From positions 1,426,001 through 1,490,000 of the forward strand of contig JAQISU010000163.1 in assembly GCA_029339505.1 (NCBI GenBank): DNA of 64,000 bases. Direction: 5' to 3'. The stretch comes from Unio delphinus. Its lineage: Eukaryota; Mollusca; Bivalvia; Unionida; Unionidae. A program made the translations under genes and the position numbers. This document shows positions 1 through 64,000 of the stretch, piece after piece. The notes below the pieces were generated by a model. The model saw only the letters and a list, made by a program, of their open reading frames with translations. It did no database searches and was not told the origin of the DNA. Position 1 is the first letter of the stretch. Each line of letters starts with the position of its first letter.

Positions 1-38
1 ACAAAATCAAAGATTTTACAATCCGGAGATGTTTTTAA

Positions 39-404
39 AAAAAACGAGGAGGTGATATCGCAGCCAAATTGGCAAAGCTCCCTGGAACCCCATGGGCAAA
101 GTACCCCGGAGAAAAGCACCTTCCAGGATATAGCTACTGTGGAACGGGAACCAGACTTGATATCAGACTCAATGATCAAAATCAGTCCCGACCCGGTGAA
201 GAACCAATAAACGCCATTGATAAGGCCTGTCACCTTCATGATGTTGCTTATAAAAGCAGCAATTTGCAGCAGAGGCATCTCGCGGATGTGAAATTAATTC
301 ATGCGTTAAATGCTATTCCTGATAAATCCTTCAAAGAAAAATTGGCTTCATTTTTAATAAAATCGGCTATGAAAAGTAAATTGATGTTAGGTGCCGGTAA
401 TTAA
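39..404 (+). CDS. Phospholipase A2-domain virion protein, adintovirus/parvovirus type (N-terminus uncertain)
   Basis: A small protein with the hallmarks of the phospholipase A2 domain that parvoviruses and adintoviruses carry in virions, where it is thought to open the endosomal membrane during entry. Visible are LPGTPWAKYPG, a glycine-rich calcium-loop-like stretch (YCGTGTRLDIRL) and the catalytic motif DKACHLHDVAY with the His-Asp pair. A stop (36-38) lies just upstream and no ATG opens the frame; TTG at 69 is the first start-like codon. A second open frame runs from base 1 into a run of eight A (37-44). The relative at 53227-53595 has ten A at the same place, so the N-terminal region is probably encoded upstream in another frame. 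It lies just before the integrase on the same strand; in the second copy it is divergent from the packaging ATPase. Domain call is strong, start is not. Confidence 0.85.
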   Translation, partial: KKRGGDIAAKLAKLPGTPWAKYPGEKHLPGYSYCGTGTRLDIRLNDQNQSRPGEEPINAIDKACHLHDVAYKSSNLQQRHLADVKLIHALNAIPDKSFKEKLASFLIKSAMKSKLMLGAGN

Positions 405-408
405 TAAT

Positions 409-1354
409 ATGGAATCAATTTATTATTCCCCAAGAGGATACTGGAGGGGTAAATCATCAGTCCATAAACTCGCTAGTGCTGCAAAAGTGAAAAAAAACCA
501 CTGCGGCTAATTGGTTATCCAAACAGGCACTATGGCAAATTTATCTACCACCGCCTAAATAAATTCAATTCTCGCATTTTGATGTGACCGCTCCTAATGA
601 AGTTCATCAGGCTGATATATTATTTCTGCCACATGATCGTGGTTACAAATACGCTTTAACCGTAGTTGATATTGCAAGTCGATACAAAGAAGCAGAACCG
701 TTAAAAACAAAATCAGCCACTGAAGTCGCTTCTGCATTTGAAAGGATTTATCGACGAGGTCCTCTGCACTGGCCAAATCTATTGCAGGTTGATCCTGGCA
801 AGGAATTTCAGGGTGCAGTGTTATCTACAATGAAACATCATAATGTCACCATACGACGAGGGCATACTGCGCTACATCGCGATCAGGCCATTGTAGAACG
901 ATTTAATCGGACGATTGCTGAGCGGTTATTTGGATATCAATACGCAAAAGAATTCATCCAAGAAAAAAGATCCCGTGAATGGGTTAAAAGATTACCATCT
1001 GTGATTACTGCACTGAATAACGAGATTACTAGAACAATCAACATGAAACCTATCAACGCGATTAAAAAGAAGTCAATACCCGTACAACCACAAAAAGATT
1101 TCAAAGAACCAATTCTTCATAGTAATGTCACTGTTAGGTACTTATACGAACCAGGAGAGCTTGAAGAGGGTAGAAAAAGGGCTACTGATCCTATTTGGAG
1201 TGTTACTGCACACAAGATATCTAGTATAACACGATCAACTGGTAGACCTCCAGTCTATAAACTGGATTCAACTGCCCCTCAAGGAGGATTTACTCGACAA
1301 CAACTACAGGTAATTCCCGAGGATACTCAATTGCCACCGCATGGTCTTAACTAG
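409..1354 (+). pseudogene. Retroviral-type (DDE) integrase of the adintovirus-like element, broken N-terminus
   Basis: Integrase expected to join the element's ends to host DNA. The DDE core is readable: first Asp in HQADILFL, second in LQVDPGKEFQG, and the Glu in IVERFNRTIAERLFGYQYA. A chromo-like or SH3-like C-terminal region follows (RATDPIWSV, PVYKLDS, GGFTRQQL). The uninterrupted frame is 584-1354 (256 aa, GTG-initiated). The gene appears to begin at the ATG at 409 (starts MESIYYSPRGYW), because the second copy near 53642 starts the same way. Between them the frame changes in an eight-A run (490-497) and meets an in-frame TAA (560-562). The catalytic core is intact, so this is either a recently broken gene or a locus with sequence errors. 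It is followed tail-to-tail by the replication block. Confidence 0.85.
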
Positions 1355-1628
1355 CACCGTTGCGTCTATTGCACTCAAGACAAGTCAACATCACATTGTT
1401 TCTGACATGACCGAGATTGTTATTTTTTCTGTCTACGGTGAATTGGCGAGGATCCTTATCCGAATACTGCCAACGCATTATACAATTGCAACTCGCGCAG
1501 TGATTATTCTGTTGTTGTTTCAGCGTAATTATTAATTTAGCATTAATATCAAATTCTCGTTGTTTTTTTTTGTCCTGTTGTTTGTAACCGGAGAGTTTTT
1601 TTATTAATGATGCTAACATCAATATCAC
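1347..1628 (-). pseudogene. HNH-type zinc nuclease domain at the end of the polymerase-helicase block
   Basis: A 93-residue open frame with an HNH/zinc motif: CASCNCIMRW, then DRKNNNLGHV, then NVMLTCLECN, giving two Cys pairs around a central D-R/G-H segment. The family usually cuts DNA or binds DNA structures. Its first 27 codons overlap the end of the helicase frame (1549-1628) in another phase. The two frames encode similar Lys-rich linkers around runs of seven and eight A (1563-1605), so I infer that the HNH domain was the C-terminal part of the same long polypeptide as the helicase. It meets the integrase tail-to-tail at 1347-1354. The motif is clear. Whether it is a separate protein or a domain is inferred. 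Confidence 0.7.
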
Positions 1629-2585
1629 TTATTGTTGTGTCATTATCATCGAAAACAACTCTTCGAAGTTGATTTATTTTTCGTACTCTGGATACTGAGA
1701 GATAGACTAAATTCGACCATTCGATGTGGTTATCCACCATCCAAACAATTGTATCCGATATAGTCAATCCCTGTGAAGAGTGTATTGTTGCTGCGTATCC
1801 TAGCGTCCGCGGGGATTTATTAGCACGCAATGCATTTTCGACGACGCTGATATCAACCAGTACAATATCATTTAATACGAGAATTTGTTTTTCACTCTGT
1901 CCTGGAATATCAACTTCAATGTTCTGTTTTCGTGTATCCGATGGCCTATAACAAAGGGGTACTGGAAGCGTTGCAAATTTTTCTTTATGCTATTGAAATA
2001 ACTTCATCTGAAGTGTATCCCTGACTATTTTTCTACTTGCAATTATCAAATCATTTGGTCTCCATGTTTCCCAGAAATCATTCATTGGAGTTTCTGAAAT
2101 CACTTCACGCGCTATTTCGCATTGGATTCTATCCGGTTGTAATCTAATTAGTTTCTTAAATTCTCGTAATCGTTCATCAAGTGATCTATAATCAGTGGTG
2201 ATTTCTTCATAATAGTCTACAAAACCCCTTAGCCATTCATGTGGAGATGCACCGACAAATGGTGGTGGTTGGCCGTGATCACCGCACATGACGACTTTTG
2301 TGTTTTTGTTTAACAACCACTCAAGAAATGTTTGTAATACATCTAATGACACTGTGCATATTTCATCCCAAATTATGATTTCTGGAATGAATTTATCACC
2401 CATACGCTCAGGAGTCCATTTGTCACCCTTCCATCGAAAGAAACTGTGGTAAGTGCAAGCATTTACCCCTCGCTGTATCATCTCTCTGGCGAGTCTGTGA
2501 GTCGGTGTTAGCACAATCATGGTTGACCGACGAAATAATTCAATTGCACGAGTTGTCTTTCCTGACCCCCACAACCGTTTAAATA
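1549..2585 (-). pseudogene. SF1 (Pif1/RecD-like) DNA helicase domain, with one in-frame stop
   Basis: ATP-dependent DNA helicase, probably unwinding the element during replication. Reading leftward: Walker A with GSGKTTRAIELF (~2545-2580), IVLTPTHRLA (motif Ia), IIWDEICTV (Walker B, ~2365), MCGDHGQPPPF (motif III, GDxxQxPP), then YAATIHSSQG (motif V, ~1790) and LVYLSVSRVR (motif VI, ~1700). The same phase runs from 2574 to 1549 with a single TAG near 1990 dividing it into 194 aa and a C-terminal piece. Walker A sits on the junction with the polymerase frame, which ends in the same residues in another phase at a G run (2568-2572). In the second copy the polymerase end and Walker A are in one continuous frame (55795-56124), so helicase and polymerase were one polypeptide. 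Confidence 0.85.
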
Positions 2586-5298
2586 AACTGTCTTGTATCT
2601 ACATACTGGATCAGATACCGGTGGTGCATTAGAAAATTCTGATTGAATTTCAATACGGTTACAACAAAGATATTTATCATCCATGGCAACGTCTGCGGAT
2701 TCACAATACTCATGTAGCATCTCCTTTTTAAATCGCCAACGCCCCCAATTTTCTTCGGGATCTGTGAATGCCGCTACAGCTGATTTGTACTTATTGTGTA
2801 TATACATCGAATCAGTGGCCACTCTAACCGCGGTATTAGGAAATCTATTTATCATAGAAAATAGATTAATAGAAGCATAGGCTAGCATTGAACTTCTCAA
2901 ATATGTATACTGGGAATTATATCCATCACAGTAGGTAACAACCGTACCTAATTTCTCACCATTGGATAGAAAAGCATCCTTACGGGATACAAGTTTTCCC
3001 TGTTTCATTAAATCCGTTACAATAAAATCGTATTCAGCGATATCTATGATCAACCGCGAAGAATATTTTGCATTGTCGTATCGTCCACCCTGGGTAAATT
3101 TACCGATTATTCTTCGTCCAAAATCTTTTGCTTGTTCTTTTTTAATTTCAAATAACTTCTTAGACCGATTCATGATTTGTTCTTCATTGAAATCAGGGAA
3201 TTGTTTTCGCTGTTCGCTGATTATTCTATCTAAATCGGGTTGTGGTAGCCAAACTTCTTTCTGAGCTCGATAGCATATAATAGCCTCGGAAACAATCAAC
3301 GATATTAGCATACCACAATCAATCATATATCTCAATAGCACTATTGGCATCCAGTGTTTTTCAGATAGGTGTCTACCGAGCCAAACATAACTACACGGAT
3401 GTAACCCTGTAGCTAATTCGAATGATATCACACGAGCGAATCCGGTTAAATCAAAATCAGGTAATGGTCCATTAATCGCAACACGAGTCATTTCATGCGT
3501 GGGGTGTCCAAATCGTTTGAAGTACTCAGCACATTCCCCATATCCGAGAAAACTTCCGGGATAACACGCGGCTATATCAATTGAAATCATACCATCACGT
3601 GAGTATTTCGTATTCCACAGTCCTCCATGACCAAATTCGACGCAACTCAATTTAACATCCTCGAGAAAATCACTTCGTGTTGGACGCCATGAGTTTTTTT
3701 CTCTTGCAAAGTGAGCTACCACTGATGGAATAGTAAAACTATCCGTGAGTAGTTTTTCATGGGAATTCTCCGGTGAAAAATCACTAGCGATTTTTCTCAT
3801 TCTGTTATCTAATTCTTCAACGCGATATAATTCACCATTTGGTTTTACAAATTGATCGAATCCTATTTCGGGATCTTCATCACTTCTAAGTAACCACACT
3901 GACACAGGATCATTTACACAACGCATGAATAGCATCGAATAATCTCTCTTCATAGAAAACATCCCCGACGAACTCCTTAGGGATATATTTCACGGTTCTA
4001 TCTCGTGGAAATATTGTTACCGCAGGTGTCCACGCGTGTTTGTTATGATCAATAATCTGTATTGGCGCTCCATTTTTGTTATATTTCGGTTCGTATAAAA
4101 CCTCTCCGGTTATCGTCATAACGGTTATTGGGAATCGTAATGATGTTTCTAATTTAGCTATATCAGAAATCTTTGCACCATGCTGTTTCACAGTCAGTTC
4201 CCATTCGGTTATTTTCCTACGTCGCAGATCAGTTAGTTTATTTCCTCGGGATGCATTTGTGAAGTGTTCTATTATTCGTTCTGCTACACAATTAAGCCCT
4301 GACGAATATTTCATAGGAGCTAGTTTTGCGATATCGGGTTTATCATTTAACGGATATATCCCATAAACCATTGCTGTTACGGGATAAGATCTTTCGTAGT
4401 ATGGCTTATCGATTCCGGTTAGAATTCCTGGTTTGGAATCTCTACTCACAATGACAGCTTTTTTATTCTTGAGGATTGGTTCAAATTTATCCCTAATAAT
4501 CCATTTACCATCGACTTCGATAATGAATTTGATTCGGAAAAAATGCCGTTTTTCCCCAACACGTGAAATTATCACTGCTGCTTTTTCATCATTCATGGTA
4601 GCGTCAACAACACCATCAATTCGAAATGTTGACCAACAATAAGATGCTCCATCACGCTTGAATTCATTAAAACAGTCTCTGATTTTACTAATCATGGCTT
4701 TATCAAGAATTGTATTCTTTGGTGTATTAGAAACTATATCGAGATTGAATTGAGCATCTTTCCAGGGTAATCTCTTGGACGTTTTTTTTGGTTTATCGAG
4801 ATTAAATTTAGGACTAATTTTGTTACGTTTTTTTGGTTTATCGAGATTAAATTTAGGATTAATTTTCAATAATCTCTTAAACTCTTTCATATTTCCGTCT
4901 CTTGGACGTTTGTTACGTTTTTTTGGTTTATCGAGATTAAATTTAGGATTAATTTTCAATAATCTCTTAAACTCTTTCATATTTCCGTCTCTTGGACGTT
5001 TGTTACGTTTTTTTGGTTTATCGAGATTAAATTTAGGATTAATTTTCAATAATCTCTTAAACTCTTTCATATTTCCGTCTCTTGGACGTTTGTTACGTTT
5101 TTTTGGTTTATCGAGATTAAATTTAGGATTAATTTTCAATAATCTCTTAAACTCTTTCATATTTCCGTCTCTTGGACGTTTGTTACGTTTTTTTGGTTTA
5201 TCGAGATTAAATTTAGGATTAATTTTCAATAATCTCTTAAACTCCTTATCAGCATTGAATTCAGCATTTTTCGAAGGCGTTCTCCTTAATTACCTCAT
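2517..5298 (-). pseudogene. Family-B DNA polymerase (Polinton/adintovirus PolB), frameshifted, with N-terminal 30-aa repeats
   Basis: Replicative DNA polymerase of the element. Palm motifs occur in family-B order in the distal frame (2517-3962): motif A ISIDIAACYPGSFL (~3560-3590), motif B-like FGRRIIGKFTQGG (~3090-3130) and motif C VRVATDSMYIHN (~2800-2830). The N-terminal frame (3910-5229, 439 aa) joins it in another phase inside the 3910-3962 overlap. The N-terminus has a basic extension with four copies of a 30-residue repeat (FNLDKPKKRNKRPRDGN core), an exact 90-bp tandem repeat at DNA level. The gene probably begins at the ATG complementary to 5296-5298, but its third codon is TAA; the caller-type start at 5229 is TTG. 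Divergent from the zinc-ribbon gene. Relatives are usually protein-primed; I cannot see the priming residue. Confidence 0.85.
4825..5231 (-). repeat. 90-bp in-frame tandem repeat (about 4.5 copies) in the PolB N-terminus
   Basis: A near-identical 90-bp unit repeats from about 4825 to 5230. Each copy contains TTTTTTTGGTTTATCGAG and TTCATATTTCCGTCTCTTGG. It encodes a strongly basic 30-aa module (KKRNKRPRDGN...KEFKRLLK). Identity between copies is almost complete, so expansion is recent and the phase is kept. Confidence 0.95.
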
Positions 5299-5323
5299 GC
5301 TATAATTAAAACAAGCATTTAAA

Positions 5324-5345
5324 TGAAAGATTTATATATAATGAA
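5324..5345 (+). promoter_or_regulatory. TATA-type start element abutting the zinc-ribbon ATG
   Basis: TTTATATATAATG directly touches the inferred start codon (ATG 5341). The related zinc-ribbon gene of the satellite-like element has TTTTATATACAATG in the same place (start 39633). Shared spacing suggests a promoter or initiator for a very short leader. Inference from two sites. Confidence 0.5.
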
Positions 5346-5745
5346 TCACTGCAAGTGGCTTATGATTGGATCAGTAACCCCGTGTAACAAATCATGCAGA
5401 AATGAGTTTTGTGGGTATCATATGCAAAGCTATCGTCGTGGAAGCCTTGGTCCGTTACCTTGTATTCTATGTGGAGTTGGGGTCAGGGGAAAATCTCAGT
5501 TGTGTCTAAATTGCGGTGGTAAGCGATACAGGGAATTGAAGCGTTATTATGATAAAAGAATAAAAAATGGACAATCAATCAGAAATTATGACCCTGACGC
5601 TGGCAAAGTCAGTATTCTTGACGCTGACAAAGTCAGTATTCTTGACGCTGACAAAGTCAGTATTAAGGATAAAATCATAAGAACCCCTCAAGACTACATT
5701 GAAAGATTCATTATTAAACCAAACAATGAATTAGACAAACAATAG
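5341..5745 (+). CDS. Zinc-ribbon protein of the adintovirus-like element
   Basis: Small protein with two metal-binding parts: an N-terminal Cys/His cluster (HCKWLM, TPCNKSCRNEFCGYH) and a zinc ribbon CILCGVGVRGKSQLCLNCGG. Role unknown; such proteins are common in Polinton-like viruses and may bind nucleic acid or regulate transcription (inference). I prefer the ATG at 5341 over the in-frame ATG at 5323, because a TATA-like motif abuts it and the paralogue at 39633 starts equivalently. The tail holds three copies of an 8-aa repeat (ADKVSILD), a 24-bp tandem repeat (about 5597-5664). First gene of the rightward block and divergent from the polymerase. Its close relative in the 33447-41746 element is one of the links between the two elements. 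Confidence 0.75.
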   Translation: MNHCKWLMIGSVTPCNKSCRNEFCGYHMQSYRRGSLGPLPCILCGVGVRGKSQLCLNCGGKRYRELKRYYDKRIKNGQSIRNYDPDAGKVSILDADKVSILDADKVSIKDKIIRTPQDYIERFIIKPNNELDKQ

Positions 5746-5759
5746 TATTATGTATACGA

Positions 5760-6254
5760 ATGAACCAAGAATTCAGACAACACCCTGTGATCACAAATTA
5801 TGAAGCATCCAGTGATGGTGTTGTAAGAAACCGCAGACTGAAGAAACCAGTTGGTTCTGTGAATAATCAAGGGTACTTGATGTTTACTGTTGGCGGGGAG
5901 AAGAGATATCTTAATCATCGTTTCGTATTTGAATGCTTTTATGGATTGATCGAGGATGATTCTGTCATTGATCACAAGGATTCTAATCCGAAAAACAATT
6001 CTTTATCAAATCTGCAGGCTATCACACAAAGTGAGAATACCAAACGAGGAAAGACTGGCACTTGTTCAAAAAAAGCGAGACCAGTAAAATCTTTGAATAC
6101 AACAACTAACGAAGAAAAAATATTTCAATCATTATATGAAGCCGGTAGGCACTTCGATATTTGTAGAGCCTCAGTACGATTTGTTGCAGAGGGGATTTAT
6201 CGATCGGCTATTTCAAAGGGGACTGGACAGAAAATTCGATTTAGTTACGTCTAA
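5760..6254 (+). CDS. NUMOD4-HNH-NUMOD1 homing-type endonuclease
   Basis: A 164-aa protein with the layout of phage and giant-virus HNH endonucleases. An N-terminal NUMOD4-like stretch (ITNYEASSDGVVRNRR) is followed by the HNH core NHRFVFECFYGLI...VIDHKDSNPKNNSLSNLQAIT with the expected His, His-Lys-Asp and Asn residues. A C-terminal NUMOD1-like helix-turn-helix (EEKIFQSLYEAGRHFDI...ASVRFVAEG) completes it. The family cuts specific DNA sites and often behaves as a selfish gene or excludes relatives. It lies 14 bp after the zinc-ribbon gene. All key residues are present and the frame is intact, so it could be active. No relative is seen in the other two elements here. Confidence 0.85.
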   Translation: MNQEFRQHPVITNYEASSDGVVRNRRLKKPVGSVNNQGYLMFTVGGEKRYLNHRFVFECFYGLIEDDSVIDHKDSNPKNNSLSNLQAITQSENTKRGKTGTCSKKARPVKSLNTTTNEEKIFQSLYEAGRHFDICRASVRFVAEGIYRSAISKGTGQKIRFSYV

Positions 6255-6298
6255 TGCGTCATATTTTTCATTTAGAAATATATCATTATTATAGAATA

Positions 6299-6655
6299 AT
6301 GAATTCTGAAAACATGAATAGCATCATATCCGAGATTTCAAAATTGAAAAGTTGGGATATTGAACTATCAGATGGATTAAATCCGGATCAAATCATGTCT
6401 GATTTTCAGGATATAGAATACGGAGTTAGCACTAACAAGTATATGCTACCAAAGAAGTATGCGCTCATCAAGAGAATTCAGAATTCTATTCGGGACTCTC
6501 TCGCATTTTCCAGTGACGTAAGTGTGTTCGCTCCGTTGTATACCATCGTAGAACGAATACGAAAAGAATTGGGGTACGAATACGAATTGAAAAAAGAGGT
6601 TAATTCTAAAGTTAGAAACCTACGGGCGTTAATTCAAGAAAATGAACAATTTTGA
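6299..6655 (+). CDS. Small helical protein of unknown function
   Basis: A 119-aa acidic to mixed-charge protein predicted to be mostly helical. I place the start at ATG 6299, since the residues before it in the open frame (from 6254) overlap the previous gene and AT-rich DNA directly precedes this ATG. No recognised motif. It sits between the HNH endonuclease and the palindrome module, on the same strand, so it probably belongs to the same early block. Function not assigned. Confidence 0.55.
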   Translation: MNSENMNSIISEISKLKSWDIELSDGLNPDQIMSDFQDIEYGVSTNKYMLPKKYALIKRIQNSIRDSLAFSSDVSVFAPLYTIVERIRKELGYEYELKKEVNSKVRNLRALIQENEQF

Positions 6656-6737
6656 TTGACCATTTATCATTATTTGATTGCCCGACCATTTATCATTATT
6701 TGATTGCCCGACCATTTATCATTTTTTTTAGCCGACC
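6656..6737 (+). repeat. Short direct repeats after the 6299 gene
   Basis: Three tandem copies of a ~29-bp unit built on GACCATTTATCATTATTTGA, separated by TTGCCC; the last copy degenerates into a T run. It lies in the 347-bp gene-free gap before the virion block. Confidence 0.85.
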
Positions 6738-6765
6738 CTCAAGGGATGTTAAAAATCGATGGACG

Positions 6766-6942
6766 ATATGTCGGATTGATCAAAAAAAAAGAATGAAGGA
6801 AGTGTGATATTAATTATTTTTATATACAATTTCCACACTTCCTTCATCATTGATAGAAGCCGTTATAGGATGAACTAACACTTCCACGGTGATGTTAAAA
6901 ATCATCTATGACATGTCTGACATGTAACAAAAAGTGTTTTCG
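6766..6942. promoter_or_regulatory. Palindrome module shared with the satellite-like element
   Basis: Gene-free module with a perfect 14-bp inverted repeat, ATGAAGGAAGTGTG (6793-6806) and its complement (6834-6847), around a 27-nt AT-rich spacer containing TTTTTATATACAA. Left flank: GATATGTCGGATTGATCAA. Right flank: CACTTCC, then TGTTAAAAATCATCT and GACATGTC. The minus strand of 34760-34945 repeats the same order of flanks, spacer and palindrome with different arm bases. It could be a replication origin, a promoter/terminator or a packaging signal; the sequence does not decide. Confidence 0.75.
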
Positions 6943-6974
6943 TCTGTTAGGTCGGATTGAAAAATTGTTTTACA

Positions 6975-7005
6975 ATTGAAAAATTGTTTCTGATTTCAAA
7001 TAATG
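6975..7005 (+). promoter_or_regulatory. Leader motif at virion genes, copy 1
   Basis: A 31-nt sequence ending in the start codon (core AAATTGTTTCTGATTTCAAA, then TAATG) is repeated exactly at 8071-8101, each time abutting the ATG. A looser version (AAAATCGTTCAGATTTCAC) precedes the ATG at 12063. Position and conservation suggest a late-type promoter giving almost leaderless transcripts. Confidence 0.65.
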
Positions 7006-8058
7006 GTCAATGAAGCATTAACAACCCGATTGGCTCGTGAACGACTGGATGCAATCAGGAGATTTGTACCAATTCGTGACTCTGTACGGAATAAACTACA
7101 ACAACGACAACAAGCGCAGACTGACTTTTCTGTGTCAAGTGAACAACTGTTTACTCCGATAACAAGTGCGACCAAAGATGTGAAAAAGTTAACTGAAGCA
7201 GCGATATATGGAGATATTCCTGAGCGAGAACGAGTAAAGAAGGCGCCGCTGCTTGATACGCTTGAAAAGATAGCAGCAGAGACCGGACAAACACACGCAG
7301 GGATACAACAGTTATCCAGTGATATAAAAACTCAGCGCGAGTATGAACGATTAGCTGATATTGATGATTCTGCGCCTGAAACTCAAAGAGTTTCCACACC
7401 TGAACCACAACCTGTTGATGTCGTCACCCCAAGAGGTATTCCCTTTATAGACAAATTCACCGAAGAAGCTATAACAGAAATAAAACAACCTCAATTAATA
7501 AAACTCGAAGATTATGCGGACTTTGGCGTTTTCGCTGTCCAAAAATATTATTCAAGGGGAGAGTTTTTAAAAGACGAGTATAAAAACAATAAAATAAGCC
7601 GAGATGACTGGGTTAATTGGTTGCATAAAATAAACAAGGATATTACTGGTAATTTGAAAAAGGATACAATTAAGTACAGAACTTTTAAGGCAGGAGTTGA
7701 TAGTTATGGTATACAAAAACAACAAGGTCGAGGCCGACAAAGGCAATTACTTGATGATAGTGAGGGCGCAACTGGTACAACTGAGGAAACAAGCGGAAAA
7801 GGATATTCGATTAAAAATCCAAAGGATTTCAACGCTGGAGTCTTTGACTATACCATGACATGTCCTGGTAGTGTTCTCAGTGATATATCACGGTTAGAGG
7901 TTCTCATCGGAGGAAAACGACCCGGAAATAACTCACCGGAAATAATTAATGAAGCAGCTGATATCTGTAGACGATTATTTCAGGGTGGTATCATGGATAT
8001 CAGCACATATCGAGATTTCATTGGCGAGTTAATGGAAAGTGGGTATCATAGTGACTGA
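7003..8058 (+). CDS. Putative minor virion protein
   Basis: A 351-aa protein opening the rightward virion block. The N-terminal third is helical and charged (TTRLARERLDAIRRFVPIRD), the middle is Pro/Glu-rich and a conserved C-terminal domain follows (TCPGSVLSDISRLEVLIGG, then PEIINEAADICRRLFQGGI). LIGGK fits the adenain cleavage pattern (L-x-G-G). A broken relative at 49847-50978 keeps both end domains but has a Lys/Glu/Gln-rich middle, so the centre evolves freely. Position before capsid genes and shared start motif suggest a virion or assembly role; I do not recognise a precise function. Confidence 0.65.
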   Translation: MVNEALTTRLARERLDAIRRFVPIRDSVRNKLQQRQQAQTDFSVSSEQLFTPITSATKDVKKLTEAAIYGDIPERERVKKAPLLDTLEKIAAETGQTHAGIQQLSSDIKTQREYERLADIDDSAPETQRVSTPEPQPVDVVTPRGIPFIDKFTEEAITEIKQPQLIKLEDYADFGVFAVQKYYSRGEFLKDEYKNNKISRDDWVNWLHKINKDITGNLKKDTIKYRTFKAGVDSYGIQKQQGRGRQRQLLDDSEGATGTTEETSGKGYSIKNPKDFNAGVFDYTMTCPGSVLSDISRLEVLIGGKRPGNNSPEIINEAADICRRLFQGGIMDISTYRDFIGELMESGYHSD

Positions 8059-8070
8059 ATTGAAAAGTCA

Positions 8071-8101
8071 ATTGAAAAATTGTTTCTGATTTCAAATAAT
8101 G
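8071..8101 (+). promoter_or_regulatory. Leader motif at virion genes, copy 2
   Basis: Exact repeat of the 31-nt motif at 6975-7005, again ending in the ATG of the next gene. Conserved where flanking DNA is not, so probably cis-acting. Confidence 0.65.
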
Positions 8102-8551
8102 ATCATACATTACAATCATTATAAACCAACCCCCGTCTATGTAGTTAATTCACGGTTTCCAGTTTATAAAGCATACTATGGTGATGGTTTAGGTAATACC
8201 ATTGCGGGGTTATTTGCAAGAATGGCTCCAAAAGTGATGCCGTTGGCTAAACAATTAGGAATGAAAGCAATTGATGTTATTCGTGATAAGGGTATTGGTG
8301 CTGTTGGAGATCTTGCTGGAAAAGCGTTTTCAGCCGCGAAGAATAAAATAACATCATTAGTGAGACGAAAAAAGAAACCGGTACCATTGCCATCTACAGC
8401 AGAAATGCCTGCAAGTGTTAGTAAAATAACAAATAACGCAGTAGATGAAAAACTAACATCATTGGTGACTCCCTTGATAAATCAAGGTGACCAAAATAAC
8501 ATGATAGCAAACATGATAGCAGGAAGTGGCTTTAAAAAAACACGACGATGA
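8099..8551 (+). CDS. Small basic virion/core protein candidate
   Basis: A 150-aa, strongly basic protein. The N-terminal part is aromatic (YNHYKPTPVYVV), then a Gly/Ala-rich amphipathic segment (NTIAGLFARMAPKVMPLAKQLG), a second (IGAVGDLAGKAFSAAKNKI), a cluster RRKKKP, and a C-terminal MIAGSGFKKTRR. IAGSG matches the adenain cleavage consensus (I-x-G-x before G). Composition and position just before the major capsid gene recall adenovirus core or pVI-like peptides. Function is inferred. Confidence 0.6.
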   Translation: MIIHYNHYKPTPVYVVNSRFPVYKAYYGDGLGNTIAGLFARMAPKVMPLAKQLGMKAIDVIRDKGIGAVGDLAGKAFSAAKNKITSLVRRKKKPVPLPSTAEMPASVSKITNNAVDEKLTSLVTPLINQGDQNNMIANMIAGSGFKKTRR

Positions 8552-8591
8552 AATGGAAAATCGCGATTTAGACTCTGATAAATAGAATAAA

Positions 8592-10055
8592 ATGTTCAAA
8601 AGGTCACCCGATCCAGCATTTGATATGGATGCCCCAGTTCTCAAGAATGATTCTGTACGCGATTTTCAATTTTATTCTTATCACGCAGTACAACCAGATC
8701 TCCGATCGCGAATTGAACTTCAAGTTCATGATACCAGTAAATATTTTCTACCGTGTGAGGCATTTATTGAAGTAGAAGGAGAACTTGTAACAAATGTTGC
8801 AGCTGATACCCCATATGACAATAACGCAAATGTCCGAGTTGGTTTTGTTAATAACGGCATAATGGCGTTATTTGAAAGCGCTAGATATCTCATTGATGGA
8901 AAAGAAATTGAATCCATTGACCGTGAAGTTGATGTGGCCACAACAATCATAGGGTTAGCGAGATATTCTGATGATTATACAAGATCAGCGGGTCCATCTA
9001 TGATGTTTGCAAAGGATACCTCTGATAACGCTGATCACCTTCAATTCATTAAAGTGTTAACAGCAAGAGATAATGCAGAAGCCGATCAACAGGAAGCAGC
9101 TAATCCAGAACGTCGAACTAGACCCGGAGCTGCGTTTGATATTCTCGGAGGCGTTAATGGTAATCTCAATTTAGGATTTGCAACACGTGTAGCAACGTTG
9201 CATGGGCAGCGTCGACGATTTTCATGTGCGATTCCACTGCATCATATATTTGGATTCTGTAGAAACGTCCGAAAAGTTATTTATGGAGCTAAACACACAG
9301 TAGCGCTTGTACGAAAGGGTACTGATGATGATGCAATCTGGCGTAATGCTGGGGTTGCTCCCGGTAAAGTCATTTTAACAAAACTATCATTGTGGATGCC
9401 AGTATTAACTCCATCAATCACCGAAGAACAACGACTACTATCATTTATGGACCAAGGAGGAAAGTTGTTGTTAAGTTGGTTATCAGTGACCACGGATATT
9501 AAACAAGACAGTGTTGATGGTACATTCACATGGCACCTGGCATCAAAACAAGGTGTTTCAGCTCCACGTCATATATTCGTAGCGTTACAGAATAATGCGC
9601 GAGTTGGTAATCAAGAACGAAGCCATATGATATTTGATCAGTTAGGTGTTAATGAAGTCTCGCTGAGAATAAACGGACAGCAGGAACCATCCGAGGATAT
9701 ACAACTTGATTACGGTCAGAATCATATTGCACGTGTGTATCATAACCTGTTGTCATATATGTCACGTGATCTAAATGTGGATACTGGTTTGCAAATATCA
9801 CAATTAGATTTCAAAAGCCTCTATCCGATTTATTACTTTTCGCTGGAACATCTTGATTTAACAAGACAATCTGTCGTTGATATACACTTTAGAGCCCGTG
9901 TAACCCGTCCGACTGGTCCACCAGTTGGTGGGGTACCTCCTATCCTTATCCCGAATTATAGAGCGGTTGCTGTCATTCTTAGTGATAAATCAATGCTACT
10001 TGAAGGTGTTGGAGGAAGAATGAGAGTGGTAGATGCACCAGTGGAAAACATGTAA
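8592..10055 (+). CDS. Major capsid protein (hexon-like double jelly-roll)
   Basis: A 487-aa protein matching the Polinton/adintovirus major capsid family in length, layout and conserved blocks: VGFVNNGIMALFESARYLIDGKEIES near residue 75, FSCAIPLHHIFGFC near 210, KVILTKLSLWMPVLTPSI near 260, TFTWHLASKQGVSAPRHIFVALQ near 310, and a C-terminal LYPIYYFSLEHLDLTRQS. Trimers of such proteins form the pseudo-hexagonal capsomers of icosahedral virions. The frame is intact. It stands between the small basic protein and the pX-like gene, the usual neighbourhood. No other copy occurs in the window, so the 33447-41746 element has no capsid gene of its own. I am confident of the family; the fold is inferred. 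Confidence 0.85.
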   Translation: MFKRSPDPAFDMDAPVLKNDSVRDFQFYSYHAVQPDLRSRIELQVHDTSKYFLPCEAFIEVEGELVTNVAADTPYDNNANVRVGFVNNGIMALFESARYLIDGKEIESIDREVDVATTIIGLARYSDDYTRSAGPSMMFAKDTSDNADHLQFIKVLTARDNAEADQQEAANPERRTRPGAAFDILGGVNGNLNLGFATRVATLHGQRRRFSCAIPLHHIFGFCRNVRKVIYGAKHTVALVRKGTDDDAIWRNAGVAPGKVILTKLSLWMPVLTPSITEEQRLLSFMDQGGKLLLSWLSVTTDIKQDSVDGTFTWHLASKQGVSAPRHIFVALQNNARVGNQERSHMIFDQLGVNEVSLRINGQQEPSEDIQLDYGQNHIARVYHNLLSYMSRDLNVDTGLQISQLDFKSLYPIYYFSLEHLDLTRQSVVDIHFRARVTRPTGPPVGGVPPILIPNYRAVAVILSDKSMLLEGVGGRMRVVDAPVENM

Positions 10056-10085
10056 ACGATTTAGAATCAATCAATTATGTATAAC

Positions 10086-10547
10086 ATGTCATATAGTGCT
10101 ATTAGTGTTGCGTTAACTCCCGGTCAATTAAAAAAATTGCAATCGGAATCAGCTAAAAAATGTGGAACCACAATCACGTTGAAACCCAACCAAATGACTG
10201 GTGGTGCAAATAAATTATCACTGACAACTCGTCAAATAAAACATTTCAATGATGCACTTGCAGCCAAAAAAGGTGTTCAGATTACTCTTTCTGCGGCTGC
10301 TATCAAAAATATGATTAAAACAGGCGGTATATTTCCATTGTTAGCTGCGATTCCAGCATTGATTGCAGCAGCAGCCCCAGCGGTGGCTAAAGCGGCAGCG
10401 TTAGGAGCCGTTGGTACTGCAGCAGGAATGGCACTAAAGAAAGCAACTGGGAAAGGATATAAAAAAAAGGGAAAGGGTCTAAGACTACCAGGAACCCCGT
10501 ATTCGTGGTACAGCGGAAAGGGTCTAAGACTAGGACCGGTTTATTAA
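10086..10547 (+). CDS. pX/pVI-like core or membrane-active peptide precursor
   Basis: A 150-odd residue precursor. The N-terminal third carries two related modules (VALTPGQLKKLQ, SLTTRQIKHFNDAL). Then come QMTGGANK, a perfect match to the adenain site (M-x-G-G before any residue), a long Ala-rich hydrophobic helix (FPLLAAIPALIAAAAPAVAK) and a basic tail with two GKGLRL repeats. Cleavage at the Gly-Gly would release a hydrophobic-basic fragment, as with adenovirus pVI/pX. I choose ATG 10086 over 10077 only because the conserved part starts there; either is possible. It overlaps the start of the protease frame. Confidence 0.65.
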   Translation: MSYSAISVALTPGQLKKLQSESAKKCGTTITLKPNQMTGGANKLSLTTRQIKHFNDALAAKKGVQITLSAAAIKNMIKTGGIFPLLAAIPALIAAAAPAVAKAAALGAVGTAAGMALKKATGKGYKKKGKGLRLPGTPYSWYSGKGLRLGPVY

Positions 10548-10558
10548 TTGGAGAGTCT

Positions 10559-11056
10559 ATGACTCAGGAACCTATGGTTCCCAAATCTTCGATGGTTCCC
10601 ATGTCCAATTTTGATTTACTCGATGCTGCTAAAAAACTCGCGATTAAAAACTTCAGAGGTGTCTTTATGAAAGATCAATTACCACATCAACCAAACAGCG
10701 TTGAAACCGGAATCATTAATTTAGATAACAGCAACGGACCTGGAACTCACTGGGTTGCATACGCTATTGATCCACGTGGGATTGTTTATTTCGATTCATA
10801 TGGATTAGCCCCACCAAAAGAGTTTATGCGTTATATAAAAACCCTTCCAATGAAGACTTGGTATTCTACGCTACCAACACAACAAATGAATGACCCACCA
10901 ATATGTGGCAGCGAAGTATTAAATGTCCTTAACGCTATTTCTAATTCCTTGAGTAATCCAAGCGGAAAACCACCACATATTGTCGTTAATGAATACACTA
11001 GTAATCGCTGGAGAAAATCGAAGATTTTTCAACGAAGTCGTCAAAAACGATTTTAG
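10559..11056 (+). CDS. Adenain-type cysteine protease (maturation protease)
   Basis: Virion maturation protease of the adenovirus/Polinton (Ulp1-like, C5) family. The catalytic His is in GTHWVAYAID, the Asp in GIVYFDSYGLAPP, the oxyanion Gln in the TQQMNDPP region and the Cys in PICGSEVLNVL, in the H-D-Q-C order of the family. Length (about 165 aa) fits. The open frame starts at 10505 inside the previous gene; likely starts are ATG 10559 or the later ATG 10601 (MSNFDLLDAAKKLAI). It probably cleaves the pX-like, small basic and 7003-8058 proteins, which carry L/M/I-x-G-G or I-x-G-x-G sites. Confidence 0.88.
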   Translation: MTQEPMVPKSSMVPMSNFDLLDAAKKLAIKNFRGVFMKDQLPHQPNSVETGIINLDNSNGPGTHWVAYAIDPRGIVYFDSYGLAPPKEFMRYIKTLPMKTWYSTLPTQQMNDPPICGSEVLNVLNAISNSLSNPSGKPPHIVVNEYTSNRWRKSKIFQRSRQKRF

Positions 11057-11080
11057 AGAGAGAAAGAGTTTTACAATAAC

Positions 11081-12028
11081 ATGATTGATATTTGGGGGAG
11101 ATCTTTGAAACCCAAACCCGATGGCACTGCACCACATGATTCTGTCAAGGATATAAAAAAAATAATTGAAGATGAAATCGCTGAGACGTTGAACTTAACA
11201 AATGTTGATCCTAATGAAATAGTTGTATTTCAAGACAAACAGGGTAAATTGAAAACTAGTGATGTGTCGTTGGATGATATTTTAGTTAAACAACGAAACG
11301 CAATCGAGAATACTATCGCGTTATTTTCCGATCAGGGTAAATTGAAAACCAGTAATATTTCTCTGGATGATATTTTGGTTAAACAACAAAACGCAATCGA
11401 GGATACTATCGCGCTATTTTCCGATCAGGGTAAACTCAAACCGGGTGTACTCGTTTCGACGATTACAGATCGATTAAAAACTCTCAACGATGAGTTAAAC
11501 AATTCTGTGTTTGTACTAACAACACTTGAATCTAGAATTGAAGAAAACGGAAAACAGTTTATATCATTTCGTAGAAATATCATTGATAAATTTATTGGAA
11601 CCCCGTTAGATAAAATTGAAATAAAACTCCCTGATATTAAAAAATCCATCGATGAGACGAAAAACTTCATCGAAGCCATCAAAGGTGATTTTTCGAGGAT
11701 GATAACAATCATTGAAAAAACAAAAATTCCTCATGAGAAAACCAACAACGTAGTAAACACGATCCAACACGGATCATTTGCGTGGACACCTACAAACAAC
11801 AAATTAGATATCACTGCAACCGTCAAGGGTATTTATCGATTAACACTAGTAACACCATTGACTCAATTTAATATTTCATCGTCCAGTTCATCCGGGGTCA
11901 ATAATACGATTTCAACGATCATCGACAAGGATACAACTGAAAAGTTCACTATAACAGCTACTGATAAAAATTTGATTAGGGTTTCAGCAACCTGGTATGT
12001 GGAATTCGTAGCGGATTTAAGTAAATAA
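11081..12028 (+). CDS. Fibre-like protein with coiled coil and 31-aa repeats
   Basis: A 315-aa protein. Residues ~50-125 hold two and a half copies of a 31-residue repeat (DQGKLKTS...LDDILVKQ...AIE), nearly identical at DNA level. A helical, coiled-coil-like stretch follows (to ~225), and a beta-rich C-terminal domain of ~90 residues (FAWTPTNNKLDITATVKGIY through VSATWYVEFVADLSK) resembles a small trimeric head. Shaft plus head suggests a fibre or spike, and repeat number could set shaft length (inference). It follows the protease by 24 bp on the same strand. I do not recognise a close family. Confidence 0.6.
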   Translation: MIDIWGRSLKPKPDGTAPHDSVKDIKKIIEDEIAETLNLTNVDPNEIVVFQDKQGKLKTSDVSLDDILVKQRNAIENTIALFSDQGKLKTSNISLDDILVKQQNAIEDTIALFSDQGKLKPGVLVSTITDRLKTLNDELNNSVFVLTTLESRIEENGKQFISFRRNIIDKFIGTPLDKIEIKLPDIKKSIDETKNFIEAIKGDFSRMITIIEKTKIPHEKTNNVVNTIQHGSFAWTPTNNKLDITATVKGIYRLTLVTPLTQFNISSSSSSGVNNTISTIIDKDTTEKFTITATDKNLIRVSATWYVEFVADLSK

Positions 12029-12032
12029 CTAA

Positions 12033-12065
12033 ATTGAAAGGAAAATCGTTCAGATTTCACAAATG
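12033..12065 (+). promoter_or_regulatory. Diverged leader motif, copy 3
   Basis: ATTGAAAGGAAAATCG followed by TTCAGATTTCACAAATG: same order and spacing as the motifs at 6975 and 8071, again ending in an ATG (12063), in front of the broken membrane-protein gene. Confidence 0.5.
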
Positions 12066-12973
12066 AAAACGCTAGTGTTTTTAAAATAAAAATGATTTCA
12101 TCAACGCAATGTCGCTATGATCAATCAATCAATCAATCCTCTCTGCGCCGTCTGGTGCTTGAGGCAACAGCAAGGGAGCACCATTTCCGTCTGTCGGCAG
12201 CTATTGCAGGGGCGATCTGATAGGTGAGGCCTCTGGTCTTAAGGTCTCTCTCCACTGTTCGTCGCCAGGTCTCTTTGGGTCTGCCGCGGTTCCTTTTACC
12301 CTGTGGGATCCATCTCAGTGCCACCCTTGGTAGTGAGTCAGGAGGCATTCTGCAGACATGGCCGAGCCATCTCCATCGCCGAGTTGAAATGATCTCAGAG
12401 ATGGTGCTTGCACCCGCTCTGTGCCGAAGTTCCTCATTTGAGATCATTGTCGCTATGATCAGGTCAGAGAATTTCAGAATAGACTCAAAACCCTCACTGA
12501 GGAGTATCAAATAAAAATAAAAAAAATACCGACGAAGAATTACCGCAATTGATGTTATTATATACTCGGTGTCAAGCGTTCTCACTGGCGCCGGAATAAT
12601 ACTTGCATCGGTTACAATGATTGCCCCGGTCGTAGTTCCAATTTGCATTTCTGCGGTGGCTACAATCGGGGGTATATCAACCGGGATAGCAAAAAAGATA
12701 TCATGCAGCCAGAGTAAACTGCAGAATTACTTAATTCAATTTCATATTGCATCAACCGCATATTCGCAATTATCATTGATGATATCGTCGTCACTCGATA
12801 ATAAAATTATAACAGATAGTGAATTCTCAGCGATGGTCAGTATTTTTGATTCCGCGATATCGAAATTAGAGCGACAACATGAATATAATAACAATGACAA
12901 CACCGATGGAATTAGAAAACACGAACCCAAAAACCAGAATGATCTCAATAACCTCAACCATACCAAATTGTGA
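12063..12973 (+). pseudogene. Small hydrophobic membrane-type protein, split by a LINE insertion
   Basis: A conserved Polinton-like virus gene type: an N-terminal charged helix, a central Gly/Ala-rich hydrophobic segment (TGAGIILASVTMIAPVVVPI and CISAVATIGGISTGIAKKI) and a C-terminal helix ending with a KIITDSEFSAMVSIFD-type block. The N-terminal part can be read from ATG 12092 up to the insertion and continues in the same phase beyond it, but then leaves phase near 12545; the C-terminal frame is 12569-12973. A 324-bp LINE fragment (12124-12447) lies inside. Its C-terminal coding DNA was also duplicated (12819 onward). Clearly disrupted. The original product was probably a virion membrane-active or inner protein (inference). 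Confidence 0.6.
12124..12447 (-). mobile_element. 5'-truncated LINE fragment inserted in a viral gene
   Basis: Minus-strand 3' end of a non-LTR retrotransposon. It encodes the typical C-terminal block (RRWRWLGHVCRMP, LPRVALRWIPQGKR, GRPKETWRRTVE) and ends in a (TGAT)n-type tail, seen on + as TCAATCAATCAATC. It is flanked by a 14-bp target duplication TGTCGCTATGATCA at 12110-12123 and 12448-12461. It is a later host-genome insertion into the integrated virus; a related copy is at 45664-45827. Confidence 0.92.
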
Positions 12974-13135
12974 GTTCTTAGTGATGGTCAGTATTTATGA
13001 TTCCGCGGTGTCAAAATTAGAGCGACAACATGAATATAATAACAATGACGACACCGATGGAATTACTTCAACAAATAGTGGAGAACACGAACCCAGTACA
13101 AACAAGTATGATATCAATAACATCAACGGAACCCG
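12819..13135 (+). repeat. 151-bp tandem duplication before the penton-like gene
   Basis: Sequence from 12819 (GTGAATTCTCAG) recurs from 12970 (GTGAGTTCTTAG) with small changes and one ~16-bp insertion. The duplication copies the end of the membrane-protein gene and the start of the next gene, including ACCTCAAC/ACATCAAC near each penton-like start. The first copy is a decaying relic. Confidence 0.85.
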
Positions 13136-14397
13136 AGTTTAGTGTGAATTTCCCTAGCCCAGTCCCCGTGAAGGAGATAGCGCTAGCAAAACTACGAGTG
13201 TATCACAGTTGGCCTAATATCAGATCAAAATCATTTGGTGGTCAACAACCGAATAATTCACTGGTATTTGCAAATAAGAATAAAGACGACGGAACCCCAG
13301 ACTGGAACGTCGTTTCGATACCAACAGGGTCATACCAAATCGAACAAATCAATAATGAATTCGCGCGTAGAATAAAATCGATTACTGGAACAGAATCGAA
13401 AATCGCTATAACAGTTCATGAGCCGACGCTATCATCCGCAATTGAGATAAACACAGAAGGATACGTCGTAGATATCTATCAGAGTTCTATTAGAACCGTA
13501 CTAGGATGGCCTGAATTACCACCAAGGGGGAAAACCGTTGATTTACCAGAACCACAAAAAACTGATTATATCACCGACAGAATAAAACCTGATAATCCAA
13601 TAAAGAGTTATAGCGATTATGATAAATTGTATTTTTTTATTGAATTGGTAGATCCTCCCACTAAGAAGATCTACCACATTCTTCAACCGGATGACCCCAC
13701 TGTAAATTTCGGAGCGATGAATAGCGATATTTCGTTGTTGTTTATATCCCTTAGATCCGGCACACTCACCCAAGATGAATTTATCAGCGTTGTAGAAACA
13801 TGTAACAAAATCATCAATGACATGGAAACATTTTATGCGCAAATCATTCAAGAGGTATTAGGTGAAAGTAATCCTAAAACAAGAGATATTTTTGCAACAG
13901 ACTATAAAATCTCCGTGAAGGATATTCCGACATTCAAACTACCAGGATATAACGTACCAGAACTAAAAAAACTTCTCAATGATGCCATCGATGTTGGGTT
14001 TAAAATAATTCATGATACGTGGAAAAAAACAGTATCACCGGAAATAAAAATCCTCAAACACAATAATGACCCAGATGGTGGTGGCAGGCATATTGCTCCG
14101 TTCAACGTGAATATATCCTCAGTGATTGCGCTCAATTTAGTATGTGATGTTATCGAAGGAAGCTATCAGATTAATCTCGAACGATCAAATCAAGCTCAGC
14201 AAGGATATATTCTTTATTCGTTTGCACCAACAGCTCCTCCAGGATTTTTAATAATTGAGTCTCCGGTTAATCCTGTCTACATGCGATGCCATAATAATTC
14301 GTTAACGAGAATTAATTTCAAACTCACAGATCAGTCCAATAATCTAATTGATCTACAAGAAGAGGTGTTAGCGATTAGTCTGTTTGTGAGATCCTAA
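13108..14397 (+). CDS. Penton-like/minor capsid virion protein of the adintovirus-like element
   Basis: About 429 aa. The N-terminal beta-type domain (FSVNFPSPVPVKEIALAKL, VVSIPTGSYQIEQINNEF) and the C-terminal domain (VIALNLVCDVIEGSYQINLE, RINFKLTDQSNNLIDLQEE) match a virion protein found next to capsid genes in many Polinton-like viruses, proposed as a penton or minor capsid component. I start at ATG 13108 (MISITSTEPEFS), because the relatives at 40118 and 51001 start with the same block; the open frame reaches back to 13030 through duplicated DNA. The copy at 40118-41407 is nearly identical except for one patch near residues 170-210. Alternative: spike or receptor-binding protein. Last gene before the element end. 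Confidence 0.75.
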   Translation: MISITSTEPEFSVNFPSPVPVKEIALAKLRVYHSWPNIRSKSFGGQQPNNSLVFANKNKDDGTPDWNVVSIPTGSYQIEQINNEFARRIKSITGTESKIAITVHEPTLSSAIEINTEGYVVDIYQSSIRTVLGWPELPPRGKTVDLPEPQKTDYITDRIKPDNPIKSYSDYDKLYFFIELVDPPTKKIYHILQPDDPTVNFGAMNSDISLLFISLRSGTLTQDEFISVVETCNKIINDMETFYAQIIQEVLGESNPKTRDIFATDYKISVKDIPTFKLPGYNVPELKKLLNDAIDVGFKIIHDTWKKTVSPEIKILKHNNDPDGGGRHIAPFNVNISSVIALNLVCDVIEGSYQINLERSNQAQQGYILYSFAPTAPPGFLIIESPVNPVYMRCHNNSLTRINFKLTDQSNNLIDLQEEVLAISLFVRS

Positions 14398-14435
14398 AGA
14401 CTTGATCAAATCATTTATTATTTTTATTAACCTGT

Positions 14436-14700
14436 AGCAGCAGAGAGGGTGGATGACAACAAGTTGCGACCAAAATTGATTAAAAAATCGTAAAAGTCTC
14501 CGTTTTCATTTTTTTTAGTTAAAATGAGATTTCGTAGGGAAGGCTCGTTAAAATTTCAATCATTTTTTTGTCAAAAAACGTTGCAGGGTTTTCCCCTGAG
14601 ACATTTTTTTTGGTTAAAATGAGATCGTAGGAAGGATCGTTTTAATGATTCAATCAAAATTTTGTCTGAAAACGTTGTAGGGTTCACCCTCTCTGCTGCT
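14436..14700. repeat. Right terminal unit of the adintovirus-like element
   Basis: Starts AGCAGCAGAGAGGGTG (14436-14451) and ends with the inverse, CACCCTCTCTGCTGCT (14685-14700). Inside are two ~97-bp tandem copies of a unit with TTAAAATGAGAT and AACGTTG-AGGGTT. The terminal GCAGCAGAG is shared with 33448 and 41737-41746 and, diverged, with 49668. I take 14700 as the element's outer edge; the inward-facing copy at 14436 is unusual. Confidence 0.75.
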
Positions 14701-14706
14701 GTTTAA

Positions 14707-14819
14707 TAGGTTATTTAAACATTAACTCGTACATATAACGAGTTTAAACATTTAAAAACGGTTTATATAACGAGTTTAACGTTAATAAACAGTTTGCGTA
14801 ACTAATTTAAACATTAATA

Positions 14820-14903
<84 letters not shown>

Positions 14904-16168
14904 CGAGTTTAAACATTACTAAACGGTTTATATATCGAGCATAACATTAATAAACAGTATATATATATAACGAGTTTAGACATTAATGAACCGTTGATAT
15001 AACGAGCTTGACATTAATAAACAGTTTGCATAACTAATTGAACCATTAATAAACATTTTTTTATGGAATTTAAACATTAATAAACTCTTTTCATAACTAC
15101 TTTAAACATTAATAGACAGTATTTTCACGAGTTTAAACATTACAAAACGGTTTATATAACGAATTTAAACATTAGTAAACAGTTTATATAACACGTCTAA
15201 CATGAATAAACAGTTTACATAACGATTCTAATATTAAAAAACAGTTTATATAACGAGTTTAATCATTAATAAACGGTTTCTATAACGAGATTAACATTAA
15301 TAAACAGTTTGCCTAACTAATTCAAATATTAATAAACGGTTTCTATAACGAGTTTAAAATTAATAAACAGTTTTATAACTAATTTAAACTTTAATAACCA
15401 GTTTATATAACGAGTTTAAAAATATGTTGACAGTTTATATAACGAGTTTAAAAATATGTTGACAGTTTATATAACGAGTCTAACATTAATAAACAGTTTA
15501 TATAATGATTATAACATTAATTAACAGTTTATATAACAAGTGTAAACATTAATTATTTTTATAACTAATTTAAACGTTAATAAACAGTTTAAATAACGAG
15601 TTTAACATTACTAAACAGTTTATATAACGAGTCTAACATTAATAAACATTTTATATAACGAGTTTATATTTAATAAACTGCTTTTATAAGGTTTTTTTAA
15701 ACATTAATAAACAGTAATTATAACAAGTTTAAACATTAGAAAAATGTTTATATAACGATTTTAACATCAATAAACAGTTTATATTACGAGTCTAACATTA
15801 TTAAACAGTTTATATAACGAGTTTAACATTAATGATCTATTTATATAACGAGTTTAACATGAATAAATATTTTATAGAACGAGTTTAAAAATTAATAAAC
15901 TGTTTTTATAACTAATTTAAACATTAATAACTGTTTATATAACGAGTTTAACGTTAATAAACAGTTTATATAACGAGTTTAAACAATTATAAACAATTTA
16001 TACACCGAATTTATCATTAAAAATAGTTTATATAACTAGTTTAACATTAATAAACAGTTTGTATTACTAATTTAAACATTAATAAACAGTTTATATTACG
16101 AGTTTAACATTAATAAACGGTTTGTATAACGATTTTAAACATTAATGAACTGTTTATCTAACGAGTTT
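14707..16168. repeat. ~30-bp minisatellite (TATAACGAGTTTAA family)
   Basis: About 45 degenerate copies of a unit built on ATTAATAAACAGTTTATATAAC plus GAGTTTAAAC, interrupted by a pure (TA)n block at 14823-14902. No coding capacity. It begins within a few bases of the viral terminus. Confidence 0.95.
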
Positions 16169-17734
16169 AAAGAGGTATAAAGGTCCGCTTAATGATAAAA
16201 TAATTAAAATATTCTACAAACATCAAACACTTAGTTTGTTTCCGCTCATTTGTTTAACTATTATTTTAATGAGAAGATTGGTTATTCACTTCACTTGATA
16301 AGTATATCTTTTCGAATTATTTTGTTATTGGGACTCTAATGCTGATCCACTGAAATTATTGAATTTCACCAGTGATTTTTTTATATATCGCTTTTTTGTT
16401 ATTTAATACTAGTTTTTGGAATATCATTTATTATCGCGTGTCAAGAAATACAGGGAAATTAATGAGAGAACACGTAAATTGTATTACATTAATTTATTTA
16501 TTGACAAATATGACATGTTCAGACTTGAACAAATCCTTTAATTTTCATTTTCAGAGTTTCTGTTACCTATAAAATTGGATATAGAATTTCATGACATACA
16601 AGTATCTACTGTAGTGGCCATAATTTGTTTTGGGACTTTGTCTGTTTTAAGACGATATTCTATAAACCACACCATTGCAATCAATTCAAAGTTGGAATCA
16701 AATGGTTGCTCGAGTCCTGAAATCTACACGAAAGTGAGCGCAAAGGAATGTAATGAATAGGGCGACGTTATTATATATTGACAAAAATGGTATCATGGAG
16801 TTTAGAGAATATTTTATATTCGTCCTATTCAGAGATTCGAACCCAGGTCGGCGGGTCACAATCACATTTCTTGCACGCACCAATCCATATCCTCCCGCGA
16901 CCATGCAAACATCCACAGAAAAGGATTGAATAAACTCGTTGGTATAAGCATTCGTGATTTCACCCGAATGACAACTCATCAATGGACCTCTTTCACATTA
17001 CGCGTTTCTGACGTTTTGCCGTTCCTGATTTCGAGCGTTAAATATCACAACGAGGCTATCACTGCTGTGAGGATGTTCTTTATATTGCCTTCGATGAGGA
17101 GATTGGAATTCAAAAGTCTGCTTCATATCGTCACATCATATACTTAAAGCGTTGATAAAAATGTATGATCATTAATAGTAATTATAATAATAAAATAATA
17201 ATAATAATAATTAACAATAATAAAACTATTCCTCAATATGATTTTTAAAAAAAATACTCTCACACAGCCAAGCAAACGAGAAGTTTTTGTTTTGGAATGT
17301 AGTTTAAATTATTTTGCACTAAACCAAGTTAAGCAAGTTCTTTTTAAGTTTTAATAACATTTGTCGCTAATGTTTAGAGGTATATACAGCTTAGCTATCA
17401 AAGCACGTTTCACGGACACAAATAAGATGTGTTCCTTGCCACTTTAATCTCAATTACGTGTCTTTCAACCAAAACTGAAAACGCAGTTTCTTTTTACAAA
17501 ATTTGTTCCTTTTATCACTGTTTTTGTTTTCTCTACCAAACAGTCATACACACTCATATATCTGATGAAAAGTTTATACGTATATTTTTCTTTGCATTTC
17601 CAGTCCAATGAGCGTTCACGGACAGCCATAACGGATTGTGAAATGTTAGATGTTAACATCATACCTAAACCTTGTAATGCCAATATACTTTTGCAAATCT
17701 CCCAGAAGTGAGCGCATTGTTTTGGAATTGCGAA
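16169..17734. other. Host intergenic DNA
   Basis: AT-rich, no supported gene. Around 16825-16905 the minus strand carries a tRNA-like B box (GGGTTCGAATCTC), a likely SINE scrap. Short frames here have no recognisable domain. Confidence 0.6.
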
Positions 17735-17889
17735 ATTTTGCGAGATAACAAGAGAGCGTTATTTGCGAGATAACAAGAGAGCGTTATTTGCGAGATAACA
17801 AGAGAGCGTTTTTTGCGAGATAACAAGAGAGCGTTATTTGCGAGATAACAAGAGAGCGTTATTTGCGAGATAACAAGAGAGCGTTATTT
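17735..17889 (+). repeat. 25-bp minisatellite, 6 copies
   Basis: Unit TTTGCGAGATAACAAGAGAG plus CGTTA, nearly perfect over six copies. Non-coding. Confidence 0.95.
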
Positions 17890-18535
17890 TCAGGCATTGT
17901 GAAACTGATCCATTAAGCTTCATCCAGTTCTATGACAAAAATAACAACATATATAAATTAATACAAATAGGTACAAATATATGCCAGACAGTTCGAATCT
18001 CTGTAGGGTACGAATTGAAAATATTCTCTAACTTACACATAAATCAAGAATCTACAAGAAACCCTCTTGTCATGCCAACTTCATATTTCTTATTCTCGTA
18101 AGTCCATATATTCATGCGAATGATTAAAATGTGGGATTACGTAAATATCTTTATCAGTACACAAAGTCTAGGGTGCAGACACTAGGGCCAGGGTATATCA
18201 GCGCAGGAGGTTAAATGGTATTGCCATTAAAACACTGAACGACTTCATTAGCATAAGAAGTGGAAACACATGTAAGAAGCGATCAAGGTGAGTAGTTCAA
18301 AATAAACTTTTGTTCCGCTGAAAAACATATAAAGTTTCTGGATTTATCAATTTAGATCATTCAAGTTAAATCCCGATTACGAAAATTGGTCGAGAACATT
18401 AAATTAATTTCATTGTAATTGTAAAGTTTTGAAACCGATCGGAAAGAGCTAGTAAACTTTGATACTAGTGAAGTTGTGATTGCTTTCTAATTTATCCGCA
18501 TCATACAAGGTGTGATCAAATATTACACCCAATGG
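17890..18535. other. Host intergenic DNA
   Basis: No gene, RNA or repeat that I can support. Confidence 0.5.
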
Positions 18536-18618
18536 TTGAGTTCATTGTACCCAATGGTTGAGTTCATTGTACCCAATGGTTGAATTCATTGTACCCAATG
18601 GCTGAGTTCATTGTACAA
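18536..18618 (+). repeat. 22-bp minisatellite, 4 copies
   Basis: Unit TACCCAATGGTTGAGTTCAT repeated four times with single-base changes. Confidence 0.9.
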
Positions 18619-20033
<1,415 letters not shown>

Positions 20034-20039
20034 ACTTAC

Positions 20040-20220
20040 GTAGTCGGTTCAGTCCATGACTGTAGTGACCCCTATAGTCTGCTGATACCAAAAGGTCAGC
20101 AAGGGCCCCTGCATCATCTTCATTGATCCCTACCGCTCCCATACAACGTACTACAAAAGAGTACAACTCAGCCAACGGTACAATGTTTGATCCGTCGTCT
20201 GTCATTTTGAAAACAGCAGT
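20040..20220 (-). CDS. First coding exon of a malate/L-lactate dehydrogenase-family oxidoreductase (Ldh_2)
   Basis: On the minus strand the ATG at 20205-20203 opens MTDDGSNIVPLAELYSFV, followed by INEDDAGALADLLVSADYRG and HYSHGLNRL. This is the typical N-terminus of NAD(P)-dependent malate/L-lactate dehydrogenase-family enzymes, in which the HGxNR region helps bind substrate. The exon is bounded by an acceptor-like CTTTCAG just above 20220 and a perfect donor GTAAGT (20039-20034). The following exons would lie at lower coordinates, but I find none in the window. The large distance suggests long introns or a broken gene. Host gene. Confidence 0.75.
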
Positions 20221-20760
20221 CTGAAAGAAAAGGCCAACAATAAAAAGAGAAAACAAACCCCATATTTTATATTACTCAAGGAATCTGTCGCCATCAACGT
20301 CAACGTCGTACACATATAGTAATAATTCTGACAGAAACCAAACTCATACTGTAGTTGGTATCACATTAATGGTGTGGTATTGAAAGTTAACTCAATACTA
20401 TATAGATACAATTCAAAACCTTGCCCAGACACCACACTGCGGTGAAATTAGGCTGATCTGGGCAGAATTCGAACGCACGACCTTCCACTTGTGAGGTTGG
20501 CACGAGTATCTAGGAGGCCCAGTAGCTCTGACATAATTTGCAATATGTATTTCACAACAATTACTATATTACAAGTTATTTTGAATTCTTACAGGTTGAA
20601 CGTCTTTAACAGTAATATTGTTGCTATTAGTTACACAATGGTCATCCTGCAGTTCAACAGTACTAGCTATACACAGCAAATATATCCTGATCTGCGCATG
20701 CACCTGGTGTGGAACGTCCAATACAACTAGATCAACCGTGTTACGGTGATAAGGCGCATG
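20221..20760. other. Host intergenic/intronic DNA with a SINE scrap
   Basis: The minus strand of about 20440-20525 has a tRNA-like B box (GCGTTCGAATTC) and a plausible A-box region, so probably a degenerate tRNA-derived SINE. Nothing else seen. Confidence 0.5.
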
Positions 20761-23700
20761 TATGGGCAGCCGTCGCCGCCAAAATTACATTAATCAAATG
20801 ATCTAGTATAAAATCAAATGATTTAACCTAGCAAATGAAATGATCAATCCAGATTCCAAATGATCTGGTGTCACATGAAATGATTTACCGAACAAAACCG
20901 AATGATGATTTTAAGTTTCAAATGACGTGGTATTAAATGAAATAGTTAAGTGTGAAATGAAATGATTTAACCCAACAAACGGAATGATCAATTCAGATTC
21001 CAAATGATATTGTGTGATATGAAATGATGTAGCATGAAATGAAAGGATTGAATCCCAAAAATGAAATAATGAATTCAGATTTCAAATGATGTTGCGTTAA
21101 ATGAAATGATCTGGTATTAAATAAAATGATTTAAAGAACAAAACGGAATGATGATATATGCTTCCAAATGACGTACTATTAGATAAAATGATGTAGTCTA
21201 ACATGAAATGATTTAACTCAACAAATGAATTCATGAATTTAAATTCCAAATGATCTGGTATTAAATAAAATGATTTAAAGAACAAAACGGATTAATGAAA
21301 TCTGGTTCCAAACGATATATTATTAAATGAAAGTACGTAGTATGAAATAAAATGATTTAACTCAACAAATGAAATGATGAATTCAGATTCCAAATGATGT
21401 GATATTATATTAAATGATTTAAATAACAAAACGGATTGATGAATTCTGCTTCCAAATGACGTAGTTTTAAATGAAATTATGTAGTCTTGAATTAAATGAT
21501 TTAACCCCAAAAAAAGAAATGATGTATTCAGATTCCAAATGATCTGGCATTAGTTGCATTGTTCTGAAGAGCAGAATGGAATGATCAGCTCATATTCCGA
21601 ATGATGTGGTATTAAATGAAACGTATTGAAAGTAAACCATCTGATCAAAATACGAATCAGCTAGCGTAAATCCAAACAATCACGGGGGGGGGGGGGGGGC
21701 TGTTATCTATGACGCATGATGTCAGCACCCCGAAACAGAATCGACGGTCGAATTTACAGCATTCGGCTGAAATTTTTGCATACGACAGTTGCAGAGCAAA
21801 GCAAAGGCAAGTGTTTCTTTTCGTATTTTATAAACAAGAGCCACGTTTTCCAATCAGCATAAAGTGATTTTATCCACATTAATTAATGTGCGTGTGTTTT
21901 TTTTTCTTTCTTCAAGTTCTGCCCTGAACTGCGCGAGTTTCTTCTGCTTCAAAAAAGCGAGATTTATCAACTAAAGAAATTAAATCTTGATTTTATTTGA
22001 TCAACATGTCTCATGTTACCGGCCATACATACGTACATAAGCATTATTCGTCCAAGTTCTGTATGTAAGAAAACTTCTTTTTCCTCCATTTGATCTAGTT
22101 TGCATTAACTTATTATTGTTTTTTCTCTCTTTCAGTTTTCTTCTGGGATATCGAAAATAATTTTATTAGAAATCATGCTTCGCGACTCTTAGTGCATTTA
22201 AAACACCACACTTCTTTCCAAAAGTATTCAAAATGGAGGAGGGGGGGGCTTTGTCATACAGTTTGAAAGACTAATACGTGACCAATAAACATTTGCCTTC
22301 TTGGAGTGTTTTATGGCGAAGAAGAAGCACATATCATGCTTGAATGAACCCGACATTTAGCTAATGAGTACTGATGTATGAAAATAACAACGAAAGGCAA
22401 TGGATAATGGGTTATATCAAATTTTTAAAAATAAAATAAAACAGCATCACCTTATTGTGCTGTACTCTTTGTACATCTTGTTGTGCTGTACTCTATGTAC
22501 ACCTTCTTGTGCTGTACTCTATGTACATCATATTGTGATGTACTATATGTACATCTTGTTGTGCTGTACTATATCTACACCTTATTGAGCTGTACTGTAT
22601 GTACACCTTATTGTGCTGTAATGTGTGTACACCTTATTGTGCTGTACTGTGTATAGTCTTAGAATTTTCGATTGGGTATTTATGTTTCCTTAGTGTTATG
22701 TGAAAGGTTGTTCGTCCGAGCCTGTTTTTTTTTTGTTCGCCTTGCTCGAAGTTATTTCCCTTGTATTTTTTGTGACCTTTGCTAGAGGTCGCCTAGGTCT
22801 CAGTATCTGTTATATGTAGTGGTGCTATATTGTGTGTATGTTATTTGACATATATGTTTGAGACAGCAATTTTAGATTCAATGTTATTTTTCCCAGTTGT
22901 ATTTCTTTTCTACTAATTTGGATTTAGGACCCGATATATACCTCTATGTTATATTCGATTAAATTGTTTTGGTTTTTTGAATTCTGACGATGGAAAGGTG
23001 TACTATTTTTATTTTCCTCTTTTTTTTCTTCTTGGGAATTTTTTATATATTGTTTTAATCTAGTGCTAATATGTGTCGTTCCTCGTGGTAGTTCTAGGAG
23101 TATCAATAAGTAGGCTACGCTCGATTCAAGGTCCACACCGCTATATTTTCAAAAGTTTTGCTTATGATAAAAAGATGATATGTGTACAGAAATAGAAACT
23201 AAAAAAGAATAACTATTTAATTAGCATGCAAATTGATAAACATTGTTGGACGAATGTTACATGCACAAGGTTCGTGTAAATTTTAATCATAAACTTTCAT
23301 ATAAACTTCCATGTTCATATCATTTCAAAAACTATATTTTAATTTTTTTATATTTTAAATTATTTATTTCAAGTTAATATTTTAATATTTTAATGGTCAT
23401 AGTTTCTTCAGTGTTACTTCTAATATACATATAGCCATATATTACCGTTTACTGGTAATACATTTAAATTATAGCCACAAAAAACACAATGTCATGCCAA
23501 AAGTACATCCGCCTTTATAGTGACCAATATACAGTATAAGAAATAAAGCATCATATACACAGAGTTTCTTGATATCTGGAAGCCTGTAAAACTGACAGGA
23601 TTATACAAGTTTGGAGACAACGCGGTTATTAGTTTATCTTAAAATTAGTCAGTACTGAAAAGTTATAAGCTACCATGACAATAAATAAAATAAATAAATA

Positions 23701-24823
23701 AATAAACCTTGGACGAATAACGAGTATGCACGTAGGGACGGTAATGTAAAATATACCAAAAGTGACGGGAAACACATTTTTGGCTTAGTGTGTAAGGTCA
23801 TTAAACATGTTAATTAATAATGATTAAAAAAAATCAAGATTTAATCTCTTTAGTTGATAGTTGATGCTGATTGGAAAACGTGGCTCTTGTTTATAAAATA
23901 CGAAAAGAAACACTTGCCTTTGCTTTGCTCTGCATCTGTCGTATGCAAAAATCTCAGCCGAATGCTGTAAATACGACCGTCGATTCTGTTTCTGGGTGCT
24001 GACATCATACGTTATAGATAACAGCGCCCCCCCCCCCCCCCCTTGTGATTGTTTGGATTTACGCTAGCTGATTTGCATTTTGATCAGATGGTTTACTTTC
24101 AATACGTTTCATTTAATACCACATCATTTGGAATATGAGCTGATCATTCCATTCTGCTCTTCAGAAAATTTCAACTAATGCCAGATCATTTGGAATCTGA
24201 ACACACCATTTCTTTTTTTTGGGTTAAATCATTTAATTCAAGACTACATAATTTCATTTAATACTACGTCATTTGGAAGCAGAATTCATCAATCCGTTTT
24301 GTTATTTAAATCATTTAATATAATATCACATCATTTGGAATCTGAATTCATCATTTCATTTGTTGAGATAAATCATTTTATTTCATACTACGTACTTTCA
24401 TTTAATAATATATCGTTTGGAACCAGATTTCATTAATCCGTTTTGTTCTTTAAATCATTTTATTTAATACCAGATCATTTCATTTAACGCAACATCATTT
24501 AAAATCTGAATTCATTATTTCATTTTTGGGATTCAATCTTTTCATTTCATGCTACATCAATACATATCACACAACATCATTTGGAATCTGAATTGATCAT
24601 TCCGTTTGTTGGGTTAAATCATTTCATTTCACACTTAATCATTTCATTTAATACCACGTCATTTGAAATTTAAATGCATCATTCGGTTTTGTTCGTTAAA
24701 TCATTTCACGTGAAACGACATCATTTGGAATCTGGATTGATCATTGCATTTGCTAGGTTAAATCATTTGATTTTATACTAGATCATTTGATTAATGTAAT
24801 TTTGGCGGCGACGGCTGCCCATA
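20761..24823. mobile_element. 4.06-kb foldback DNA element with ~1-kb inverted arms
   Basis: Begins TATGGGCAGCCGTCGCCGCC and ends with its exact inverse. Left arm 20761-22013 and right arm 23803-24823 are inverted copies built of ~30-45-bp subrepeats (AAATGAAATGATTTA, CAGATTCCAAATGAT). A G16 run in the left arm (21684-21699) is mirrored by a C16 run in the right (24027-24042). The left arm has ~115 bp not present in the right. The ~1.8-kb centre has no transposase-like frame, only short shadows. This is a non-autonomous foldback transposon or a very large inverted duplication; no clear target duplication. Confidence 0.9.
22446..22655 (+). repeat. 26-bp minisatellite inside the foldback centre, 8 copies
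   Basis: Unit TTGTGCTGTACTCTATGTAC plus ACCTTA, eight copies with scattered changes. Confidence 0.93.
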
Positions 24824-25011
24824 CTCATGGGCTTAAAACAGAAACAGACTATCTGCTGCTGTGTATGTTGACCGTTGATGTCTACCATGATATGGCAATA
24901 GACTTTATTTCAGTGACATGACCACTGATATATACCAAGATATGACAAAAGATTTTGATCTCATTGACACGAGCGACTATTATAAAGATCACCAGTTTCA
25001 CTGCACGGCAA

Positions 25012-25047
<36 letters not shown>

Positions 25048-27640
25048 AGTCGTAGCTAATTTTAAGAATGAGTGCTGGGGATAACCAATTGGTCGGCTTC
25101 CGCTCTGAGATGATTTCCATCCAAATGACCGACAATGAAAAACAGAATAAAGCTAAATATATTTCGATGGCAGTCGTAAGCAGCGAACATTTGCGTGAAT
25201 TTTACTACTAGTGCTTCTTATTGAAGAAAGAGCATCAAAACTTCCTGATCGACCAACGTAACATGGGGTTTTGTCACATAAACAAGATAAGCCTTAGTCC
25301 GTCATACACCAGCAAGTAGATAAAGCTGTACGGTATTAGGAGGCCGACATATGGCTACTACCGCACGGAACAAGAGCAGCGCGCCTAGAGGAGCGTGTGT
25401 ACATCAACAAGCAGTACATAAAACAATAAAAGAACATTTATTTCTGTGACATAACACAGAGGAAATAGTGAGTTGATAAAAAGCAGTAATTGCTAATAAA
25501 TTTGTTTCTAAACTGTAATAACTAATAACTGTCCACACAAGAAGAAAGTTTTTTTTTTCCTGGATGCAAATTTGAGACAGTCAATATCTCTGGAGTGATA
25601 GACAGTATAACTATTGTTACAAACGTTTTTCACGCATCAGTATTTATCTTCAACAGCCACTAAATCTGTAATACATGCAACCCACTCCTGAAATTCCTAC
25701 GGATACTCATGTTACTGACCAAGAGTAACCGATCACAGAATAAATATCTATCCATAAACAAGGAACGTTTACCATTCAATAAACAGATTTATTCCTGGTT
25801 TCAATCGCACTGTTGCGAAATTACTTCTAGGGCATTTAGAAAATATGTCGTCATGAGTTAATCCCACAAAACTATGTCAGCAAAGCATAATATGAACGCA
25901 TAATATGAGATCTCTTACTGCAATAATGGTGAAATATTGATAAATATCCTCCTATATGGTCTTAAACAAAGTAACAGATAAAATGGATAGTTAACATATT
26001 TGTTTGAAATTTTTGTTACAAATAATTTATTTTCCTAGCACACAAAGTGAAGATGTGTAAATAGCTTACAGCATGGTGATATGAATCTCAAATTATCCTA
26101 AACATTCTATCAAGTGTCTAAAAGTAGAATATTTCTTGTGAACTCCAATGGTGTTCCAAATGAATTCCAATCTTGAAATTGCTAATTTACTAATAGTTTG
26201 GAATAGTGTTGATGTGCTACTAGTATTATGTATCAAAAATGCTATAATCCAAAATGTCTCTATATGAATTTACAACAAAAGCAAAATGTTGATTTAGTCC
26301 GAAAGTAGTATCGAACACTTTGTAAATTAAGTGCATCATTTAAAAAAGATACTCTCAAAAAATAAATGACTGCAGCTAAAATTAGTTCCTTTAAATGCTG
26401 GTGTTAAGATAGAAAAAAATAAATTATGTTTACTTCTCCATTCGAGGGTAAATTTCCCCATTTATTCAAAAAGATCCCTTCTCGGAACATCTACGGGCAA
26501 ATGACCACTTCAATATATTTATCAACAAGTAATACTGACCTAAATATATAATCTAAAATCATAAAAATGACTTAGCAATGTACTATATTGTTTAGAAAAA
26601 ATACATTAGTCAGGAATGCTCAACTCCTACCTTCATTTACGAAAAGTCAATCGCACTTTACAAATCAAATATACATAGCAACCAACCGTGCATACAAATC
26701 CAATATATAATACCAATTAAATAGACATAACTCCCAACACTTCCATAAATATTTGTACGTGTATGGACAAGTCATCATCGTAAGTGAATTCGAGCAGTAC
26801 ACATTACCTCTGAAAAACGCGACCTTTGCAAAACGCGTTATATCGATATCTAAAACTTGCTATGCATAGAATTCTAAAGAAATATTATGTTTTTTAAAAT
26901 ACAAATATATTCGGATGAAAAAAGAGTCAGCCTTCTTTCAGGTGGATGTCAAATGACAAACTATAGTCACTTTTTATTGAAACAATATTTATTACAACGG
27001 AATATTAGCGTTCTGTCTAAAATTAAGTGATACATTTTTAGCATTATTGTGGGATATTTAGGTTCAGACATAAAATTCCTCGCTAAAACATCTATAATGT
27101 CTTACATATTATTTTTTCAACGGCTTTATCATTCCTTGTGATTTTATATTTATCTGGATTGTGCTAGAGAATAGCATAACATATTATATTGTTAACTAAT
27201 GAGTTTTATATACAGAAAGAATGTGTACAATATGACATATAATTACTGGTTATGTACACATTCTTCTCTGAACAGAGGTCGGCTATTCTTGCACATTAGG
27301 TGGATTCCATGTTACAGGTATACTAGCACCCCTCCCATACACCCGCTATCAATTAGCCAATACCCTTAGATGTATTTGTTATTGTTGCTCTTGTTTTGAG
27401 TTTTACGCCATTTGCCAGTACATGATGATATGCTATATAAGGCGTAACGAATCCCTGTGGGAAAAATGTTCTATATATAGGCAGACGTGACCATTTTCCA
27501 CCATTCTCTTTGGAAAATCCATTCAATAAATAGCCACCTAAATGATGATAGTACTACTTAAACAAAGTTTCAGAACGAGGGGTAAAGTAAAATTCACGTG
27601 AGCTTAGAAAATCAGTAAAAAGAATACTGCGCTGGAATTT
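24824..27640. other. Host intergenic DNA
   Basis: No gene supported. It holds 2-3 degenerate ~50-bp repeats at 24860-24990, a poly-A run of 30+ bases at ~25013-25046 (possible old retroposon tail) and, near 27395-27470, a weak resemblance to the 3' end of the SINE at 47946. Otherwise unique AT-rich DNA. Confidence 0.55.
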
Positions 27641-27763
27641 CATGGGTTTATTTGGACCAATCAGTATCACAATAAGTGACATATTATCAAGTTGTCATAT
27701 AAAAAATTTTAAACTGCACACATTATATGTAAAATGTATCGACCATATGATAATGTTAGATAC

Positions 27764-27898
<135 letters not shown>

Positions 27899-28467
27899 CT
27901 CCTTCACACTGTCACATTAGTTTGTAAACGACCAAACAAGGATCACTTTCTCAGTTATAGACATTTTTGAAAAGCATTATATCCTTCATTACGACAAGAT
28001 GGCTGGATTAAAGCTTGTCCTTGTGACAAGTGTTTGCTGTATTACAAAGAATATTACATTTCCACCAAGCAATTCATCACGAAACACCTTTATATACAGA
28101 AAGACGGATGTCATCTCCGACTCATTGTTTTAAAGCACTGATCAAGTATTATCGTCCTCTAGTATTATATATATTTTAAATGTTTTCATCTGAAAATACA
28201 GGATGTAAGAGCACACGTATTATTATCGCACTTGTCGATTTAACTTGTCAATTGTTACTGTAGAACTTCACCAATTATGCTACACATGTCTTATTATTAC
28301 AAACTTAGAAAATCAAACAACACCCTTCCACCAGGGGTAAAGACACAAAAATAGAAAAAATAGATTCAATTTCTCTATTAGTAATACGAACCCAATTACA
28401 TGTATTCCCTGCTGTTTTCTTCACGCTAAATATCTTATATGTATTTCTGCACGCAATGTTTTTCCAG

Positions 28468-28517
<50 letters not shown>

Positions 28518-29334
28518 GTCTCTTGAGCTAGTGTGGTCGTTGAGGCACTGTGCTGCTGAACATCTGACCACTTCCCTCCACTTGTCTCAATCATGTGCCA
28601 ATGCCTGTGTCTCTGCAAAACATGTCCTGGCCCATTCTGTGATGTTGTCAGTCCACTGTTTTCTTTGTCTACCTCTCCTTCTGTCACCTTGGACACTGCC
28701 CTGCAGTACTGTTGTGGATAGACTGTTAGCTCTAGTGACATGGTCATACCATTTCAGTTATCTCTCTTCGACAGAGGTGAGGAGGTCTTCATAATGGCCT
28801 ACTTTGTGCCTGATGGTGTTACGCATTTCTTCATTTGTGATGCGGTCCATGTAAAAGATGCAAAGGATTGTTCTGTAGCATCTCATTTCAAGTGCCTGGA
28901 TACTTCTGCTGTCAGGGTCCAGGCCTCACATGAATACAGAAAGACTGAGATGACTAGTGCTCTCAATAGTCTGAGTTTAGTTTTCAGACAGATATTCTTG
29001 TCTCTCCAGATGTGTCTTAGCTTTGACATAGCTGCCGTTGTTTGTTCTGCTCGTGACAAAATTTTTGTTCTTGATCTTGATCCTTCTTCGGCAATTATGG
29101 AACCAAGATATTTGAATTGGCCCACAGTTTCAAGCTCCTCTCCTCTGACTTTAATCTTGGTTGAGATTGGTTTGCCACTATTTGTCATCAGCTTTGTCTT
29201 CTCTGTGCTTATCTCCACGTCAAATCTGGAAGATGTTTCATCCAGGTTCTTTGCTAAGGTGGCAAACATATCTCCACTGCCTGCCAATCCATCAATGTCA
29301 TCTGCAAAGCGTAGATTGGCGATGTTACGTCCTC

Positions 29335-31458
29335 GGTGCTAGGACAAAATGTCCGCGGACAAAATGGCATGGACAAAATGTCATGTGGACAAAATGTCAG
29401 TGAACATAATGGCACGGACAAAATGTCATGCGGACAAAATGTCCGCGGTCCAAACATTGCATAAAAAAGTATAAGAAGGAAAAACCAATGAAAAAATTCA
29501 CTAATCTATTTATTCAAATTTAATCTAACTTAATTATAATTATTATATCTAGCCTAATTAATAAAAAATGAAGTCAAACAACATTAATGTTTAAAACAAG
29601 TGCAATGTCTCCTAAATATGTGATTAGATCTCGGTTGTTGTAGTCGGTCACCATAGTGTGCAACGCCTCGTTGACGCGGATGTATGTTTTCTTTTTCTTC
29701 CCAGCCGTTGTTCCCAGTTCCAATTGACGACGAAGAAGTTGAGTGCTGTGTTGTTCCTGTTGTAGTTTCCGTGCAAGTTTGGTCGTCGTCGAATGCGCGA
29801 AACCGACAACATTGTTGAATGCATTGTGCCAACCCTCCATTGCGTTATTGCTGCGAGGTTGTCGATTACTCTAGAAAATTGACTCCGAAGTTGAATTGAG
29901 AATCTGGGTGGCCCTCTTCTTGCTCTTCTTAATCTACCAATGAAATTATCTTCCATGTAATTACAGATAACATCTATGTCACTGTAAGCTGGATCTTCGA
30001 GTAAATGTTCAAACAAATCAATAACATCCTGTGGTGGAACGAAGCCAGAGCAAGAAGTCGTTTGACGAGAAGTGAGAAATCTGGTTCATTTCTGTAACGT
30101 TCCGAGAATCCTTCCGCTTGCAATTTCCTCCAAACATGCATCCGGTGATTGTTGCTGCCGGGAATGTGTTCTGGAATGCTCTAATTGCTGCTAGTTCGAA
30201 ATCAACCATAATTGAATCGGGATTCACACTTGCTTTCAATATCAGAATTTCCTGAAGCAGATGTTGATATGCTTCTTCTGTTCTTGAAAATAGTAGTGCA
30301 TATACTACCGGGAAAACTTCGTCATTAATAAAACGATGAATCGTGTATAGTTGGTCATATCCATTTGGACTCACTCGAAATGTTCCATCTGCAAACCAGT
30401 GCTGACATCTGTAAAGGAATTCCAAATCATCATCAGCTGCGAAGATGATCATGTCGTCTCTCCTAATACGGATGAAAGGTCTGTTGCTCTGCGTCAAAGA
30501 ATATCTCATGATGTCATCTTGATCGTTTGGTTGCACCTTCTGACGACGTCGTGCCAATGTTGTTCGTTTTGGAAGTAGATGCGCTGCTGAAACTGGAACA
30601 TTCATCAATTCATTCTGAACAATTGATCGTGTTGTTTCTTCAGTTGTTTCACCTCTTCTTTTCATGCCGGCTCGTGCTCTTTCGACCTCTACTTGACCAT
30701 AAGTTACCGTGTGGTTGTGAGTTGCAACTTCATGGACAATGTCATCATCTTTTGTGTGCACTCGCGCTGTGCACGTTCTTTTTTCACAGCGCCAAAGGCT
30801 TTTTCAATATTTGTTCGCCGAATGCTTCGTAGAAAAGTAACCTTGAACGATAAGCTTACGATTTCCTTTCTGTGATGTAACGAATTCTAACATTGTGGTA
30901 ATATTTTTAATTTTAGTTTCTGGAAGTGTTTATATATAGTGTAACGATATTCATGGGGCAAGCCCAAAATTTGAAATCCAGCTCATGCTCCAATTACAGC
31001 TTTAGCAATTAATTTATTTAAGGCGACACAAATAGTCATCTGGTAAAATTGTGTTTTTAATTTGAGGCCAATACGTACTCAACGGGCTGAAACCAAACTT
31101 GCTTTGGCACATAACACTGACCGCGCCGCGACGAGATAGGTAATTAAAATGAGAGGAAATGACGGCGCTGAGATAAAGCAGCGTAGATAACGATGAAGAA
31201 AAAAAAAGAGACAAAACGAATATTGGTTTCATTAATACTGTTTTCAATGGTTAGTTCCCCTTGATTATTCACGGAAGAATGTTTTTTTCCGGAATTTTTT
31301 CTCCGTGCCATTATGTCCACTGACATTTTGTCCACATGACATTTTGTCCCTGCTATTTTGTCTGTGCCATTATGTCCACTGACATTTTGTCCACATGACA
31401 TTTTTTCCGTGCCATTTTGTCCGTGACATTTTGTCCGCGGACATTTTGCCTGGTCACC
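29335..31458 (-). mobile_element. MULE DNA transposon nested in the LINE
   Basis: 2.1-kb element with inverted termini (GGTGCTAGGACAAAATGTCC on the left; complement of GGACATTTTGCCTGGTCACC on the right) made of multiple GGACAAAATGTC-type subrepeats (29341-29450 and 31309-31450). A 9-bp target duplication TACGTCCTC lies at 29326-29334 and 31459-31467. It carries a broken transposase. Because it interrupts the LINE, it is the younger insertion. Confidence 0.93.
29574..30893 (-). pseudogene. MULE transposase with FLYWCH-type N-terminus
   Basis: Cut-and-paste transposase of the mutator-like class. From ~30893 an N-terminal FLYWCH-like zinc finger (SLWRCEKRTCTARVH...HNHT) follows an in-frame stop. 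The main frame (30018-30761) holds the MULE core: WFADGTFRVSPNGYDQLYTI with the first Asp, YALLFSRTEEAYQHLLQEI, then SIMVDFELAAIRAFQNTFP with the second Asp and Glu-rich context, and GCMFGGN in place of the usual Cys-x-H type block. The C-terminal third continues in other phases (29648-30016 and 29574-29840, with EGWHNAFNNVVGFAH). At least one stop and two frameshifts make it inactive. Confidence 0.88.
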
Positions 31459-32920
31459 TACGTCCTCCAATGCTGACTGTCCCACAGTGGCTTTCCAGGG
31501 CTTCGCTCTTGATGCACTCTAATAAGGTGTTGAAAAACGTATTTGACAGGAGACAGCCTTGCCGTACTCGAACTATTGTCTTGAACCAGTTCACCACAGA
31601 ACCTTGAGCAGTTACTGCACTTGTAGCCTTGACGTACAGCAGCTTGATGGTGTTGGTCAACTTTTGACCCATGTTGTACTTCCTCCTTGTGGCCCACAAT
31701 GCCTCATTCCACACTCTGTCAAAAAACGTTTTGAAATCTATGAACACATGATAGATAACCCTAACATTGAATATTTGTTCCGTTGTGCTTCTTCCACTCC
31801 AGGACCCTACCTGTTCTTCAGCAATTATTTCTTCTGCTTGTGGGTTCACTCTGTTCACGATAATCTTCAGCATCACGTTACTAGTATGGCTGATCAAACT
31901 GATTGTTCTGTACTTTTGGCACAGCTGGAGATTACCTTTTTCGGGGAGTGTTATAATCAGTGACTGAATCCACTGTGTTGGCCATTCGCCTGTCTGCCAG
32001 ATGTTGTTGCAAAATTGTGTTAGTAGCTCTATCACGGATTTTCTACCATTCTTGATAAGTTCAGCTGGGATGTTGTCTACTTCAGCTGCCTTCCTATTCT
32101 TCAGTGCTCTTATTGCTGACTCCACCTCTTCTTTGAGAATGGGGAAATCATCATTGTTTGTGGAGTTTGGAACTTCAAGAACCTATGGGTCTCCTGTGGG
32201 CGAATGGTTGTAGAGTTCTTTACAATAAATACTCAGTCCATTTTTCTACAACGTTTCTTGCTTCTGTGATGCATTTTCCATTTTCGTCTTGAATGGTACT
32301 GACTCTTGGGTGCTTCTGTCTGGCGAGGTCTTTCACAATTTGGAATGCTTTTTTGCTTTTTTGCTGTTATTATTTGTCAGACTGGTCTCTATTTCTGTGC
32401 ACATTTGTCCAATCCAATCTTCCTTTGCTTTCTTAAAGTTTTTGTCTGATATTCTTGTTTATTTCTCAGTACTTCATTGCCCCTGTTGTGTGTCTGGTGT
32501 TTTTGAGGTCTCTTCAGGCATCACTTAGATTCAGCATCTCTTCTGTAACCCAGGGATGTTTCTTTGGGCGATGGAGTCCAACGACGTCCTTGGCAGCTGT
32601 TGTCATGACGTTTGAAAGTGTCTGTCATCACTTTAACATCAACATCCATCACAAGAAGTGGAGCAAATTTTCCTCCAATTGTGGCTTGGAATGACTTGCA
32701 GATGTTAGGGTCCTTAAGTTGTTCAAGGTTGAATTTGAGCCTGGTTTTCTTTTGCGTGTTAATTTTCTTCAGCCTCACTCGGAATTTCATAATGACGAGG
32801 TCGTGATCACTCCCAACATCAGCCCCTGGAAACGTTCTTTTCTTGCTCTTTTGATGCCAGATCGGTAACGGTTTTGAACCAGTAAGTAGTCGATCTGTTT
32901 TCCAGATAAACGTGTTTCTT

Positions 32921-33446
32921 GCCTAACCGGTCAAACGTTTAAGGGTTTATTAGGAACGTTAAGCCGGATGTATAAACGTTAAGGCACGAAGACGAAACCA
33001 AAAACGTTTTTCTCCGTGCCGTTTGAGATTCAACACACGGCCGTTCTTTATTGGATTCTTATTGTACACCCTCGTAAAAATGCTTTCGCAGGTTTTAAAA
33101 TCGAATTTGGGAACATTGCGTGGCTCTGACACGGTTCATGCTTGGTCTAATTTGAACGTACAAATTTGAATTGGAAAGAATAAAAGTTTTATCGTTAGAG
33201 CAGATTTTTTCTCACTAATTCTTTGACACTCACATTTGTTTTGACTTCTTAACAGCTAAATTGAAAATTGAAGCATCGGTTTTATGAAAATCGATCTTAT
33301 ACGTCGACATTGTAAACAAAGGCAACTGTTGATCTGAAACTGAGAAGGAGCATAGCCGATGGATATTGTTAGAATAATACTGTTGTACACACTACTGCCA
33401 CTCACTGAAAGGATTACCATTGTCATGCAGCAGGTATATGTATATA
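32921..33446. other. Host DNA left of the satellite-like element
   Basis: No gene. The last 28 bases (from 33419) contain ATTGTCATGCAGCAGGTATAT, which recurs at 41815-41835 beyond the right end of the element. Confidence 0.6.
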
Positions 33447-33450
33447 AGCA

Positions 33451-33955
33451 GCAGAGGAGGCGTATCGGACAACGTTTTTAAACAAGTTTTCAATGGATTA
33501 GGGCTTAAAACCCAATCAAAACGGCTTCAAATCAATGAAACAGGCAAAAAATAATAATGAAAAATCAATGAAATCAGTCCAAAAAAAATAATGAAATCAA
33601 AAAAAAAAAAGAAAGAGGAGGCGTATCGGACAACGTTTTTAAAGAAGTTTTCAATGGATTAGGGCTTAAAACCCAATCAAAACGGCTACAAATCAATGAA
33701 ACAGGCAAAAAAATAATAATGAAAAATCAATGAAACAGGCAAAAAATAATAATGAAAAATCAATGAAATCAGTCCCAAAAAAATAATGAAATCAAAAAGA
33801 AGAAAGAGGAGGCGTATCGGACATCGTTTTTAAACAAGTTTTCAATGGATTAGGGCTTAAAACCCAATCAAAACGGCTACAAATCAATGAAACAGGCAAA
33901 AAAATAATAATGAAAAATCAATGAAACAGGCAAAAAATAATAATGAAAAATCAAT
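33451..33955. repeat. Left terminal repeat, three tandem sub-units
   Basis: The unit GAGGAGGCGTATCGGACA...AAACAGGC occurs at 33454, 33617 and 33808 (spacing 163-191 bp). The right end (41523-41746) has just one. The repeated internal motifs are TCAATGAAA and AATAATGAAAAATCAATG. Uneven copy number at the two ends suggests expansion by recombination. Confidence 0.92.
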
Positions 33956-34246
33956 GGTGAATTAACAACTCTGACACAATCTCATCTCAGATGCTAAATA
34001 TAACAGCAGTGAGATTTTTCCTAAAATAATTATTTTTTCTGCATCAAACATATATCACCACTTTTTGTTGTTGTTATTGCGAAATTGCTTTAGTAAATAA
34101 TAACAGTTGAGTAACAGTAATAACAACAACAAAAAGTGGTGATATATTTTTGATGCAGAAAAAATAATTATTTTAGAAAAATCTCACTGCTGTTATATTT
34201 AGCATCTGAGATGAGATTGTGTCAGAGTTGTTAATTCACCATCTGA
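33949..34246. repeat. ~300-bp near-perfect hairpin (MITE-like)
   Basis: Arms of about 130 bp: ATGGTGAATTAACAACTCTG at 33953 is mirrored by CAGAGTTGTTAATTCACCAT ending at 34242, with TAACAGCAGTGAGATTTTTC and TTTTTGATGCAG blocks inverted between them. The loop is ~20 nt around GCTTTAGTAAATAAT. It interrupts the third terminal sub-unit, so it is probably an inserted MITE; it could also serve as a replication hairpin. Confidence 0.9.
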
Positions 34247-34760
34247 AGCTTATATAATGAATGATACTGATACAATTATTGATTGTTGCAACAGAGTCAT
34301 TTAAATATTTTTATTTATAGTGCCATTGAAATATTTTTATTTATAGTGCCTTTTGGTGGTTTTTTTTATGTCATTTTGGTGGTTTTTGGTGGTTTTTTCA
34401 CTGATTTTATGCCTTTTTGGTTGTTTTTTCACTGATTTCATTTGAAAATGTCAAAGAGATTTTACGGTCAAATGGTCGATTTTGCATGGGATTTTCCGTA
34501 GAAAAAAGCTGTTAGGATTGATTTTCATTGATTTCTAGCCAATTTTTGATGATTTTGATGATTTTTAGTCATTTTTTGATGATTTTTCATAAAAAAACCT
34601 CGTAGGGTTAAGTAGTCGATTTTGCATTGAAGTTCTCGTAGAGAAAAGCTGTTAGGATTCATTCAGTATGAAATATTTTTATTTATAGTGTCATTGAAAT
34701 ATTTTGTGGGTTTTTCAGTCACGTGGTCGATTTTAACACCAGTGACAAAGTCACCGTAGA
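34247..34760. other. T-rich non-coding left arm of the satellite-like element
   Basis: Imperfect repeats of TATTTTTATTTATAGTG, TTTTGGTGGTTTTT and AAAAGCTGTTAGGATT. No frame of note. Confidence 0.7.
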
Positions 34761-34945
34761 AGTCTTTCATTGATGGGGAAAGTCACATAAAATATTTTTT
34801 TGACATCAATGACATGTCAGATGATTTTTAACACCATTGTGGAAGTGTTTTAACAGCTCTATCTTTGATGGGGAAAGTCACATAATTGTATATAAAATAA
34901 ATAATACTGCGACTTTCCCCACTTTTCCCTTGATCAATCCGACAT
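34760..34945. promoter_or_regulatory. Palindrome module of the satellite-like element (counterpart of 6766-6942)
   Basis: GGGGAAAGTC at 34870-34879 and its complement at 34911-34920 enclose an AT-rich spacer with TTGTATATAAAATAAATAAT. On the minus strand the order GATATGTCGGATTGATCAA - arm - TTTTATATACAA - arm - CACTTCC - TGTTAAAAATCATCTGACAT is the same as in the 1-14700 element. A half-site (TGATGGGGAAAGTCACATA) is repeated at ~34772. It lies directly 3' of the fragment at 34934-35179. Confidence 0.75.
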
Positions 34946-35179
34946 ATCATATCGAGAGAACCATCCATTAACGGTCCAAACATTGTAGTGTGTGTATCCG
35001 TCGCTGACTAACAAATATAATTCTTTATTATCAGAGTATAATTCTATTGCCGTTGAAATAAATGAAGTGTATGCGGAAAAAGTCACTAATGGCAAAGCCA
35101 ATGGCAACACCATCAATGATAAAATCACCAACAATGACAGAGTTATCAATGGTAGAGCCATTAAAAGAAAAAAACACAA
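34934..35179 (-). pseudogene. Duplicated C-terminal scrap of the primase-helicase gene
   Basis: The end of this frame (THYNVWTVNGWFSRYDMSD) resembles the end of the helicase frame at 35867 (FHIWTVNGWLVRYQIH), and both stops are followed at once by a palindrome. The rest has no similarity I can see. It is probably a duplication scar. The overlapping plus-strand frame 34992-35291 (99 aa, Lys-rich, GTG start) is an alternative reading. Confidence 0.45.
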
Positions 35180-35512
35180 ACAACCCTCCGATGACTCATG
35201 GAAAAAGCATATTCCTGACCAGGACCGTGAAGTCGATGAAATTCTTTATCCAAAGAACCTTTCAATGAACAATTTCGTCGTAAAAAAATAATTTAACGAA
35301 CTACAAGAACGGAATCATAGACCTATTTAACGAGATTTTGTCGTTGAGAAAATTTATGTTGCAATCGTTCAGATCGGTTCTCAAGCATTTTTCCCCTTGG
35401 TGATTTTTGAACTGTCCTGAATTTCCCATTATGATATTTCACTTTGACAGAACAATGGGGTTGTCCCTGAATGATCTATATCACATTTCAGATAGGTCAT
35501 TACTATTTTTAA

Positions 35513-35743
35513 TTATTGAACTTCAATTTGCGTTTGAAATGAACTACTGGAAGAAGCCTGTTGATATTTTCTGGAGAGACGGACACGTGCTGTGGCATCT
35601 CGATTTACTCGGGTTGCTATCGGATGCACAATTCCATCTGGACCCTTGTAAGATATTTTGCGGCGCCCATTATTGAATTTCTCTGAAAACTTCCCACTGG
35701 GATATTTTTGACGCATTTGTTCGATTGATTCTGTCGCAATCAT
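35513..35743 (-). CDS. Small basic protein, unknown
   Basis: A 76-aa frame starting MIATESIEQMRQKYPSGKFS with a central YKGPDGIVHPIATRVNRDAT and a Ser/Gln-rich tail. It begins ~60 bp beyond the palindrome at 35804-35854, on the same strand as the helicase gene, so it could be the next gene of that transcription unit. A further short minus frame (~35330-35480, KYHNGKFRTVQKSPRGKMLE) shares the YxNGKF-type start, hinting at a repeat family. No function assigned. Confidence 0.4.
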   Translation of the reverse strand: MIATESIEQMRQKYPSGKFSEKFNNGRRKISYKGPDGIVHPIATRVNRDATARVRLSRKYQQASSSSSFQTQIEVQ

Positions 35744-35803
35744 ATATTATAGTTAATCTTTAAAAAGATATCCATTACATGTTTCTATTGTCCCACGATC
35801 GGT

Positions 35804-35854
35804 GTTGAAACGGAACATTACATTTTATTTTATATGAAAAGGTGCCGATTCAAC
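35804..35854. promoter_or_regulatory. Intergenic palindrome with TATA-like spacer
   Basis: GTTGAAACGGAAC (35804-35816) pairs, with two mismatches, with GTGCCGATTCAAC (35842-35854) around ATTACATTTTATTTTATATG. It is located between the stop of the helicase gene and the next minus-strand gene. Spacer almost identical to that at 39946-39997, arms different. Confidence 0.7.
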
Positions 35855-35866
35855 ATTTTTAATTTT

Positions 35867-38800
35867 TTAGTGTATTTGATACCGGACCAACCAGCCATTA
35901 ACCGTCCAAATATGAAATTTAAGCCATGCTGTGTGATCATTTACCGCGGAAATATCTTTACCGGCAATTTCATAATCATCGGTGATAAATGTTTCTCGCC
36001 ATCCACTGTCATTAAAACAGTCAGGAATGGGCCAACTAGGATACGTTAAAGTATAATTGCCCCGGCTTGGGTTTATCTTATTATCTGCGGTTAATTCAGC
36101 ACCGTATCGTTTATAAATCATTTTGATTTTCTCTATGATATTTCTTCGGTCTGTGGTTTTTCTTGATTTTAATTTGGTCCCGGGAAACAATTCAGAGAAG
36201 TTGTTAATCAAAGTGTTATATTTTTCTTTGTCCGTAATTATCGCTGATACAGCTTCATTGAGGTTATTCACGGGAATAATTGTCGTTGTTAGGTCATCAG
36301 GAACAACATTTGGTAATTTCGCCAATTTGATAATTTCGGTAATTATTTCATCTTGCTGTCTCGGAGATAAACAATCGCTTCTAAACACTTTTCGCTGAAA
36401 TATTTTTCCATCGTTGTGATCAGCAATTATTTTCTCCTGATAATTTATCACAGCAGGGATTTTTTTGTAATGTTGTTCAATTTGTTCTGGGGGAAGTTTG
36501 CTAATATCACACTGATAGATGTAATTAAGATAATTTAATTTCTGCTGATATGGTGATAAATTAAAATCATCGTGATATTCGTAATAATTGATCCTGTTGG
36601 ATATTTTTCCAGAAAAAAGCTTTTCAATGTCATTATCGGTGATCTCGGGATTATTTACCAAGGATGCATTTTTCACACGCTCTCCAAAACTCATTAACAG
36701 ATCATCAGAGACATTTCTGTTGTCGGGGTATTTTTGAAGTAGTTTATCCAGTTTGGACTTTTTTTGTTGGTTTCCAAGTTGTATAATCCATAGGGGAAAC
36801 TGTAACAATTTCATATCCCGTACGTCTCATAGATTCGATTAGCCGTGGAGTAAAGAAACATCTTGATGCATTTTCCTCAACAATGTAACTGATATATGCT
36901 TGGCCGAAACTTGTATTGATATCAGATATGTTAGGTAGTCTATTATCCCGTTCCGATGCGGTTAAATTCCGTTCATTATTAATTATTCTCGCGATAACAT
37001 CTTCCCGGGTCACTGGCAACCCATGTGATATTTTTCTTGATACCGAGTAATGAATTTCAGAAATATTCCTGAATCGATGAATTGCCTGTTTAGTGGCTTC
37101 AACAGATCCAACTTCAAACGAGAATACGAATAACACATCAAATTGTCCATCAATGATAGATACTCCTGCTTCGAGTGTATGATTAAAAATCACCATCCTG
37201 GTGTTAGCAAATGCCGCAACGGGATCAGAAAAGTCTTTGTGTTTAACAATGCTATCGGTATCAGCATGATAGTGTTTTTCAGAAATATTTCTTCGTTGTG
37301 CTTCCTTAGCGATTTCTTCTACAGAAAAGTTTCCATGGCGCTTATAATGGCAAAATACCCCGCATCGTTTAGTGCCATCATTGAGATATCTCCATAACAG
37401 CTGGTAATTTTCTTCATTGGAATTTTCCAAATAAAACTTCTTCCCGTTGTCCGGTTTATAATCGTTAATAATGAATTTTATTCCAGGACGCATCATTGAG
37501 AGTATTTTCTTGTCATCGTCGTTGGCATCTGCGTCCAACGCAATAAAATGTCTCGCAGTAGTGATTAGCCCATCAAACCTTTCCCACATTGGTTTACTTC
37601 TTGATGGATTCGAAAAGATCTGACTGTATATTCCATGAAGCTCATCAGCGATAACAGTGCTAGGTGTTCCTGTAACCCTCGTCAAGGAATCAACTTGAAC
37701 AACAACTCGTGTGGGTAATTTTTCATTAAAATGAATATCACCAGCGATTTCATTATACAACTGAATTTGTTGATCAGCTGCGGTTTTACTCGATAATGTT
37801 TTTCTATAGCTGATATAGCATACAGATGAATCATCTGCGATTGATTTCCACGCAGCAATTGATTTCCCCATTCCACAAGCTGAACCATCTAAATAATCAT
37901 CACTGGAACCAATACAACCTCGTCCTGAAATATGTGCTGGTGGTTCCGTATAAATAAAATCAGGAACCCTCGTGGGAAATTCACCCCCGTAGCTATCTCG
38001 TTGTAACCCCATCAAGTATTTAATATATCCTGCTGATTTTTCTGTGGCTGTTAACGGCGATGCAACAGCATCTACGGCATTGTCAGGAGATCCCGATAAA
38101 TAATTAGCGATTCTTGAGTCCAAGTTGTCCCTATTTACAACAATCTTTTTCCCGTGAAATCTCGGGCAAATAATATCATAATGATCGTCATATTCATATA
38201 CCAGACAATTATCACAACTCGGTTCAATAACATCAAATGCAGCATTGTATCCATGACGTCGTTTGCAAATAACACAATAGTGTCCAGGTCGTCTAGCAAA
38301 TGTGATTCTATTTCCACTTGATGTTATTTGTGAGATTATTTGATCGGGTTGTCCAGTTAGCGCCGTTGATATTGCAATAACATTTTCATCTTAAACGCTA
38401 GTGTTCACGGGATAATTAAATTCAACAATCCCCACTGGAACATTTTCGTGTACACTTATTAATGGATCAACAGGACCATCCAACGATCGTTTACAAATAC
38501 TGTTAGGCGATTTTTATTTGGTCCCGGGCAACTTGAAACTGTAGACCCCAGCAATCTTATCAATGTTCCAATCAGGATTATCCGTTGCAGCCTTTGATAT
38601 TAATGTCCGATGTGTTTGAAAATCCACAATAAGATCAACAACAACATGATATCCTTTTGTTGTTTCAAATACAACAACGGTACCATATTGTTGAAAGTAT
38701 TTTCTAACCGCAACAAGATCTGGTTTAAAATCAATATCACAGATGAACTTTCTGCGTCGTTGTTGTAAAATAATCTCATTAACACATGATTTTCCTTGAT

Positions 38801-38940
38801 AATGTAACATATCAAATTGTTCATAGTTGTCCCACACATGGAATTGCCCCATCGATTGAATAATTGGTTTTGATAAGATTATACCATCAGGAGTCAATGA
38901 TTGGACCGCATCCACTTTTTTATCAAATATATGATATTGT
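35867..38940 (-). pseudogene. AEP primase - zinc - herpes OBP-type helicase replication protein, broken
   Basis: Reading leftward. Primase part (38514-38915): CDIDFKPDL carries the paired catalytic acidic residues and KGYHVVVDL the following S/G-x-H-type motif of archaeo-eukaryotic primases. Then two CxxC-type pairs (HYCVICKRRHGY, PSCDNCLVY; 38160-38320). Then a superfamily-2 helicase of the herpesvirus origin-binding protein type (36744-38123): SACGMGKSIAAW (Walker A), VIADELHGI (DExH), HFIALDADAND, and AIHRFRNI (motif VI). A C-terminal domain follows (35867-36814). The primase, zinc and helicase parts are in one phase but separated by TAA at 38514-38516 and 38391-38393; the C-terminal part is in another phase, changing near a seven-A run (~36756-36762). 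It probably replicated the element without PolB. Confidence 0.8.
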
Positions 38941-39612
38941 TACAAGCACAGGGGTATTCACTTGACCGAGCGGTGTCAAAACCCTGGCGCGAGTCACGCT
39001 GGAAGTCATATGTTTTCCCCAAATTTCCAAAGACTTCCATACAACTTGAGTTGTAAAATGGAAAGAAAGACGTGTCTGCTATGATTATTAATCTTTGCTG
39101 TAATCAATGGGCGACCCAGAGGAGACAACTTGCCCAAACGTCCATTAACTACACCTTTACATGGTTTTTCTTCATTATCATCCGTTTTCCGTACCGATAG
39201 CTTGTCATGCCATAGAAATTACACCAGTATTCCCTTACTAACTGGGAAATATTTAACTGCGCGACCCTAGGCCAGTCCATCCACAGAATTTCCGGCGTAT
39301 CACACTCATATACATACGCCAATTTTCCACTATGGCCACATAAACGGTACCTACCAAGTTCCAACTTATTGATTCCATTCTATAATTTACTGATTTCCAA
39401 CCATAAATGCTGCCTTTTCAATCACACTACTTGTATACACCACTGAATTTTAATATGGACTACGTTACAAAAAGGGACAGTCATTCGGCTTGTACCCAAA
39501 ATCACTACTAACGACCCAAGCATGCTTCAAATTCACTAACACTTACTCCAAATTTATTACAATATGATATCATTTTATATATATATATATATAATTTCAA
39601 ATGTCTAATTAA
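38941..39612. other. Region upstream of the primase gene
   Basis: Open minus-strand pieces (39149-39364, 71 aa, starting MELGRYRLCGHSGKLAYVYE; and ~38940-39060) might be the missing primase N-terminus or a small separate gene, but they are not in one phase and I recognise no motif. A (TA)n tract is at 39573-39592. Confidence 0.4.
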
Positions 39613-39614
39613 AT

Positions 39615-39635
39615 GACATTATTTTATATACAATG
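39615..39635 (+). promoter_or_regulatory. TATA-type start element of the satellite zinc-ribbon gene
   Basis: ATTATTTTATATACAATG touches the start codon. It is the same arrangement as at 5324-5343, and TTTTATATACAA is also the spacer core of the palindrome at 6793-6847. Confidence 0.5.
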
Positions 39636-39929
39636 CCATCTTGCAAACTCGCTACAAATAAATGCGTATGGCTATCACAACAAACAATAACCCCGTGTGG
39701 AAAAAACTCATACGGGAAATTCTGTGGAACACACGCAATGTTCGCAAAACTCGGTAAATCGGATGGTCCAAGACCATGTCGAGGTTGTGGAAAAGGTGTT
39801 CGGGGAAAATATCAGTTGTGTATGGATTGCGGTGGCCATCAATATCGATCAATTGTCAATCAAGACATTAAGATGTCCAGAACTCCAACAACTATAGAAG
39901 AATTTCTTCGTGATAGAACCTCAATTTGA
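39633..39929 (+). CDS. Zinc-ribbon protein of the satellite-like element
   Basis: A 98-aa homologue of the protein at 5341. N-terminal cluster KCVWLSQQTITPCGKNSYGK then FCGTH, and ribbon CRGCGKGVRGKYQLCMDCGG; the G-V-R-G-K-x-Q-L-C core is the same in both. It lacks the 8-aa repeats of the larger element's version. It is intact and followed within 20 bp by a palindrome. Shared possession with the 1-14700 element argues that both need it, perhaps for common transcription or replication signals (inference). Confidence 0.75.
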   Translation: MPSCKLATNKCVWLSQQTITPCGKNSYGKFCGTHAMFAKLGKSDGPRPCRGCGKGVRGKYQLCMDCGGHQYRSIVNQDIKMSRTPTTIEEFLRDRTSI

Positions 39930-39945
39930 TGGCTCTATGTTGAGT

Positions 39946-39997
39946 GGGGAAACGGCACATTACATTTTATTTTATATGAAAAAGGTGCCGTTTCCCC
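39946..39997. promoter_or_regulatory. Perfect 13-bp intergenic palindrome
   Basis: GGGGAAACGGCAC (39946-39958) and its exact complement (39985-39997) flank a 26-nt spacer with ATTTTATTTTATATG. It lies between the zinc-ribbon stop and the penton-like gene, followed by TTTTTAAAAATTTTCCC. Confidence 0.75.
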
Positions 39998-40117
39998 ATT
40001 TTTAAAAATTTTCCCTGTTATGATTTTTCTCGGAAGACTATTATACGCGTGTGTGTAGATATCAACAAACGGATCAGAGAGCCAATCGTTTAATCGACGA
40101 ACCCAGTACAAACAAGC

Positions 40118-41407
40118 ATGATCTCAATAACCTCAACGAATCCAGAATTCAGTGTGAATTTCCCCTCTCCGGTCCCAGTGAAGGAAATCGCACTAGCAAA
40201 ATTACGAGTATACCACAGTTGGCCAAATATTAGGTCAAAATCATTTGGTGGTCAACAACCGAATAATTCACTGGTATTTGCAAATAAGAATAAAGACGAC
40301 GGTACCCCAGACTGGAACGTTGTTTCCATACCAACCGGATCATACCAAATCGAACAAATCAATAACGAATTGCAACGTAGAATAAAATCGATTACTGGAG
40401 CAGAATCGAAAATAGCTATAACGGTTCATGAGCCAACACTATCATCTGCCATTGAGATAAGCACAGAAGGATACGTCGTAGATATCTATCAGAGTTCTAT
40501 TAGAACCGTACTAGGATGGCCTGAATTACCATCAGGGTGGAAAACCGTTGATTTACCAGAACCACAAAAAACTGATTATATCACAGACAGGATAAAATCT
40601 GATAATCCAGTAAAAAGCTATAGCGATTACAATATAATGAATTTTTTTAATGGAGTGACAGATCCCTTCACTAAGAGAAAATACTACTTAATTCAACGGG
40701 ATAAAATCACTAAAAATTTCACAGCGTTCAATAATGATTTTTCACTGTTGTTAATATCTCTTAAATCAGGCTCTCTCACCCGATATGAATTTATCAGCGT
40801 TGTAGAAACATGTAACAAAATCATCAATGATATGGAAACATTTCATTCACAAATTATTCAAGAGGTATTAGGTGACAGTAGTCCTGAAACAAGAGATTTA
40901 TTTGCAAATGGATATAAAATCTCCGTCAAAGATATTCCAGCATTCAAAATACCAGGATATAACGTACCAGAACTACAAAAATCTCTCAGTGACACCATAG
41001 ATATTGGTTTTAAAATAATTCATGATGCATGGAAAAAAACAACATCACCGGAAATAAAAATCCTGACACATAATAATGACCCAGATGGTAGTGGCAGGCA
41101 TATCGCTCCTGAAAATGTGAATATTTCATCGGTCATAGCGATCAATTTAGTATGTGATGTTATCGAAGGAAGCTATCAAATAAATTTAGAACGATCAAAT
41201 CAAGCTCAGCAAGGATATATTTTGTATTCATTTGCACCAACAGCTCCTCCAGGGTTTCTAATCATTGAATCCCCAATTAATCCAGTCTATATGCGATGTC
41301 ATAATAATTCATTAACCAGAATTAATTTCAAACTCACTGACCAGTCCAATAATCTGATTGATTTACAAGACGAAGTTTTACAAATAAGTCTGTTTGTAAA
41401 GTCGTAA
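40118..41407 (+). CDS. Penton-like virion protein of the satellite-like element
   Basis: A 429-aa intact frame from ATG 40118 (MISITSTNPEFSVNFPSPVP), colinear with 13108-14397 and very similar to it at both DNA and protein level. The exception is a stretch of ~40 residues (around 172-212; MNFFNGVTDPFTKRKYYLIQ here against LYFFIELVDPPTKKIYHILQ there) that is strongly diverged. The C-terminal block RINFKLTDQSNNLIDLQDE is conserved. It is the only virion-type protein in the element and abuts its right terminal repeat, as in the larger element. It may let the element enter or alter the helper's particles (inference). Confidence 0.78.
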   Translation: MISITSTNPEFSVNFPSPVPVKEIALAKLRVYHSWPNIRSKSFGGQQPNNSLVFANKNKDDGTPDWNVVSIPTGSYQIEQINNELQRRIKSITGAESKIAITVHEPTLSSAIEISTEGYVVDIYQSSIRTVLGWPELPSGWKTVDLPEPQKTDYITDRIKSDNPVKSYSDYNIMNFFNGVTDPFTKRKYYLIQRDKITKNFTAFNNDFSLLLISLKSGSLTRYEFISVVETCNKIINDMETFHSQIIQEVLGDSSPETRDLFANGYKISVKDIPAFKIPGYNVPELQKSLSDTIDIGFKIIHDAWKKTTSPEIKILTHNNDPDGSGRHIAPENVNISSVIAINLVCDVIEGSYQINLERSNQAQQGYILYSFAPTAPPGFLIIESPINPVYMRCHNNSLTRINFKLTDQSNNLIDLQDEVLQISLFVKS

Positions 41408-41522
41408 AGACTTTCATCCTGAAAGGATTTTCGTCCTAAGGATTTTCCCCCCAGACAAGGTCTGGGACACGATATCGTATCGGACTTGATAAAATATTCG
41501 GTTGAAGACGTTTCGTTTGGCA

Positions 41523-41744
41523 AATGGAGGCTTTCTTTATTTTGATTTCATTATTTTTTTCTTTGACTGATTTCATTGATTTTTTCTTTGACTGATTTCA
41601 TTGATTTTTCATTATTATTTTTTGCCTGATTTCATTGATTTTTTTTGGCCTGATTTCATTGATTTTTTGCCTGATTTCATTGTTTTAAGCCTTAATCCAT
41701 TGAAAACTTGTTTAAAAACGTTGTCCGATACGCCTCCTCTGCTG

Positions 41745-41746
<2 letters not shown>
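41523..41746. repeat. Right terminal repeat of the satellite-like element
   Basis: Tandem TTTCATTGATTTTT/TGCCTGATTTCATT units, then AATCCATTGAAAACTTG, TTTAAAAACGTTGTCCG and ATACGCCTCCTCTGCTGCT, inverse of 33447 onward. Confidence 0.93.
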
Positions 41747-41819
<73 letters not shown>

Positions 41820-41827
41820 CATGCAGC

Positions 41828-41914
<87 letters not shown>

Positions 41915-41990
41915 TGTGTGTGTGTGTGGGTGTGTGTGTCTGTGTATGTGTGTGTCTGTGTATGTCTGTGTGTGTGTGTTATTTGGAGCA
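41747..41990. repeat. (TA)n and (TG)n microsatellite at the insertion site
   Basis: (TA)n directly after the element, then ATTGTCATGCAGCAGGTATAT (41815-41835; copy of 33419-33439), a second (TA)n and a long imperfect (TG)n. Frames of alternating I/Y or V/C are artefacts. Confidence 0.97.
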
Positions 41991-42409
41991 TTTTTATTGT
42001 TACGACTGCAATCAACTGAGCATGACAAAATTACGAAAACATCATTTTTTTTAATAACAAAATTATATTGTTTAAATATAAATTGTTTAATAAGGTTTAA
42101 ACATAAATTAAAGAAGATTATTAGGTCATAGATAATATTCATTCATACAATATTATGGCTTAAGCAGTTTGTTTGTTTATTCATCAGCCGCTTTCTTCGT
42201 TCACCCGTATTAGTAACCTATGTAAAACAACCGGGAAAACAGACCTCAATATTTTCTTTTTATAACATAATTGAAACAATTGCATAAGTTCAACAATACA
42301 TGTAATTTTTTTTTTTTTAAAACAACTTTAGTAATTACACTTTAATTGTTTAATTAAATGTCCTGGTGGCGCAATTTGCTGTTCGTGCCATTCTATATTT
42401 ACACCTTTC

Positions 42410-42590
42410 TAGGGGTGTGCTCCAGTGGCTTAGTGCTTAGAGCGACCGCCTCATATGTTGCAGGTCACGGGTTCGAACCCCGGCTGTGTATTACTATAAC
42501 TTATGAAAATGATATTAATAGTTGTCTCGTAGCCGCTCAGCATTACGAGGTTAGTGTTATGACTGGTAGGTCTGGTGTCCGGATAATGTG
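42410..42590 (+). repeat. tRNA-derived SINE
   Basis: Pol III-type A box (AGTGGCTTAGTGCTTAGAGC) and B box (GGGTTCGAACCCC) spaced as in a tRNA, without a full cloverleaf; the downstream part is non-tRNA. Confidence 0.7.
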
Positions 42591-43078
42591 ACTGGGTGTA
42601 ACATATTGCTACATGTCTACGGTATGATGCCCAAGTACTAGACATCACTATAAATTGCCACAATGCAGATATCGTAGCGATATGCATGAACATTTTTAAC
42701 GCACACCATTCTACCAAATAGAATTAATATCCGGAAAATTTAAACTCTCGAAGAACTTTGGAATTTAAAATTATATTTGATTATAAAAGACCAAATCCAT
42801 GAAATTGGTGCTATGAAAATCTTTGCTGATGGTGAACATTCCGTACACTTGAAAAAAGGTCTTTTGATACATTTTTATTCATGTTTGCCATCGTGTTCAT
42901 CTTAGTTAATGTATTGAACCTTCAAGGCTGTTACTTTGCTCTCTTAAGTAAGAATTTACTATAAATATATTCCGTGGCAGGGGAAAATCATAATGTCGTT
43001 GTCCTTTTGATTATATAAAAGGTTAATTATTTGTCTTTTGTTTAACACTGAAGCAAAAATGCTAAGAGTACATTGTGG

Positions 43079-44660
43079 CAATGAAACTGACTCGTTCTTG
43101 TAAGGCCTAATACTATTCAATGTCATTTTGACTCGTTCTTGTAATGCTTAATACTATTCAATGTCAATTTCATTTGGCAGGGTATAATAAATCCTCATTG
43201 CGTATGAGGCCTAGAAGGGTCAAGTAGAATTTGGTTTTCAAAACTTACGATGATGTTACGAAATGCCTGATATGGCCTGGTTAGACCATCATACATTTTA
43301 TTACTACCAAGGTATCGCGTTTCGCGCGCCATAATATTTTTTTTTATAAATATACGTTTTCTTTGTAACGCGTGACGCCTTCACTGTTTGCGTGGCACGT
43401 GCGTGTTACATATCAATGCGCACGATTTTATATATAACATGTAGAAATCTTGAAAGGGACAGCCATGAGAGAGAAGCTCTAAATGCATTTAGCTGTCAGG
43501 GCAGGATTGCCATTTTCATTTATTTTGAGCCAAAGAGTTGGGCGAATTGTATGCTTTTTAATCTACTTTTTTTTATAAAAAACAACTAATATTCAGTTTC
43601 GTAAAACACGTTCAATGTTATAGTATATGGTTGCGTTATTTTATCGTACTTGTAATTCAATTTTACCTATGCAAGTTAGTAGCGAGATTATACAACTCAG
43701 ATTATTAACAGGGATATGGACACGTGTGCATACTCCTGTTGATAATTTTAACTGGTCGCTATTATAACTAATGTTGAAAACGTATTATGTATGTATTAAT
43801 GTTTTAGTATATCGTATTTCTATTTTAATGGCATACCATTCGTACTTTACAGTCATGCATGAGGAATATTTCAGGCGGGTTATATTAACCCATTCGTAAC
43901 CGTCATATATTTTAATGTAGTTACAATTAAAGCAGACTATTCGGAAAGTTGTTTCTTTTCCATATTCAGCTCACTGGGTGTGAATAACCAGATGAGTGAG
44001 TGAATATGAAGATATCTGGTGCACCATTACGACGTTAGACCGCCAGTTAAGTACCAACGTGTAGGTGCATGAAAGTCTGGAGGGTGGGAGTGACCGCGCC
44101 GGAAAGCGGGCCGAGTCAACATTGGATACGCATGTGGTCATGTCGTCGTAGTGCTTCATTGTAGTGTTTGACTACATGAATTTAATAACAGTAGTGTTTG
44201 ACTACACGAGTTTAATAACAGTAGTGTTTGACTACATGAATTCCATACAGTAGTGTTCGACTACATGAGTTTGGTATAGTAGTCTTTGAGTCCATTTATT
44301 TATTTGTGTTATATCCATATTATGTACCTTTGTATTTACGTTATTCTCGTGTTTCCTACTCATTAGTGTGAGAGTGTAATAAATTTTCATTGTCACTCGC
44401 ATACGTGTTTGTTATTTCTTGAAACCCAGCCCAGTCTCAAAGGGTGTCATCTCGATTGCGTTATAGATGATTTAAATGTAAATTAGACCTAAGATTGAAC
44501 ATAATGTTTACTGTCTATTTGGTCTGCTTCGCACTTAGTTTAAATTTACATTTAGACTATTTATGTAAATATGTTCTGATTTTCTATTGTGTGATATTGT
44601 CATCCTGCCTCATTATATGACGCGACCCTGGAACTACGTTTCGGTCAGTGCTTTTAGTAC
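43079..44660. repeat. Dispersed repeat, copy 1 (unclassified)
   Basis: Blocks at 43085-43260 (CTGACTCGTTCTTGTAATGC-type, then TTTCATTTGGCAGGGT and CCTAGAAGGGTCAA) and at ~44450-44610 recur in the same order at 45850-45990 and ~46045-46190, with ~1.2 kb between them here and little there. Probably an old interspersed element; no frame. A 30-bp minisatellite (GTAGTGTTTGACTACATGAA) is inside at 44163-44285. Confidence 0.65.
44163..44285 (+). repeat. 30-bp minisatellite, 4 copies
   Basis: Unit GTAGTGTTTGACTACATGAA plus TTTAATAACA, decaying over four copies. Confidence 0.9.
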
Positions 44661-45655
44661 GTTATTGACGAATAATATGAATATAGGACAATTATCTTGG
44701 ATATAAATATTCCAAAAATATTGTGGTAATTAACGTTCAGCTATAGCTATCGATTTTATTACCATAATTATCTAGATTAAAAATACAATATTTTGAGACA
44801 AAATTAAAATATAAAATTATGTTTTTAAATGAAATAAAAACACACATCTAGAATAATTTGACATTACTTTTTTTTCGAATAAAAAATATAAAATAAATAT
44901 ATTTTGAAAGTCACTGAAATCGTACAATAAAAGTTCACATAAAATATTTCAATAAATAAAATTGTACCATAATTTCCGGTTTAGTAGCTACTAAAGTTTA
45001 GAAATATCAGTTCAGTGAATGAAATTTGTTAAACCCCGCCTTGACGAAATGTAGAATTAGCGACATATCTTGCGTCATTGTCCATTTATACATCATACAT
45101 TAGATTAAAGTCGGCTTTAAAGTTGTTACGTTCACTTTAATTAACGGCCCCAAGTCCTCGTTTTCAATAAACTTTCATTATGCAGTAGCTTTTATCTGAT
45201 TGCATGCCCACTTTATGGAAGTTTGCACGCGGGATTGATATGTAAACCACAATAAGCTTGCATAATGAAAACTAAATACAGTAGACAAATGTAGGGACCA
45301 GTTGATGCACATGCACCGAGGATAGGATCCAAAGTTATCTATATTTGTAAAAGTATAAAGGGCACTTACCTGCTGTATCACATGCGTATCTGAGTGCAGT
45401 TATTTCTCAGATTTCTGGTTCAAAACAGTGGATCCAGTCTTTGATGACCATTGTATTTATACACGAATTAAAGTACGTGCCACATCATTAAACAATGTCC
45501 TTCAAGTAATATAGGAGTTCAGAGACAGGTGAGTCGCATTTCAATTAAGTAAGGTAGAAGTAGGTTATGTTGCTATGATGTCTACAGTGTGACTTTTTAT
45601 AGTAATGTCTAGCTCAAGGGCATCATGTCATTATACTGACATCAGGCCAACCAGT
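44661..45655. other. Host intergenic DNA
   Basis: Very AT-rich; no supported feature. Confidence 0.5.
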
Positions 45656-45663
45656 CATAACAT

Positions 45664-45827
45664 CATCAATCCTCTCTGCACCGTCTGGTGCTTGAGGCGA
45701 CAGCAAGTGAGCACCATTTTGGTCTATCGGCTGCTGTTGTGAGGGCGGTCTGCAGGGTGAGGCCTCTGGTCTTTAGTTCTCGCTCCAAGGTTCGTCGCCA
45801 GGTCTCTTTGGGTCTGCCACGGTTCCT
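45664..45827 (-). mobile_element. LINE 3'-end fragment
   Basis: Minus-strand copy of the same LINE family as 12124-12447 (CTCTGCACCGTCTGGTGCTT, AGGTCTCTTTGGGTCTGCCA), flanked by TCATAACAT at 45655-45663 and again at about 45827-45835 as the target duplication. Shorter 5' truncation than the viral one. Confidence 0.85.
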
Positions 45828-45847
45828 CATAACATTAACCTCTTAAT

Positions 45848-46190
45848 GCTGAAGAGGAAACTGACTCGTTCTTGTAATGCTTAATACTATTCAATGTCTA
45901 TTTCATTTGGCAGGGTTTAATAAATTGTTGTTGATGATGAAGCCTAGAAGGGTCAATGTTGAATTTGGTTTTCAAAAATTACGATAATCTCAAGATAAAA
46001 TAAAACTTGGCACGACCATAATTATTTTCGTTTTCACTGGATACAATTAATTCGTGACGTCTAATTGTCTCACTCTAGTTGTTGTGCTTCGTACTTATTT
46101 TTTATTTCCATTTAAACTTTTCATATAACTATGTTCTGATTGTTCATGGTGTACCATTGTCTACCTGCCGCAATCTATCGGTCAAACGGT
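45848..46190. repeat. Dispersed repeat, copy 2
   Basis: Partner of 43079-44660; same block order with a large internal deletion. Confidence 0.65.
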
Positions 46191-46604
46191 GGTTGTTAAT
46201 TGAATGTTGAAGCTATTTATCTAAATATTAATTGATTGGCGGGAGTGAACCCTTTGGTCTTAGTCTCCATGCTGTAGTAAGATACTATTTATAGCTTTCG
46301 TTTTAGTGCAAGTTTCCAGTGTAGACATCTAAAACCTTGATTAGGCAGAAGTAAGACAGTTTTTAAAACAAGCGACGAAGACTTGTCCAATCCTGAAACA
46401 ACCTTTATGTTTTAGAATGATGTTACAGCGTATAATAACGTAATGAGAAACACTGCTCATATTGCAAAAATCTCAGTGGATTGATTATTGAAGACATTTA
46501 CTTACTGGAGATGTCGAGGCTACTACAGAAGCTGATTCAGAACATTATTAGTAATAACTGAAATTCTGAGAACCAATTACTATTGTAATTATACGCAGCA
46601 CCAA

Positions 46605-47075
46605 AACGTTGCTTTAAAGAAGTCAAGCGGACATGACGCTTTGGCAAATGAAATATTCAAAGAAACTTGAATGGAGATATCCTTCCTGGCCTATTTCAAA
46701 AGGACGGGAGCAAACCCATAATTTATCTGTTACATGAAATATACTCTGTTCAAAATCTCAACAATTACGGAGGTATTTCATTAACAGTGGCAATGCGGAA
46801 AGGTTTTACAAAAGTATTGAATATCTGTTTAAGTAAGTGAACTGATGATAATGATAGTTTTCATTAGTGGCAAGTACGTTTTCGCAAAAGATGTTCCACA
46901 ATTAACAATATATTTATGATAGAATAGTTGCTCATAAGCATTTGTCAAAGAAGGAAGGCATATTCGTATTTCTTTTTAGTCTTTCGCTACCAACTATCTT
47001 ACAAAATATTTGGGTCTTGTCATGAAGAAAAAGTATTAATGGTAAGGTTATTTATGTACTACTATAAAGCATGAT
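46605..47075 (+). pseudogene. Decayed LINE reverse transcriptase remnant
   Basis: Fragments in several plus-strand phases read like a reverse transcriptase: SSGHDALANEIFK, then NNYGGISLTVAMRKGFTKVL (the NYRGISL-type block), then RFRKRCSTINNIFMIE. Many stops. No boundaries found. Confidence 0.6.
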
Positions 47076-47721
47076 GTTTGATATCGTGTAATAAAAGTCC
47101 TAAAACGAGAGACAGACAGAGACACAGAGACAGGCAGACAGAAAATTGTGTTTTAGTCCAATTGTATTCTTCTTTTTGGTTTCATTATTCTTTTTAGAAT
47201 CTATACGTGTACAATGTCCTCATTCCATCTTTATAACTGACAATATAAATTAATGTTTAACTATTTATAATCGACACGTGTACAATGTCCTCATTCCATC
47301 TTTATGAAAGAAAAATACATATATTAAAGATGCCTCTTGTCAAAGTTTATGCTTTAGTGACATTTTGTAATACGTTAGGACCTGAGTGTACTAACCTTCT
47401 GAGTCACAACTGCTCATGCATAGCCATGTCAGTTTTGTATTCATTCTATTTCCATGTTAATTGTGTGTTCAATTTTTCATGATATATCATTACCGAGTGT
47501 CCATGTTTTTCTCAATAGCTATGAGCGACTTTGAATGCATTAATAGCTCATACCATGTGTAAACATGTTATCATTGCCCATAATGTAATTCTGTCCACAG
47601 CTTAAAATGCATTTTGTCAAAGCGTGTGTCCTTTGTATTGATAGTTTTGACTATATGTGTAGATATGCCGTCAGTGTTCCTGTTATTACAATGTCAACAG
47701 TCTCGATGGTCTTGTCAATAA

Positions 47722-47770
<49 letters not shown>

Positions 47771-47945
47771 CTTAGTTTGTATTGATTTTAGATTGTATCT
47801 GTGTATTTCGATTGAATACATAATAATAGTTCTGTTGATATGTGGCTCCTTGCTCACATTGCAAAATTTCATATTCGAGAGAATATTGATACTGAAATAC
47901 TAACCTAGATGGGCCGCCGTTTGCTATAAAAGTTTGTTTGTTTGT
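47076..47945. other. Host intergenic DNA with (TG)n
   Basis: Holds a 32-bp direct repeat (ACACGTGTACAATGTCCTCA-type; 47204 and 47274) and a (TG)n microsatellite at 47723-47769. No gene. Confidence 0.6.
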
Positions 47946-48178
47946 TTTTTTATGGTTTAACGCCATTTTATGCACTGTATAGGCTATACATGGCGGCCAG
48001 TATTAATGGTGGAGGAAGAACCCGGAAAACCCCAGGAAAGAACGATCGACCCACGAGAAGCTGCTGGCAAGCTTTCCCACATAACTACATTATCCGAATC
48101 TTAGACTCGAACCCACGCAAACAGAGGTGAGATGGCAGTAAGGGACAGAGCTTTAGACCACTCGGCCACTCGGGGCCC
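47936..48178 (-). mobile_element. Full-length tRNA-derived SINE (minus)
   Basis: On the minus strand: CCGAGTGGCCGAGTGGTCTA (A box), GTGGGTTCGAGTCTAAG (B box), a conserved core (TTTCCTGGGGTTTTCCGGGT, ACTGGCCGCCATGTATAGCC) and an end with TGGCGTTAAACC and (AAAC)n. Flanking duplication TTGCTATAAA at 47925 and 48180 regions. It matches the core-SINE type common in molluscs. Confidence 0.85.
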
Positions 48179-48332
48179 CTTGCTATAAATGTATTGATAG
48201 TAACTTTACTTTTTTCAATCCAGTATATTTAAATAAAATGTCATCTGTATGGAATTCAGTGCTGAGGCCCTCTGTACAGGTTTCCATATCAATATCCTCT
48301 GTACGAGATTCCATACCCATTGTCACGATATA

Positions 48333-48400
<68 letters not shown>
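48333..48400. repeat. (GA)n microsatellite
   Basis: About 68 bases of GAGA. Confidence 0.98.
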
Positions 48401-48401
<1 letters not shown>

Positions 48402-48989
48402 TGTTTAATACTACTTTTTACTGCGGGACATCGTGAGGTGTGTATCCAAATCCTTTTCAGCGGTATTTACCTGTAAAATGTCACTGAAATATAAATGAAG
48501 CTAATTGAATTTGTCTTGGAGTACCTGGACAAAGCCAACATGGTGCGACCATATAAACAGACATAAAAATCAACGTTGATATACTAATCTAAATAGTCAC
48601 CAAGGTATATTATTTTGAAACGGTGGTGAAAATTATATTTCTGTATTTCTTTCGGCATACACATCCACAGTGTCACATTACTTCTGTTCACCCCATACCT
48701 AATAGCTTTTTATGAACAGAGTGAAACTTAAATTGAATGATGTCAAATATGCCTATGATGTATGTGTACATAGGACGAGGACACCTTTAGAGCACACATT
48801 TGTGTATCTATCAGTTTAACTGTTTGTTTTATAGTATTTTTTCATGGTAATGACCGTCTGCGTTCATTGGTGTGCATTGCTTGACATACAGAAAATACAA
48901 GAAGACAAAAGTAACGCAGCTACCTGTAATATAAATACACCATATCTCGGTAAAGAATGACCTGCGCGGTGACTTTGTTTTAAGCAAGA

Positions 48990-49200
48990 AAATTTATATC
49001 CGTGGTGCAGCATTTCTACGATGGCATGAAGGCACGAGTCCAGGACAATAGAGATTCGTCTGAGCCATTCGTAGTAACCAAGGGCGTCGTGTAGGGTTGT
49101 GTTCTGGCACCGACACATTTCAATATATTGTTCTTCGCCATGCTGACTAATAATTTAATTTCGGTAAATAGTGAGGATGTACAAGTTTGCTGTGAACATG
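48990..49200 (+). pseudogene. LINE reverse transcriptase fragment
   Basis: Plus-strand translation gives FHDGMKARVQDNRDSSEPFV, then TKGVV and GCVLAPTHFNILFFAML, the QGCVLAPTLF-type block of CR1/Jockey-like reverse transcriptases, with a stop at the Gln position. Confidence 0.7.
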
Positions 49201-49450
49201 CTGTGTGTTTCGGCCTTCTTGGTAATTGTTCGTGGCACAATCCACTTTAAAAGAAAAGACACGCAGTAACGGTTAAGGAGGTGTGTCCCACCACGTTGTG
49301 CTCCAACATATCGGGGGTTCATTTGTACCGGGCAACGACACCACTTTAGAAAGACCAAGTTGCTGAAATTGTTGGTATGTTTACACCATTGAATATTTTA
49401 ACGTCTCCACCCAAACTTTCATACAATTGAGAACAGAATATATTACCTAC

Positions 49451-49660
49451 TTATTTGTCCTCTTTAACTTTCATCAGATGGCGACGAGCTACTTTGTGGT
49501 ACTCGACGATGTCATTTTTGTCTGAAAAAGCTTTGTCAAATAGTACATTAAACATGGTAGCAATAGCGTTCAGCAAATGTTGACCACTAAAATAATATCC
49601 TGCACGAAGTTTCAACCCTTTTGATGTAATAGTAAGTTCATTCAGTGGATCTATCATAGT
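49451..49660 (-). other. Unassigned host open frame, possible exon
   Basis: A minus frame of ~70 residues (ETMIDPLNELTITSKGLKLR, then AGYYFSGQHLLNAIATMFNV, ending VARRHLMKVKEDK and a stop) preceded by an acceptor-like CTGCTGCAG. Sequence looks protein-like but I do not recognise it. Confidence 0.3.
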
Positions 49661-49662
49661 TT

Positions 49663-49826
49663 CAGCTGCAGCAGGAGAGGGCGAACCCTGCAACTTTTTA
49701 GAGGCGTCTGTTTGTCAAACCAAGACCTGCTACGAAGCCGAAAAAATAGTGTCAAAAAACAGAACTAAGGCTTCTAACTTTCGAGACGCATATCCGTTGT
49801 CACACCCTCTCTGATGCTACGATTTA
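49663..49826. repeat. Terminal-repeat remnant of the second adintovirus-like copy
   Basis: An inward-facing end (GCAGCAGGAGAGGGCGAACC, 49668 on) and an outward-facing end (CACACCCTCTCTGATGCTAC, 49801-49820) ~150 bp apart, echoing 14436-14700. The right half (AAAAAACAGAACTAAGGCTT, CTAACTTTCGA, GCATATCCGTTGT) recurs directly at 52327-52395. Confidence 0.7.
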
Positions 49827-49846
49827 AATCATATCATATAACAATA

Positions 49847-50978
49847 ATGATAGGAGAATCGTTAACAACTAGATTAGCTCGAGAGCGACTAGCGGCGATT
49901 AAGAAATTTATAGCCGTCCGTGATTCAGTCAGACAAAAATTACAGCAACTACAAGAATCTGAAGTAGATTTTGTAGAAGGCACATAAAAAGTATTCAAAC
50001 CCGTTACTACAACCACTAAATACGTTATATATGGAAAGAGAGAAGGAGAAAAAGTAATAAGGGGTGTTCATCCTGGACTTGAAAAAAATCACGGAGAGAA
50101 CCGGAAAAACGTCAAGACGTTTACAAAATCTTCCTCGTCAAGTACCACAACCGGAAAGATCTCAATCTGGTCCGAAAAAAACGATGAAGAAATAGTCGAG
50201 GGATTACATAATAAATTTGCTGAGGATACTTTAACAACAATCGATAAAAGTAGTTCCGATGATTTTATCGATATTGTTGCTACGCGTTACGAAGATAGAA
50301 AAAGAATGCTGAAACCGGGATATAAAGCATATATTAGAGATATGCAACACTGGGTTGATGTACTTTATAAAACTAAAACTAGAACAAGTCGAGTTGATTC
50401 AAAAAATGCATCGAATATAAGATATCTCGATGCGGAATATAATTTATATGATCGATATGAAAACTAAATGAGCAAAAATTAGAAGAACAAAAACAGCGAA
50501 AAGAAGAACAAAAACGACAACAAATGCAAGGACAAAAACAGCGAGAAAAAGAACTAAAACAGCGAAAAGAAGAACTGAAACAGCGAAGACAACAAAGGAA
50601 GAGACAAAAATCTTCAAACCATGAGCCTTTCTATCAACGTCTTCCACCTTAACAAGAAAGAATAACAGATATGGGTGATGATATTTTAACAAGTTCGGGA
50701 CTGGGACTGGGACCTGAAAAAAGATCTGATGATACACCTGTTGTTGAAGGTGAGGAAGTTTCTCTGAGTGGAACTCACTGGAGTGGTATTGTTGCCTGTC
50801 CTAATAATATTTTCTCCGATATAGCACGATTAGAAATTCTCATAGGGGTAAACGAGCTGGAAATCACTCGCCAGAAATAATTAATAAAGCCGCTTATATT
50901 TGCAAACGAATATTTCAAGGTGGAATCAAGGACATTAGAGTATATTGCGAGTTACTCGATGAATTCGTTGATGGTTAA
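49847..50978 (+). pseudogene. Broken homologue of the 7003-8058 virion protein
   Basis: Starts MIGESLTTRLARERLAAIKK as at 7003 and ends with the C-terminal domain (TVACPN-type and SDIARLEILIGVNELEI, then RIFQGGIKD). A stop follows codon ~46 and there are frame changes in the middle, which contains a long Lys/Glu/Gln-rich repetitive stretch (50460-50620, EEQKQRKEEQKRQQ type) absent from the first copy. Confidence 0.75.
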
Positions 50979-51000
50979 CCCAACGCCATCAAAGATAACC

Positions 51001-52228
51001 ATGATCTCAATAACCTCAACTAACCCTTAATTCAGCGTGACTTTCCAAACGCAATTCCGGTAATGAAAATCGCGCTTGCAAAATTACGAGTATATCACAG
51101 CTGGCCAAATATTAGATCAAAATCATTCGCGGGGCAACAGCCGAATAATTCTCTGGTGTTTGAAAACAAAAATAATAAGGATTGAAGTAGAATAAAATCC
51201 ATTACGGGAAAAGAATCAAAATTTCCTATAATAGTCCACGAACCGACAATATCAGCCGCGATCGAGATAAACTCCCCAGGCTATGTTGTAGATATTTATC
51301 AGTCATTGCTCAGAACCGTGCTAGGATGGCCTGAAATTTCTTCTCGGACACCTTTAAAAATACCGGAACCAACCTCGAATGATTTTACCACAGATACGAA
51401 CAAGTTTATAACACAACCAGAGTACAGAAAAACACTTTCTCAAAATTATTTTTTGATTGATTATAATTCGTTAAGATTTTCTTTATGACACATTGAATAG
51501 CTTGGTTGTCCGAGAGGGGTATTTTACATTTCTTTCAGACACAATTTATCCTAAACTCAGTCGTATATTTGATAAATTAAGGAATTTATTTGAGACTATT
51601 ACACAGCATTATTCCGATGACCTAAAACAGCACATCATTGAAACAATTCAGTATTTAAATTAGATCATAGACGATATCGAATATATTAGTCGAGAAATTC
51701 GTAACTTCGTAATCCATAAAGAGTATTATAAACGCTACGGAACAAGAGAACCATCGTATTATGTATTTCTCAATTATCTCAAAATAATCGAACAACAATT
51801 ACAGACATTTGTAATACCTGAACTTGCAGAATACTTTCCTAAAATACTCGCTGCTTGGAAAAAAATATCCCCTGGGGATATCCTCAACCTCAAACATAAC
51901 AATGACCCAGACTGGGGTGGGAGACATATATCATCTAGAAATATAAATATATCCTCGATGATTGCATTATATCTAGTATGTGATGTTATTGATGGAAGCT
52001 ACCAAATAAATCTCGAAAAATCAAATCAGGCCCAGCATAGATACATTTTATTTTCGTTTACACCACTGGCTCCACCTGGATTTTTAACCGTTCATGAAAC
52101 AGTAAATCCCACTTATATGCAGTGTAATAATAATTTATTAACGCGAATACATTTTAAACTCACTGACCAGTCTGGTAACTTAATTGACCTCGATAGGTGG
52201 ACGTTACAAATAAGTCTCTCTATGTGAA
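51001..52228 (+). pseudogene. Broken penton-like gene of the second copy
   Basis: Third homologue of 13108-14397: ATGATCTCAATAACCTCAAC at 51001, then KIALAKLRVYHSWPNIRSKS, a deletion after NNSLVFENKN, RTVLGWPEI, and the C-terminal domain in a 52227-ending frame (LYLVCDVIDGSYQINLEKSN, RIHFKLTDQSGNLIDLDR). Several stops and indels. The central part is strongly diverged from both other copies. Confidence 0.8.
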
Positions 52229-52321
52229 ATCTTGAATGTCGAAATCAAGGCGCAAAAAAAAAAATTCAGTCGTATAATTATTTTTCTTAAATGAAATATG
52301 CAAATCAGTCGCCTTAATGAA

Positions 52322-52397
52322 ATTTCAAAAAACAGAACTAAGCCTTCTAACTTTCGAATCGCATATTCGTTGTTGAGCCCTCTCTGCCGCTAGGGTT
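52322..52397 (+). repeat. Internal terminal-repeat junction
   Basis: Near-copy of 49751-49826 in direct orientation, ending GCCCTCTCTGCCGCTAGGGT, placed between the penton-like gene (normally the right end) and the ATPase (normally the left end). Looks like a joined element end. Confidence 0.7.
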
Positions 52398-53063
52398 TTA
52401 ACTGAATATTGTATCAAATCCGATACGATATCTTGATCCGAGGTCATGTAAATTTATTGTTATAAATCCGTGAGGGGATGTTTTAGCATGTCTATAGACA
52501 TTTATAATATGATTATAATCCATATCGCCGCCACAGCAGATCCAATGAATATTTCTAAGTGTGTGAGTATCAACTTCATTAAACACAGCAAGAATAGTAC
52601 AGTTGTCTTTGATCACTTCTGGGATTTGTGTATAACGCTGGGTTACATAAATCACATCTGTGTTTTTATGTCTACCTCGGGAAAATATTTTAGCTGGATT
52701 TGATTGTTTGTCCAGCATCACATTATCATATACGACTATATTGTTAATAGATCTATCAATGGAATCAAAGCTCGGTGCTTCATCGATATCAGTGATAAAA
52801 TTAATAACGTCATCATCTTCGTTTATCGTCTTTGCATTTTCATTAAATTCTGTAAACACACCATAACATCGATGATCATCTACAGATGGTGCCACTAAAT
52901 ACAATCTGTCCCATTTTAACCATCTCATTATCAAATTAAGTAACATTTGCGTTTTTCTACTTCCAGACTCACCAATGATAATCATTCTGATGGAATTTGG
53001 TAGCGCTGCATGATGCTTAACAGGTTCTCGTGTTTTTGTTGCCGAAAAATCAATTACGTTCAT
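52398..53063 (-). CDS. FtsK/HerA-type DNA packaging ATPase (A32-like), altered Walker A
   Basis: A 221-aa frame of the Polinton/adintovirus packaging ATPase type, which pumps genomes into capsids. P-loop region MIIIGESGSRKTQMLLNLI; Walker B-like NIVVYDNVML; sensor-type DVIYVTQRYTQIP; later NCTILAVFN. The glycine before the P-loop lysine is Arg here (AGA), so ATP binding may be lost although the frame is intact. It is divergent from the phospholipase gene by ~160 bp. The equivalent gene of the first element would lie just left of the window. No ATPase is found in the 33447-41746 element. Confidence 0.82.
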   Translation of the reverse strand: MNVIDFSATKTREPVKHHAALPNSIRMIIIGESGSRKTQMLLNLIMRWLKWDRLYLVAPSVDDHRCYGVFTEFNENAKTINEDDDVINFITDIDEAPSFDSIDRSINNIVVYDNVMLDKQSNPAKIFSRGRHKNTDVIYVTQRYTQIPEVIKDNCTILAVFNEVDTHTLRNIHWICCGGDMDYNHIINVYRHAKTSPHGFITINLHDLGSRYRIGFDTIFS

Positions 53064-53226
53064 GTTATTATAAATAAATTACGGATCATTATTGTGTGAA
53101 TTGTAAGACGCGTAATAGCACAAAAGACTCAACAACAATTACAACAAAAAATAACAGATCAGCGTTCACCGGCAAGTGCGCACAATGTGAGTACAAAGAA
53201 ATTTAGATTAATTTCTATGAAATCAG

Positions 53227-53595
53227 GTGATGATTTTAAAAAAAAAACGAGGAAGTGATATTGCAGCAAATTTGACAAAACTCCCAGGGACTCCATGGGC
53301 CAAATACCCAGGAAATGAACATCTTCCAGGACATAATTACTCCGGCCCTGGAACCAGACTCGATATCCGACTTGATAACCAAGACCAACCAAGATCAGGT
53401 GAAAATCCTATCAATGAAATTGATAAGGCGTGCCATGCTCATGATGTTGCTTATAAAAGTAGCAATCTGCAACATAGACATATTGCTGATGTGAAATTGA
53501 TTCACGCGTTAAATTATATTACGAATAAATGTTTCAAGGAATCATTAGCTAACTGGTTAGTAAGATCTGAGATGAAGAGTAAACTATTGATTTGA
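53227..53595 (+). CDS. Phospholipase A2-domain protein, second copy
   Basis: Homologue of 39-404 with LPGTPWAKYPGNEHLPG, YSGPGTRLDIRL and the active-site motif DKACHAHDVAY. It reads from ATG 53227 for 122 aa. Another open frame from ~53108 (Gln-rich, then ISMKSGDDFKKK) runs into the ten-A run at 53236-53245 in a different phase, parallel to the eight-A run of the first copy. Active-site residues are kept although most neighbours are broken. Confidence 0.8.
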   Translation: MMILKKKRGSDIAANLTKLPGTPWAKYPGNEHLPGHNYSGPGTRLDIRLDNQDQPRSGENPINEIDKACHAHDVAYKSSNLQHRHIADVKLIHALNYITNKCFKESLANWLVRSEMKSKLLI

Positions 53596-53641
53596 AGTGG
53601 AACAACCCGTGCCGGTATTTAATCAGCGGATTAATATTATT

Positions 53642-54580
53642 ATGGAATCTTTTTAGTATTCCCCAAGAGGATACTGGAGGGTTAAATCAGCAATTAATAA
53701 ACTCGCCAAAGCATCAAAAGTCAAGGAAGCTACTTCAGCAGATTGGTTATCAAGACATGCGATAGGCAGATTTATTTACCACCGTCGGAACAATTCACTT
53801 TGCACATTTTGATGTCATCGTTCAAATTGAAGTTCATCAGGTGGATATATTATTTCTCCCACTTGATACTGTCAAAAGTCTGACTTAAAAGTACGCGTTA
53901 ACTGTAGTTGATGTTGCGAGTAGATACAAAGAAGCTGAGCCATTAATGACAAAGACAGCATCAGAAGTAGCTTCTGCGTTTGAACGAATTTATCGGCGAG
54001 GACCTTTTCAGTTGCCAAATCTGCTACAGGTTGATCCTGACAAAGAATTTCAGGGTGCAGTGCTATCACTAATGAAGCAGCATAATGTCCCCATCAGACG
54101 AGAGCATACCCCAAAACACCGCGATCAGGCATATGTTGAACGATTTAATAGAACATTTGCTGAGCGGTTATTTGGATATCAATACGCGAAGGAATTTATT
54201 CAAGACAAGAGATCTCGTTAATGGGTTGCAAGATTACCAAGTGTGATAGCTGCGTTAAATAATGAAATTACTCGAACAATCAATATGAAACCTAATAACG
54301 CGATCAAACAAATATATACCCACACGAAATGATTTTTTCAAACCAAAAATTACTCGGTATTGTGACTGTAAGATATTTATATGAACTAGGTGAGCTTAAG
54401 GAAGGTAAATAAAGAGCAACTGATCCTATTTGGAGTGTCACATCACTCAAAATATCTAACATAACAAGATCCACGGGTAGAACCGCAATCTATAAATTAG
54501 ATTCAACTTCTCCTCAGCGTGGATTTACACGTGAACAGTTGCAAAGGATATCCGAGGATACACAATTACCACTGCGATAA
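53642..54580 (+). pseudogene. Broken integrase, second copy
   Basis: Colinear with 409-1354. Best part 53946-54221 (ASAFERIYRRGPFQLPNLLQ, VDPDKEFQG, YVERFNRTFAERLFGYQYA). Multiple stops (TAG after MESF, TAA at ~54221, others) and frameshifts. Confidence 0.88.
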
Positions 54581-54779
54581 CTTAACTGCACCTCTGCTTC
54601 TATATATTACACTTAAGACAGGTCAGCATGACATTTTCACGTGTATTGACCACGACTGCTACCTTTTCTGTCTGCGGTAAAGTGGCGTGGATTTTGTCTT
54701 TAGACCAACACCATATCAATACACAATTACAACTCGCAAAGTGATTCTTCTGCTGTTGTTTCAGCATCATTATAAAATC

Positions 54780-55925
54780 AACATCATTAACAAATCTTAA
54801 TTTTTTTTTTCTTTATCGCGTTATTTATAACCAGCGAGTTTTTTAATCTTATTATATCAACTCTGACAATTTCATTATTGGTGTTGTCATTAAAATTTTA
54901 AATGACTCTAAGAAGTTGATTTATTCTTCTAACTCGTGATGCAGCGAGATAAACTATATTCGACCACTCGATGCGATCATCTATGAACCAAACAATTGTA
55001 GCAAAAATGGTGAACCCCTGACATGAGTGTATCGTCATTACGTATCCTATCGTCCAGGTAGATTTGTCAGCGCGCAATGCATCTTCGACAACAAAATGAT
55101 ATCGACCAGAACAATATAATTTAATACGAGAGTCTGTTCTTCTATTTTCCCAGGAAGATCAACTTCAATATTTTGTCTTCATGTATCAGCTGGTCTATAA
55201 CATAACGGCACTGGCAGCGTTGAGAATTTTTCTTTATGTAATTGAAACAACCGCTGTTAAAGTGTATCTCTGAATATCTTTCTACTTGCCACAATCAAAT
55301 CGTCTGGTCTCCACGCTTCCCAAAAATCATTTATATCTGTTTCTGACATTATTTTTCGTGGTATGTCACATTGGATTTTAACTGACTGTAATCCGAATAA
55401 TTTCTTGAACATGCTTATTTCTGGATCGAGAACTCTATGATCAGTATTAATTTTTTCCTAATAATCTACAAATTGCTTCAACCAATCATGCGGAGACAAA
55501 CCGACAAACGGCGATGGTTGACCATGATCGCCACACATTATCTCAGCTGTACTTTTGAGTAACAGCCAATCAAGAAACAAGTTTAATATATCCTACGACA
55601 CTGTGCATATCTCATCCCAAATAATTATCTTTGGAATATATTTATCACCTATTCGATCAGGAGTCCATGCATCACCCTATACCGAAAGAAACTGTGATAC
55701 GTGCAGGAATTAACACCTCTCTCTTTCATCTCTCTGGCGAGTCTATGTGTAGGTGTTAGTACAATCATGTCTGACTTCTTTCAAAATAATTCGATCACAC
55801 AAGAATTATACTCGTGTGACCTCTCTCTTTCATCTCTCTGGCGAGTCTATGTGTAGGTGTTAGTACAATCATGTCTGACTTCTTTCGAAATAATTCGATC
55901 ACACGAGAAGTCTTCCCAGATTCGC
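54780..55925 (-). pseudogene. Broken SF1 helicase, second copy
   Basis: Colinear with 1549-2585: Walker A INVCGESGKTSRVIELF (~55895), the IIWDEICTV-equivalent (~55610), and the GDHGQPSPF equivalent (~55525). Stops and indels throughout. A ~100-bp tandem duplication (55712-55805 repeated at 55815-55912) doubles the VLTPTHRLAREMKER segment. Confidence 0.85.
55712..55912 (-). repeat. ~103-bp tandem duplication in the helicase relic
   Basis: ATCTCTCTGGCGAGTCTATG through CTTCTTTC(A/G)AAATAATTCG repeated almost without change, so recent compared with the decay around it. Confidence 0.92.
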
Positions 55926-57960
55926 CACATACGTTTATCAAAACAGTCTTATATCTACATATTGGATCGGATACTGATGGCGCAGTCGATAATTCTGATA
56001 TCTGATTATTTTTCAGGTAATTATCTGCAATCGTAACATCCGCTGATTCAGTATAATCATGTAACATTTCTTGTTTTATTCTCCATGATCCCCAACGCGC
56101 ATCATAATTTGTAAAACGAGCCACTGTTTCTATATACTTGCTATCTATATAAAATGAATCCGTGGCGACTCTGACCGCGGTGTCAGGAATTATTTATTTA
56201 TCATCGATAGCAGGTTTATAGAAACATAAGCCAGCATTGATGATATTAGATGTATTATGAAAAAAAAAGTTGTCATCACTTGTTATGATAGTTTTTGTTA
56301 TGTATGTTGTGATTAGCTTTTCATAACCTTCTTCTCATTTCTTGCTATGAGAAGGAATTACTCGTTAGTTAAGTAACGTCAACATCCATGGTGGGAGAGA
56401 GAGAGAAGAAAGAGTTCAGGCTCTCTTAAAAGAGTATTGCAACGATGATGAGAAACAGCTACATCTGGAATAAGAAGACAAACATCTTTTTTCTTGCTAA
56501 CCTGAACCCAAATTCGCAACTCTATACGCATTGGGTCAGTATCAGGGTTAAACAAGGTCATACCCTCAATGTACCAATCAGAAAAAGATGCTAACTTTTC
56601 CCCAGGTAAGAACCAGTTTCAACAGGTAGGAACCACCAATTTGTTTTACGTCATAAGACTTAGTATTATGGTTTATTTATGTTCGTTTGGTGTCGTCACA
56701 CCAAATATGGATATCCGTTTGTTGGAAGCCATTTTGTTTTGTGTCATTAGAAGTTCTTTAAAGAAAGGTTACTCCACTTTTACTAACCCAATTGGACTTT
56801 CACCAATGTCTAGGTTACAGAATATATATTTTTACTGAGAGAACTTAAGAGTCTTTTTTAGCTGAATCAGCTAAATGGCATGTATAATGTTTTTCGTAAT
56901 ACAATTCCACACAGCATTGTACATTAGCAAAGATTTTAGTTATTTTTACTGATTTTATGCGGTATGGCTATATACATTGCCTTTTTTCCACTTGCGCAGC
57001 AACCATTTTTATTCTATATAGTTGTGCCTTAAAAACAAATGAAATTACTCTTAATATCTTTTAGCAACTTACTTTAATATAAATGAATAAAACATTACTT
57101 TAATACAATTTAAAGAAAATGGCAATCTTATTAATTTTACTAAAAAATCTATCCTAACAATATATGACAAACAAATTTTTTTCATAACAGATGTGTATAC
57201 TGAGAAGATTCGCCATCGATGTAGCTAACAATAGTTCCTAACTTTGTTTCGTCAGATAAGTAAGCATTTTCACGACTGACAAATATATCTCTAGCTGTTG
57301 TATCCGTGATTATAAAATCGTATTCAGCATCATCTAGAATTAATCGTGAATAATGCCGCTTGTGATCATATGCTCCTCCTTGTGTAAATTTACCGATTGT
57401 TATTTTACCGAGAACTTTAGCGTTTTTATCATTGATCTCCTCGGATCGTTTAATAATACAGTCGTCGGTGAGATCAGGACAAGTTTCCTTATAATCTTTA
57501 ATAATTTTATTAAGACTGTGGTAACTAAACCTCAGTCTGCGTATTATATGATATATTTGCCTCACCGACAATCAGCGATATCAATATTTTACAATCAATC
57601 AAATATCGTAAAAACACTATTGGTGCCCAGTATGTTTCAGAGAAATGTCTACCAAACCAAACATAACAAATCGGATGAAGTCCTTTTGAAAGCTCGAATG
57701 ATATTACACGAGCGAATCTGGTTAGATCAAAATCTGGTAGTGGTCCATTTATCGTAACTCGTGTAATCTCGTGCGTGGGATGTCCAAATCAATTAAAATA
57801 CCCAGCGCACTCTCCATACCCGAGGAAACGTCCTGGATAACACGCAACCATATCAACCGAAATAACATTTTTAGAATTATATTTGGTATTCAACAATCCG
57901 CTGTGTCTATATTCTACGCAACTAGCTTGAACATCTGAGAGAAATTCAAATCGTGTACCC
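55926..57960 (-). pseudogene. Broken PolB, second copy, interrupted by a DNA transposon
   Basis: C-terminal part 55926-56245 (RFTNYDARWGSWRIKQEMLH, SDPICRYKTVLINVCGESGK continuous into the helicase P-loop), insertion at 56254-57188, then 57191-57571 (RLRFSYHSLNKIIKDYKE; KITIGKFTQGGAYDHKRHYS) and on to ~57958. There the homology stops abruptly next to an unrelated integrase fragment. Confidence 0.85.
56254..57188. mobile_element. Non-autonomous DNA transposon in the PolB relic
   Basis: ~935 bp with short inverted ends (TTATGAAAAA / TTTTTCATAA) and a 6-bp duplication AGATGT at 56248-56253 and 57189-57194. No transposase; the open frame at 56569-56838 has no recognised domain. Confidence 0.7.
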
Positions 57961-57984
57961 AACAGGCGCTCACTTTGATGTCGA

Positions 57985-58620
57985 GAGTCACTTATTGCGT
58001 GGGTGGCACATCAGAAGTTTCAATGGTAAGATTGGTTGTACGCATGGACCAAGTTCGGTAAGACGTCAATGTACTTCGGAGCGTGTCGATGCGTAACATA
58101 TTTCCATATGCGGTTTTTTTCAAGGTGCGTTGAACACGTGCCACGATGTCGTCTTTGATATCAGAATTCTCGATGGTGACAAATGGATGATCTCACGTTT
58201 CTTTAATATTTTTGGAAAGCTTGTTCAGATATTCGATTCCTCGTCGATTTGCCATCGACGAGAGTGACGAGCACTTTGTTTTAATATCAGATTGAGTGCT
58301 CGCACTAACTCGCAGCTCGATTTGAAGGTCAATTGCATGACCCAGGCAAATTATGAAAAGAAGTCTACGACACAAAACAAATATTTGTAGCCACGATAGT
58401 AGGTGGGCAAATGAGATACATCAGCTAAATCGGCCTCTTATTGATGATCAGTGTCCTCCACTCTAGTGCGACGTCTGGAAAATCTTCGTCGAATGGGTTT
58501 ATGTCAATTGTATGTGGCTTGTTCTTGTAACCATCGTTTCACTTGAATTAAACGGAGACTATTCAGACGGGCTTTGGGAGCACAATACACTTTTTGAACC
58601 CCTTCGTAACCTGCATGATG
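57985..58620 (-). pseudogene. Different Polinton-type integrase fragment
   Basis: Minus-strand pieces in two phases: RLIQVKRWLQEQATYN, HKPIRRRFSRRR, EADLADVSHLPTYYRGYKYL (first Asp), FCVVDFFS, the RWQIDEESN region (second Asp), and IENSDIKDDIVARVQRTLKK (third acidic position region). The order and the HKPxRRRF-type zinc/linker region fit the larger Maverick/Polinton integrase and not the shorter one at 409. Several stops. It directly abuts the second-copy PolB. Confidence 0.72.
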
Positions 58621-61340
58621 GGATTGATCTTGGAAGTTCTTGGAGACGCCTTTTTCATTGTTGCATCAGATGAAGAAAAATGTGAAAGACTCAAATTGGG
58701 CTTGGCAGGCATCACCAGCAACGGAAAAGAACCTGAGGCTACTGGAGACCCGATCATCGTCGCTATAGGTCGTGGTTTGCAAATGTAAGGTTGCGTCCTG
58801 GCCGAAGTGCTTATTTAGATAGTAGAACGGGGGTCTTTTCTCTCTTTTTTAGAAGCTGTGACCTGGTCTTGACACCGCTTCTATATTTTTTCTTCTTCTT
58901 CTTCTGGGTACATCAGGAAGTGGTTTCGTTCTTGAGGGCATTGTGACCCCAATTAAGAGGTAGCAAATGATGTCACCTCCTAGAAAAATGTTACCTCCAG
59001 ATTTCGAAATGATTTGCTTTTCGGTTTGCGTGTCGATGCGATGATCGGCCAGTGGCATCAAGGCTACTGTTGGAGTTAAACATTTATTCATTACCATGGG
59101 TTTGGTTTAGTATGAATAGATCAAATTGTTGGAGCTAAACATTTATTCATTAAGACTGGGTTTAATTTAATAAAGATAGACCAAAATGTTGGGGTTATAC
59201 ATTTATCATTCTGATATTTCAATTAAGAGTTTCAGATGCTATGATGCGAAGTTGAGATAATAATGTTATAATTTCTACATGATGAAATTACAAATATTAA
59301 CATATTGCTGATCTTTAACAGTTATTAAATATTCTTTAGCAGTTAAATCTGTCTTATTTAGGGTTGAAATGATAACACTCGCTTGTCGATTGTGGGATTT
59401 AATGTGAGATGAAATGGTACGAAATAAACCTTAAACAATACAAAGCGCATACTTAGAATACAAGACAAATACAATACAGAATATGACCGACACAAACACA
59501 TTGCAAAATAAACAATCAACTCACCGGCATTTATAATTATATCACTAAAAAAACCACAAATGATTCCCTTTCAGACTTGAAGGGTATAATTTGTCCTAAT
59601 TATATTCAATCACTGGTCTTTGCGTGAAAGACAATTGCTTCATCTTCAATACTGGCCGCCATATATAGCCTATCGTGTGCTGAAAAATGGCGTTAAACCC
59701 TAAAACAACAACGACGACGACGACGCAGATAAGTTTAACTTCTGACGTTGTCAGTGTTAGTTACGAAAGCAAGTCTGAAACGACGTGCATGGTGATTACG
59801 GGGTATATACTGTTTGAATATTCACCAGCAGAACGAGTGGCCGAGTGGTCTAAAGCGCTCTTCGTTACGGATCACTGCTGTCTCACCTCTATATGCGTCG
59901 GTTTTTGAGTCTCAAATTCGATAATGTGGGTATGTGAGAAAGCTTATGCCACAGTGCCACACTATGTCAATCAATGTTTTAACAAAACTCAACAATAACA
60001 TGGAATGCATTTTCTGTTAAATTTACTTGATTTATCTTCGTTCTGGTATACATATACGTTGGAAAGGTTATATTTATTCCTTAGGCCTATATTTCTTTTG
60101 ATATATTACATTACGCATCCTTGTTACGGTTAGAGATGCTTTCCGTGTATGAATCATATCTGACAATATTTAAACAACTGTTGGACCTGTTGTCGTTAAA
60201 TTGAAACTTATGTTGTTTATTTCTTGAAGATGTGTTACTGACCAGTTGAAGAATTCTCTGCAGGGAATCGTGTCATAGTTTATCATGGTAGTAGTACCTG
60301 GGTCAGGGTAGAAATCTCCTACATTATTGATTGTTTGTGGCAAGCCTCTATTTAACACTGTATCAGTGTCATTATTAAACATTATTCGTGGAAGCATCTG
60401 TCATTATAGGCAACTTTAATAAAAATAGGTTATCGTGACCAACTTTTTATTCTCAATGATATTGGCCCTAAAAATTTTGAGTATTAATCTAAGCATGTAG
60501 TAGCCCTAGGGTTCATATTTTTAAATCTCTATACATGATGGTTGCTAAAATAACACAAAATGGTACAAGGAAAATAGAAAACGTGCAAAATGATAACTTC
60601 CGAACTGGCTGATAATCCGAATGACCTTGAAAACTTTATGAGAAGACGGATAATAATACTAACCAGTGATTAGTTTCATCATCACCGTAAATGAAGAAAG
60701 AAACATTTTTTTTGTATTGAACATGTCTTTTGGACTGCGCGAATAATAGTCATTACATTAGTTTTGATCTTTTGTTTATTTATTTTTTATAGATAATTTT
60801 ACGTCGTTAATCAAATTACCAAAGCATGTTTTAAGTAAAAAGTTTGATCCGTATATTATCTTTTTATTTCCCACAATAATGACTTGAGTAAATAATTCGT
60901 TATTATCCCCATCCGCAAAAAACCACTCGATACTTAATTAAGACGTCGTAAACGTTAATTTACCAGTATCGTATCTATTATATTATATCTATAAAACTAT
61001 AACTTTTTGTATATATTGCTTTCTTAACAATTTAACTTACTGTAAGTTGTTGACTAAGAACTCGTGATGAATTTCAAGAAGAGAAATGCGAATTTGTCTT
61101 CCGAAACTAGGAAATATCTTTATACTTGATTTAAGACGAGACACTGGATATTTACACTATATACGTAGTTCAGTTAATATGATAAAATAACTCCGGTTTT
61201 GTAATTAAATAACTCCAGTGGAAGATTGCATACTGAATTACACTGTTAGTGAGAAGGAAAATAAAAATTATGTTTTCTGAAATGAGATTGTAATATTTAG
61301 TTTGCAATTAATTATAACTAGGCTTGAAATTCACCTGTAA
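58621..61340. other. Host intergenic DNA with SINE scraps
   Basis: A SINE 3' end at ~59640-59725 (ACTGGCCGCCATATATAGCC, TGGCGTTAAACCC, then (ACG)n) and a SINE 5' end at ~59825-59945 (GAGTGGCCGAGTGGTCTAAA). No gene supported; short frames near 58600-59100 are not recognised. Confidence 0.6.
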
Positions 61341-61353
61341 TTTATTTATGATA

Positions 61354-62307
61354 TTAACTCGAACCGCTTTCCAAATCAGTTATCAAAAATCCAGAGAATG
61401 CAGAGAACATTCCACTTATTTGGATTGGAGCACCAAAATGAGCAAAAACATAAACCCTCTGTCCTTTTGAGCACTGAGTCACGATTGAACTGCTTGACTG
61501 TTCAAATGTAGAAGCAGAATTACCAGTTGTAATAATGATCTTTTCAACTCCGTCAATAACAATGGAGCCTTCAAATTTCGCATTAGTGCGAGTAATTGTA
61601 GCTGCGAAGAAATAAATACCCGTCACGGGACAAATAAAAGATTTAAGGTTTGAATCAAATCCGTTTCCGACATTTAAATTTACTACATTAAATGGAAGGA
61701 CTTCGTGAGCTACCAGTGTAGTCGCAAAAAAGCCGTGCATGGTAACATCGAAGGCCACGTTAGGTTTCCCAAGCCCGCTGATCCGTTTATTTCTGGGAAA
61801 TGTCGATATCGTATCATTGATCTCTCCATTTAAACTTATTGGGTCAAGATTTGTTCTGACTGAACTATGGCTCAAACTCTGGCTTAGTGTATCTTGTTCA
61901 CATTTCTCACAAGCTTGAAGTTGGTCACTTGAGGTATTGTCGAATTTTCTCTGTAGCGGTGTCATTTCAACTTCGTTTACGAACTTGTCTATAATTTCAA
62001 GAGCTTCTCTAAGTCTTTGCTCGAGTTTCTTCATTTTGGATTCATTTTCGTCCATGATGCTCGCTCTGGATTTTAACTGTTGTAACTTAGAAGCTTGAAG
62101 TCGGATCTCGTTTTCCTGACGCCATTGAGACTGCTGTAAAAGTGATGTTTTCTGTGTACATTCCGACAATCGTGTTTCCAAAGTTTCCATCCGCTGCAAA
62201 ATGTTATACAGGGCAACTTCATAGTTGGAAAATTCACCAACATAATTCGATCTGCAACCAGTTAGCAATGTAATTACAATTGTCGTGAGAGCAAGTAATG
62301 CACTCAT
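61354..62307 (-). CDS. Secreted C1q-domain-containing protein
   Basis: Host gene, 317 aa in one exon. The signal peptide is MSALLALTTIVITLLTGCRS. Residues ~30-110 form a heptad-type coiled coil (ILQRMETLETRLSECTQKTS, KMKKLEQRLREALEIIDKF). A linker follows, and the globular C1q head begins near residue 185 (VAFDVTMHGFFATTLVAHEV; CPVTGIYFFAATITR; GQRVYVFAHFG; FSAFSGFLI). Such C1qDC proteins form secreted trimers that bind microbial or self ligands and are greatly expanded in bivalves. ATG is in good context (ACAAAATG). An AATAAA lies just beyond the stop (complement of 61341-61346), so the 3' UTR may be very short or another signal is used. Confidence 0.9.
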   Translation of the reverse strand: MSALLALTTIVITLLTGCRSNYVGEFSNYEVALYNILQRMETLETRLSECTQKTSLLQQSQWRQENEIRLQASKLQQLKSRASIMDENESKMKKLEQRLREALEIIDKFVNEVEMTPLQRKFDNTSSDQLQACEKCEQDTLSQSLSHSSVRTNLDPISLNGEINDTISTFPRNKRISGLGKPNVAFDVTMHGFFATTLVAHEVLPFNVVNLNVGNGFDSNLKSFICPVTGIYFFAATITRTNAKFEGSIVIDGVEKIIITTGNSASTFEQSSSSIVTQCSKGQRVYVFAHFGAPIQISGMFSAFSGFLITDLESGSS

Positions 62308-64000
62308 TTTGTAAGGTGTTAAAAATCAAAAAGTACATCCAGCAACATTAATAAATACGTTAGCTTGTCAGTCTATTTTAAAGTAACCTTAAGGCTGGGC
62401 AAATAGGTCAGACACACTCGTGATCTTGATAAGCACCGATTATACTGAAAGTCATATAGATCATACATGGGTTCAGCAACGGTTACTTGAGTTTTTTAGA
62501 ATTTGAAAGCACATTCCCTTAAAAGGCGATTATTTACTTTATTTGGATCTTCTAAGCTATATTCCTTTGAAAGCTCATTATGTACAAGCCGAGATAAAAA
62601 CATCTGGCAATGTTAAATACGCGGACATTTTAGGACAAGGTCAACCTAAAGGTGTGTTCCAGCGCAATTGGGATTGAATGTCGCGTGCTGTGATATCACA
62701 ATGAAAGTTATGCATGATGAAAATAAAATTCGTACTACCCTATATTATGACAATTAAACCATACGATATATCTTTTCTTCACGCAATTTAAAATCTGGTC
62801 ACCATTGTAATAGTCGATAGCGATTAAAAATTTTGCCTTGAAGTTATTTGACATCAAATTATTAGGACTGAAAATACATTTTTTTAGATATAAAAACTGC
62901 ATTAGTATTACAATTTTAGAACAAAGCACCAGTTAGACACGAAAATTGAGTTCCTAAAACAAAAATTAATAAAGGCATTTTGGTATCGCTTTGATACTGT
63001 GTATCACAGGATGAAGCGGGGTTGGGACTAGATTAGTGAAGACACTGAATGTAACTGCGTTAATAAGATGTTTATTTATAAACACAATTTAAATGTAAAA
63101 CAAATTTGCTACCATTATAAACAAAAGATAAGGAAAATTATAAGATTCCTAGCATGGAATTATCAACAACATGTAACTCAATGAAAGAAACTTCAAAGGA
63201 TGATTTTAACGAAAGGGATTTGAAACTGACATGAATAACGTCTTATCACCCAATCAACAAATACAAGTATATGTATGAATTTACAAATATGTATAGCTCG
63301 TATAACGAAACAGATGTAATTGCTAGTAATATCGGTTATATTGTTCATATAACGACTTACCAAAGCAAAGGCATGTATGTAATGATTTTATCGTTCATGT
63401 AACGAAACTGCAATGTAAATATGAAGTTATGAATTTACCGTTCAAATAACGAGACTGAGATGTAAATATGAAATTATGAATTTATCGTTCAAACAACGAA
63501 ACTGCAATGAAAAGGTTATGCTTCTGTTACCGTCCTATTTATTCTATGCACTTTTGGTTCTTTTCGTTCATTGTGATTTTTATTGAATCTGATGGACTTT
63601 TATGTTGCCTATGTTAGTATTGCTTAATTGCGTCGCTTTACTCAAGTTGTTAGACTTTGACTTCAGTACTTCAGTAACACTGTAAATTGAGCAATAAGAT
63701 TGTTGCGTCCGAATCTTTCACTTGGTCAGAGTGAAGGAAAGTATAATGTTAAAGATGTCGTGGTTTGATACGTATGCTAGGTTAAACTACATGCCAATAT
63801 TTATCAATATGTCGTCATACTGCGGCATGTCCACGTCTCGTTTAAGATGAAAGCAAGATAAAACGACCTTATCTACCTGGACGAGCAATGAGTTGATAAG
63901 GGTCATATAGTTGATCGAAAATTGATGCAGTTCCTGGCCTCTGTCCGCGCCATTTTCTCCTACTTGTACAATATTTGTATAATATTTACTGTTAGTTTTC
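62308..64000. other. Host intergenic DNA with degenerate ~65-bp repeats
   Basis: 63265-63500 holds 3-4 loose copies of a unit with TTATCGTTCA-ATAACGAAACTG and AAATATGAA-TTATGAATTTA. No other feature supported. Confidence 0.6.

Follow-up and report, generated by a model that had tools for sequence, protein, structure and literature searches.

A palindromic element with helper-type ends as a probable satellite of a resident Maverick/adintovirus in Unio delphinus

Introduction

Can an element without capsid or integrase be the satellite of an integrating virus in the same genome, and in what form would it move? This question is raised by a 64,000-nt stretch of the Unio delphinus genome (the window), which holds a candidate helper-type element (E1) and a shorter element (E2; Table 1). 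The original prediction described E2 as an 8.3-kb satellite that has its own replicon and appears to depend on E1. Here, E2 and its genomic relatives are analyzed. The family is probably a satellite of the resident Maverick/adintovirus, with a mobile form made of two inverted arms joined at a hairpin, and with doubling, helper transport and tip swapping as the proposed steps.

Table 1. Features of the window discussed in the text (window coordinates; TSD, target-site duplication).
Feature	Position	Strand	Basis
E1, candidate helper-type element (Maverick/adintovirus)	1..14700	.	rve integrase, DJR capsid, protease (weak Peptidase_C5 match), PolB (by eye), helicase frames, ends and TSD
E1 right terminal repeat, 98% identical to the left one; unit type also caps several palindromes	14437..14700	.	
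E2, window copy of the satellite family: palindrome with one arm mostly deleted	33447..41746	.	termini; relatives are inverted pairs/palindromes; unique junction
Remnant of the lost arm: terminal repeat three times in tandem, outer end AGCAGCAGAGGAGGCG	33447..33953	+	
Hairpin, centre of full palindromes; stem arms 84 and 63 nt, loop about 34079-34118	33954..34242	.	
Coiled-coil/HTH-like gene remnant (270 aa in the C278 version)	34989..35288	+	
Rep, C-terminal piece, frame-shifted relative to the helicase piece	35870..36826	-	
Rep, superfamily-2 helicase piece	36747..38390	-	PF02399 (Herpes_ori_bp) 1.4e-6 on 36744-38123; phrog_4913 6e-14
Rep, N-terminal (primase-like) piece	38517..38939	-	
Zinc-ribbon protein, common to palindromes, distant relative in helper	about 39609-39929	+	
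Penton-like minor capsid protein; the gene at the right end of the helper	about 40094-41407	+	DNA identity to E1 13087-14403, Foldseek, dN/dS
E2 right terminal repeat, ending CTCTGCTGCT	41555..41746	+	

The window copy and the helper-type element

The complete E1 runs from C172:1424897 to window position 14700 (15,804 bp, with GTTTA on both sides); the window does not include its left 1,104 bp, where the ATPase gene is located. Its ends (AGCAGCAGAG) and 5-bp duplication are as in the palindromes described below, and ends of the E1 type are abundant genome-wide (2738 and 2719; control 0).

Part of what had been predicted for E2 was borne out. Its inverted termini are complete (33447-33511 and 41682-41746, 65 nt, 98% complementary), both elements end in GCAGCAGAG, and no reading frame for a capsid, protease, PolB, integrase or ATPase lies inside E2. 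Two genes said to be common to both elements are indeed so: the virion protein is 85.6% identical over 437 aa to E1 13021-14394 (86.6% over 1317 bp of DNA), and the zinc-ribbon protein is 50% identical over 66 aa to E1 5323-5742. A palindrome module had been described for E1 as well and was ruled out, since positions 6600-7020 hold no inverted repeat of at least 25 nt, just a 170-bp patch at 72%.

The 8.3-kb unit itself did not hold up. Even when two mismatches are allowed, the joint between terminal repeat and hairpin (33945-33969) has a single genomic occurrence (control 0), and because this junction is unique the unit was rejected as the mobile form. The apparent target duplication of E2, ATATA, is untrustworthy because the flanks are (TA)n. 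E2 is a one-off deletion derivative that has lost most of one arm and whose replicase is broken.

A family of palindromes

A 26-base word from the E2 replicase (Rep) gene occurs 40 times in the 2.5-Gb genome (control 0). These sites make up 23 Rep elements, 17 inverted pairs (all plus then minus) and six singles; for the singles C49 and C347, no second arm was found within 6.0 and 5.7 kb beyond, respectively, and the singles C1, C187 and C339 enter through this count alone. The inverted pairs are read as palindromic elements centred on a hairpin matching window positions 33954-34242. The DNA fold of this hairpin has a predicted energy of -135.5 kcal/mol (z -29.9). It corresponds to the centres of C125 and C278, the two palindromes that were read end to end (the others were read in part), and its loop is conserved in part among C125, C171 and C278.

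Ends were examined in 15 of the 17 palindromes (C37 and C117 are outside this set). Both ends were present in 12, and a perfect 5-bp target duplication was found in 11 of these; for C274, which has several candidate termini, the outer pair with matching flanking 5-mers was used. Like Mavericks and adintoviruses, the palindromes thus have terminal inverted repeats and a target-site duplication. Dispersed copies with common ends and target duplications, proposed as a check for the 8.3-kb unit, exist for the palindrome family but not for that unit. One insertion, C274, sits in a helper-type capsid gene, with residues 87-207 on one flank and 202-237 on the other. Palindrome lengths range from 10.2 to 15.2 kb (n=11 measured), with the six longest at 14.0-15.2 kb. 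The satellite unit is the palindrome, whose longest copies measure about 14-15 kb, and not the 8.3-kb element. The sizes of the shorter palindromes C255b, C361, C8, C274 and C12 (10.2-13.4 kb) do not fit the helper genome size unless shortening followed insertion.

The replicase

E2 had been credited with its own primase-helicase replicon. The primase-helicase is present (Herpes_ori_bp), but its gene is broken up into three segments whose reading frames differ. In some relatives Rep is intact, a single stop-to-stop frame of 1031-1041 aa. The helicase half matches PF02399 above the cut-off and has a full-length relative, P0006. The primase half has no Pfam primase match; its N-terminal piece carries the motifs DID and GYH and is what we take to be the primase. 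A 1071-aa relative on a 4.6-kb contig was found at 43% identity and 98% coverage, and annotated proteins of another unionid, Sinanodonta woodiana, match Rep at 73-90%. Scans of a viral contig collection, for which the queries were the helicase piece, the alignment of Rep, the penton and the capsid, confirmed no relative; matches in the phage collection were limited to replication proteins of Vibrio phages (23.5% identity), and a sequence search of the PDB gave nothing convincing. Foldseek matches to the C278 Rep model include the HSV-1 OBP, and because this model is of low confidence (pLDDT 50) the OBP-like fold matches lend weak support.

Nothing in E1 matches the Rep pieces. A simple defective helper, that is, a deletion derivative with all genes drawn from the helper, was ruled out by this possession of an unmatched Rep. 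Rep dN/dS is 0.17-0.28 in 14 of 15 comparisons, the outlier being C278-C255b at 0.67 (dS 0.018).

Helper genes and terminal repeats

The arm tips of the palindromes carry genes that adjoin the helper's ends. The penton (helper right end) is present in 7 of 15 and the packaging ATPase (helper left end) in 5 of 15, with neither seen in C8, C255b and C274; the penton match of C274 is outside its end, in the surrounding helper, and C274 is not penton-tipped. The AlphaFold model of the penton (pLDDT 77) matched mavirus and adenovirus pentons and a putative MELD-virus penton in Foldseek, with low TM-scores. When 16 E1 proteins were compared with 64 related loci, the penton was the only protein with matches inside elements, apart from a weak match of 43 aa next to the C91 penton. 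Integrase, PolB, capsid and protease were all absent from the palindrome stretches read, which are end to end in C125 and C278. The E1 integrase gave one 30% match, in the C122 flank; capsid matches lay solely at the C274 flanks, and protease matches were absent. Relatives with their own capsid, ATPase and integrase had been named as evidence against a satellite; the ATPase is carried by the five palindromes above, and neither capsid nor integrase was seen.

Penton dN/dS is 0.08-0.33 among palindromes and 0.08-0.22 within close groups (E2-C125 0.08-0.09, C255a-C12 0.22). For the ATPase it is 0.17-0.19 between C278 and C271, and 1.08 between the two C278 arms (dS 0.016). These ratios show what looks like purifying selection on Rep, penton and ATPase. 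Values between penton groups may in part reflect evolution inside helpers. Recent re-capture from helpers could mimic selection on the penton and ATPase in palindromes. In the penton tree, from which C274 (a helper flank) and C347 were excluded, the helper pentons fall between two groups of palindrome pentons (support 0.79-0.99; four helper-type rows only, one decayed).

The tip repeats are of several types. Those of C67, C361, C255a and C122 are 94-98% identical to E1, that of C171 is 87-88% identical to E1, and those of C351 and C12 are 93-95% identical to another helper end, L007. The GGACAACRTTTTTA type, common to E2, C165, C125, C278, C8 and C271, is only 70-78% identical to E1. Between C255a and C12, identity is 99% through Rep and drops to 70-79% across the outer ~290 bp, and these near-identical elements bear the terminal repeats of different helper lineages.

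Origin of the palindromes and competing explanations

Arm-to-arm identity is 99.4% in C278 and 97.2% in C125. Each Rep arm has its closest relative in the opposite arm of its own element in 11 of 12 palindromes, the exception being C255a, whose arms are not sisters and which groups with C12; one arm was therefore probably copied into two ahead of insertion. Under the satellite reading, Rep would replicate a one-arm, hairpin-ended form, and copying through the hairpin would yield a two-armed palindrome, so that both tips would always be a matched pair of helper ends. Doubling would bring the element close to the genome size of the helper: of the eleven palindromes measured, the six longest span 14.0-15.2 kb, vs 15.8 kb for E1. 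The helper integrase would insert the palindrome and the helper capsid would carry it, while a penton or ATPase of its own may help the satellite to claim helper particles. In co-infected cells, recombination would repeatedly swap satellite tips between helper lineages.

The arms could instead be kept alike by chromosomal gene conversion, with palindromes that are old and not remade each round. This concerns arm copying only, is compatible with a satellite and seems unlikely. Arm differences are unevenly distributed (variance/mean 4.0 in C278 and 5.1 in C125), a pattern that could stem from such conversion. However, Rep arm divergence varies by element from 0 to 1.8%, some Rep lesions are private to one arm (C278 has a 1031-aa frame in its left arm and a broken one in its right), and C12 has its own tip type at both ends although it differs in tip type from its Rep-sister C255a. 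Palindromes are also a known artefact of long reads, and fold-back reads could have been built into the assembly; the differences between Rep arms in 11 of 12 pairs and the distinct perfect 5-bp duplications at both outer ends of 11 palindromes tell against this reading, which was rejected as very unlikely.

A non-autonomous palindrome might be cross-mobilized in the nucleus by a Maverick integrase and never packaged, with penton and ATPase as hitch-hikers beside captured ends. The ends and duplication length equal those of E1, the genes carried are exactly those adjoining the helper ends, and three palindromes have neither gene, all as such a transposon would have it. Yet penton and ATPase seem to be selected within the close groups E2-C125, C255a-C12 and C278-C271, which is unexpected for passive hitch-hikers, and we regard this explanation as rather unlikely. 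It is still more doubtful that the palindromes are defective snap-back genomes whose ancestor was a complete meldvirus encoding a primase-SF2 helicase, and not an established satellite. Meldviruses of this kind are described in the accessible text of PMC11071296 (cf. Meld19810), and the 1071-aa Rep relative would fit such a descent. Against it, no complete Rep-bearing virus occurs among the 23 Rep elements as far as read, and Rep appears selected in several lineages, so this state is old.

A helper-dependent satellite is, then, the best reading of the family, given its dispersed helper-type ends, 5-bp duplications, own replicase and the lack of an integrase, polymerase or capsid in the stretches read; the original prediction fails for E2, a broken one-off, and for the unit, which is the palindrome. 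As in a satellite, essential helper functions are missing from the stretches read, tip repeats are up to 98% identical to those of the helper, and the duplication length is equal. From these features we infer packaging and helper dependence of the palindromes. A rare passenger appears to travel in the ends, and often with one gene, of a far commoner integrating virus. The chances are about even that this is the first known satellite of animal adintoviruses, one in which a half-size hairpin replicon becomes a helper-size palindrome with matched captured ends and tracks diversifying helpers by end swaps. Among the open-PMC matches listed, a partial coverage by titles and abstract openings, no Maverick/adintovirus satellite or palindromic Polinton was described.

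Mavericks and adintoviruses are often called viruses from gene content alone. If the satellite reading is true, the retention of a functional penton or packaging ATPase by a parasite that leaves everything else to its helper would be strong indirect evidence of transmissible adintovirus particles in animals. The palindrome with matched ends and a natural record of end swaps would also offer a testable model of satellite origin and helper tracking, set in a genome where helper-type ends number in the thousands.

Comparison with known systems

The adintovirus-type helper gene set comprises an rve integrase, PolB, DJR capsid, adenain-like protease, penton and A32-type ATPase. The satellite has the helper's end motif, a 5-bp duplication and often one gene in common with adintoviruses and Mavericks (Polintons). 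It differs in being palindromic, in its primase-SF2 helicase and in having no PolB, integrase, capsid or protease as far as read. The textbook Polinton duplication is 6 bp, against 5 bp here. Transpovirons, virophages and phage satellites (P4, PICI) combine their own replication module with borrowed particles or ends, like the palindromes; to our knowledge, none of them integrates as a palindrome whose helper tips can be exchanged. Kalilo, a linear plasmid with hairpin/duplex forms, is similar in this respect but is mitochondrial and is not known to use a helper capsid. A deletion derivative of Kalilo has been reported to form hairpins as well as duplex DNA (Vierula and Bertrand 1992, as cited in the accessible text of PMC11071308), and the same text places transpoviron helicases in the S1H Tlr1-like group. 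As portrayed in the available part of PMC11071296, the meldvirus Meld19810 joins the same replicase type (Prim-S2H) to adintovirus-type genes; its virion genes and tyrosine recombinase are missing from the palindromes as far as read. AAV snap-back genomes and rolling-hairpin replication likewise produce self-complementary DNA via a hairpin. In the available portions of PMC8235507 and PMC11575299, the snap-back form is a by-product or intermediate, whereas the palindrome described here is the inserted form.

Palindromic Architecture of the Probable Satellite Family

The element E2 in the window belongs to a probable satellite family whose mobile unit is a palindrome of two inverted arms. Searching the genome with DNA of its primase-helicase gene (Rep) gives 42 matching locations, with 40 scored among 539 first-look candidates. 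A 26-base Rep word occurs at 40 sites (control 0), comprising 17 pairs and six singles (C1, C49, C172, which is E2, C187, C339, and C347; C-numbers denote contigs carrying Rep elements). All 17 pairs run plus then minus on the same contig. The two pairs read end to end, C278 and C125, consist entirely of two inverted arms that are 99.4 and 97.2% identical. The palindrome centre is the sequence that forms a hairpin in E2 (DNA fold z -29.9); its loop is partly conserved in C125, C278, and C171, and altered centres are found in C361 and C12. Computed from coordinates, the eleven palindromes that are uninterrupted and retain both ends measure 15,175 (C278), 15,160 (C125), 15,121 (C351), 14,360 (C122), 14,264 (C165), 14,047 (C67), 13,394 (C12), 11,846 (C274), 11,576 (C8), 10,253 (C361), and 10,154 bp (C255b). 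C271 is longer (30.6 kb), with Rep arms 20 kb apart; those of C91 are 17 kb apart. Both were probably split by a nested insertion of ~13-15 kb near the centre.

E2 itself is a deletion derivative. No arm is present left of its hairpin, where three terminal-repeat copies stand instead. Because this junction occurs once in the genome (control 0), the 8.3 kb that the original prediction took as the unit is not the family-wide form. The predicted inverted ends were borne out (65 nt, 98%). E2 carries genes for a penton-like and a zinc-ribbon protein as well as the predicted primase-helicase gene, but the last of these is not intact. The short sequence ATTGTCATGCAGCAGGTATAT, which exceeds the length of a 5-bp duplication, flanks E2 on both sides beside TA repeats.

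Coordinates of the features discussed (window positions unless stated)
Feature	Position	Strand	Description
E1	1-14700		start 1,104 bp left of window
In-frame repeats in E1	4750-5290		tandem, ~30 codons; N-terminal side of frame upstream of PolB
Reverse-transcriptase-like frame	31454-32125	-	left of E2; LINE-type by eye
ATTGTCATGCAGCAGGTATAT, left	33419-33446
E2	33447-41746		C172 copy
Hairpin	33954-34242		palindrome centre
Rep pieces	38517-38939, 36747-38390, 35870-36826		three different frames
ATTGTCATGCAGCAGGTATAT, right	41816-41840
Decayed element	49844-57956		helper-type
Interval between penton and ATPase genes	52218-52401		within decayed element; holds one degenerate terminus
C271 palindrome	2554300-2584934 (contig C271)

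Mobility and Copying of the Arms

The palindromes are mobile. Both ends are present in 12 of the 15 examined at their ends, one end being unrecognisable in C171, C255a, and C91. Eleven of these 12 have a perfect 5-bp duplication (TGAGT, CCCTA, TGTTG, AAGTG, AGTCC, AGACA, CTACA, CAGGT, CGTTG, TCACT, and CTATC), and C255b matches at 4 of 5 bases. Dispersed copies with target duplications are found for the palindromes; the junction of the 8.3-kb form is unique. C274 (loci L050 and L066) interrupts a helper-type capsid gene and is bounded by a perfect 5-bp duplication; its flanks, compared separately, correspond to capsid residues 202-237 on the left and 87-207 on the right.

A tree built from 30 Rep segments places the two arms as sisters in 11 of the 12 palindromes represented by both; only C255a departs from this, grouping with C12. 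Rep identity between arms is 98.2-100%, which fits a step ahead of insertion in which one arm serves as template for the other. Gene conversion between the arms is a possible alternative, since mismatches between the arms of C278 and C125 are unevenly distributed. A Rep lesion is often confined to a single arm, so the arms decay independently after insertion.

Selection on the genes carried indicates retained function. Among six intact Rep genes, 14 of the 15 pairwise dN/dS values lie at 0.17-0.28 (the closest pair gives 0.67), penton dN/dS among palindromes is 0.08-0.33, and ATPase dN/dS is 0.17-0.19 between C278 and C271 (1.08 between the arms of C278, at dS 0.016). Rep frames exceed 1000 aa in both arms of C351, C122, C274, and C255a.

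The Candidate Helper Family

The neighbouring candidate helper, E1, is 15,804 bp long and represents a complete Maverick/adintovirus, with AGCAGCAGAG ends flanked on both sides by GTTTA. Its integrase and DJR capsid were recognised by Pfam, its protease by a weak adenovirus-protease match, and its PolB frame by eye. The packaging ATPase frame, resembling that of C278, adjoins the left end, and the penton gene the right.

E1-type ends (32 bases, up to 1 mismatch) number 2738 + 2719 (5,457; control 0), with many inward pairs 15-16 kb apart among the matches listed. GCAGCAGAG occurs 41,115 + 41,228 times versus 1,749 + 1,979 for the reversed word (~22-fold). The best-scored 88 of 49,459 capsid candidates, to which these figures alone apply, are all at least 98% identical, 77 lacking a stop. 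Hits typed from the initial 1.1 Mb of contig C1 include 22 end pairs, and 8 of 21 successive spacings are 14.7-16.9 kb. The family is thus very large and could make up a large share of the genome; the satellite, with 23 Rep elements by the 26-base word, is rare compared with it. A decayed helper-type element in the window has right-end penton and left-end ATPase genes head to tail, separated by only ~180 bp and one degenerate terminus; it is a tandem or end-joined copy.

Genes and Ends Shared with the Candidate Helper

From tip to centre, the C278 arm encodes an ATPase (Pox_A32, 8.5e-10), a zinc ribbon, a 149-aa protein, another zinc ribbon, Rep (1031 aa, PF02399), and a coiled-coil/HTH-like protein. 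The tip gene is the penton in E2, C125, and C165. Across 15 palindromes, mostly with one arm examined and several genes incomplete, seven have the penton (C125, C165, C351, C122, C255a, C12, and C91) and five the ATPase (C278, C67, C171, C361, and C271); neither was seen in C8, C255b, or C274. These are the genes flanking the helper's right and left ends, respectively. When 16 E1 proteins were compared with 64 related loci, the penton matched inside elements, and integrase and HNH-type protein (single matches) and capsid (two) matched only at or beyond element ends. A weak 43-aa match to the penton's neighbouring gene in E1 adjoins the C91 penton.

Terminal units of C67, C361, C255a, and C122 are 94-98% identical to those of E1; those of C351 and C12, with matching tip types at both ends, are closer to another helper, L007 (93-95% identity), than to E1 (84-87%). 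C255a and C12 are ~99% identical through Rep, 88-100% per 150-bp bin further out, and 70-79% over the outer ~290 bp, a contrast that points to a recent tip swap. In a tree with few helper sequences, palindrome pentons split into two groups, between which the helper pentons fall. A third tip type is common to E2, C165, C125, C278, C8, and C271, for which no helper was identified.

Discussion

We consider it probable that the family, which is palindromic, mobile, under selection, bounded by helper-type ends, and missing helper functions as far as read, is a helper-dependent satellite; this is the most likely reading. Arm copying would proceed via the hairpin, and helper integrase and capsid would act on the satellite. 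Palindrome size may be fitted to the helper, whose particles the satellite would hijack.

Among annotated proteins, the nearest relatives come from Sinanodonta woodiana; for Rep, these are at most 90% identical to the genome loci compared, so the host is probably a freshwater mussel related to that species. Penton relatives in outside collections (P0007-P0012, P0015-P0017, P0019, and P0024-P0026; JGI, ENA, Logan-type, and NCBI sources) lie on contigs of ~1-3 kb, P0007 being 70% identical over the full length. These short contigs may stem from free virus or from environmental mussel DNA. An AlphaFold model of the tip gene product (pLDDT 77) suggests a penton-like protein. Many better-scoring viral Foldseek matches are unnamed giant-virus proteins; with low TM-scores, the model also matches a putative MELD-virus penton (1.7e-4) and the pentons of mavirus and adenovirus (E 9e-4 to 1e-3).
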